A DNA stretch of 64,000 nt, from the NCBI GenBank assembly GCA_964036195.1, contig OZ038460.1, positions 10,233,504-10,297,503 of the forward strand. Direction: 5' to 3'. This document shows positions 1-64,000 of the stretch, piece after piece. The notes below the pieces were generated by a model. It made no database searches and was not told the DNA's origin. It worked only from the letters and a program-made list of their open reading frames with translations. Each line of letters begins with the position of its first letter. The stretch's first letter is position 1. This DNA comes from Sphaerolaimus hirsutus (lineage: Eukaryota > Nematoda > Chromadorea > Monhysterida > Sphaerolaimidae). Made by a program: the position numbers and the translations under genes.

Positions 1-1840
1 TGGGACAGCGATTTTGCCAGCTACCTGAAAAAGCTCGACGCCAAGAAGCCTGTCATTTATACCGGCGATCTCAACGTTGCACATTTGGAATATGGTTTGT
101 CAACTTTAGGTTTACATAAATTTCGGTCGAAGGTTTTTGTTCACGTGCTTTTGTTTATTTGACCCACGTGTTAGATGTAGATGTGGCCGGGATCTATGAT
201 GCCACAAAAATAACAAAAATGCCATAATTTTTCAATCAAAAACAGTTTTTTTTCAAAACCGCATCTAATGAGTAAATAGATAAAGCTATACGCGGCATAA
301 CTCAAAAAACCACAAGCACAGAAATAAAACACCCCAAGCACATTATTTTAAAAACCTTTTAAAAGAGCGTTTTCTGTCGCCGTCTTAAAAATTCTTTTTC
401 CTACTATCGTCTACCCTTATAGACATCGCAAATCCCGACTCGAATAGGAACAAATCAGCCGGCTTCACTGATCAGGAAAGGCAAGCATTTACCGAATTGC
501 TAGATGCCGGTTTTGTGGTAAGTTTCTTCTTATCGATAACTCGCAACATTATTTTTTTATACTAATGTGACAACGCAGGACAGCTTCCGTCACTTGTACC
601 CACACGACACGAAAAAATACACGTACTGGTCTTTTCGATTCAACTGCCGTGCTAAGAACGTTGGCTGGTCAGTTAAGATGTTTTGGGGTTGTGTCGACCT
701 AAATCATGATTTGGGGGTGTGAACGCGTGAACATGTTCCTCTCTACCAAAAAAATTGCTCTACCAATAGTAGCGGCCCTAAGGATTTTTCAACTGATTTT
801 TTGGTCGATTTTTTCCTTATTTAAAAAAATCACAGGGTGAATAGATGCATGCCGCTGCTATAGGTAGAGCTAGGCTATTTCCAGGCCGATCCAGGAACCT
901 CCCCTCTTCCCCGTTCTGAAGCACTTTGAAGTGCACTTAAATTATGATATTTCCCTTAGTAACACGTAGGGATGGAAAAAAAGCGCTTTTTTTTAACGGC
1001 CCCGCTTTTTTTTAAAAAAACGCGCTTTTTTCGCTTTTTTTCAAAAAATGTTGAGACGTTCCCTAAAAACCCTCCCAAATATGGTTCTTTATCAATATAT
1101 ACAGGTATATCAGACAAGTGGCAGTACTTGTGATGATATATAGCCATATAATGGCTGTGTAGTCATTGGATAACACGATCAGTGGTGATTTCTGTCAAAA
1201 AAATTACTTTTTTTGTTGACTAATTATGTATATCGCAGTTTGTGAATGTTTCATGACTTTGAGTGAAGTTAAGCATGAAATAGTGCTTATAAATAAGGCT
1301 ATAAAAGAAGGCTAATACATTGAGACTAATGTTCCCCACTGTTGAAGTATTTGGGAGCACATTGGCTGAATATTCTATACTACACTAACATATCACAACT
1401 TATTATTACATGAGAGCATGCAGGGATAGAAGCAATTACACTAAAAATGCCACAAAACCAATGAAAACAGCCACCAGTGGTAATTTGCATGTGAAATTTT
1501 GCGCTTGCGCACAAAAAAATAGCAAAATACCTAGTGCATAAGTACAAAATTTTTTGCCAGCGCTTTTTTTTTAAAAAAAGCGCTGGGACCCTAGCGCTTT
1601 TTTTTAAAAAAAAGCGACGTTTTTTTTAAAAAAAAGCGCTTAAAAAAAAGCGCTTGCCATCCCTAGTAACACGATGCACATGCACGCTCAACTTTTCCTC
1701 ACCAAACCCAACTCAGGCGGCTAGACTATTTCTTGGTGAGCAAGCGCATAGCCGACCGAATCTGCGAGAGCCGCATCGACAAGCAGTGGGACCAGAGCGA
1801 CCACTCGCCGCTCGTGCTGCAGATGGCCAGTTTGGAGTAG
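1..1840 (+). CDS. APEX1: AP endonuclease, APEX1/exonuclease III family, 3' part (4 exons)
   Basis: Exons 1-94 (cut by the window start), 423-517, 579-667 and 1717-1840 join in phase to 133 residues and a TAG stop. Seen: the metal and active-site motif GDLNVAH in the first exon, NRNKSAGFTDQER in the second, DSFRHLYP and KNVGW in the third, and RLDYFLVS then SDHSPLVL in the last. These are the conserved C-terminal blocks of class II AP endonucleases, including the catalytic Asp/Asn of GDLNV and the Asp-His of SDH. Known role: the enzyme cuts DNA 5' of abasic sites in base excision repair, in the nucleus. Introns are GT-AG; the third one (668-1716) carries a hAT-type MITE. The N-terminal half lies upstream of the window. 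The next gene, ICA1, is convergent on the other strand. Confidence 0.95.
967..1665. mobile_element. hAT-type MITE, TAGGGATGG family, in APEX1 intron 3
   Basis: The ends are TAGGGATGG and CCATCCCTA, and the perfect 8-bp target duplication GTAACACG is at 959-966 and 1666-1673. Inner ends are built of AAAAGCGCTTTTTT-like stretches. No transposase is encoded. The 8-bp duplication points to the hAT superfamily; the family name is inference. Confidence 0.9.
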
Positions 1841-2437
1841 ATTGTGGTGGAGGAGGTTGATGGATTGGTTGATTGTTGTGATGTGGTTTGGTGTTTAGTG
1901 TGTGTAGTGTTGTCGGGGGTTTTCGTAATTTGTAAAAGAGTGAGGTTTTGAGCCTGATAGTTATTTCTACAGTATTTCTGAAGTGTTGTCATGAAGAATT
2001 GGCGTGTTGTGAAGAAAACAAGAGTGTACCCGGGGCCCCTTGGAACAACTTGGAAAGCTTTGGCGCGCCGCGCGCAGGAACTTTTATGCATTCGAAAGTT
2101 TTTTTTCTGTAAGCTGAACTAAAAGCAGAAATAGGTCTATCGAACGGAAAGCTGTACGACGAATGAAGTCAGGCCTAGGTGGTAAATTCCCATCCTTCAA
2201 GCGCTTTTGGTTACTTCCCCTTTCATAAATTTTTTTTTAATATTCTTCCGCGCACAGAACATGTTAATGTAACCTCTCACGTAAAAATAAATAACGTATT
2301 TTGCTTCTGGTTATTCCCGCGTGTGATAAATCTTAATAATTTGACCTGCTGCGGCCATTCAATGCAGCGTCCAAGGCAATACGTAGGATACCTTCCTGGC
2401 GCCATTCTCAGACCCTGTAAAACGTCAATGTCATGCG

Positions 2438-3739
2438 TAGGGTTCGCCGCTGTTTTTGTTGTTGTTTTTTAATTAAAAAAAACATGAGGTCCGAGACGTT
2501 GTTTTTTTAAACATCGGCCGAAATTTTTAGTACCAAGCACTAGGTATTTTGCAGAATTTTTGCGCGCAAGCGCGCAATTTCACACACAAATTGACATTGG
2601 TGATATTTTTCATTGGTTTTGTGGCATTTTTAGTATCAAGGCATCCATTTCTATGTGCTACCATGGGTAAATAAGCCTAGTAAATGTTGTATATAATATT
2701 CTGGTAATGTGCTTCCATGTACCTCCAGTGTGTAACACCACTCCCAAAGCAACCTCCTTTTATAACCTTGTTTGATCACTATACCGTGCCAAACTTCACT
2801 TCACCAAACAACATGTCGACAAAAAATGGACATTTTTGACACAAATCACCACTTATAATGCTATCCCATGTAGGGTGTCAAATAAATTTTTTTACGGAAA
2901 ACGGAAACGGAAACGGAAAATTTTTTTCAGCGGCCGGAAAACGGAACGGAAAACGGAAAAAAATTTGCACTTGGCGGAAAACGGAAACGGAAACGGAAAA
3001 AAAATTTCAGCGGCCGGAAAACGGAAAAAGGGGCCGGAAAAACGGAAACGGAAAAATGAAATTTGCGTGGAAATGGAAAAAATTTGCTGAAATTTTGCCG
3101 GAAAATGGATAAAATTTGCGGAAATTTTGCTGGAAGTGGAAAAAATTAGCAGAAATTTGCTGGAAACAGAATTTTTTTACATGATTGACATGATCTGCAT
3201 GAATGTTTACCAGTTTGTCTAATACAGAAAACAGAAAGTTGAGCCAGAAAAAGATAAAATGAGGCGGAAACATGGAAAATTGAGGCGGAAAAGGAAAAAA
3301 AGGCGGAAAAACTGGAAATTGAGGTAGAAAACGGAAAAAAGGCGGAAAAACTGAAAATTTAGCCGGAAAACGGAAAATGAGCCGGAAAAGCGGAAACGGA
3401 AAAAAAATTGGCCGGAAAACGGAACGGAAAACGGAAAAAATTTCAGCAGCCGGAAAACGGAACGGAAAACGGAAAAAATTTGCCTGCGGAAAACGGAAAC
3501 GGAAAACGGAAAACGGAAATTTGACACCCTAATCCCATGACTCCACAGCCATTATATGGTCATATATAACATCACAAAGTACTGTCGCTTGTCTGATATA
3601 CCTATATATATATTCACCCAGGGGCATATCTGGGAGCTTTTAAAAAACGTTTTTTTTATTAAAAAAAAACATTTTCAATTTTTTTTTAAACGTTGTTTAA
3701 AAAAAACATGGCGTAAAAAATACATTTTTTTCAACCCTA
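2438..3739. mobile_element. hAT-type MITE (TAGGGTT family) nested in the CWG element
   Basis: Ends TAGGGTT and AACCCTA with the perfect 8-bp duplication GTCATGCG at 2430-2437 and 3740-3747. AAACGTTTTTT-like runs lie near both ends. It is itself interrupted by the 2871-3531 element; without that insert it would be about 630 bp. Confidence 0.85.
2871..3531. mobile_element. hAT-type MITE (TAGGGTGTCAA family) with GGAAAACGG simple-repeat interior
   Basis: Ends TAGGGTGTCAAAT and ATTTGACACCCTA, perfect 8-bp duplication ATCCCATG at 2863-2870 and 3532-3539. Nearly the whole interior is diverged GGAAAACGGAAACGG repeats pointing outward from both ends. A second full copy is at 43426-43951 and a relic at 9610-9845. 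Confidence 0.9.
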
Positions 3740-3827
3740 GTCATGCGTACGTTTGCCATTTCACTCGGCATTTTACATGACTTTTGACACTGCATGACAT
3801 TTTACAGGGTCTGAGGCCTGGGCCCAG

Positions 3828-4294
3828 CAGAAGTTGTTAAAAGTACCAAAAAATTCAAAGTATAGGTAAACATAAAGTATTTGTTTTTACTCACCCCCTG
3901 AGTACAGAAAACGTTTTTTACTTTTACTCATGAGTAAAATACTTTTTTTCTCCAGAAAACATAAAATTGATTTTTTTTTAGAAATTTTCACTAAAAATCA
4001 CAAATTTTCGTGCCTTTTTCACCATTTTAACCTTTGAATTCACTATTTCATGTGTTATTTCAGCTAGTTTTGAAATTTTGTCCTATTTGCTTTTTTCTCA
4101 ATTTTTCCCCATCTATGCCTTGAAAAAGCATATAATAAAGCCTGTCTGAAGTACGTTTTCTGTACTCGAGTACTTTCAAAATGTCTACGTAAATGCGAGT
4201 ACAGGTACTTTTTCAAAGTATACGTAAACGTATTCACTCAGTACTCCAGTATACGTACTTTTTGAGTAAACGTAAATACGTTTTAACAACTATG
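3828..4294. mobile_element. hAT-type MITE, GTTGTTAAAAGTAC family
   Basis: Ends CAGAAGTTGTTAAAAG and TTTTAACAACTATG are inverted. Flanking 8-mers GGGCCCAG (3820-3827) and GGTCCCAG (4295-4302) differ at one base. The interior repeats AAAGTA/TACTCG motifs. Related relics lie at about 8770-9150, 25683-25810 and 34890-35220. Confidence 0.7.
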
Positions 4295-4938
4295 GGTCCC
4301 AGGCGTATTTTGGCTACCGGTAACCTTGGCACATATTGAAACTCCGCGGTGACCCCGTCCTCCACGAAAATTTTGTTCGGCAACATGTCCAAACTTTTTG
4401 TAAAAAAACATTTGTTTTTGCGGTGATACTCAATAGTGTTTACAACGAATGCGCAACGTATTTACATTTAGTCAAAGAGACAAGCAAATAAAAAATATAA
4501 CTGACTTTCAACAAAAATAAAAATAGTTGTTTAGTCATGTTTGTAAGGATGGAATGAGTACATTTGCGTGGAAATCACAGTTCAACCAATATTTGGTATT
4601 TGTATGAATGACAAGTTTAGAAATTATGCTCATGAAGACTAATCATCATTGGGACTTCACAAGGTGATTATGGAATGCCGAAAGCTTTGGGGAAAAGTGA
4701 GAAGCTAAAACAGAAGGAAACAACAACAAAAAATTCACCACCCACAACAACTCCAATCTCAAATAATGAAAATGAAAGCCAAGTACCAGATCACACATAG
4801 CGTTCCAAAAATGGATGTTCTCCAGAAAAAAATTAAATAAAATCTCTGAAACAAAGCAGAGATAAAAATGAGAGATTTTTATATTCTCATAATATAAGTA
4901 TTATAAAATCTATCCAGAAACCCCCTGGAGAAAACATA

Positions 4939-5183
4939 CCGTATTTCCTCGAAATACCCCCCCCCCTCAAAATGGGCACTATGAATTTGTGGTCCGGGAA
5001 ATGCATAATAGACGTTTGAAACACTTACTGTGTTATGTTAGAACATCGTTTATACCATCTTCATCCTTATCAGAGGCTGTAAAAACTTATAAATGGTGGT
5101 TGTTGTTGCATTTTTCACGTTTTTCTCTCAAAATTGTCACTCTGAAAAAATAAACCCCCGAGGGGTAATTCGAGGAAATACGG
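4939..5183. mobile_element. TA-flanked MITE, CCGTATTTCCTCGAA family
   Basis: Starts CCGTATTTCCTCGAAATACC and ends with its inverse, flanked by TA at 4937-4938 and 5184-5185. The arms contain runs of C or G. TA duplication suggests the Tc1/mariner/pogo group. Many other copies exist in the window. Confidence 0.75.
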
Positions 5184-5276
5184 TAAATATATATATAAGA
5201 ATTTTTATAATTTCTCTACTTGAAAATATTTTAGAGATTTTTAGAACGCTAATCACGCAGAGAAACATTTCATGCC

Positions 5277-13625
<8,349 letters not shown>

Positions 13626-14791
13626 GCATTCAATTGTCTTTCACAGGCTCACGGGTTCAATCGTTTGTCAAGCCTTTCACATTCTTATTGAAATTTGCGC
13701 CAGGGGTAATCGATTCAGAGTCGGTTATTTATCGGGGTATTTCTATTGCATTTTTGAAATGACCGACCTGTACATTGTGTCGCCACAGCCCACTCTATAA
13801 CAGCATTTTCAGGAAACGAGATTTTCAGGATATTGCGGCTTCTGGTAGCGGGAAGCAGCTAACAATTTTAGCCGACATCATCTCTGCAGGGTACAAAAAC
13901 GGGACACACTCGTTCTTAGACAAAACTTAAACAATTTTTTATTATCGTAATTAGGCGGTTCGTTTTTTGATAAAATAAACTGACTATCAGTTTTAAGAAA
14001 TCAGTTGAGCGATTGCGCATGGAATCTGCTGTCAACCGGGAAAGATTTTGATGTGCTATAGTCCGACACATGAGAAATCGTGAGCTAGATGCTTCACACA
14101 AATACGGGAATTCATACAACTGTAGACTTCTACACTTCTTGGACTGTTGCCAAAATGTAAAATGCGCGAAGAGCCTTGTGAAATACGAATGTCCATTTGC
14201 AGCCAGCCAGCATTATTTATCGAAGCGTGAATCCGACCGCGGCTGCAGAATCAGAATTTTTCCGCGCACATGCGCCACGTGCAGCGGCGAAACCCATTTC
14301 GATGCAATGCGCGAAATAATATCAATGTATGGAAGGAAAGCCGTAGAAGCGTTCCCGCTGTGCGCGGCACGTGCCGCCGCTGTAGTGATTTCATGCGTGC
14401 AAGCTTTTGCGCCTGCTTTTTTCTTCATTCAAGGCAACCTTGTATTTTAATTTGCATGTGATGCATGATTGCAAATTTCTAACTACGATAGATATTTTCA
14501 AAGACAAGAGATATTTATCACGATGCTATAAAAAATAATTGATGTTCACAAAGATCAATTAGGTAGGTAATTAAAAAAGCATCTGTCCGTATCTCGAAGG
14601 TTTTGTTTCGCAGTTTTTTATGATTTAGCAGTGCTGGCGGTGGATGTTTTTGCTTTCCAGTATTAAGTACTTGTGCACTATGATATTTATACGCATGGAA
14701 ATAAATAAAATACAGTGCATATGACAAATGTGCTTGGTGAAATACAACTGGACGGTGAGTGGAGCTGCGGCCTGGTTTGGCATCTGACGTG

Positions 14792-15743
14792 TAGGGCTCG
14801 AACTCGACTCGACTCGACTCGTGACTCGAGGGTAAAACAGGGTACCGACTCGACTCGCCCGACTCGACCGGAAAAATATGGCCCAAACTCGAGACTCGAG
14901 GTTTTTGCCTGACTTTACTCGAAATTTTGGCAAATTTCGAGTCAGGGTTTCCATTCAAGAATGTCCTAAAATATCAATCTGGATATGAAATTTTAAACAT
15001 ATTTTCCAAAAATTTTGCGCGCAAGCGCGCATTTACACACCACATGCATGGTATATTGTGGATTGGCTGGCATATGTATTGAATGGTGTTAAAACTAAAA
15101 TTCTGTATTACCATACAATTCCACATAATGTGTGTGCACACACTAGTTTAGCGCCAGATTTTGGTAAACTGATCAATCGGCTTTGATAAAACGCATCTGA
15201 GTTTACTGAAATGAGATATTCTTAATCCCCATTAACTGCAGTTGACAGATACAACATTCTGGTAAACTCAAATGCATTCAAAGCCAATTTATGAGTTTAC
15301 CAAGTCTGGCAGTAAACTAGCGTGTGCTGCGCCACATACACACACACCACCTCAAATGCATTGCACAATGTTGGCACTGATCCAAAAAATGTTGTAAAAG
15401 ATGTTGATTTTCCATCCCTAGCTGATTTTTTTGCAACTTTATTTGTAACAACATGAGTGATAAAAAGTTCTATTTTTGCTTTATCTTGATATTTAAATGA
15501 ACTGTTGGCGTTTAAACTTCATTAAGTGTGTGTGACAACATTGGTAGATAAACCAGTGTCAAAAATTACTGCAAGGGTCATACCCAAAAGTAATACACCC
15601 GACTCGACTCGAGACTCGAGATTTTTGCCCGACTCGACTCGACTTTTCACTGGCTCGCCCGACTCGACTCGCCGACTCGACCGGAAAAAATTTGGGGAGG
15701 CGACTCGAACTCGAGTTTGAAAAAAATCGAGTTTCGAGCCCTA
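14792..15743. mobile_element. hAT-type MITE (TAGGGCTCGAA family) with GACTC simple-repeat ends
   Basis: Ends TAGGGCTCGAACTCGACTCG and TTTCGAGCCCTA, perfect 8-bp duplication CTGACGTG at 14784-14791 and 15744-15751. Inner flanks are arrays of GACTCGACTCGA; the middle is unique, non-coding sequence. Confidence 0.9.
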
Positions 15744-15774
15744 CTGACGTGCCTAGTTTGTGTGGAACACATTA

Positions 15775-16117
15775 CCGTATTTCTTGTAATAGAATGGCAA
15801 CCTCCAATAGAATGCCACATCCAATAGAATGGCAGGTAGAAGTCGCATTGGAAGAGTGCCAAAACACAAAAAATATTAGAAAAATGGGCGGTGAGAACAC
15901 CTGGTGTTCAAAACATGATTCAGAGGAGTTTTCACATTTAATTTGTTTGAATTGATGGTCTGATATCAAAATGTTTACGGTTCATTAAAAACACTATTTT
16001 CAAATGAAAAGCGTGTGAAAAAAGATTGATAAAAAAATAGAATAGCACCTCCATTAGAACAGCAGGTAAAAAGTTGACAAAAAGTAGCACATTGCTCTTC
16101 TATTAGAAGAAATACGG
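15775..16117. mobile_element. TA-flanked MITE, CCGTATTTCTTCTAATAGA subfamily
   Basis: Starts CCGTATTTCTTGTAATAGAA and ends TCTATTAGAAGAAATACGG, flanked by TA on both sides. Inner arms repeat AATAGAAT(G/A)GCA. Same subfamily as 17352-17468. Confidence 0.8.
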
Positions 16118-16536
16118 TATGCATCACATGCATTAACGAGCGGCAATGCTTGTGTGTCGTCATTGACACACAAATGTTGAATGTCCATTCAATACTAATT
16201 GATATTGTGCTTTATTCATGATTACTCATATTCCAACCCGTGTATTATGGAAGCACTGAATAATATAAATGTTTTACATTTACTAATGAGTTTTATCACT
16301 ATCTCGGGGTAGGCATTTGAATAGGTAGCTTATATTTACAAGCACGTGTTCTACGTTTATCCACATTTCCACATAATTTACAAAATACAGGAAGTAAAGT
16401 AAAGTCTGTAAGTAAAATATTTAGGCATCACACAAATGGAAGTGGTAAAATAATAAGAACAACTCTGACTATGCATTTTTGCTTGACCAACTAGACGGGA
16501 ACTTAAGTGCAGAACGATTTGTCTTTCCTTTTGCCT

Positions 16537-19500
16537 TCACGTCGCTCTTTCGACATCTGCGTTGATTAGCCAGAATTAATTAGATTTGGTCGCTTCAGAA
16601 GAAATGAACAACCCACCTGGAATCCGGGCGATCAATCGATCTGCAATTGGACGGGTTATTGAGCTGTCGCAATGCGGGATCGTCTGGATGAGTGCCAGAA
16701 TAATGAACAAAGCGTTGACCAAAAACTTACGGATTAGTAACGATGGCAGACAAAAATTCGTGGTAAAATTTTGACCTGTCAGATTATTTAAAACAGCCTT
16801 CAGTTTTGGATCAAAACTTATCATTAGAACGAGCATTTGATAGTAGTGATGGAAAAGCGCCATGAAAAATGGTGCTGGCACCCTTGGCGCCATTAAAGGG
16901 TGCCAGCGCCACGGCGCCATTCCATCACTATTTGACAGTACCACGGCCGAACTTATCATGAGAACTAGGTAGTTTTCGAATTTACGAATTTTCTAACTTT
17001 TACAAAACAAATCGCTTTGATGTGTTCTTCTCTGACAGTGGGTGTAAAGACACGAAAATGCCGAAATCATCCATTATCGAATTTTCCATTTTCCGTTTGC
17101 CGTCGTTATCCCAAACACATACCACCTCTTTCCTGGTCTGTGCCATTGTGCTGCGCCTGTCCGTCACTCGCATCAGCGCCGTTGTTGCAATGGCCGTTGC
17201 ACTGAACATTGGACTGTGACTTTCTGGCGCTGCTCTCATTGGTGTCGTTGTTGTCGCACGTGGACGCTTCCGAACTGGACGGGAACGGGTCGTACAGGTT
17301 GAATCTGCGTCGCAGTTTTGTTTTTGGTTGCTTCGACTTGTTATGACATTACCGTATTTCTTCTAATAGAACGGCAGCCTCCAATAGAACGGCACCTCCA
17401 ATAGAACAGCAGGTAAAAAAGTTGATGAAAAATATAGAACGGCGCTCTTCTATTAGAAGAAATACGGTATACCGTATTTCCTCGAAATACCTCCTTGAAT
17501 TAACCCCCCTCGAAATTCCCCCTTGAATTAACCTCCCATCGAAATACCCCAATGTTTTTCGAGCTGAGGAAAAAGTAGCCCCCTCCTCGTAATACCCTCT
17601 CCGACTGGAATAATGTACATCATGTATTTTATGCAATGTAAATACAGTATGTATTTATTGCCCTCTGAATCACTTTCCTCCCCCCGCTCAAATTTGGCTG
17701 GCGAAATAAAAAAACCCTGGGGGTATTTCGAGGAAATACGGTAGGTAGATTTCAAAGAGTGTGTCACACTTGTGTCCAAAATCGGTCTCGACGACCACGT
17801 TAGACTCGTCGTCGCTGTCCGCCTCGGGCGTGACGAACACCACCTCCATGTGCAGGTCGCCCTCCTGCGTGCCGCGTGCTCATATTAACTAGTTGTGGGA
17901 TCAAAAAAGTTTTGGAATCCTTTGCGCCAGAAAATGATCAGAATATGCGTCGAGAACATTACACACACTTTTCAAACTCAAATTTGTACATGGTCGGGCT
18001 GAAAAGTCCCCGGGCAGTGCTCGCCATTCGCGCTAGGGGTAAGCTACGTTTATAAAATTTTAACACGTTAATATATCAGGTGTTTTGAGTTTTCACCCAA
18101 AATTTCACCCCTCTAGCTCCACCCACTGCGGAACTGTGGGGGTTACAATTTCGGCCATTTTGTACTGATGTACAAATGGTGCTCTAGCTCAACGCTGCTT
18201 TAAGTTGTGATCATGAAACTTTGGCTAGTGTAAGCCACCAGTGTTGGCAATGTGCCAGCACTAACCAACAATAGCTATGATATCATAAGCCTAGTCCATA
18301 TTGCCATTACTGTCACTACTCTCACTACCAAATACATCATTCTGCCTCTACGGTTGGTCAATACAGGTTAATACAGGAGGAGTTTTTCATGCACACTGCT
18401 GTTGAACACAGGTAATATGTCCACTACAGATTAGTAATGAAACACAAATGAAATTTAATTGACATAATAATTTACTGCACATTTCAAAACAACATTAAAA
18501 TCACTGCAATACAACATGATCTCAGATGATCACCAAAAACATCCATCACAGTTCCCACGTTTCTTGCACATCACCCTGATCTGCATATTTATTTTACCTT
18601 AATAACAATGATGTTCATGAAAGTGTTGAATACTATCAGCACATTGAAAACACTGGTGGCTCACACTAGCCAAAGTTTCATGATCACAACTTAAAGCAGC
18701 GTTGAGCTAGAGCACCATTTGAACATCAGTACAAAATGACCGAAATTGTAACCCCCACAGTTCCGCAGTGGGTGGAGCTAGAGGGGTGAAATTTTGGGTG
18801 AAAACTCAGAACACCTGATATATTAACGTGTTAAAATTTTATAACCGTAGCTTACCCCTAGCGCGAATGGCGAGCACTGCCCGGGGACTTTTCGGCCCGA
18901 CCATGTAAATGTGTGTGTACAGGTGCCAGTCTAGACCCTGTAAAAGGCCCTGTAAAATGCCAAATGTGATGCAAAGTGTCAAAGGGCGTGAAAAATGCCC
19001 AGTAAAATGGCAAACGTATTTACGTTTGACATTTTACAGGGCATTTTACAGGGTCTGCGACTGCCCCCTGAAGCCCTATGTACAGATCCAGCGGCACGCG
19101 AATAGACTTCAGCCATGAAAAGTTCCTCAACTCACCTGTTTCGATAATATTTCCACCGCCTGTGCATGCTTGGCGTCGCGCAAGTCGACCCCGTTCACCT
19201 GCAGTATGGCATCGCCGACGTACAGCTGGCCGCAACGCTCGGCCGGCTGCCCCGGGTGAATCTCCGAGATGAGGATCGGCACCCCGTGTTCGCGGCCGCC
19301 CTGTGCATAGTGCTCTCTTCAGTCAGGTGCCATTACCAGACCCTGTGAAAGGCCCTGTAAAATGTCATGCAAAGTGTCAAAAGTCATGGAAAATGCCCTA
19401 CAAAATTGCAACCGAGTTGCCATTTTGCAGGGCATTTTCCATGACTTTCGACACTTTGCATGACATTTGCCATTTTCCACGGATTTTTACAGGGTCTGGG

Positions 19501-22500
19501 AGTGCGCCCAGATCAGTTTGTTGCACAGCACAGTTAAGCTGCGTTTAACACTGTCACGTGTGCCGACAAAAGTTTTTGAGTAAAGCGTCGTTTACACTGC
19601 ATTTTGTGCCGACAAAAAAAGAAGACAAAAAGTTTCATAATTCCACAATAAAGTTCCATATCTGCAAGACAAAGCAGTGAAGTATACTCACTAGTTGAGT
19701 GTACACACATGCCAATTTGCAGATAATTCGGGCATGTCGTTCAAGACTTAAAAACAAATTACACTTGTCGGTTCGGTTTTCGTGTTGAAACCGAACCGAC
19801 AAGTGTAATGTGCTTTTAACTATTGAACGACACACGCAAATTATCTGCAAATTGGCATGTGTGTACACTTGACTAGTGAGTATACTTCAGTGCCTTACCT
19901 TGCATATATGGAACTTAATTCCGTAATTATGGAACTTTTTCACTCGTTTTTTTGTCGGCACACGAAACCGTGTAAACGCCGCTTAACGAGGCTGCAAATA
20001 AGAAATGGAACCGGCAACCTGTGACGACAACAGAAAATGTCATCTCATTGTGTATTATTATGTCACATACCGTATTTCCTCGAAATACCCCCCCCCTCGA
20101 AATACCCCCCCTCAAAATAGACACTATGAACTTATAAACCCCCCCCCCCTCGAAATACCCCCCCCCCAAATTTAGTGTATAGAGAACGTAAATGACAAAG
20201 GCTGTGGTTTGTCATCCCGACAATGCAGAATACACGTTAAAAACGATGACTCTGTTATGTGAGAACAGTGTTTGTACGTCTACACACTTATAAATGTCTT
20301 TAGAGTCTTATAAATGGCGATTTTTGTTGCATTTTTCGACGTCTGCGTACGTTTCAGACTACATTTTAGTACTGGGATTTCAAAAAATTTCTGGCGAAAT
20401 AATAACCCCCCCCCCTCGAAATACCCCCCCCCCTCGTTTAACCCCCCCTCAAAATTCCCACTCTGAAACAATAAACCCCCCGGGGGTATTTCGAGGAAAT
20501 ACGGTAAATAATTATCCATACACAAAAAGATGACATTTGAAGAGATGTAAACGCAGCTTTAGAGACTGCGATGCGACCAACGATGGGTAAGTTCTCAAAA
20601 AAAAAACACTTTCTGTGTTTTGAGTTTTTCAAAAATGAATACCTGTGTTTTGAGTTTTTTTCTTGAAAAAAACTTGAGTAACTCTGTTTTTATTTCTGTG
20701 TTTTTTGTAAAAACTCAAGTTTTTCGAGTTTTTTCTAAAAAAACTTGAGTTTTTTCCAAAAAATTCGAGTTTTCCCACAAAAAATTTTGATTTACAGCAT
20801 TTCGATCTGGAAACAGTGGTTTTCTTATAAAATATTGGTTTGGCACATGTTTTAACCCCACATAACATTTGTGTATTCATTCAAGTGTCAGAAAAGTCCT
20901 TAAAAATGTCCACAATGAGGACATCACCATCACAACACCAGCAACAAAATGCCCAGAAACGACAATTTACGCAGTACTCCAAAATTCTTCAATGGATGTG
21001 CACTGTATGGAAGACTACGGAATTGATTTGAACTACAACTACCATATCACCTCGAAATACCCCCATGGGCATTATTATTTCGTCCAAAAGTTTTGTAAGG
21101 ATCATAGAAAATAGTAGGCATTTACATACCCAAAACAGGTTATAAATGCGTAAAAACAGGATATATTTGAAAAAAACATATAGTCAGCTACACAACCTAG
21201 TAAAGTCTATGTGTAGCTGCGATGCAAATAAGCAGTAATAAATACATCATGTACATTGGATACATGATGTACATCATCCCGGAGGGGGGTATTTCAAGGG
21301 GGCGGGACTTATTATTTCACCAGTCCATTTTGAGGGGAGTTAATTCAAGGGGGGTTTATTCAAGGTAATAAGGTATACTTAAATGTCAAAACTTAAATTG
21401 TCAAATCCACCATGAGATGTGCATGCCATCTTTAATTTCTTTTTTTGTACCATTATAAAATATGAATACATTATGTACATATTTACATACTATAGATGCT
21501 TATCTTGTTTAGTTTAACTGAATTAATGTGCATTCAACCACTTTGCTGAAAAAAACACAAAAACTCAAAAAACTTTTCTGTGTTTCGTGTTTCTGTGTTT
21601 CTGTGTTCTCCAAAAAAAACTCATTTGAGTTTTGAGTTTTTCAAAATTTATGAGTTTCCGTGTTTCTGTGTAAAACAAAAACACAGAAACTCGATGAGTT
21701 TCTGTGTTCAATTTCTGTGTTTTTTCCATCGTTGGATGCGACACTCACCGTGATGGATATGCCGAGGCCCTCGGTGACGTCTTTGTATAGAGTGACATTG
21801 CGCACAGGGCCTACTCCTTTCATTTTTCCAGTCAGCAACTGCGTTGTTGGGTTGCAGATGGTGACACGGCGTTAAAAAGAACCTTGATATTATGCTGAAA
21901 ATCCCCTGACAAGTCCCCGGAGGGTCTCATTTTGTGACTGGGAGATGTTTGAGGGGGTTTTTTCAAGTATTTTTAGTAAAGTTTTTCTTGTCACACTTTT
22001 CACGAGAGGGGTATTCCGTGGAAATACCTTATATTGATTACGAAATCGATCCAAAGTGTAATCAATCTATTTTGGTACCCTCTGCAAAAAATCTTATGCG
22101 AGGATTTGCAGTAAATAAAAAGAATGATGGAAAAGATAAAACGCACTTCGTGCATGATGGACATCGGACGGTAGTCATCGGGCGAACTTGTTCCATTCGT
22201 CTGTGTTTTGTAAGATTTTTTTATTAAAAAAAACGTGAACTGAGGCGGAACTGTAGCTGTATTGAGTATAGTAGGTATTCCATCATAGTGTTGTTTTTCG
22301 AAATTTCAAATTATTTTAGTTCCACATGACTTTACCTTTCTTTTTCGTAATCAACTAGAACATTTTAGTGAAATCAGCAATTTCACTGAACAATTTCGTT
22401 GATTTTTCATCGCTGTTACATTTATCTCTGTAAATATCATTTATTATCAAAAAATTATATACAGTGTTTACAAGAAAATTTGTAGACGTAAAAACATGCC

Positions 22501-25500
22501 AAGCAAAAACAGTGCTCGTGATGTTGTCTGAAGCGCCCATTGTGATCATACTCCAACACAAACGTAGGTAAAAAATGAAGAAAACTCGGGTATTCTCGGT
22601 ACACCTAAATACGCTTTCGCGCCTTTCATCACACCAACACTGACTCACGAACCTGCGGCAGAATACTTTGCGGCAGTGGCGCGCGCGCCAGTGAAGACCT
22701 TCCACGACAAGCTCGAATGACGGTCTTGTGTCTGTGAAGGTGTATCTCAGCCTCCAGCTGGTTCCACAGGCGGTCGTGCTCTGCGCCGCGCATGTCCCTG
22801 CCCAGCAGCTGTATCTGCTGTATGCGTCCGGCCAGCTCCTTGTCCAGGTACTTGGCGGCCAGCCTGGAGGCAATCCTGAACCCTGTTAAGAGCCCTGTAG
22901 AATGTCAAATGTTATGCAAAGTGTCTAAAGCCATGGAAACTGCCCTGCCAAATGGCAACCGAGTTGCCATTTTGCAGGGCATTTTCTATGACTTTTGACA
23001 CTTTGCGTGACATTTAACATTCTATACGGCACTTTACAGGGTCCGGGACTGGCACCTGGCGCCGTAGACTTCGTTCTGCATGGCGAGCACGGTCTGCCGC
23101 AGCTGGGCGTTCTCCCGACGCAAAAGGTCGCACTCGGCCTGCTGGCGCGCCGGCGGCAACAGGGCGCAACGGAACTCGTCGATGTCTTGATCCTGCCGCC
23201 ACAATGGATTTTTAGAAAATTTTTTTGGAATTTATTGGAATGGGTTTATTCATCTAACTGCACACAAAAAAGTATTGAGAAAAAAATATTTAGATCTGTT
23301 CAATCAAGTGAAGAATTACGTCAGTTTACTTTACACATATTACTTATCGTTTCACTTGTAAAATCGGTGAAAAATCAAAGTAAAGTAAATCGATCAAGGT
23401 GACAAAAACACCGATTCCGCATGTTGACAAGTAAAATTTCAAGTCAAGAATAAAGTCGGCTGACAATAGTAAAGGCACGGGTAAAGTCAAATGACAATAA
23501 AATGAGAAAAACATATAGGTAGGTACTTACACCTTTTGCTTGTCAATTTGCGAAATTGACTCCCGGCAAAATTTGGCAAATATCAACCGTTGTGTAAAAT
23601 GAATGTCATCATTCAAGGCATGTTACATTTCACCTTACATGACAGATGTTTGATCATTTGGATCATAGTTCCGGGTGCGAAATCGGCCACAAATTCTTTT
23701 GGTTTGTTCTATTCTATTCAGTAAAAATCCTATTATCAAAAATCCTATTATCAAAAATCCTATCATCCTATTCACTAAAAATCCTATACTAAAAATCCAA
23801 TAAAATTCACTGACCAGTTTCTTCTTGATCATGTCGCTCTCGTGCGGCGCCAGGGTCTTGGCGTGCACCTGACACTGCAGCGCGTGCACTTGCGTGATCA
23901 GCCGGCGGCCCTCCTTCTCCGACTCGACCCGCGCCGCGCGGCACTGCGCCAACTCGGCCCGCAGCGACACCAGCTCCGACTGCGAAAAATCACGGCGGTA
24001 TTATGTTATCTTTGATAACAGATTTGTTTTGAGTATTTGTGTCTAGTTAAGAGCAGTGTAAACAAAAAGCATATCATGTAATTACATACTATGATCTGGT
24101 TCTTTGGGGATGTAGAAGTTGATTACACCTGAAACTCTCCAGAAAACTCCTGAAAGATTTTCTCCTGAAACATTAGCCACAAAAAACTTTGTTGTAAGTT
24201 TTGTTTGTTGATCTACCGTATACTCGGATGACATTACACCGTACATTTTTCGGGAGGAAACACTCCATCATGACGTCATCACTTTCTTTAATTCTGGCAT
24301 TTAGCGTTTCTTTTCTTTGTTTCTTTTTCTTTTTGCGATTTTGATTCATAAGTCTTCAGTTGGCCGTCTGCCAGCCGAAGACATAAATCATATCTATTTG
24401 TAGAGTATCATGTCTGCCGAGTATACCTAGGTAAGGCAGAAATTTTTTGGACTGCCAATTAACCACCAGAACCCCCTGTATTCGACGATATACAGAACAA
24501 TCGTGCGTTCAATTTATGCCAGTGCTTTTTGTGAAAGCTGGGGCCAGTTCCGCAAAATGAGAAGTGAGAAGTGAAATGGCGAAGGCGAAGTCAAAGCGCA
24601 AAGGCGAAGTGAAATGGCAAGTGAATTGAGAAGGAAATTGGCAAAATACAAGGGAAATTACTTTTTATATTTATTTTTTTACTTCGCCTTTGCCTTTTCA
24701 CTTGTCACTTCTCATTTTGCGGAACTGGCCCCTGTTTACAGAAGTTTTATTGTATTTTTTACTACACTTTTTTCGAAAGTATGTGTTTGTCTCTAATGGC
24801 AAAAAAAATTCACAACTTCACAACATCTCCATAGGAGTCTTCACTCCAATCCCTTGTTTCATTATCCTTGTGGATTTGAAGTTCGAGTAAACAAGAGAAT
24901 GTCAATTTCAATGGTTGCCCACTTCATGCAGCGCCCTGCAGCGAGACAAAGAACGCACTTGTTTTCCCATGTCGCCGACAATTCAAATCGAACAGGCTTC
25001 ACCGACGAACCATAACTCAACATTTGGTGACTTTCTCGCACCCTGACATAAATATAGAGGCAATCCCGCGAGAAATGCAATACAATACAAAGAGTGCATG
25101 CAATGCGTGCGCCGCCCCAACAGATCAAAGCCGGTCTAATGGCGGCAGATAGCCGCTTCAAAGAAGCTTCTGTTTGATTTAGCACAGTGGAGAAAAACCC
25201 ACGGGTGCACTAGCGCTCTTCATGTGCAAAATTACGCATGCATCGTTTCTTGGCGAGTTGCAGTGCACTGCATCCTTCGCTGTGCGTTGCTCTGCTCTAT
25301 GCTCTTGTGTAATTGCCAAATTTGGCCTATAAAGCGGCGTGGTGTACCTAGTTGCGTAATGTTTAATATCCGTGATAAATTTGACAGCTGAGACTGCTAC
25401 GGGAAATGAGAAACGGTGAAATATATTAAAAAAAACGGCCGCCCGAAATGGGAAATTTTTCCGCACACTCTGTATCCAAGCTAAATTGGCCTGAAAAGAT

Positions 25501-28500
25501 TGATTGCAGTGCGGTACAAATAAACGTCTCCTTCGAGCAGTGACGTGCGCCGTCGAGAATGGGGAAGTGGAAAAAACACACGTCACAAATCAAGAAAGAT
25601 TTAATATGTGCTGGGTGGCTTCACCATAAATCAAAATATGCGCTGCCGAACGAAAAAGCTGCATCATATCCAAACGATCATAGTTGTTAAAACGTATTTA
25701 CAGTTTACTCGAGAAATACGTATACTCGAGTACTGAGTAAATACGTTTATGTTTCCTCTGGAAAAAAATACCCGTACTCACCTTCACACATACTTTTTGA
25801 AAGTACGCGAGTGCAGAAATCGTAATGAAGAAAAATTAATGGGGTGCAGAAAGAGCAAAAACTAATCAAACGAATTTAAATGGCTGCAAAAATGGCAGCG
25901 GCAACGATCGAAGTGTTGGCGTCGCGCCATGATTTTATTTCGCATGTGATCAATATCGATTTAGGCATGTGCACGTTTTAGGATTTGTATTTTTCATGTG
26001 TCTCGTCGTTGCCGCCACGCGTAGAGTTATGGGTATTTAAGGAAATGTCATGGTGTTTCTGGGCAGTTCAGTCTGATTTCGGTGGAGGGATTTTTCACGC
26101 AGTCAAAATGAAGTTTTATCACATTTGACTCTTTGGACTCGTGAACTCAGAAGGAATTGACTATCAGTTTCCTCCGCCGATCAAGTCCTCTCGCTGCTTG
26201 ACCGTCAGGGCGCTCATTCTCCACTTGCTCGGAGCTGAGCGGCTTGAATCCGTGTGCTCGCCATATCAGATCATTGAGCGGCAAGCCACGGAGCTCAGTA
26301 GCGGGGCCACCTCACACTTGACAGTGAGACGCCCCGTGAGCGCACCTGAGCGGTGAGCGGCAGGAGGGATTGAGCGGCCATTGAGCGGCAGCGATTCGAG
26401 TGGCAAGTGAGCGCCACTTTTCATCGGTTGTCGAGTCGCGCTGCACGCTCATCTCGAGCGACTCAACTGGTGATCAGTCAGCTCAACTGGTGAGCGAGTC
26501 GCACATGGTGATCGTACCGCGCTCATCGAGCGCCCATCAGAAACTCAGCAGTGAGCGGCGGGATCAAAGGCCCGACACTCGCCGCGACCGGGTCCACAGA
26601 ATAAAGCGGCCCGGTAGGGAGCACCGGTCCCAACAGAGAAAGGGAGCGCGGCTCAAGACATCGAGCGGCAGGCTACTCAATAGTAGCAAAGCCACTCGCG
26701 ACTCACGCCGCTCAGTCCAACAGAGCGGGGTGGAGGCGGCACAGAGAGCCGCGACAGGGAGATCGGGTGCCACTTGCGGCGCCCATTCAGCAGAAGAGCA
26801 CCAGACAGGAGGAAAATGCCACAAGCCAAACAGACTACCCAGGAAGAGTTGAAGCTCAGAGTGGCACAATGGACAAGAGACCACAACCGAGTGGCACTCG
26901 TGGGGGTGTTCAACCAGCTGAGCGCGTACAGAAAAGACGACTGGCCGGTGTGCTCAAACCCAGCACAGGCCAGCTACTCAGCATTGGGGAAAAAGTTGCT
27001 CATAATGGTTGACAATTACTTTAGAGAACAGCAGGCGAGCTACTTTCCATTTAAGAACCCAGAAGTGGCCGACTCAGATGACTCAGAGGGAGGGGCGGAG
27101 GATGATTTACAAACCCCGCCCCCAGGGCCAGCGAGCGGCCCATCCTTTGACGAGTTGCTCCAGAGGCTTGAGCTGAAAATGGAGCAGCGCATGGAGTTGA
27201 ATCTGTGCCAGCAAAGAACAGACATGCAACAGGAAATTCGGAAACTAGCAGAACAACTGTCGGTGCAACAAAACTCAGGGTCACCGAGCGTCATGTTGGA
27301 CGCCATCAGAAACGTGAAAAGAAGCCAGTCGCCCATTATACAGCCGAATTCAAGGATCGGCGGGGCGCAAAGCAGCAGCTCGTGTGGCAGGCGATCAGCC
27401 ACAGACGAACGAGTGGCTACCCTGAGGAGGGGCTCACTGATCGAGCACATCGCTGAGTACGTGGAGACAATCACGCTCAGCCCACTGGACAACCTGCAGC
27501 CACTACAAGACGCACTTCAACAAATCGGCAGCAAGGACCGCATGGGCGCAGGACAAGTGGCAAATGCAGCCGGAAAACAATCCAAATTTGATGGCGACCC
27601 CACTGGGAGCGCGGGGCCATTCAAATATTGGATCCATGTGGTGGCGCTCCAGGCATTGGCGGTCCCAGAGTCGCACCAGCAGCTGTTTTGGACAAATGTG
27701 TTTTCACAGTGCTTGGTGGGAGAGGCCCAACAGCGCTACAAAACCATTCGAGTGGACAGAAGACACGATATCCTATACGTGTTGGACAAGCTCACACACA
27801 TGTACAAAGACGATCGCCGGCTGTATTGCGTGGCGGATTGGTACAACATCACCGCCAAAGCAGATGAGTCCGTGGCGGATGTCCATGCCTGTCTGTGCAC
27901 AAATTTTCACCATGTGAGCGAAACCATGGAGGACGACGAGCGCGAGCGCATGATTGGGGACAAGCTGTTCACTGAAGCACCGAAGATTGTCCCGATCACA
28001 AGCCTATACGTTTGGAGAGAGCGCTGGCAAGAGCACAGGTGCTCACTAGACATGGCAGTCGCCAAAATGGATAGCGCCCGTACAGAGCTCCAACAAGCGC
28101 AAGATTCAAGGAGAGAGGAGCAAAGGAAAAAGCAAGCAAACGAGCGCCCCGCGGCGTGGCAAACAGACGGGCGTCCAGGGAGCACAGAGGCAGAACAGAG
28201 TAAAACAGAACCAGGAGTCAACGCAACATTCAATCCCGAGACTCACACTGGGCCATGGTGCACGCACCACCTGCACCAGAGACCAATGCCCCACGCGAGG
28301 GGCCAGTGCTTCATGGACAGTAATTCCTCAGTGTTCCAGAGGGACAGAGCCCAGAACATCAAACAGAACCTGGCCCGACAGAGCAAGAGTGAAGAAGACG
28401 CAAAAAAACACATGTCCCAGAAATGCAAAGAAATGGGCATTGAGCTGAACAAAGAAGACCTGCCATCCAGCAGAGCCACGCAAAACGCAGCTGAAAACAG

Positions 28501-31500
28501 CCACTTGAAAACAGCCGCAGCCCAATGAAGATTGGGATTGGAATGAAGAGACCCCAGATGAACTCCTGGCTGAGTGGTGCCCCATGGCATCACGGGCTGA
28601 CAGCGAGTGCCACTGCACACACGCGTCAGACCCAATGGCCACAATCCACTTCATGGGGGTCCCGATCGAGGGCCACATAGACAGGGGGTGCAATATTGGG
28701 ATTTTCATCGAAGACTCAGTTCTGGAAGAAGTGTGGAAAAAAGCGGGCGCCAAAGCGGAGGGAGAGAGGGCCAAGTTCAAACCCTACCCCTACGCACAAG
28801 TTCGGACCTCGGGGATCGCTATCCTCAGTGAGTACCTCCGAGTGTACGATATGGAAATCATGCACACAACCCCAGATGGGCAGCTACGGAAAGACACGCT
28901 GCCCGCAGTGGTCAAACTGATGAAGTATTTGCCCGCCTCGGACCCATTGCTATTGGGTCGGGCAGCCATCTGGGGGAAATTGAAAATAATCTTGGACGCT
29001 CACCAGGAGCTCAAACGACTCGAGCGCGTGTTCAAGGAAGGGTCGGCTCAAGGCACCAGGGCCCCTGGGGAAAGCTATCGCACCAGGGACATCCGGACGA
29101 AATACAAAATTGTGATTCCCGCCCATGGGCAGAAGCAGATTCTGGTCAAGACCAAAAAATCGGCCAGAACAGAGCCCCCACAGGGACCCGCAGCATACAC
29201 ATTGGATCCCTACGAACGCACGAAAGAAGGGGGGTTGCAGGGATTCGTGGAGGGAATCACATGCGACACATTTTTCAGCACTTCAGCAGAGGGGGCCACA
29301 GAGGCGGCATTCAGCATCTGCGCAGTAAACACCATGGGGTATGATCAATTTATTCCACCACAGACCAAGGTGGCTGAGCTGTTTCCAGTCGGCCGAGTGT
29401 TGCTCCCCGAGACTTCAGAGGAACCATGCAGTGCAGAAACGGTGCAGCTCCCGCAGCCCCCACCCAAAGGGGGAGCCGGAGCCCCAGGGCCGGCGCTCAG
29501 TGAGCAGCAACTCCAGGAGGTGTGGGGGTGGTTCTTGAAAGACAGTCAAAACGCCCTACCCGAGGGGTTGAAAGAGAAATTCATGGAGCTACTGCAGAGC
29601 AGGAGGGATTTTTTTAGTCTGACCGAGTATGATATTGGGGAAACACAAGTACTGGAGCACAAAATTGCACTAATCCTGGGGGCGGAACCAGTGAAATGCG
29701 CAGCTCGTTTTGAGTCCACCCAAGCGAGCTTTTGTATGGTGAACAGTAGAAGAGATGCTGAAAAAGAAACTGATCGTCCCATCATCATCCCCTTGGGCGT
29801 TCCCTCTGGTAATCGTCCCGAAAGGGAAGGACGATTACAGGTTGTGCTTGGACTTTCGCAAGCTCAACAAGCTAACCGTGAGGGATGCTTACCCACTGCC
29901 ACGGATCGCGGACATCTTCAAGCAATTGGGCAATAGAGCGATTTTTTCAACAATGGACGCGAGTTTTGGGTACTACAATGTAACCATCTCGGACCCAGCA
30001 ACCCGAGACATGGTCACCTTTGTATGCAGTAGGGGTCAATTCTCTTACACCCGCATGCCGCTGGGGCTAAAAAACGCGGGAGCGAGTTTCCAGCGGCTCA
30101 TGGACTGCATCCTGACAGGGCTGAACCAGGAACCCGAGCGCCCAAACTATTTCGCCTACATCGACGATGTGCTGGTGACAAGCAGCACCCCCGAGGAGCA
30201 CTTAGAGCACCTGCGAGGGCTGTTCGACAGGCTACAATGGGCAGGGATCCGACTCAAACCCTAGAAATGCTCGTTTTTCTGCTCACAAGTGAAGTTCGTA
30301 GGGTTTGAAGTGAGCAAAGATGGCATCTCCCCAAAAAGAAGCAACGTGGCAGCCATCTTGGAGATGCCCACGCCCACGACAAAACAAGCGATTAAAACGT
30401 TCCTGGAGAAGGCCGGCTATTTTAGCCAGCATATCCCCGGGTTTCACCGCCTAGCAGCCCCACTGAACGAGCTAGCTAAAGGGAAATACCGAGTTAATGG
30501 GGCGGACCCAATTCCACCGTTCGACGAGTGGTCAGACGAAGCTAAAGAAGCACTGCGAGTCCTCAAACATCGCCTAAGCACCGCCCCGGTGCTGGCCCAC
30601 CCTGACCGCAACCGGTGCTTTTATTTGTACACGGACGCATGCGACTACGGACTGGGGGCGGTACTGATGCAGTTAGACAAAGAGGACGGCGAGTTGCTGC
30701 GCCCCGTCTCATTTGTGTCCAAGAAACTGCCCACCACCCATAAGAACTGGTCGGTGGTCGAGAAGGAAGCGCTGGCCTGCACATGGGCCCTGGACCGATT
30801 AGGGGATTTCATAGATGGACAAAAAGTAGTGCTGAGAACCGACCACAAAGCACTCGTCAGCGCGCTAACAAAGCCGGCTCGGGGGAAAATTGAGCGGTGG
30901 ACTCAGCAATGGGCAATGAAACTATCCCTGAAAGACTTATCGATTGAGTACTGCCCGGGCAAGAGCAACGTGGTGGCAGACTCATTGAGCCGCAACCCAA
31001 TCAATGACCCGGATATGGCCGCTTTCGAGCGAGCCAGCGAGTGCATCAAAATACCCTTGGACAAGTTGAGCGCTCACATGGCAGCTGGCACACAGCCAGG
31101 GCAGATAGACTGGCTGACCAAGCAGAAACAATGCCTCAAGTGTACCGAAATTGCCAAAGGATTGGAACAGGGAAGTGTAGGGAAGGGTACCTTTCGCACT
31201 CGGAAGGGCCTGATTGAGTTGCAAGGGGTAAGGGGCTGGGTACCCCTAATCCCACAAAAATGGCAGAACACGCTGATCAAGGAAGCCCATGCAGGGCGAA
31301 CAGGGGCACATGGCGGGGTCGAACGCACCTTACAGCGCATTTGCGAGTGCGGGGCGTGGCCGGGCATGAGGGAAGAAATCAAAAATTTTGTGCAGACATG
31401 CCAAATATGCCAGGTCACTAAAGACACCCAGCGGACCTGTATCAGTCCGCTGTTTCCAGTCGGGCCGGGCACCTGGCCATGGATCAAAATTGCAGCCGAC

Positions 31501-34500
31501 ACCACCCCCATGCCCGAGCATCGGGGTTTCAAACATCTGCTAGTCATCGTCGATTATCTTACGAAACCCCCCTACGAAACTTGACAGGGAAACATATGGC
31601 AGAAACAGTAGAAAAGAGGCTAATTTTGACATTCAGGCCACCAGCAGAGTTAGTGTCAGACAATGGCCCAGAATTCGCAAATAAAGACATGCGTCAGCTG
31701 GCGGCAAAGTGGGTTTTTTCCATGCGATACACAACGCCCTACCATTCAAGGGCAAATGGACTAGCGGAAAGGGCTATCAGGAGCATAGAACAGCTGACAC
31801 GACAATGGTCGATTTCCAATGCAGGGTCGCGAGACTGGCCAAGGGCCCTCCCAGAGCTTTGGCTACGCGCAAACACGGCATATAACCAAGATGTGGCGCA
31901 TGCGCCTTTTGAACTACTTTTCGGTTACACGCTGTCATTGCTGGGGGGGGGGGTGGGGCAGCTCGAGGAAAATAGAAAACCCGAATCACCATACAAAAAA
32001 GACCCCAACAGTGAGAGGCATGATTCGCCCAGTCAAAACACCCGGTCCAAAACAGTTCTGAAAAGCCTGGCAACTCAAATTCCACAATTGGCACAGCGCC
32101 AGGGAGAGATGGGGAAATTGTGGAAAAAAGCACAACAATGCCTAGACAATGCGCAGAAAAGATACAAAGCCCAATTTGACAAAAAAGCCAGATTTCAAAT
32201 AAGAATGGGGGACCAAGTTTTTATCAAACGAAAATGGGGTTTATCTGTGGAGAGAAAGCTGCAACCACTGTGCAGTGGCCCGTATGAAGTGGTAGGGGTA
32301 GATAGATCAGTCGCCATGATCGATATCGATGGCGAAATCCAGTGGGTCCCGATGGACACACTCGTTCCGGGAACGAGAGAAAAAGAAAGAACAACGGGTG
32401 CCGTCGTTTTATTGGCATGCTGCCAGAAAGTGTCTGAAAGAATGGATAAGAAGTCTACCCGGCACCGCAGCCGCAGCACGAGCGGGCGGCACTGGAATTT
32501 GGGCGGGGGGCACACTAGACGGCCAAGCGCCCAGACATCCGCGGTAAGAAATCTGGGAAATAGCCAACTTTTCTCACCGGCCGATCAAGTTCATCTTGAG
32601 AATGTCGAGTTCCTCTCCCCACCGCAGCAGAAAGCAGAAGACATTCGCATTTGGTTGGCGGCGGCCCATCGCGTGCGGCAGCGCGGTTTTGCTTCAGAGC
32701 AAGAGAAGGTCGACAATGAGCGATTGATCATGCAGATCGCTAAAGAGGCCGCGCTTTACAGCGGCAGTGACTCGAAGGTCACCACAGTGGAGGTAGATGG
32801 AGACAGGTCATCAGTTTACGTGACGACAGTGCGCCGGGGGTCCGGGCAGCGCAAGGTTTTTGTGCCGCCCCCGCAGAACAGAGACTCCACGCCAAATGCC
32901 GACCGCATGGCTGCGGCCGAGGATGTCGATGAAAAACCAGGTGAGGGGAAAAGGGGTCCTGGGATAGTAAAAGAGAGAGTGGGGGCCCTGGCGAGGGGCC
33001 GCCGAGCCACAGATTCGTGTTTTCCGGGTGGCCCGAGTGTACTCGATGCTCGAGTGCATTTTTTCGCGACGGAGTTACCAAAATACATCTATCTATTTCG
33101 CGACCGGTTCGACGCCACGTTCGGCGCCATGTTTGGCACCCTGCCCGGTTTCGGCGCCATGCTCGGCGCCATGAACGGCGGCGCCGTCATTCAACGTTTG
33201 CCCAAAGCGCCTCGCAATTATGTCAACTGTGCGGCCGCAGATTTGTCAGACCCATGGACGCCGGCGCCCACCACGTTGGACGACTACATGGGCACGGCCG
33301 ACGACTTCAAAACAATGGCGCACGCACGCTATCACATACGCCAGCTTGAAGAGCGGAATTTTTCGCTCAATAGGGCATGGGAACGCCTGCGGGTGCGCCC
33401 CAAGGAGGCAAAACCGCTGCTGCGTGTGTGCTTGAATGATGAGGCGGACCTGCGTAAAGAGTTTGAAGACCTTAGGGCCCGCTCGCACGCTCAAGAGGCT
33501 GAGCTGCGAACCGAAAATTTCCGATTGCAGACAGAGATTGATTTAGAGCGAGCGCAGGTAGCGCGGTCCGCGGACCGGCTCGCGGCGCTCGCCGACGCGA
33601 ACGAGGCCCTGTCCGCCCAACTGCTTGACTTTAGGGGTCTGGCAAAAAGCATGTTAAGCAAGTGGCACGACAGTCAGTGCCGGTTGGCGGCCGCCATGGG
33701 CGGGAGCCCCCCGCCGCTCACCGCCGTGGCCCATTGCATTAGCATGCGCCAGTCCGTGCAGCATGTGTCCGGGTTGGCGGCGGGCGGGTCCGACCCCACC
33801 GCGGGGTTGGACTTGTCACTGCTGGCGTCGCCTGTGATGCCCAAAGTCGCGCAGGTGGATGCACGTCGCCTGCCTTGGTCGCGCCAGTTTTGCTTGACGC
33901 AGTCGACGGGTTGTGTCCCGTTTTTTCCATTTACTACCGTGCCGCCCATGCTGTCCCCGTTGAAACCCCACCGCGCTCACTTCGGCACCGACCCCCCCGA
34001 GGTCCTTTCGCCGGTGCGTGAGCCCAGCCGGGGTCATGACCACACAATTTCCGAAACGCCGCCGCCGCTTGTCACATAAGCGTCGCTGATTTGTCTATGT
34101 TTTTTAGGTTTGCGTTTTACCCGGAGATGGAGTTTTATGCATTTGTTTGGTATTTATTTTATCCTATTTGTATTTATATTTTGACTGTTTACGGGTTATT
34201 TTTCCTGATACGGGTATTTTTCATCAAAGCGGGTTTTTTTTCATTTTTGCAAATTCTCACTGACCCTACTCATGATTGTGTGGTTTTCCGTTGGCCCCGT
34301 ACCGTTGTCAAGGGGGGGGATGTTGGCGTCGCGCCATGATTTTATTTCGCATGTGATCAATATCGATTTAGGCATGTGCACGTTTTAGGATTTGTATTTT
34401 TCATGCGTCTCGTCGTTGCCGCCACGCGTAGAGTTACGGGTATTTAAGGAAATGTCATGGTGTTTCTGGGCAGTTCAGTCTGATTTCGGTGGAGGGATTT

Positions 34501-35685
34501 TTCACGCAGTCAAAATGAAGTTTTATCACATTTGACTCTTTGGACTCGTGAACTCAGAAGGAATTGACTATCAGTTTCCTCCGCCGATCAAGTCCTCTCG
34601 CTGCTTGACCGTCAGGGCGCTCATTCTCCACTTGCTCGGAGCTGAGCGGCTTGAATCCGTGTGCTCGCCATATCAGATCATTGAGCGGCAAGCCACGGAG
34701 CTCAGTAGCGGGGCCACCTCACACTTGACAGTGAGACGCCCCGTGAGCGCACCTGAGCGGTGAGCGGCAGGAGGGATTGAGCGGCCATTGAGCGGCAGCG
34801 ATTCGAGTGGCAAGTGAGCGCCACTTTTCATCGGTTGTCGAGTCGCGCTGCGCGCTCATCTCGAGCGACTCAACTGAGCGAGTCGCACAGAAGTTGAGAT
34901 GGGTAGGAAACGCGATGACCCTTGCGTTTACCTACTTTCACTCACTTCTAGGTTTTCTTAGGTACAAAATCGAAGAAAAAGTACCTGCTTTTATTTACCC
35001 TTTCCTTGAGTAAAAATACTGGTATTTACGAATACTCACCTGATACGCAGTATAAAAAATATACTTAACGTGTTCTGTACTCAGGGGTGAGTAAAAATAA
35101 AGTACTTTACGATTACGTTTACTTTGAAAAGGTTCAATACTCTTGGCAAGGCTCAGTCTCAGTACCTACGTGCTTGACTGAAAACGTCTTTACTGAAATC
35201 GTGCTTTACGTCTACAAAACGCAACCGTGCGACGTGCGCACCTGCCACGTCGCCAAAAGACACAGCTGACTAACTTCAAGTTTGATGTTGTTCTGGAAAA
35301 TCGTCTGCGACTTATGCACCAGTTGCGCGAAAGCAGCGCTGAGACCGGTCATTTTCTGTCGGCCATCGAATGTCAAATCGGCCTGGTCCGCGTCCACCTG
35401 CAAAAACGCAGCGAGGACCGTAATTTTTTTTGGATCAAATGTTCGATTTCTTCGCTCTCAAACCTCGCCCAGCAATAAATCCAAGTCCACGAAAGCTCTG
35501 TCGAACTCCTTCTCCAGCGTGTCGAGCCAGGCGAACACCGGCGACGAAGTATAAGCGACCGGCTTTTGGCAGTTCCGGCCCGCAGTGGCCGCCGCCGCGG
35601 CGCTGCTATTGCTGCCGCTCGGACCCGCCGCAGACGCTGATTTTGACATGTCGCTGGCCGCTGCGGGGTTATTTTGTGACGACAT
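16537..35685 (-). CDS. GOPC: Golgi-associated PDZ and coiled-coil protein (GOPC/PIST/CAL)
   Basis: Exons: 35464-35685 (ATG at 35683-35685), 35275-35397, 23815-23979, 23056-23192, 22653-22863, 21749-21838, 19136-19300, 17770-17864, 17123-17304, and a weak terminal candidate 16537-16556 (TGA). Phases agree throughout; about 469 residues against 462 in human. Seen: [18 protein letters not shown], the coiled coil of exons 2-5 with [18 protein letters not shown] and QLLGRDM, then one PDZ domain (GLGISIT ligand loop, [38 protein letters not shown]). Known role: a Golgi scaffold binding C-terminal PDZ motifs, syntaxin-6 and Rho/Rab GTPases, and steering membrane cargo such as CFTR. Exon 5 could also end at GTGAGT (22649), but phase and a conserved spacing of 22 residues favour 22653. 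Intron 4 is a transposon; intron 2 holds an LTR element. Confidence 0.94.
16841..16930. mobile_element. Miniature hAT-type MITE, TAGTGATGGAAAAGCGCC family
   Basis: A 90-bp palindrome with ends TAGTGATGGAAAAGCGCC and CCATCACTA. Flanks share TTTGA only, so the duplication is not clean. Minimal form of 40137-40999. Confidence 0.7.
17352..17468. mobile_element. TA-flanked MITE, CCGTATTTCTTCTAATAGA subfamily, in GOPC intron 8
   Basis: 117-bp palindrome, CCGTATTTCTTCTAATAGAA to its inverse, flanked by TA at 17350-17351 and 17469-17470. It directly abuts the next element. Confidence 0.85.
17473..17741. mobile_element. TA-flanked MITE, CCGTATTTCCTCGAA subfamily, in GOPC intron 8
   Basis: Starts CCGTATTTCCTCGAAATACC, ends GGTATTTCGAGGAAATACGG, TA on both sides (17471-17472, 17742-17743). 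With the preceding unit it makes up about 85% of the 465-bp intron. Confidence 0.85.
17989..18905. mobile_element. DNA transposon relic with long (about 260 bp) inverted ends, TA duplication
   Basis: Left arm from 17989 (CATGGTCGGGCTGAAAAGTC) and right arm to 18905 are about 95% identical inverted copies; shared blocks include AGTCCCCGGGCAGTGCTCGC and AACACGTTAATATATCAGGT. Flanked by TA (17987-17988, 18906-18907), which fits the Tc1/mariner group. The 350-bp middle codes for nothing recognisable. In GOPC intron 7. Confidence 0.85.
18923..19067. mobile_element. Harbinger-like palindromic MITE (CWG family) in GOPC intron 7
   Basis: Starts GTGCCAGTCTAGACCCTG after CAG (18920-18922); the right side ends CAGGGTCTGCGACTGCCCC before CTG (19068-19070). 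The interior repeats GCCCTGTAAAATG in both orientations. It begins about 68 bp from exon 7. Confidence 0.7.
19327..19508. mobile_element. Harbinger-like palindromic MITE (CWG family) in GOPC intron 6
   Basis: Starts GTGCCATTACCAGACCCTG after CAG (19324-19326) and ends CAGGGTCTGGGAGTGCGCC before CAG (19509-19511). Arms share GGCATTTTACAGGG-type blocks around a centre near 19420. It begins 26 bp from exon 7, on the acceptor side. Confidence 0.8.
19583..19986. repeat. 400-bp foldback element, TTAA-flanked type
   Basis: Palindrome with arms starting GCGTCGTTTACAC and sharing TTTGTGCCGACAAAAAAA, AGTATACTCACTAGTTGA and CCAATTTGCAGATAATT. The right end meets TTAA, the left end TAAA. A partial outer copy of the same end is at 19528-19575 and 20545-20561. 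A second copy is at 52013-52409. Confidence 0.75.
20070..20504. mobile_element. TA-flanked MITE, CCGTATTTCCTCGAA family, in GOPC intron 6
   Basis: CCGTATTTCCTCGAAATACC to its inverse, TA at 20068-20069 and 20505-20506. Longest copy here, with repeated CTCGAAATACCCCC units near both ends. Confidence 0.8.
20578..21734. mobile_element. hAT-type MITE (CAACGATGG family) beside GOPC exon 6
   Basis: Ends CAACGATGG and CCATCGTTG, perfect 8-bp duplication GATGCGAC at 20570-20577 and 21735-21742. End-proximal arrays of CTCAAAAACACAGAAA-like repeats; the middle holds remains of a TA-flanked element (about 21040-21378). The right duplication ends four bases from the GT of the exon 6 donor. Confidence 0.9.
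22867..23055 (-). mobile_element. Harbinger-like MITE that constitutes GOPC intron 4 (introner candidate)
   Basis: On the coding strand exon 4 ends GGCGCCAG and is followed at once by the element end GTGCCAGTCCCGGACCCTG; the other end, CAGGGTTCAGGATTGCCTC, is followed by CAG and then exon 5. The arms are inverted copies around an axis near 22965. CAG occurs on both sides, as a 3-bp target duplication: the first copy is exon sequence, the second supplies the acceptor AG, and the element supplies the donor GT. Removing 22864-23055 restores VYGARLAAKY exactly. Harbinger elements with CWG duplications are known; assignment here is by ends and duplication only. Confidence 0.85.
24541..24731. mobile_element. 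Harbinger-like MITE (CWG family, TTCCGCAA subfamily) in GOPC intron 2
   Basis: Starts GGGGCCAGTTCCGCAAAATG and ends GCGGAACTGGCCC, flanked by CTG at 24538-24540 and 24732-24734. Arms carry GAAGTGAAATGGC motifs. One extra G at the left end leaves the exact edge uncertain. Confidence 0.75.
24735..25909. other. GOPC intron 2, left of the LTR element: no gene seen
   Basis: 24860-25560 is moderately GC-rich with short frames on both strands and no recognised similarity. 25683-25810 is a relic of the GTTGTTAAAA hAT-type family. Nothing else was recognised. Confidence 0.4.
25914..26505 (+). repeat. 5' LTR of the gypsy element
   Basis: 592 bp. Compared with the 3' LTR it has three substitutions and 23 additional bases near its 3' end. 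The extra segment contains TGGTGATC, the same eight bases that start the primer site, suggesting slippage during reverse transcription. Promoter elements are listed separately. Confidence 0.93.
26034..26074 (+). promoter_or_regulatory. Putative LTR promoter (TATA-like box and initiator)
   Basis: TATTTAA at 26034-26040 is followed about 30 bases later by TTCAGTCT (26067-26074), matching a TCAGT initiator. The Gag-only element has an equivalent pair at 48786-48817. Inferred from spacing and consensus only. Confidence 0.5.
26506..26523 (+). other. Primer binding site of the gypsy element
   Basis: TGGTGATCGTACCGCGCT directly follows the 5' LTR. The first bases TGG pair with a tRNA CCA end. The tRNA is not identified; the Gag-only element starts its site with the same TGGTGA. 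Confidence 0.6.
26816..28528 (+). CDS. gag: Gag protein of the gypsy element
   Basis: 570 residues from ATG 26816 (context AAAATGCC); the frame is open 14 codons further up to 26774. The middle third carries the capsid-like core ([57 protein letters not shown]), which is shared with the Gag-only element. Near the end a knuckle-like [18 protein letters not shown] has Cys-x2-His and His-x4-Cys spacing instead of the usual CCHC. Gag forms the particle and packages RNA in the cytoplasm. The downstream pol frame is +1 relative to gag and overlaps its last 20 bases. Confidence 0.9.
   Translation: MPQAKQTTQEELKLRVAQWTRDHNRVALVGVFNQLSAYRKDDWPVCSNPAQASYSALGKKLLIMVDNYFREQQASYFPFKNPEVADSDDSEGGAEDDLQTPPPGPASGPSFDELLQRLELKMEQRMELNLCQQRTDMQQEIRKLAEQLSVQQNSGSPSVMLDAIRNVKRSQSPIIQPNSRIGGAQSSSSCGRRSATDERVATLRRGSLIEHIAEYVETITLSPLDNLQPLQDALQQIGSKDRMGAGQVANAAGKQSKFDGDPTGSAGPFKYWIHVVALQALAVPESHQQLFWTNVFSQCLVGEAQQRYKTIRVDRRHDILYVLDKLTHMYKDDRRLYCVADWYNITAKADESVADVHACLCTNFHHVSETMEDDERERMIGDKLFTEAPKIVPITSLYVWRERWQEHRCSLDMAVAKMDSARTELQQAQDSRREEQRKKQANERPAAWQTDGRPGSTEAEQSKTEPGVNATFNPETHTGPWCTHHLHQRPMPHARGQCFMDSNSSVFQRDRAQNIKQNLARQSKSEEDAKKHMSQKCKEMGIELNKEDLPSSRATQNAAENSHLKTAAAQ
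28509..34079 (+). pseudogene. pol: Pol (PR-RT-RNase H-integrase) with C-terminal extension, disrupted
   Basis: Coding shifts between frames: protease and linker 28509-29938, RT from about 29743, RNase H and integrase to about 31565, and the rest to 34079. Breaks: a frame change near 29743, an in-frame TAG at 30262-30264 right after the RT palm, and a frame change near the C run at 31565-31570. Seen: protease-like [12 protein letters not shown] with Arg where Thr/Ser is usual; RT YIDDVL and LDFRKLN; RNase [14 protein letters not shown] and TDHKAL; integrase His-His-Cys-Cys zinc finger (31285-31420), VSDNGPEF and a downstream Glu of the DDE triad, and a GPY-type end. Sequencing errors cannot be excluded as the cause of the breaks. 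Confidence 0.88.
32395..34079 (+). other. Unrecognised 560-residue extension fused to integrase
   Basis: The integrase frame stays open for about 1.68 kb past the GPY-like end. The first part is basic and low-complexity. Then come a short segment ([18 protein letters not shown]), a Met/Gly/Ala-rich repeat ([18 protein letters not shown]), a coiled-coil-like stretch around 33320-33650 ([15 protein letters not shown] onward), and a Pro-rich tail. No envelope features, membrane segment or chromodomain was seen. A frame this long without a stop suggests selection. Function unknown. Confidence 0.7.
34311..34320 (+). other. Polypurine tract of the gypsy element
   Basis: AGGGGGGGGA lies immediately before the 3' LTR, the expected primer for plus-strand DNA synthesis. 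Confidence 0.8.
34321..34889 (+). repeat. 3' LTR of the gypsy element
   Basis: 569 bp, TGTTGG to CGCACA, followed by the target duplication GAAG. Lacks the 23-base segment of the 5' LTR. Confidence 0.93.
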
Positions 35686-36837
35686 GATGAGAGTTTTTTT
35701 GAAGCAACTTCAAACTGCCAACTCCAGCCTCATAAAGGTAAAAATGGGCCGACTTATCGCACCGTGGAGATTGCACAAGCTGTGCACCATCAGCCAGACT
35801 CCGTTGGGCACGAGCACCGGTTCGGCGGCGCTGTGCAGCACGAGCAGCGGCGCCCCGCCGCCCGACTTGAACTTTGACGCGCGCACACCTCTGTTCAGTA
35901 TGCTAGCGATATTGGTTCTACATTTCGCGTGCGCCGTTTGTTTCAGAGCCATTGTTCCAGCAGCTCAAAAGTGTAAACACGAAATGGAGGACAGTGGCCG
36001 AGCCGCCGCGGCGGTGGGCAAAACCCATCGGGATATGCAAAAGCTCGGCCGGTTGAACACGAAATGCTCCATCACGGCGCCGCCGCCGTACGCTCGTCGT
36101 TCATGCGGCGGCGGCGCGGCGGCGCGACGGCCGCGCGACAATCTGATGCGGCCGCGACGGCGGCACGGATGGGCCGCCGGAAACAATTGTGGGCCGAGTG
36201 CGCGCTTTGCGCAAAGTTGCACGTTTTGTGCCGCGAGACCATCTTACGTGGACGTTAAAGCCACCCAGGCGTGGTCTAATGATGACCATAGGGGTTGGAC
36301 TTTAGGGTTACGCGGTGTCAAGAGCATGTTCAGAAGACATTAGTTACCTATTTGGTTTGTCGGTTACCGATTCACGAGGCACCGGGGACCGACGTACAAG
36401 GCTCGATACCGGAGTGGCATCATGCAACATTGCAACGACGCTGAAATTGCTATTCTGACTGCGCTTTTTCCCCAATGCTCATCTGTCATTGTTTGACAAA
36501 CTGAGTGGATTGCACAAAGATGAACAACGTGTTTTTTTTGGAAGAAATTATGTAGCAGAGTTGTTTGAAGTAAAAGTAGTAATGAAGACGCAAACAATTG
36601 GACTGATTACCGAAACACTGAAAACGTGAATTAAAAAATTAATACTCCGGAAAACAAAGAAACAAATGAAACTGGAAAATAGTTTTGGCTGTAGAACGTT
36701 ACTTAGGTAAAGTACTTTGGAAAACAAACGTAAAAGGAAACGCTTTCAAGACTTCTACTCAAGATATGGAGGACACGTAGGTAGGACATGTAAATGCAAC
36801 GCAGTATTTATACATATATTTACCTACTTTTCAAGTA

Positions 36838-37168
36838 CCGTATTTGCTTGAATAGTTCCCCCCTTAAATAATTCCCCCCTCGAATAATCCCCACCTGTAA
36901 GACGAGTGAGGAAATAATAATTCCCCCCCTCGAATAATCCCCCCCCTTTAAAGATTTGATTCATTTGTTCTACCTAGTTTTAACAAAAATGACACGTTAT
37001 TGTGTTTATAAGGTATGTTTCGAGAAATGAGTTGACGGAAACATGCTTAAAAATTTTGACGAAATAATAATTCCCCCCTTGAATAATTCCCCCTCCTCGA
37101 ATAGTTCCCCCCTCAAAAATGTCTGACGAAATAATAATCCCCCAGGGGGATTATTCAAGCAAATACGG
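36838..37168. mobile_element. TA-flanked MITE, CCGTATTTGCTTGAATA subfamily
   Basis: CCGTATTTGCTTGAATAGTT to its inverse, TA at 36836-36837 and 37169-37170. Arms contain repeated CGAATAATTCCCCCC units. Same subfamily as 61661-61916. Confidence 0.8.
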
Positions 37169-37439
37169 TATTTACCTAAAAAAGTTTGACCAACAAACTT
37201 GCGTTTAAATATGGGCATAACAGTGGTCAGGTATCAGCGTTCAAAAATATTAAAATTTAAACGCCTCGCGATTTGGTATAAGCCGCACCGTATGAGATTT
37301 CGTCATCTCTTAATCACCATCTGCCATGATTGAATTTATCAAGTCATGAACTTGAAAATGCGGTCACAGTTATGCAGACCGTCGCCTCCAAAAGATGCAA
37401 GCATTTTACCGAGTGAATGGAATTTAAAAGCACGGTTGT

Positions 37440-39230
37440 TTACTGTAGTACCGTGCGCAGCTCGAAATCCGGGTAAGGGCGGCGCGACGTCGCCGCGGAT
37501 AAGATATCACTATACAAGCGACGCGTCAAGAATGTGATTGCGAAGGCGATGTCTCATTGCACGCGGGGCGCCGCAGCGGATATCGGCCCAGCTAGGCCAC
37601 CATACGCGCGGCTGATAAGCGAGAGTGGCAGCGCGGCGTTCCAACGCCGTGGTAGTAGCGGCGGCCGGCAGCGACAGCGGCGGGCACCGGCCCGGCAGCA
37701 ACAGGCAGCGGGGTCGGCTGGCAGCCGTCGCGCCGCGCCGCGCATTTTCGGCTCTGTGTTTCCGGCGGCGGGCAGGCGCGGCGCTGGGCGACCGCGCAAC
37801 CGTGCACGGCTACAGGGACGCACATGAGTGCACCGCGCGCGTCGCCTGGTCCGTTTACTTTCTGCTCGGCGCGTCCCGAACCCCGAGCGCGCTCAGTGTC
37901 TCCGCCGGTCGGACGGGCGCATGGACACGCGCACTCGCGCCCGTGTTAGCTGCTCGAGCCCCGGGGGCGGGGCGGCGCGGCTGTGCGCTGCACTGCGGCT
38001 CAACCTCAAGACTCCGCCGCTACGGCCGCGCGGCACACTGGCCGCACCAAAATCGAAGAATGCTACCGCCGCCGCATTCTCCACTAGCTGACCAAGCTGC
38101 AGCTCTAAGTGGGAATACATTTGCGATGGGCGCGCACAGCCGAGGCGCGCCCGCCTGTGTCGCCGAATTTCGGCCCCGTTGGAATGCGGTGCACTGCAAA
38201 CGCATGCTCGTGGTGCCATTGTGCGGCGGGCGGTCGCGTCGCCGCGGACCCTCGACGGCGGCGCAGCGCTAACTGCGCCGTTCCACTTTGCATCTGCCGC
38301 CGCCGGACAGGGACTGATGGCTTTCTGACGAGCAAGAGTGTGTCGCCGCGCCGCCGGCTCCGTTTGGCCAAACGGGTCAGCCCCACTAGCTAAAAGGAAT
38401 AGTGTCGGCCGGTGCATGCGGGGCCGGGAGCAGCCGCGCAAAACGGCGCCGCGGCGTTGCGCGAGGCGTGTTGCGCCTGGCTGAGTCAATTTGTTCTGGC
38501 CGCCGCCGCGGCCACTAGTTGCGCATTCCGGCCGACCCACGCTTCGGGCCGGTCGGAAGACGCTACCACGCGCGCCGCCGCCGGGGCCATTTGCGATCGA
38601 ATTTTTATGCTCCGCTGCGCGAAAGGTTAGCAGCGCGCTTACCGAACCGGCTATAGTGCGGCAAATGGATGCCTCCGAACCGGTGGCGCAATGATCACGG
38701 GACCAATCAAATTGCATTACGGTAGTGGGGCGGAATCTTCTGGGCCAGCGTGCATATGTATGCAAACAAGGCAGGCGGGCAAGGTAACTGTCAATCAACA
38801 GAAAACATGGCCGGCTGAGGCGCTGCGGTCGCTTCCAGTAACTAGCCGCTTCCCAAGAGAAGCCCATGCATGGCGGGCATGAGCGTCTACGCACCGCAGC
38901 TGCGACGCCTTGGAGCCGCACCCCGAAACGATTGCGGCGGCGCGCGAGCAAATGCATCCGAGCCGCGTGTAACCAACGCGAGGCGGCTCGGCGGCGGCGA
39001 TCGAGCTAAACAAAATCACGCGGCGCGGCGGCGCGGCGGCAGGAGGCGGCCAGTGCGCGCGTCACACCGCCGCCGGCCGGCAGACCGGGAGCCGGTGGCT
39101 AACTCGATTTGCGCAAGCCGTTGGGGGTGTCGGCCGGCGGGACAATGCGCGCGGCGGCCGGCGGCGCGACGGCCATCAGCGCTCGCAGACCCGCCGCGAT
39201 GCATTCAATAGAGCCACGCCGCTGCCCGCT
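37440..39230. other. GC-rich island, 1.8 kb, non-coding as far as can be seen
   Basis: Composition is strikingly GC- and CpG-rich against AT-rich surroundings. Long frames occur in several overlapping frames on both strands (up to 354 codons), as expected from GC-rich sequence, and their translations are Arg/Ala/Pro-rich with no recognisable domain. It could be a promoter island, a GC-rich repeat, or foreign DNA. Confidence 0.5.
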
Positions 39231-39599
39231 CATGATTGCTCAATCCGCCAATTGTGCACCATGTGCCAGTTAGCGCATCCTCGCAGTGCACTGCAACATT
39301 TGGGTAGCGCGGCAAACAATGCACATGCGACCGGGGCAGACTTAAAAGCATGCGTATTGACGTATGGGAGGGCATATAGAAACATGTCTATTGACATAAA
39401 TACTACCACAACATAATCTGACCTATTAATGGTAGTTATTAGAACACGGTAACGAACGGCATTGCCGAAAAAATCGTGATGGAACCTAAATTCGCCCACC
39501 CAAAGGTTTATGTATTGATATTAATTGGTTACGTGTCAAACTTGTATTTGTGTAAATATTTACCAGAAGTGATACAAAAATTCAGGTGTCAGAAAATGG

Positions 39600-39851
39600 G
39601 AAACAGAAAGGTGACCATTGCCCAAAATGAAAAAATAGGTATAATCGAGAGAAAGCACCTACATGTATGTAGGTTTGCCAGTCTGGCTTCGATTGTTGTA
39701 GCTCTTCAATACGCTCTCCAGCTGTTACTTGTACTTCTGCACTCGCAATCAACCCATCTTTGCTTATGTTGAATTTCTGGATTTTTCCCAGTGTGTAGTA
39801 TGTACTTCTCAGTAAATTCTGTTCCTTAATTAGACAGCAAAAAGGTGTCAA
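39600..39851 (-). pseudogene. Possible retroelement integrase-tail relic
   Basis: A minus-strand frame contains RSTYYTLGKIQKFNISKDG followed by LIASAEVQV, which resembles the C-terminal domain after the integrase of BEL/Pao elements (R-x-WKLG then a DG-x-R/A-V pattern). No LTR or other domain lies nearby. The match is weak. Confidence 0.25.
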
Positions 39852-40136
39852 AGGTGATTTTAATATTTTTTTATATACTGTATTTACTCAAATAATACCC
39901 CCGGGAATAATTTTTTGTCAGGCTTTTTGAGGGGGAATTATTCAAGGGGGAATAATTTTTTCATCAAAATTTTTAAGCAAGTTTCTATGAAGTCATTCCA
40001 AAAAATACGCTTTATAAACACACTAAAACGCCATTATTATTCAAATTGGACATAATGAGGACACGAAAAAAATTCAAATCCCCATCGAAATACCCTTGTC
40101 TGCAATAAGGTACATCAAGTATGCAATGAACTTGAC

Positions 40137-40999
40137 TAGTGATGGAAAAGCGCCATGGCGCTGGCGCCTGGCGCTAGCGCCAAAGCAAAAAGCGCCATGG
40201 CGCTTTTGGCGCTTGGCGCTATTTTCTGGTGGCGCTATTGGCGCCTGGCGCCGACATTTTAAATGGCGCCAAAAAAGCGCCAACCATGATAATAAAAAAT
40301 TGTTATAATACGGTGAAATTGACACTGCAGTTGATCAATATTGAGGCAACTGAATAAATATTGATTAATATTAGGGTAGGCTTTATATAAATAGATGCCT
40401 ACATCGAATAAAAGCAGAGGTGTTAAAATCGAGGTAAATCCCCTTTTATGCTTTGCTACCAATTCTTTCATGCAGTCTAAATCAGGGGTTCAGTCTGGCG
40501 GGGGTTGGAGGGGGGTGGGGGGGGGGGGTTACCCCCCAACAAATGCTCCAGCTATCTATCTATCCCCGGGGCCGCTCAGCTATCTATCTAACCTTAGGCT
40601 AAATTTTAGGCTACTATCCCTCGAGCCCCCCACCCCCTCAAATCGACCAGATATGTATCTCTCCAGAGTGATTATCCGAGTAATTTTGCCCCGATTTAGT
40701 GGTTGTTTGAGTGGGCAAAAGTTCAATAGACTACTATGACTTCAGCGGTACGTCATTCACAGTTATACGTTCATTTTTCTACCATCAAATTGTAGAACTA
40801 TGTTTTGGCGCTGGCGCTATTGGCGCTTGGCGCCATTACCCTCTGGCGCCATTGGCGCTTGGCGCTGAGGTTCAGAAAAGCGCCATGGCGCTTTTGGCGC
40901 TTGGCGCCATTTTGCTCTGGCGCCATTGGCGCTTGGCGCCGGGGTCAGAAAAGCGCCATGGCGCTTGGCGCCGAAAGCCTGGCGCTTTTTCCATCACTA
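40137..40999. mobile_element. hAT-type MITE (TAGTGATGGAAAAGCGCC family) with GGCGC repeats
   Basis: Ends TAGTGATGGAAAAGCGCC and GGCGCTTTTTCCATCACTA, perfect 8-bp duplication AACTTGAC at 40129-40136 and 41000-41007. Both ends are made of TGGCGCTTGGCGCC-like repeats; the middle is non-repetitive. Confidence 0.9.
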
Positions 41000-41406
41000 A
41001 ACTTGACGTCAAAATTAATTGCTGCCAATCTTTTATCAAAGTAAACGTAAAGTATTTAAGTTTTACTCACCCACGAGTACAGAAAACGTGAACTTTTTAC
41101 TTTTGCACTGCGTAAAAGGTGAGTAAACGTAAAAACCACTATTTTTACTGAGGGAAAACGTATAAGAAAATATTTTTTTTCAATTTCGTACACAGGAAAG
41201 CATAAGTGTATTGAAGGTAAAAGCAAGAGTTGTCGCTTTCCTTACTGGTCGCGACTTCAATCATTTCCGCTGCATTTTGATTCGTCAGTCGTTTTTTGTT
41301 TTTGTGCACCCCAGTAATATTTCCGAAATACGTTTTCTGTACCCGGGTACTTTCAAACAGTACACGTAAAAGTGAGTGAAGGGACTTTTTTCAGAGGAAA
41401 CGTATA

Positions 41407-41763
41407 CCGTAAATCCTCGAATAAGTCCCCGGGGGAGTTATTTTTTCGTCAGAATATTTTGAGGGGGGGGGGGTTAATCGAGGGGGGGAGTTGTTTTTTC
41501 GTCAGAATTTTCAGTGCATAATCACGTACATCACCGCTTTAGGTAAAACGTTATTTTGTGTTTACTGCATACGCTGCACTGGCTTTACATTCGATGAACC
41601 AGACCATGGTATCTTTGGTCTGTCTAGCTTCATCGAAATGTCTTTTAATGTGACACGACTTATTTCAATCGATCATAGGGGGGAGTTATTCGAGGGGGGG
41701 GGGGAGTTATTCGAGGGGGGGGGGGAGTTATTCGAGGGGGAGGACTTATTTGAGGATTTACGT
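41407..41763. mobile_element. TA-flanked MITE, CCGTAAATCCTCGAATAA subfamily
   Basis: Starts CCGTAAATCCTCGAATAAGT after TA and ends with the inverse GAGGATTTACG, whose outer bases are mutated. Repeated GGGGAGTTATTCGAGGGG units in the right arm. Relics of related elements are at about 39880-39970 and 41920-42000. Confidence 0.65.
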
Positions 41764-42573
41764 TATGTATTTTTCGAGTAAATGTAAATACGTGTAACAA
41801 CTATGCCAGCTACCTTTAGAAGAGTTTTGTGTAGCATGTTATCCACAACTGCATGTCCAAATATATCCATTTGGTCACATTTTTACCAGTTTTGTATGCA
41901 CTGGTGGTTTCTGGCCAAATAATAACCCCCTCGAACAAGCTCCCTCAAGTGTGCTGGAAAGTGAACAAACTCCCTATGGGTAATTTGAGGAAATACGGTA
42001 ATTGACACTGCTTCCAGCTGAAATGGGCGGGAGTGCATTGCGCGAGGACTAAACTCGAGCGACGTATTACGTCAGAGACGCTGAGAAATGGCTGACAAAA
42101 GTTTAAAATTGGGGTGATCTTCATTCACAGACAGACACATAGCAAAAATGAAGTGTGTAAAGAAATTAGTCCAACGTTATTACCCGAGTGACGGCACGAC
42201 ATCGAAAAATTTTTAACATCGCTTAGACTTAATTTTTACATTTAAACAGCGCTTCAAATGAGACAACAAAGACGAAGTACCACACAGGACTAATTGGAAA
42301 AGAAGAAATATTTGTTTAAAAAAATGCACGATTGATAAATTCAGGGCGCCATTCAGTCGTTGCAGACCCAAGAGACCGACGGTACGAAACAGGCAATAAT
42401 ACAAATGATGAAAAATTCAAGCTTCAAACAAGTTATTGAAGTAAACGTGTTGGCGCCGGTCCTAAAATGTACTTTAACATGTATGTACGGCGGTGGGAAT
42501 GGGAATAGACGAATGAATGTTTATTAAAAAAGCTGATGAAATCTAAAGTGAAGCCAGTTAACTGACTCATTGG

Positions 42574-42968
42574 CAGCCCACACACTAGTTGACACAACAC
42601 AAAATTTGGGCTGTTGTCAACTGCACATGTCAACAAAAAGCGCACACTTGAACATTCAGTTGACAACATGGCAGTTTTGTACAAAGTCTCATGTTTGTGC
42701 TTACTGGGTTTCGGCAAGTGACATTCATACTCACTGCTTACAGCCAAACAATTGTCAAACAAGTGTGTATCAAATTACTTTAATGTTACGCTCATTCAGT
42801 TGACAACAGTGCTCAATGTTGTTTGCATACTCATAGTTGTACAATTTCTGCTTGTGGATACTGATTTAGTTGACAACATATTCAAATAAAGTGTTGTTTT
42901 GCTCATGTTTTGTGTTCAATCTGCAACTGATCACAATGCCAACTGAATTGTCAACTAGCGTGCAGGCC
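42574..42968. repeat. GTTGAC-family MITE
   Basis: Left end CAGCCCACACACTAGTTGAC and right end GTCAACTAGCGTGCAGG are inverted copies; GTTGACA(A/C) motifs recur inside. No clean target duplication was found. Confidence 0.6.
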
Positions 42969-43425
42969 ACAAATACAGCACCTTGTCAAGTGACCAGCAA
43001 TGTTGGAAATAAACCTAGAAAACCTTAATTCTTCAGGAACTTTTCTACTGACAATTTTTTTCACCACCAATCACAAAACAAAGACTTTCAAACAAGGTGA
43101 CACGTGTTAACACTCACATTGAACAGATTCCTGGAAGCTATTGACACTTGATACACATCACATAACTTGGTTGTGTTATCACTTGACAAGATAGTGTTTT
43201 CCCAAGCGGTGACAAGTCTGAATTTAACAGTGACAATGAATTCAAAAAAGTCAACATGTACCATACTGCTCATTATGCAATTCATCTCCACGAACAAAAC
43301 CTGACTGATAATCACATGTCAGCGTCACAACATCAAAATACATACATAGTATTTATAACTTTGGGTGGATAGCCGCGACATACAAATTCCATGGGATTTT
43401 GTGCATGTTCAGTGGACATCTGTAC

Positions 43426-43951
43426 TAGGGCGTCAACTTTCCGTTTTCCGTTTCAGCAGGCAAATTTTTTTCCGTTTCCGTTTTCCGGCTGCTAAATTTT
43501 TTTCCGTTTCCGTTTTTCCGGTTCATTTTCCGTTTTCCGGCTAAAATTTCAGTTTTTCTGCCTTTTTTCCGTTTTCCGGCTCAATTGTCTGTTTTTCCAA
43601 CTTTTTTTCATTTTCTGGCTCAATTCTCTGTTTTCTGTTTCAGCCAAACTGGTAAACCTGCATGCAGGTTCTCAATTATGTGAATTGTTTCTATTTCTAG
43701 CAAGATTTCTGCAAATTATTTGATTTCTGGAAAAATTTCTGCAAATTTTTTTCCGTTTCCGGCAAAATTTCAGCAAATTTTTTTCCGTTTCTGGCATAAT
43801 TTCAGCAAATTTTTCCGTTTCCGGTTCCGTTTTCCGGCCTTTCATTTTTCCGTTTTCCGGCAGGTGCAAGATTTTTTCCGTTTCCGTTTTCCGGCTTGTG
43901 CAAATTTTTTCCGTTTCCGTTTTCCGCCAAAAAGTTTTCGTTGACACCCTA
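43426..43951. mobile_element. hAT-type MITE (TAGGG-GTCAA family) with TTTCCGTTTTCCG interior
   Basis: Ends TAGGGCGTCAAC and GTTGACACCCTA, perfect 8-bp duplication ATCTGTAC at 43418-43425 and 43952-43959. Same family as 2871-3531. Confidence 0.9.
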
Positions 43952-44507
43952 ATCTGTACCCCCTAAACACGGAACGTGTCCAGCATTTTTGAGCAGGGGG
44001 GCTGTTTGGTTATGGAGGGTACTTGTGGGAGGGCATTGCTGTCGGCACCAAGATCCAGGATGGGTATATGTTTTAACTGTATAGGGATGTATCCAGGAAT
44101 TTACAGAGGGGGCTGTTTGTTTACTTAACAGGGGGTTCGCACCCACCCATGTAAAAGATTCAAAATTTCTCACACTACTTTCGAAAAAGGCAGAATTAGG
44201 CATTTGCAACCGATATAGTAATTGAAATTCCGGCTGTGTGAAGGTAAAGATCATCATAGTGGTTTTTAAATCTTTGAATTTCGAGTGACTGATTTTTTTT
44301 ATAGCAATTCATGAGGTATTTTGCAATTTTCACATACAGACTAATACTATCTTCAGATATTGTAATTACAAAACATTGATAGTTGTCTTCGTTTTACTTT
44401 TTGTCTTTTTATCAGTTACACAATCCTTTGGTTTAGTTAAAAAATCAAGCAGTTTGAAAGACGCCAAATTGACCATGCCAAAATATCCACGAAACTTGGG
44501 TGTCCAG

Positions 44508-44698
44508 GTGCCAGTTCCGCAAGTGGAGAAGTAAAATGGCAAGGGCGAAGTGAAATGGTAAAATCTAAGAAAAATGATAAAAATAAAAAGTGATTTCACT
44601 TCGCTTTCGCCATTTTACTTGTCAATCCAATTCGCTCTTGCCATTTCACATCGCTTTTGCATTTTAACCTCTCACTTCTACACTTGCGGAACTGGCCC
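44508..44698. mobile_element. Harbinger-like MITE (CWG family, TTCCGCAAG subfamily)
   Basis: Starts GTGCCAGTTCCGCAAG, ends CTTGCGGAACTGGCCC, flanked by CAG at 44505-44507 and 44699-44701; the wider flanks CCAGG also match. Intergenic, so it has not been used as an intron here. Confidence 0.85.
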
Positions 44699-45524
44699 CA
44701 GGAGTTATTGGTTTTCACAGCTGCATTCCGCGCGATATCTAGCTGGGCATGTGTTCTATTTCACAACACATTCGCGCAATTAGAAACGAGATGCGATTTG
44801 TACGATCATTTTACATAAATACTAAATACACGTCGTAGCGTATGCTAGCCGAAAGTCAACTACGCCTTATTCAGTTACCAATAACAAATTGGGCTCAAAC
44901 AATTTGAGCATATTTGATACAACAGTCAACTAGCATACGCATCGAAAAAATATTTATGACATGTGCAAAGAATGGCGGCCGACACGCACGCAAGTTGTTT
45001 CCTTTCACAGCGAGACCATTAAGTAGCACAAGCGCCTTGGAAGAGCACATGTCACATCATCGTTCGGCGTTTTTTACAATCGGCTGCAGCAAACCGAGAC
45101 ACAGCGCTGCAACAGAAATGAGGCGTCGAGTACTAAAGTTGATAAGTCCAAAATTGCGGTTCAAGTTCCGACTTCCATTTTCAACGTCCCTGTTCAGTAA
45201 GCCGTCCGCTCACTGTCATTAGAAGTGATTTAACCCTGCTACAACTTTTTTGTTCCGTCATGTGAAAAATTGCCTTATGAACAATTTTTACCTTGTCGAC
45301 TTTTAAATAATTGACAGGCAAGTCATATTTTTTTGTCAAACATGACCACATCTTTTTTTAATTTACGGGCCTAACATGAATTCGCAAATTTCGGATTTAT
45401 CGACCTTTATAATTTGACGCCTCAAATAATTATAAAACGCTCACATCAGGATTACAATGATTACAATCAATTCAATAATATCAGTAAAGACAGGCTCTAA
45501 ATTAGACCGCCTTTCCGACTCAAA

Positions 45525-48500
45525 TTACTCCGCGTCGGGCCCGTGGGCATCCTCATCACTGTGTTTGCGCTTCCGCGACGGTCGGCCTGCAAGTGGCATA
45601 AGTGTTGGGGACATAAGTTTCGCTTGATAGTAACGGTGCAGTCACGTAGAGGTACCATGCATAGAGCATGTGAGCGACCTAGTATAGGCAGTCGAAGTAG
45701 ACTATTAGTGTTGTGACCATATTTGAGATCAGGGTTCGAAAATGACAGTCTAAATTGTTTTTGTATCGTGTTGAGTTTAAAAAATGTCTGCAGCTCCAGA
45801 TTCATGCTATGCATCTGTCCAAGAAATTGACCGACTAAACATGAAAAATGGAATTCACAATTTAGTACAATAACGCGGAACGTGTAATTCACAACCCTAG
45901 TGAGTTATCAATGTATTAAACTTTTCTACTTTTCAGTTTAGGTACTTTTCTACGACACAAAAAGCCTACAATTTGCCAAAATTCAGGGAAATTCAAAAAA
46001 ATAGTGGTAGAACTTACTGCCGCTGGTGTCTTGCTTCGAATCGTCACCCTCTCCGTCTGTGAAAAAGTGTAAATAGTATAGGTAATGGCGCATAATTGGA
46101 ACAACTTTTTCTTAAAAGTCAAAGATTGAATTAAAAGCATGTATGTATTCTCCAGGTATCTTTGGAAAAATTTTTTTGTGCACTTTCACGTATTCTTATA
46201 ACCCGAGTTTGTTCTCATAATTTTTCTGATATATTTCGTGTCACAGCTTTCATTTCTGCATTCTAGCATGTAAAAAATGTGTCTTAAAACTGCTAAGGTA
46301 TACAAAACAACAACAATAAACACGCCCATGGCAAGAGCACATGTTCCACAAAATTTCACCATTGCCAAGAACCACAGCTTTGTATTCACGGTCACTATTT
46401 TTCGCCCAACCCCCCACCCAACCATGCTCATCCTCATCATCAATGGTATCGTCCTGAGGGTTCTCCTCGCCCGGCTCATAGTCCTCGGTCTCGTCCTCGT
46501 CGGCGACCGCCTTGTCGTCGGCCAGGTACGACAGGCCCACGTCGTTGGCGTCGCCCTCGCCGTCGGACCCGTCGTCCGAGCCCACGTCGTCGTCCGATGA
46601 GCCTGGAGGGGGTAGACCAGCCCGGTGGAGAGGTTTTGATGGGTGTTTATGCCCCTCACCCAAACCCACTGATGTCTTTCATGGTCCCGCTTAACTGACT
46701 ATATTTACAAATACGGTGAAAAACATTTTTGTACACGCATTTTGTTCGTATTTTCGCTAAAATGCGGATCCATTTACACTTTTGGTGGCCCATACACTTG
46801 TTGACACATGTGTGTCAACTGGTCAGTGTCAGATTCAGATTTCGGATTCACATGCACTTGCCGTAATACACTACCATGCAGAATAGTTGAGACTTTTTGC
46901 ACTGCGTGATTAATGTTGCCAGAATTTTGAAATGGTTGATATGCAAAACATTTGGATACTATACATGGGTACCCTGGGGGGTTGACTACACATGCCCAGG
47001 ATGACTGCCCCTCAAGTTCAAATCTGCGTATATTCTTAGTGTACAAACATATTAACTCAGTTTGTTCATGTTTCAGAATAGTTGAGACTTTTCTTGTTTT
47101 GGGCAGTAGCCACCCAGTATCTCACTTTAAAGTCTATATCCAATTCCTACGTTCATTTTTTAACAAAAAATTTTCCCCATGGGAACTGCTTGCCAGCATT
47201 GCTGAGCTCTGTGTGCAGCAAGAAACATTCTAAGCATGAACAGCATATGGCAATGCATATATGAAATGTGGCATTTATTTGTTTTTGCTGCAGTTTTGCA
47301 TCCATTGCCAGCAACTCAGAAATGGGGGTAGGCATACTACTGAGTGGGGCTATTTGGTGTGTAAATTTGAGGTTATGGCTTTGCTCTATTAGGGAGAAAA
47401 GTTGGCCCAACTGTGAATAAGTAATGTGCAATTATTTTGTATGGAATGAAGATGGAAGTTTGTAAGTGCTATAACTTTTGATTGGTAAGAGATATTGAAA
47501 AAACGTCACATTTTTGTCACATTAATTCTCTCTGTCTAAAGAATGTTATAGACTGTTCAATAACAAAATTTTGATGCTGCAAACCCCAGTAAAATAAGCA
47601 TAAAATATTTAGACGCCATTGAAAACTTTGAAGTGCCATAACTTTTGATTGGAAAGAGATATTGAACTCATTTTTGTTTTAAATGAATCCTCGTTGTCTA
47701 AAGTATATGATAGCATGTTCAAAAAAATAATTTTTCATGTTAAAAAACTGGGTCAAATTGACATATGTAGTTTAGACATCACTAAACTGACCACAAAAAT
47801 AGAATTTGCATGTTGTCCCAATCATTTTAAGTGTTGAATGATTCAAATCAGCCCAGAAATGGTTGAGTTATTGAGCTTCAAACACACTCATCCAGATTGC
47901 CCATTTTTTGTATATTTATTGACCATCTTTTTATAGACCCCCCTTATCTCGGGCCTGGGGGATTATTTGAGCAAACAAAAATTTTCCGTAGTAGCCCCAG
48001 CATCAAACCCCAACATACTCAAACGGCATCAAAATTGGGCAAGGGACAAGAAATTGGGAAGCAAAAAAAGTGTGGTGGACCCCCAGCCTACTGTTTCTCT
48101 ATGTGTGAAAAGTCTCAACTACTCTGCACGGTAGTGTATTTATTCTTCAACATTGCCGCATGTGCATTTCGAGCTAGCTCTGCCACACCTGAAGACGAAA
48201 TCTGAGTTGACACAGACCAGTTGACACAGATGTGTCAACTAGTGTACAGACAGCCTTCAATAGATATTTTAACCCAGGCAAGTATGCCGTATTTTGTGAC
48301 AAACTGGTCCAGCGAACGTGGGTCGGCGTAAATTCTACCTATCCATTGACAGAATGGCGACAAACGACAAATAAACGACAAGCAAACAGCACAGGCACAA
48401 ACCATCTGCATCCTCATCATCGTCATCGTCATCTGAAATGCAGAAATGTGCAACGTTAGTGTGCAAGCGGTGCGCAGGTGAAATAGATGTTACAACATTC

Positions 48501-51500
48501 TCATATTTACAACACAGCACAATTACACGGTCGACCATACACACTGTCGCCATTGGGCGTGTTTGAAGGTGAGCCGCCGCGGGCGTCGCCATGACGGCGC
48601 GGCGTCCGGTCGCATTAAGGCGGCCGGGCGCCGGGTCGCCATGGCGGCGCGCGCGGAGGCGTGGTTTCCGGCGGGCGCGTGCGCACGCGAGTGTCGCCCC
48701 GGTCGCCCGCAGCACTGCGCGCCATGAGCGCGCAGTGCGGCGGGTGGCCGCGGCGACACCCGCAAGGCTCATGCGCCAGCCGGCATTTATAACGGCCGCG
48801 GTTTTCAGTTGAGTCAGTTGTGCTCATCCGCATGACTCTTTTTTGTTCCCCCTCGAATAACCCCGCATAACAAATGAACGCCATTTATCACTTGTGAAGC
48901 CAGTGTCGCGAGGCGATGGTTCACCCCCCAAATAAAGTAACACTGTATCACAAACGCGTTCCTCCATTTGTCTCCAGCACCGGGGCTTGGCACCGACTCT
49001 GTCAAGGCCCCACTGCTGTCCTCTACGAAGTTCGGCACTTCGACGAGTTGAAGTTTTCGTGCGCCGGGTGTATGTTTGCCCTTGCTCAGACACCCGTGCC
49101 CACAACATGGTGACCACACTGGCTTGAATTCCCCCAAGCCAAAGCGAACCCGAGAGCGAAACATAGCCTGTGGCAGCAATACAGCGCCGCAGGAGCCCCG
49201 CGCAAAGTAAAAGTCCGCCCAGAACAAGTGGCAATTTGGCGCAATACGAGCGCAAGAAAACGTCTAAAAATGACAACCAATCCGCCCACAGGCCAACCAG
49301 AGGCCATAGCATCGCACCCAGTGCTACGCGCACCCGTGGAATACTCAGAGAGAGAACTCACCCAAAAAGTGTCCGAATGGACAACGGCCCGCAGAAGGGG
49401 CGTACTTATCAACGCAATTGAATCCGTGAACTACTGGCGAAAGCCAAACTGGCCAAAAGGCACAATAGCCAAAAAAGACAGTAACTCCACCTTGGGCCGC
49501 CGGTTGATAAACCTGGCAGACGCGTATTTCAAAAGTTCACAGAAGACCACAATCACGATTGAAGATCCGGAGCGCCATGACAGTGGTAGCAGCGGGGAAG
49601 AAAGTGATAGCGGTAACATCACCGCAGCAAACGAACCCCTACTGCAACCAACCATGCAACCGCGCAATTCCGCATCCCCGGCACCATTCGCAAAAATGGA
49701 AGTCCACACGGCGGATTTGGCCGCGATGGCCTCTATGTTCAACCAACGTTTCGAAGAACAAAACAAGCGCATTGAGCAACTAACACGACTCATAGCCAAC
49801 AACTCCCTCGGACACTCACACCGAAACACGGCGCCATTACCCGACGACGCCTGGCGATGGTCGACAGAAGACCGATTGGCAACATTGACGCAGGGCCCCC
49901 TCCTAAGCCAAATCATAGAGTACATGGAGCGGTACGTCATCGCGCCAGAAGACGGCTTGCAACCCCTGGGCACCATACAGGCCCCAAGAGATAAAATCGG
50001 CGTCGGACACGTCGTATCCACCGCAAGCAAACAAATCAAATTTGATGGGAACGAGAAAAGCCAAACCGGGCCTTTCCGTTTCTGGCTACACATGATAACA
50101 CAGCAAGCCATGGGCATCCCGGAGAGCCAACAGCAACTGTTTTGGACAAACATTTTCATGCAAAGTCTGACGGGAGACGCACAGAACAAATACCTAGCGG
50201 TGCGCATAAACAAACGCCACGACATCCTCTACGTGCTCGACAGCCTAGTAGAGGCGTACAAAGCTGACCACACAGTCCATTCGGTGGCAGACTGGTACAA
50301 GTTGAAACCCGACCCCGGCGAGTCCGCGTCCTCATTTTACACGCGACTTTGCACAAATTTTTTCCACGTCAGCGAAACCATGTCAGACCACGAACGCCAA
50401 AGAATGATTGGAGACAAATTCTTCACCGAAGCCCCCAAACTGGCCCCCGTGAACTGCTGGTACATGTGGCGCGAACGCTGGCAGGACGGCGCGTGCACCA
50501 TCAACCGAGCCATCGCAAAAATCGACGCCGCCCGGAAAGAAGCCGAAGACGCTAGAACACAGCGCCGGGAAGAACAAAGAAACCAACGCACCCGCCCACG
50601 CTATAACACCAACTGGCAACCCGAGCCCAGAAATCAGTCACCCGAACTCAGCCCCGCCCCGCTCGACTACAGCGACAGCGAGCTGCTGCCGCACAGCCCG
50701 TCTGAGGTGTGGCACGGTGTGAAAAACATTTGCGATTATTTCACTTCGCTCCCCCCCCTCCTATCGCCGATCCAGCCATCGACAAGTCGCATTCCCCGCC
50801 CCCGGCCGCCGACACCGTTGGGCGAAAGCGCAGGCGAAGAAAATGAACGGCCAGCCAACATTCAGACATCGGAGTTCAAGAAGGCCGGCAAGAAGAAGCA
50901 AAAATGAGCGGTAATGGGATGTATGATGAATAAATATTTGTACTTTTTTTTCTTTGAGTTTCGATTTGTGCAGCGGGAGTCGATTTTTTTTTTTGTTTTT
51001 GTCCTTTTGACATATTTGATGATGAGTGGACACGGGTATTTTTGAATTTCGATTTACTCAGGTTGATTTTTTTACAAATCACTAATTTGGTTCGGATTTT
51101 CCGGTTGCGAAAATTGTGTGCTAACAGGTTTTTCATTTTTACTGCCTTTCACTTTACAAATTCACATTTTTTCCGTTCGGTTTTTCGGTACCCCTACCCC
51201 GGGCTTGGGGGGGGGTGTCGCCATTGGGCGTGTTTGAAGGTGAGCCGCCGCGGGCGTCGCCATGACGGCGCGGCGTCCGGTCGCATTAAGGCGGCCGGGC
51301 GCCGGGTCGCCATGGCGGCGCGCGCGGAGGCGTGGTTTCCGGCGGGCGCGTGCGCACGCGAGTGTCGCCCCGGTCGCCCGCAGCACTGCGCGCCATGAGC
51401 GCGCAGTGCGGCGGGTGGCCGCGGCGACACCCGCAAGGCTCATGCGCCAGCCGGCATTTATAACGGCCGCGGTTTTCAGTTGAGTCAGTTGTGCTCATCC

Positions 51501-54500
51501 GCATGACTCTTTTTTGTTCCCCCTCGAATAACCCCGCATAACAAATGAACGCCATTTATCACTTGTGAAGCCAGTGTCGCGAGGCGACGGTTCACCCCCC
51601 AAATAAAGTAACACTGTATCACAAACGCGTTCCTCCATTTGTCTCCAGCACCGGGGCTTGGCACCGACTCTGTCAAGGCCCCACTGCTGTCCTCTACGAA
51701 GTTCGGCACTTCGACGAGTTGAAGTTTTCGTGCGCCGGGTGTATGTTTGCCCTTGCTCAGACACCCGTGCCCACAACAACACTACACAACAAGTAACAAT
51801 AACACGGTCAGAGGTACAGTGGATGCCCCGATGGACACCCCCCCCCAAAAAAAAAAGTGTGCTTTTAAAGTGTTTTTTCTTCCTAAAAATGACTTGTTGA
51901 AATTCAGCTTTTAAAGAACAAGTTTTAGAACTTAATTTTTCGTACATTTTTCAGGTAAATATCGTGTGTACTTGTGTAATCGGAAAACGTGATACAATAT
52001 AGAGCAAAAATAGTAAAGCCACATTTACACTGCATTTTGTGCCGATAAAAATGAAGTGAAAAAGTACAATAATTCCGGAATAAAACTCCACATCTGCAAC
52101 AAGAGGCAGTGATGTATACTGACTAGTTGAGTGCACACGCATGCCAATTTGCAAATAATTCGTGCATGTCATTCAAGTTTAAAAACGAATTTAATTTGTC
52201 AGTTAGGTTTCAAAACAAAAACCGAACCGAAAACTGAAATTCGTTTTCGAATGCCTTGAACGACAGATTCGAATTATCGGCAAATCGGCATGTGTACGCT
52301 TTACTAGTGAGCAGGCTTCACTGCCTTTTCTTGCAGATATGGTACTTTTTTCCGAAATTATGATACTTTTACGCTTAATTTTTTATGTCGGCACACGAAT
52401 TCAAGTTAAATAAATATGTTTAAACTAGGGATGGCAAAAGCGCTTTTTTCAACGGCCCGCTGTTTGAAAAAAATGTCCAGACGTCCAAATTTGCCAATTT
52501 CACACGCAAAAACGCTGTACCTCTCAGCAGTGCAGCCTGGTGAAGATTCTTTTGACGTTTTTTGCCTGTTTTAGCCAGCTAAATCACTATTTTGGGTTAT
52601 ATTTATATATCAGATCACAAAGTACTACCACCTGTCTGATTTACTTGATATGTTTACTCATAAGCATATCTGGGAGCTTTTGGAAAAAAAACAACGTTTT
52701 TTAAACCCACTTTTTGAAAATAATCATTTTCTTTATAAAAAGGGTCGTTGGAAAAAATGTTTTTTTTGATCCCTAGTCTCAGCATAGGAAAAAAGTTTGA
52801 GTGTTGGGGGTAGATAAATAGCTTGAGAGTATAGGGAGGCTAACCCAAACCCGATAAAACATATATAAATTTTGTCAGTGCTCTTTTAGAAAAAGCTGTT
52901 GGCTTTTTTTAGAAAAGGCGGCTGAAAAAGTGCTTGCCATCACTAATTGAAATAGCAATTATAAATTATGTTCAAACGTTTGGCTGGTGCAGCAGTGTTA
53001 CAGCCTGCGACATTTTACAATGCATGCCCAGAGTTTAGTTACAATACTAAACGAAAGCACCGGGCGGTTAATCCACCGCAAACAACGGAACCCTCATCCA
53101 CAACATTTATAAAGACACGCATTTCCGCAAACAGCGTGCTGTATGTACCCACAGGTAGGGTTCAAACGGGATCCCGATCCCGATCCCGGATCCCGTGAAA
53201 TTCCGGGATTTACCAGTCCCGATCCCGATCCCGATCCCGAAACCCCAATCCCGATCCCGATCCCGATCCCGAAATCTCAAAAATACCAATCCCGATCCCG
53301 ATCCCGATCCCGAAAGTTTTCAAATCCCGATCCCGATCCCGAGAAACTCCCAAGTCCGGGATCCCGATCCCGGAAAAATTAGTGGAAATTATAAAAGGTG
53401 AAATAATGACGTTTTTGCATGCAAAAAAGTGGATGTAAACCCCCAGCGTCAATTTTATGCCACTTTTCTGGCATCCAACAGTGTTTTGAGACCTTTATGA
53501 ACAACTGTGAATGCCAGAAAAATGGCCAAAATCTCTATCCCTAGAACCCAATCCCGATCCCGGAAAAATGCCTATCCCAATCCCGATCCCGATCCCGTGA
53601 CCCCAATCCCGGCCAATCCCGATCCCGATCCCGATCCCGAAATCTCAAAAAACCAATCCCGATCCCGATCCCGATCCCGAAACCCCAATCCCGATCCCGA
53701 TCCCGATCCCGAAATCTCAAAAAGTTAATCCCGATCCCGATCCCGATCCCGAAAAGTCAATCCCGTTTGAACCCTACCCACAGGCCACAAAAGCAGATAT
53801 TCAAACAACAGGATAAGAAGAATATAAGAAAGCCACACCAAAACGAAACACCGATAACACCAATCCCCCCACCAACCATCGTCATCAGCGAAAGCTGGCA
53901 CTCCATCCCTGTCAAATCCATCTACAAACTTGATCTTGGGCAGGAGCCTGAAAACTTTATCCCGGTAGCCCTCAGTGGCGGTCAGGTCGCAGTCGCGCAG
54001 CTCCAACGTGCCCAGGCACAAGTCTTTCTGCGGGAGGGGGGGGCCTTGCGTGTGTGTGGTTATATGGAACTCTTTTGGATTGTGTTTGTATTACTTGAAA
54101 GATTTCAGCTACCAGTTAATCAGCTGAGAAAAACAGTAGATATATAGCAATAGACACCAATAGCTGAGCGGCAGCCCGGAATAGATAGACAGTTGGGCGA
54201 TTTGGGGGGGGGGGGTTACATCACCATTGGAGGCCCACCCCGTGTTCCTACCCCTCTACGTAACTCGACGCCAAAGCAACCTCTGTCAACCCCGAGAGAC
54301 AAACCGACCAGCGGCTCCAACTCCTTCACATCTTTGATGTGATTCTCGGCTAGCAACAGTGTCTCGAGCGTCGTGCACCCGCACAGGTGCTCCAGCCCCC
54401 CGGCGATCTCGTTGGAGGACAAGTCCAACTGCGTCAGGTAGATGGGCAATTATTTTCAACGGAATGAAGTTCTGCACTGGCAACAAAGAAAATGTTCGGA

Positions 54501-54881
54501 AAGTGACAGCAAAAATACAGCAAAAACACAACAAAAAGTCACAACGTAACCAACGTATTTGAGTTTTGGCAAGGCGGGAAAGCCTTTGAGCCCCTTGAGG
54601 CCAATACCGCAGATAGAGAGCGACTCCAAGTTGGAGAACTCTTCAGTTAGCCCGGATATGAGCCCGTTTTCCGTTTGGCAATTGTCCACTGTCAAATCAT
54701 TCACCTGAAATGTAATACCTCACTTCAAACAAATGAAACATTTTGAAATTGGCATCGTGCCAGATCAATGATACAGGCCGCTATAATCAGTTTAGTGACA
54801 ATTATGGCAGAAGAAATGACGTTGGGAAGTCACCTCAGATGGCTTGCGACCGTTGAGCTCCTCGGTGATGCGTTCCTCCAT
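45525..54881 (-). CDS. ANP32: Acidic nuclear phosphoprotein 32 (ANP32), LRR protein, 7 exons
   Basis: Exons: 54834-54881 (ATG 54879-54881), 54555-54704, 54309-54428, 53877-54027, 46423-46602, 46018-46056, 45525-45586 (TAA 45525-45527). Phases agree; 249 residues, the usual size. Seen: short N-terminal cap (MEERITEELNGRKPSE), leucine-rich repeats in exons 2-4 (LTQLDLSSNEIAGG is partly intronic; the exon starts at LDLSSNEIAGGLEHL), the C-terminal cap FRLLPKIKFVDGFDRDG, a long Asp/Glu tail in exon 5, and a basic signal RKRKHSDED near the end. Known role: histone chaperone and phosphatase inhibitor in the nucleus. Intron 4 is 7.3 kb and holds a Gag-only LTR element in antisense orientation. A 621-bp MITE ends 100 bp from exon 4, on its donor side. 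Confidence 0.94.
46786..48250. repeat. GTTGAC-family element, long version, in ANP32 intron 4
   Basis: Left end GGCCCATACACTTGTTGACA and right end TGTCAACTAGTGTACAGACA are inverted copies; ACACATGTGTGTCAAC-like palindromes lie inside both ends. The 1.4-kb interior has no recognisable coding sequence. Confidence 0.5.
48545..49107 (+). repeat. 5' LTR of the Gag-only element
   Basis: 563 bp. Contains TTTATAA at 48786-48792, a TCAGTT initiator at 48813-48817 and AATAAA at 48931-48936, so U3-R-U5 parts can be guessed. The first third is very GC-rich. Confidence 0.92.
49270..50907 (+). CDS. gag: Gag protein of the Gag-only LTR element
   Basis: 545 residues from ATG 49270 (context AAAATGAC); the frame is open 14 codons more, to 49228. 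It aligns along most of its length with the gypsy Gag at 26816-28528, with shared blocks such as [46 protein letters not shown] and MWRERWQ. It lacks the Cys/His knuckle. The tail is different: Pro-rich with FTSLPPLLSPIQP, then a basic end KKAGKKKQK. Presumably supplies or joins particles made by an autonomous relative. The frame is intact, which suggests selection on the protein. Confidence 0.92.
   Translation: MTTNPPTGQPEAIASHPVLRAPVEYSERELTQKVSEWTTARRRGVLINAIESVNYWRKPNWPKGTIAKKDSNSTLGRRLINLADAYFKSSQKTTITIEDPERHDSGSSGEESDSGNITAANEPLLQPTMQPRNSASPAPFAKMEVHTADLAAMASMFNQRFEEQNKRIEQLTRLIANNSLGHSHRNTAPLPDDAWRWSTEDRLATLTQGPLLSQIIEYMERYVIAPEDGLQPLGTIQAPRDKIGVGHVVSTASKQIKFDGNEKSQTGPFRFWLHMITQQAMGIPESQQQLFWTNIFMQSLTGDAQNKYLAVRINKRHDILYVLDSLVEAYKADHTVHSVADWYKLKPDPGESASSFYTRLCTNFFHVSETMSDHERQRMIGDKFFTEAPKLAPVNCWYMWRERWQDGACTINRAIAKIDAARKEAEDARTQRREEQRNQRTRPRYNTNWQPEPRNQSPELSPAPLDYSDSELLPHSPSEVWHGVKNICDYFTSLPPLLSPIQPSTSRIPRPRPPTPLGESAGEENERPANIQTSEFKKAGKKKQK
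51216..51778 (+). repeat. 3' LTR of the Gag-only element
   Basis: 563 bp, preceded by a run of G (polypurine tract) and followed by ACAC. One substitution relative to the 5' LTR was seen. Confidence 0.92.
52013..52409. repeat. Foldback element, second copy of the 19583-19986 family
   Basis: Shares TTTACACTGCATTTTGTGCC, GACTAGTTGAGTG and GCATGCCAATTTGCAAATAA with 19583-19986 and folds back in the same way. The right end meets TTAA, the left end TAAA. More diverged than the first copy. Confidence 0.7.
52426..52951. mobile_element. Degenerate hAT-type MITE(s), TAGGGATGG family
   Basis: Begins TAGGGATGGCAAAAGCGC; candidate right ends are GATCCCTA at 52777 and GCCATCACTA at 52950. No matching duplication, so this is probably two overlapping relics. 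Confidence 0.5.
53156..53776. mobile_element. hAT-type MITE (TAGGGTTCAAACGGG family) made of GATCCC repeats
   Basis: Ends TAGGGTTCAAACGGGATCCC and ATCCCGTTTGAACCCTA, perfect 8-bp duplication CCCACAGG at 53148-53155 and 53777-53784. Most of it is CCCGATCCCGAT hexamer arrays separated by AAATCTCAAAAA or AAACCCCAAT. The central 100 bp (53390-53530) is unique. A truncated relative ends at about 56554. Confidence 0.92.
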
Positions 54882-55309
54882 AATGACCATAATTAAGTAA
54901 TAATAACGAATTAGGTTAAATTAAAAATTAAATAGTCACCGAAATATTGCACGAAATATGAATTGCAGACTGCAAATAGGAAAAAAATCAATTACTCAGA
55001 TCGATGACAAATAAGTGAAAACAACTTGCACAACAAGATAAATAGCAGGAGCCAAATGTCGTTTCGTTGCGGACTTTCCTGAGAAAATATTTGAATTGGC
55101 CACCATAGCGCCGAGGCGCGCCAAGCGAATAGACGCAGCGGTATGAGAATACACGCTGTGTACCAAGCGCAGCGCCCAATTCCAATTGCGAGAATAGTGA
55201 AAGGCCAACAAACCGGCGCAAGGATATTTCATCATGCATGAGAACATTGCCGCGTAACATTGGCGCCAAATCATGTTTTAACTTAAAAGTAGAGAAACAC
55301 GGTAACACC

Positions 55310-55850
55310 CAACAGCGCACCGCACACTGAAATTTTGCATTCAGCGTTTGAACGTTTTTGCACGCTGAACTACAAATGCTGGAATCAAAATCTAAAGAAT
55401 GCAACATAATGGCGCACCACACACTGAAATTTCGCGTTCAGCGTTTGAACGTTTTCCCACACTGAACTACAAATGCTGAAATCAAAATCTGAAGAACACA
55501 ACATTTTTGAAGCGTGTAAATTCGACTAGCATGCAAATTTCACAAATATTGCAAATTCCGAATATTTTATCGCTTAAAAACGTTTGGTTCTTTAAATATC
55601 GATTTCAGCGTTTGTAGTTCAGCGTGCAAAAACGTTCGAACGCTGAATGCAAAATTTCAGTGTGCAGTGCGCCTTTTGAAGCGTAAGTCGGCTCGCATGC
55701 AAATTATGTGAAGTATTACGAATTCTGAATTGTTTACGCTTCAAAAACATTGTGTTCTTTAGATTTTGATTTCAGCGTTTGTAGTTCAGCATGCAAAAAT
55801 GTTCAAACACTGAATGCAAAATTTCAGTGTGCGGTGCGCCAACAGATCAA
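55310..55850. repeat. Multi-armed palindrome with CACACTGAAATTTTGCATTC ends
   Basis: The motif GCGCACCGCACACTGAAAT followed by TTCAGCGTTTGAACGTTTT occurs twice forward (from about 55313 and 55412) and twice inverted (ending near 55671 and 55850). A shorter relative seems present at 5880-6130 (GGCGCACCGCACACTCAAAA). Confidence 0.65.
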
Positions 55851-55863
55851 ATAGTCTGTACTG

Positions 55864-56010
55864 GTACCACTTCCAGACCCTGTAAAATGGCATGCAGTGT
55901 TAAAAGTCTGTAAAAATCACTGCTAAATGAAAAAAATTGTTTGCCATTTTACCAGGCAATTTACAGACTTGTAGTTGCATGACATTTTACTTTTACAGGG
56001 TTCCCCTTGG
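55864..56010. mobile_element. Harbinger-like palindromic MITE (CWG family), diverged right end
   Basis: Starts GTACCACTTCCAGACCCTG after CTG (55861-55863); the right arm ends TTTTACAGGGTTCCCCTTGG. A second CTG is not visible. Arms carry GGCATGCAG and TGCATGACATTTTAC. Confidence 0.55.
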
Positions 56011-56259
56011 CCGACTTGGCGGGCGCCAAATGTATTTTTTACACCGGCTTGAAATCGGCTCTAGGCCCAGGCGCGAAACACAGCAGCGACCTAAACGAGA
56101 CAGAAATATACGCGAGCGGAGGCGACGCGCACTGGGCACGCAGCCAACTGCCGTCCAGGGGGGAGGCGCGCCCGAGCGCCGCACTGCGGGTAAATGCGTG
56201 GCGTGCGTGAGCCGATCGACTCTACCCACACGGTGGTGCATTTTCGAAGGCTAGCCCGC

Positions 56260-56554
56260 CCTCTTTTCGAATTGTAACAAAAAATCAATGTGGAATGAGA
56301 GAGTAAAGGTTTTTTTTAATTTGACAAAAAAAGGTCTAAAACAGCTTGGATGCCAGAAAAGTGGCATATGCGCAATGGAGGTTGCCATAGAGATTTCATA
56401 AATAGTGCTAAAAAGTCATTTGGCCAATTTTGCAAATTTCTCCAAGATCGGATTTTGGGAAAAAATTTCGGTATCGGGGTCTTATGACTTCAGAATAAGG
56501 ACCGCAAAATCCCGAAAAATCGTTATTTCGGATCGGGATCCCGTTTGAACCCTA
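56260..56554. repeat. 3' remnant of the GATCCC-type hAT MITE family
   Basis: Ends GGGATCCCGTTTGAACCCTA, identical to the right end of 53156-53776, preceded by GATCGG and AAAATTTCGG motifs and by TGCCAGAAAAGTGGC, also present in the centre of that element. The left end is missing. Confidence 0.55.
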
Positions 56555-57929
56555 GTCGTCCGAGTACCTGCTAGAGGGCGCTCGTGTGCACAGGGGCGCG
56601 GCGCACTCGGAAATGCAGGGGGACACAGCGTCCCAGACCGTTAAAGGCAGGCATGTAGACGTCGCCAAAGCATTTTACATGACCACTGCGTCGAATCGGA
56701 GTGTGCGAAGCCACGACAAAGTGCATGATCAAAGCGTCGCTTCCCCTGTGAGTGACAACTCAAGAAAAAGTATTCCACGGCAGGAAAAATGTGGAGGATA
56801 GACCAGTGGGATTCGATCGACGTAAATCGCGCAAGACTCGAGACATACCACCTTTAACACCGTCTACCGTGAACCGTCGAATAAAAAACCATCAAAAATT
56901 CCACGAAAACGCATTCAGAACTCGAAACACTCAACTCACACTTCGAGAAACCAACTCAAAATGAAAGGTCACCATCAAAACGCACCCAGTAAGAAGGGAG
57001 TGCACCTACAGCAGCGCGGCAGCTGGCGTCGCGAGCGGGGGCGCCGCTGCAGCCGCCGCTGGCACACGCGCGCGCCCGGCCCCCGCGGCCAATCAATGGG
57101 CATTCGCGTGCGCCATCGAAGGGCGAGATCGGCCGCCGCGCGTCCAAACGACTGGCCTATCCTTCGAGCGATCATTGTCGATTATTTGCACGAGAGAATG
57201 GGAGAGCGTGGAGACAAGGGGAGGGGAAATGCGCGCCACTTGGCAACGAGAGCCCGGGGAACCCCCCTTCCGTGTTTATGCGTTGTCGAGGTTTTTATAT
57301 GAAATAGGTATATAAATAGATAAACGACAAAATATGGAGAGAAGTGTAGCGATGAACGGTTGGCGTAACCCATTTCTGCCCGGCACGGGTAAACAAAAAA
57401 GATGCGACAAGTAGCACGCCAGATTCACCTCCAAGTTGCGCCGGGCAGGGGACTGCGGCGGGACTTTCGCATTTTTATTTATTTTTTAAAGGAAATATGC
57501 AGTTTCAACTCCGCCTTTATTAAAACAGAAGTATTGTTCAGTGGATCACAGTATAAATTTATCCCTCAATAAGCGGTATTCAAACTGAAAATTAACTCGA
57601 GATACTCGCAAATTTTTAAAAAGATTGCGAAATCTAGGTGCTGGCAAGGTGCCAAATTTTTTCACGAACCTGTTTACCCCGTAGGTAGCGAAATTACGTC
57701 CGATTTGCTCCCTATGGACGCCGCATTTTTGCGTATTCGGGTTATCGAATGTCGCGGCAGACTTCAGGGAGTTGTTCAATGCGACCCGGGGATCCGACTG
57801 ACACGCATCCTGGTGCTGTCATGGATACAGGTATATTTTTTGCTGTTCAGGTTTTTATTACCAGGGCAATGTTGAGTTAGCTGCCAAATCATACATTTTC
57901 ACTCCTGTGTTGTATAAATACCGCAAATC

Positions 57930-58062
57930 CTTGTATCTCCCCCCTCGATTAACTCACCTTTGAATAACTCCCCTCGAATAGCCCCCCCCCTTGAATAACT
58001 CCCCCCTCCGAAACTTCTGACGAAAAATAACTCCCCTGGGGACTCGAGGATTTAGGGTATCC
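57930..58062. repeat. Relic of a CCGTAAATCCTCGAATAA MITE
   Basis: CCGCAAATCC at the left, several CTCGAATAACTCCCC units, and GGGGACTCGAGGATTTAGGG at the right. Further half-units lie near 58386-58440 and 60258-60360. Confidence 0.55.
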
Positions 58063-58953
58063 CAAAATGAATACTAAATTTTCAAATATAGGTAAATCAT
58101 GCGTCAATATTTATACCGTCCAATGCTCAAATTGGTTGGTTCAATTGATCGAACATATTTTAGTGTATAACACGCTTTAGAGATGGACTTTTTCCGACAT
58201 AAATAGTTATTAGAGTCCGCCTTATAATTGTTTAAAATTGTCTTAGATTAGTGTGTTTTTGAATCCCTCGATAAAATCCACCATGAATAACCAATTTGAG
58301 CGACATGGGGAAAAATAACCCCTCTTATCACTACCACGGTACCACCGCCGACGTAACCTTGCAAAAACCATGATGTAATGAAAATACCATATTTACTCAA
58401 ATAATTCTCTCGGGGAGTTTTTGAGTGGGTAACTCTTGAAGACTTCACGCTCTATTTTTTTGTAAAAGGAATGAAATAAGATCAGTTAAAAATCAAGTAA
58501 ATATTTACCGACCATAGACGTGGCAAAAGTGGGACTTACTCAGGAAGTAATGTAATCAACTCAAAGGCTAGTGTTTTATATAAATACTCTTTATAATTAT
58601 ATTGCACATTACCTGTTTAGGTATATATATAATAGGTAAAAAGGTAGAAACAAAGGAAGCTACACTACCGTAGAAAATTATTTTGTATTCCTGTCAAAAT
58701 GTTATAAATATCTAGACCACTATTGAAAATTTAATCACATGGCTGCCGTATTTCATCGAATAAATAGCATGAAATAAATGAACTAGCATGTAAAAAAGTT
58801 CCATACCGAAATGCTTTCTTTTCTGGCACATAATATGTACATTTCTATTCACGTTTTTATCTGCACCTGCATCTAACAGTACTGTAACCGTAGGTTGTGG
58901 CCCACAACAGAAACATGCTTGCAATATTATTTGATGGAATACGGTCATTTGTA

Positions 58954-64000
<5,047 letters not shown>

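Follow-up and report, generated by a model that had tools for sequence, protein, structure and literature searches.

Intron 4 of the GOPC gene in the nematode Sphaerolaimus hirsutus is very probably an introner, a non-autonomous, hairpin-forming DNA transposon (MITE) that would have landed at a CCAGG site in a GOPC exon. This reading, made from the DNA sequence, is strongly supported by the presence of the same element exactly between the in-frame coding halves of unrelated genes. The origin of new spliceosomal introns is a long-standing question. In a nematode genome where one element is present thousands of times, and where a sizeable fraction of the sampled copies have exactly the shape of an intron in a coding gene, the process can be measured in an animal: insertion target, selection on orientation and age are all countable here.

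GOPC and its fourth intron

The window, i.e. the whole stretch of 64,000 nucleotides that was analysed, carries a gene that is identified as GOPC by its PDZ domain, the best matches of which are solved GOPC PDZ domains. GOPC-named relatives of this gene were found across many animal groups, with the top 19 (P0001-P0019) all from nematodes and the best of them at 68%. The numbering of the intron as the fourth agrees with the exon map obtained by tblastn.

The intron occupies positions 22864-23055 on the minus strand and is 192 bases long, comprising, as read from the sequence, a 189-bp near-palindromic MITE and one CAG (Table 1). On the minus strand, with ^ marking the junctions, its boundaries read GGCGCCAG^GTGCCAGTCCCGG...GGATTGCCTC CAG^GCTGGCC, and the exon/intron joins lie at 23056/23055 and 22864/22863. 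The start of the intron after GGCGCCAG is also given as GTGCCAGTCCC, and the termini of the element family to which it belongs are GTGCCAGTCCC and GGGGCAGTCCC. The original prediction described this intron as a MITE plus one copy of a CAG target duplication, with a GT donor provided by the element and an AG acceptor provided by the duplicated CAG. Both descriptions are borne out by the minus-strand sequence, in which 189 and 3 bases make up the intron, CAG stands on both sides and the canonical GT and AG are both present.

The inverted repeat arms of the GOPC element are 82% complementary and separated by a spacer of 3 nt. The predicted RNA fold has a free energy of -113.6 kcal/mol (z -15.1), with none of 200 shuffles equally stable. 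This copy diverges by 12.7% from the majority consensus of its family, corresponding to 87.3% identity.

It had also been claimed that splicing restores a conserved stretch of GOPC exactly, and this holds for the relatives compared. The junction, GAR^LAAKYL, is gap-free in all 118 relatives that span 12 residues to either side of it, among 120 listed of 748 found, and the conserved 10-residue junction peptide (letters not shown) is read exactly in 92 of these 118.

Table 1. Positions of the candidate GOPC introner, its flanking exons and further copies of the element in the window.
Feature	Position	Strand	Basis
GOPC exon 5' of the introner (DQDIDEFR...NEVYGA-AG)	23056..23192	-	tblastn with GOPC relatives, boundaries by eye
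GOPC exon 3' of the introner (G-LAAKYLD...RACRG)	22699..22863	-	tblastn; 3' boundary inferred from AAG^GTCTTC
MITE (candidate introner), intron body, 189 bp, palindromic	22867..23055	-	begins GTGCCAGTCC, ends GGATTGCCTC
Upstream CAG of target duplication, last three bases of upstream exon	23056..23058	-	sequence read
Downstream CAG of target duplication, supplies acceptor AG	22864..22866	-	sequence read
Donor GT, from element end	23054..23055	-	sequence read
Hairpin/palindrome, arm one	22862..22959	.	inverted repeat search, RNA fold
Hairpin/palindrome, arm two	22963..23060	.	inverted repeat search, RNA fold
Second copy, CAG/CAG, within later GOPC intron, not exonic	19327..19508	+	similarity to intron 4 element
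Third copy, shorter, within another GOPC intron	18922..19067	+	
Diverged element copy	55864..56003	+	
Short diverged element copy	60642..60741	+	
Diverged element copy	63134..63329	.	
Element copy fragment	3750..3806	.	

An abundant family with a CWG target

The element was searched for in the 348-Mb assembly, composed of 762 contigs. A search for the element end flanked by CAG had been proposed with the original prediction, and the left end in this context has 4601+4502 = 9103 matches at up to 3 mismatches, with 0 for a reversed-pattern control. Followed in the same manner, the left end with CTG has 4843+4751 matches (control 0), although the two sets overlap, their patterns being one base apart. 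Roughly four in ten element ends carry CTG. Exact right ends across the genome number 1387 with CAG versus 883 with CTG, while perfect left ends on contigs C1-C3, counted manually among the matches listed, number 86 versus 58 (p 0.024).

A majority consensus built from 116 copies forms a 189-bp palindrome, the two ends of which differ chiefly in reading GTGCC at the 5' end versus GGGGC in the 3' arm (reverse complement), and the median identity of copies to this consensus is 92.6%. The copies show the features of MITEs in that they are short, non-coding and present in high number, with terminal inverted repeats and a target duplication. Of 71 delimited copies, some of which were selected for a CAG end, 55 are flanked by CAG or CTG on either side; the pairs are 36 CAG/CAG, 8 CTG/CTG, 7 CTG/CAG and 4 CAG/CTG, giving the same triplet on both sides in 44. 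The target is CCWGG-like, since C precedes the left triplet in 47 of the 71 and G follows the right one in 39. A GT start is found in 69 of the 71, a figure reached partly by construction because the copies were oriented on their GT-like end.

Certain pairs of near-identical segments share the position of the element (L045/L046, L011/L031, L022/L032, L062/L063, L099/L100, L101/L102 and L110/L111), pointing to recent segmental duplications or uncollapsed haplotypes.

Copies within coding exons

Three samples of copies were compiled. The first consists of the 39 places best matching the GOPC intron (L001-L039), the second of 40 perfect left ends with CAG (L041-L080) and the third of 40 with CTG (L081-L120), the latter two each taking the 20 places that head the listing for contig C1 and the 20 that head it for contig C2, with content playing no part. 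Initial codon scoring used 150-base windows that overran exon ends. It classed both flanks as coding in 10 of 87 copies, with strand and phase agreeing in 8 of the 10, and was superseded by scoring anchored at the junction. With the latter, both flanks are coding-like in 40 of the 87 copies. Strand and phase are concordant in 28 of these 40, compared with a mean of 14.0 and a maximum of 24 in 10,000 permutations, a result which is partly circular as the codon table was trained on the same 87 copies. The 28 comprise 26 sense and 2 antisense copies (L004 and L028), and L028 has a GTGCC-type end at both sides.

A stricter test covered 70 of the 80 loci in the CAG and CTG sets, 10 having been dropped for lack of a second end (4 CAG, 6 CTG). 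It places 19 of the 70 copies inside coding exons with the frame restored and leaves 51 uncalled. Because L045 and L046, both among the 19, are near-identical, the independent exonic copies number 18. All 19 are in sense orientation, with GT at the donor, and none is antisense (p 3.8e-6 under equal orientation). The left-CAG set contributes 11 of 36, all with a right CAG, and this half of the test shares the partial circularity of the trained table. The left-CTG set, which lay outside the training so that its calls are not circular, contributes 8 of 34, of which 6 have a right CTG and 2 a right CAG. With frameshifted controls, 3 and 0 of 36 copies were called exonic in the CAG set and 0 and 0 of 34 in the CTG set, the 3 calls arising from a right flank shifted by one base. 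The exonic share is 6 of 17 for CTG/CTG copies versus 11 of 24 for CAG/CAG copies (Fisher p 0.54). Extended to all left ends, a proportion of 19 in 70 would imply at least about 2,000 exonic introns, a number extrapolated from well-preserved copies.

Conserved protein domains read through a number of the junctions. Twenty joined products, hand-picked by eye, were sent to Pfam, and a domain extends across the junction in 9 of them. No domain covers the junction in the other 11 of these 20, 8 having no match and 3 (L018, L037, L083) having matches that fall short of it. Among copies with an AG acceptor, a CTE_SPB4 domain spans the junction in DDX18 (L012), where the alignment to solved DDX18 is also gap-free, a Filament domain does so in L020 and Glyco_transf_7C in a galactosyltransferase (L022). 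AMP-binding spans it in L091, a CTG/CAG copy with an AG acceptor, in a match that contains profile gaps. Among copies that lack AG, Oscp1 covers the junction in OSCP1 (L081), Xan_ur_permease covers it in an SLC23A1-like permease (L085), which aligns without gaps to solved SLC23A1, and IFT70 (L108) is gap-free through the junction against solved IFT70. Calpain_III lies over the junction in L090 at 20.1 bits, just below the Pfam cut-off of 21. Two zinc-finger genes without AG, L033:338-524 (CTG) and L024 (CGG), likewise have Pfam matches over the junction; in L033 the match (79-105) begins two residues before the junction and the finger spacing across it was judged by eye.

In two copies, L024:1501-1689 and L037:1502-1690, the downstream duplication is CGG, so that neither AG nor TG closes the intron, and L024 still restores its zinc finger.

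Similar introns thus reach both splice boundaries, as placed by frame and homology, at unrelated gene positions. The 19 of 70 exonic copies, all sense and with the frame restored, together with the domains and solved structures that run through the junctions, argue for an introner family over a MITE lying in an old intron. The inserted element has a duplicated 3-bp CWG on its two sides and contributes GT at one end, while the second copy of CWG makes up the 3' end of the intron; taking out the element plus one CWG therefore restores the exon exactly. The spliceosome would presumably remove the element from the RNA, while antisense insertions, having GG at the donor side, would be purged by selection. 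The donor, CWG^GTGCC, is a weak match to the usual donor, and this counts against the introner explanation. The further claim of the original prediction, that the CWG target and GT end together guarantee a spliceable insertion, fails, as an antisense element starts with GG and a CTG target gives TG, not AG.

Copies without an AG acceptor

An acceptor AG is absent from 6 of the 19 exonic copies, which end in CTG and include those in OSCP1, SLC23A1 and IFT70; exonic CTG/CTG copies (6 of 17) had not been foreseen in the original prediction. These six would need a GT-TG intron. A tentative proposal, given nearly an even chance, is that the introns end in C-W-G regardless of W and thereby form a large class of constitutive GT-TG introns, enabled by the palindromic hairpin, in a host that is otherwise GT-AG. 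If so, a CWG-targeting introner would be freed from its main limit, namely that only sense insertions at CAG are spliceable. True GT-TG splicing of the CTG copies would furthermore offer a natural experiment on the spliceosome's requirements at the 3' site and on whether RNA folding can replace AG.

Folding of 20 exonic copies (the 19 and GOPC) leaves exactly 4 nt free at the 5' side and 7 nt at the 3' side in 16 of them. In 18 of the 20 an ACAG precedes the 3' end by 19 nt, with that of L055 being 31 nt away and L099 having none, and the nearest ACAG is paired within the predicted stem in 19 of the 20. The predicted hairpin, which in most exonic copies buries the upstream AG and leaves the CWG tail unpaired, suggests how TG could serve. 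It would conceal TTTTACAG, 19 nt upstream, from the second splicing step, so that the unpaired CCCCWG tail becomes the site used and the buried TTTTACAG is used, at most, for first recognition. At CTG targets the intron may then, with less assurance, leave as GT-TG.

Human TG 3' sites function solely with an AG at most 28 nt away, and no constitutive TG site was found, according to the available part of PMC2374985. The TG part of the explanation conflicts with these human data. Given the 28 nt limit, the AG and TG of most copies lie within the distance that works in human, with the AG held in a stem. The elements resemble the human U2 TG sites in having an AG nearby, whereas TG in human is an alternative partner of an AG site and here would be the main site of an intron class (PMC2374985, available part).

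Somewhat below an even chance is given to the alternative that exonic copies without AG (CTG/CTG and CGG) join to the next downstream AG with a few residues lost, or that they are very young insertions or lie in dead genes. In 5 of the 6 exonic CTG/CTG copies the first AG further downstream keeps the frame, but that of L099 does not, and the residues that would be lost elsewhere are ones that align to their families. They amount to 19 in IFT70, aligned gap-free, to 11 in SLC23A1, aligned without a gap and with 4 of the 11 identical, and to MTMACK in OSCP1, which falls inside the Oscp1 match. The AG-less copies are 4-8.5% from the family consensus, and hence not brand new, yet their frames are open. 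A preference for AG, or some selection for it, fits the excess of CAG over CTG at right ends (1387 vs 883) and the mixed pairs of the stricter-test set, in which a right CAG stands beside a left CTG in 8 of 34 copies and a right CTG beside a left CAG in 1 of 36. Both imbalances favour use of a downstream AG, as do the other GOPC acceptors, all six of those read being AG. Set against them, the exonic share is about the same for CTG/CTG as for CAG/CAG copies (6 of 17, 11 of 24), whereas the stricter test yielded no exonic copy in antisense.

Alternative origins of the GOPC intron

It is very unlikely that a MITE landed in an old GOPC intron of which the remainder was lost, the fit to the splice sites being secondary. 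Copies of the element do occupy ordinary introns, two of them in GOPC itself, but in intron 4 the two exon ends coincide precisely with the CAG duplication, leaving no residual intron sequence, and an equally exact fit recurs in unrelated genes. The window site presumably corresponds to residue 204 of human GOPC. A human splice junction a few codons downstream would favour an old intron, FIG exon 3 ending at residue 209 versus 204 (PMC3017127, available part). If residue 209 is numbered in the 454-aa form, however, the human junction would fall at 217 of the long form, 13 codons off, where the window gene has no intron. The numbering of GOPC/FIG exons disagrees between the available parts of PMC3017127 and PMC8568855. 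An old intron at GAR^LAAKYL was also sought by way of human fusion breakpoints and gave no coincidence, residue 209 being 5 codons further along when numbered in the long form and 13 when numbered in the 454-aa form, though human GOPC may have an additional intron at 204.

Removal without the spliceosome, whether by cutting the RNA behind each CWG and ligating it in an IRE1/RtcB-like manner or by excising the DNA in somatic cells, is equally improbable. In its favour are the CWG^ at either boundary, the predicted folding of the RNA into a long hairpin and the restoration of the frame by CAG, CTG and CGG copies alike, but the sense bias, with GT at the donor side in 19 of 19 exonic copies of the stricter test and 26 of 28 in the first, counts against it because neither such mechanism needs orientation. 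XBP1 is an example of IRE1/RtcB-like cleavage and RNA ligation.

Relation to known introners and transposons

Copy numbers per genome in published introner families run from 5 to above 2,000, and Introners were found in two animal groups only, copepods being named (Gozashti et al. 2022, PMC9860276, available part). By its sequence features the element works like an introner that brings one splice site itself and obtains the other from the duplicated target. As with the TIR/TSD Introners of that survey, similar introns derived from a DNA transposon are present at many positions, one splice site would be carried and the other supplied by the target duplication, and the restored frame parallels the unchanged length of spliced mRNA in most families (PMC9860276). 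Unlike the Introners described in the available part of PMC9860276, the element has a nematode host, a 3-bp CWG duplication, a near-perfect palindrome and some exonic copies that would need a TG acceptor, the last of these being a possible feature. The word "nematode" is absent from the available text of the survey (PMC9860276). Among the matches listed (15 of 70) there was no nematode introner paper, and a literature search for introners combined with Harbinger and terminal inverted found none. The authors of the introner survey have a later study, which was not among the matches listed.

By its CWG duplication the element resembles the NuwaI group of PHIS (PIF/Harbinger-ISL2EU-Spy) transposons, which have a 5'-CWG-3' target duplication and occur mainly in animals (PMC4482050, available part). 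The shared feature is seen here as CAG or CTG on both sides in 55 of the 71 delimited copies. The element forms candidate introns, whereas intron formation is not described for NuwaI in the available part of PMC4482050. An autonomous NuwaI/PHIS partner would have the same ends together with a DDE transposase and a Myb/SANT protein. The Harbinger-type transposase PF13359 has at least 163 genomic matches (e.g. L121) and, because many score identically, this family is probably young. The PF13359 copy that was read has apparently small, ordinary GT-AG introns, and within this single stretch of 1451 bases no ends of the introner element were found.

Another animal with many introns outside the GT/AG rule is Fritillaria borealis, which has a duplicated U2AF and breaks the rule in 95% of its introns, and for which introner transposons are named as one possible origin of weak sites (PMC13326754, available part). 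Unlike in Fritillaria borealis, the departures here are seen in introner copies only, the six other GOPC acceptors being AG.

Further copies and neighbouring sequence in the window

Apart from intron 4, the window holds the six further copies or fragments of the element given in Table 1. Minus-strand translations of positions 16000-20700 contain a recurrent peptide-like motif (YRISSKYP..., YRISSN...), probably from another repeat family. Positions 26000-40000 form a G+C-rich block, with 50-58% per 2 kb against 37-46% to the left, which overlaps the long intron 2 of GOPC, carries minus-strand ORFs of up to ~159 codons as far as 32000 and is possibly a large mobile element or a nested gene.
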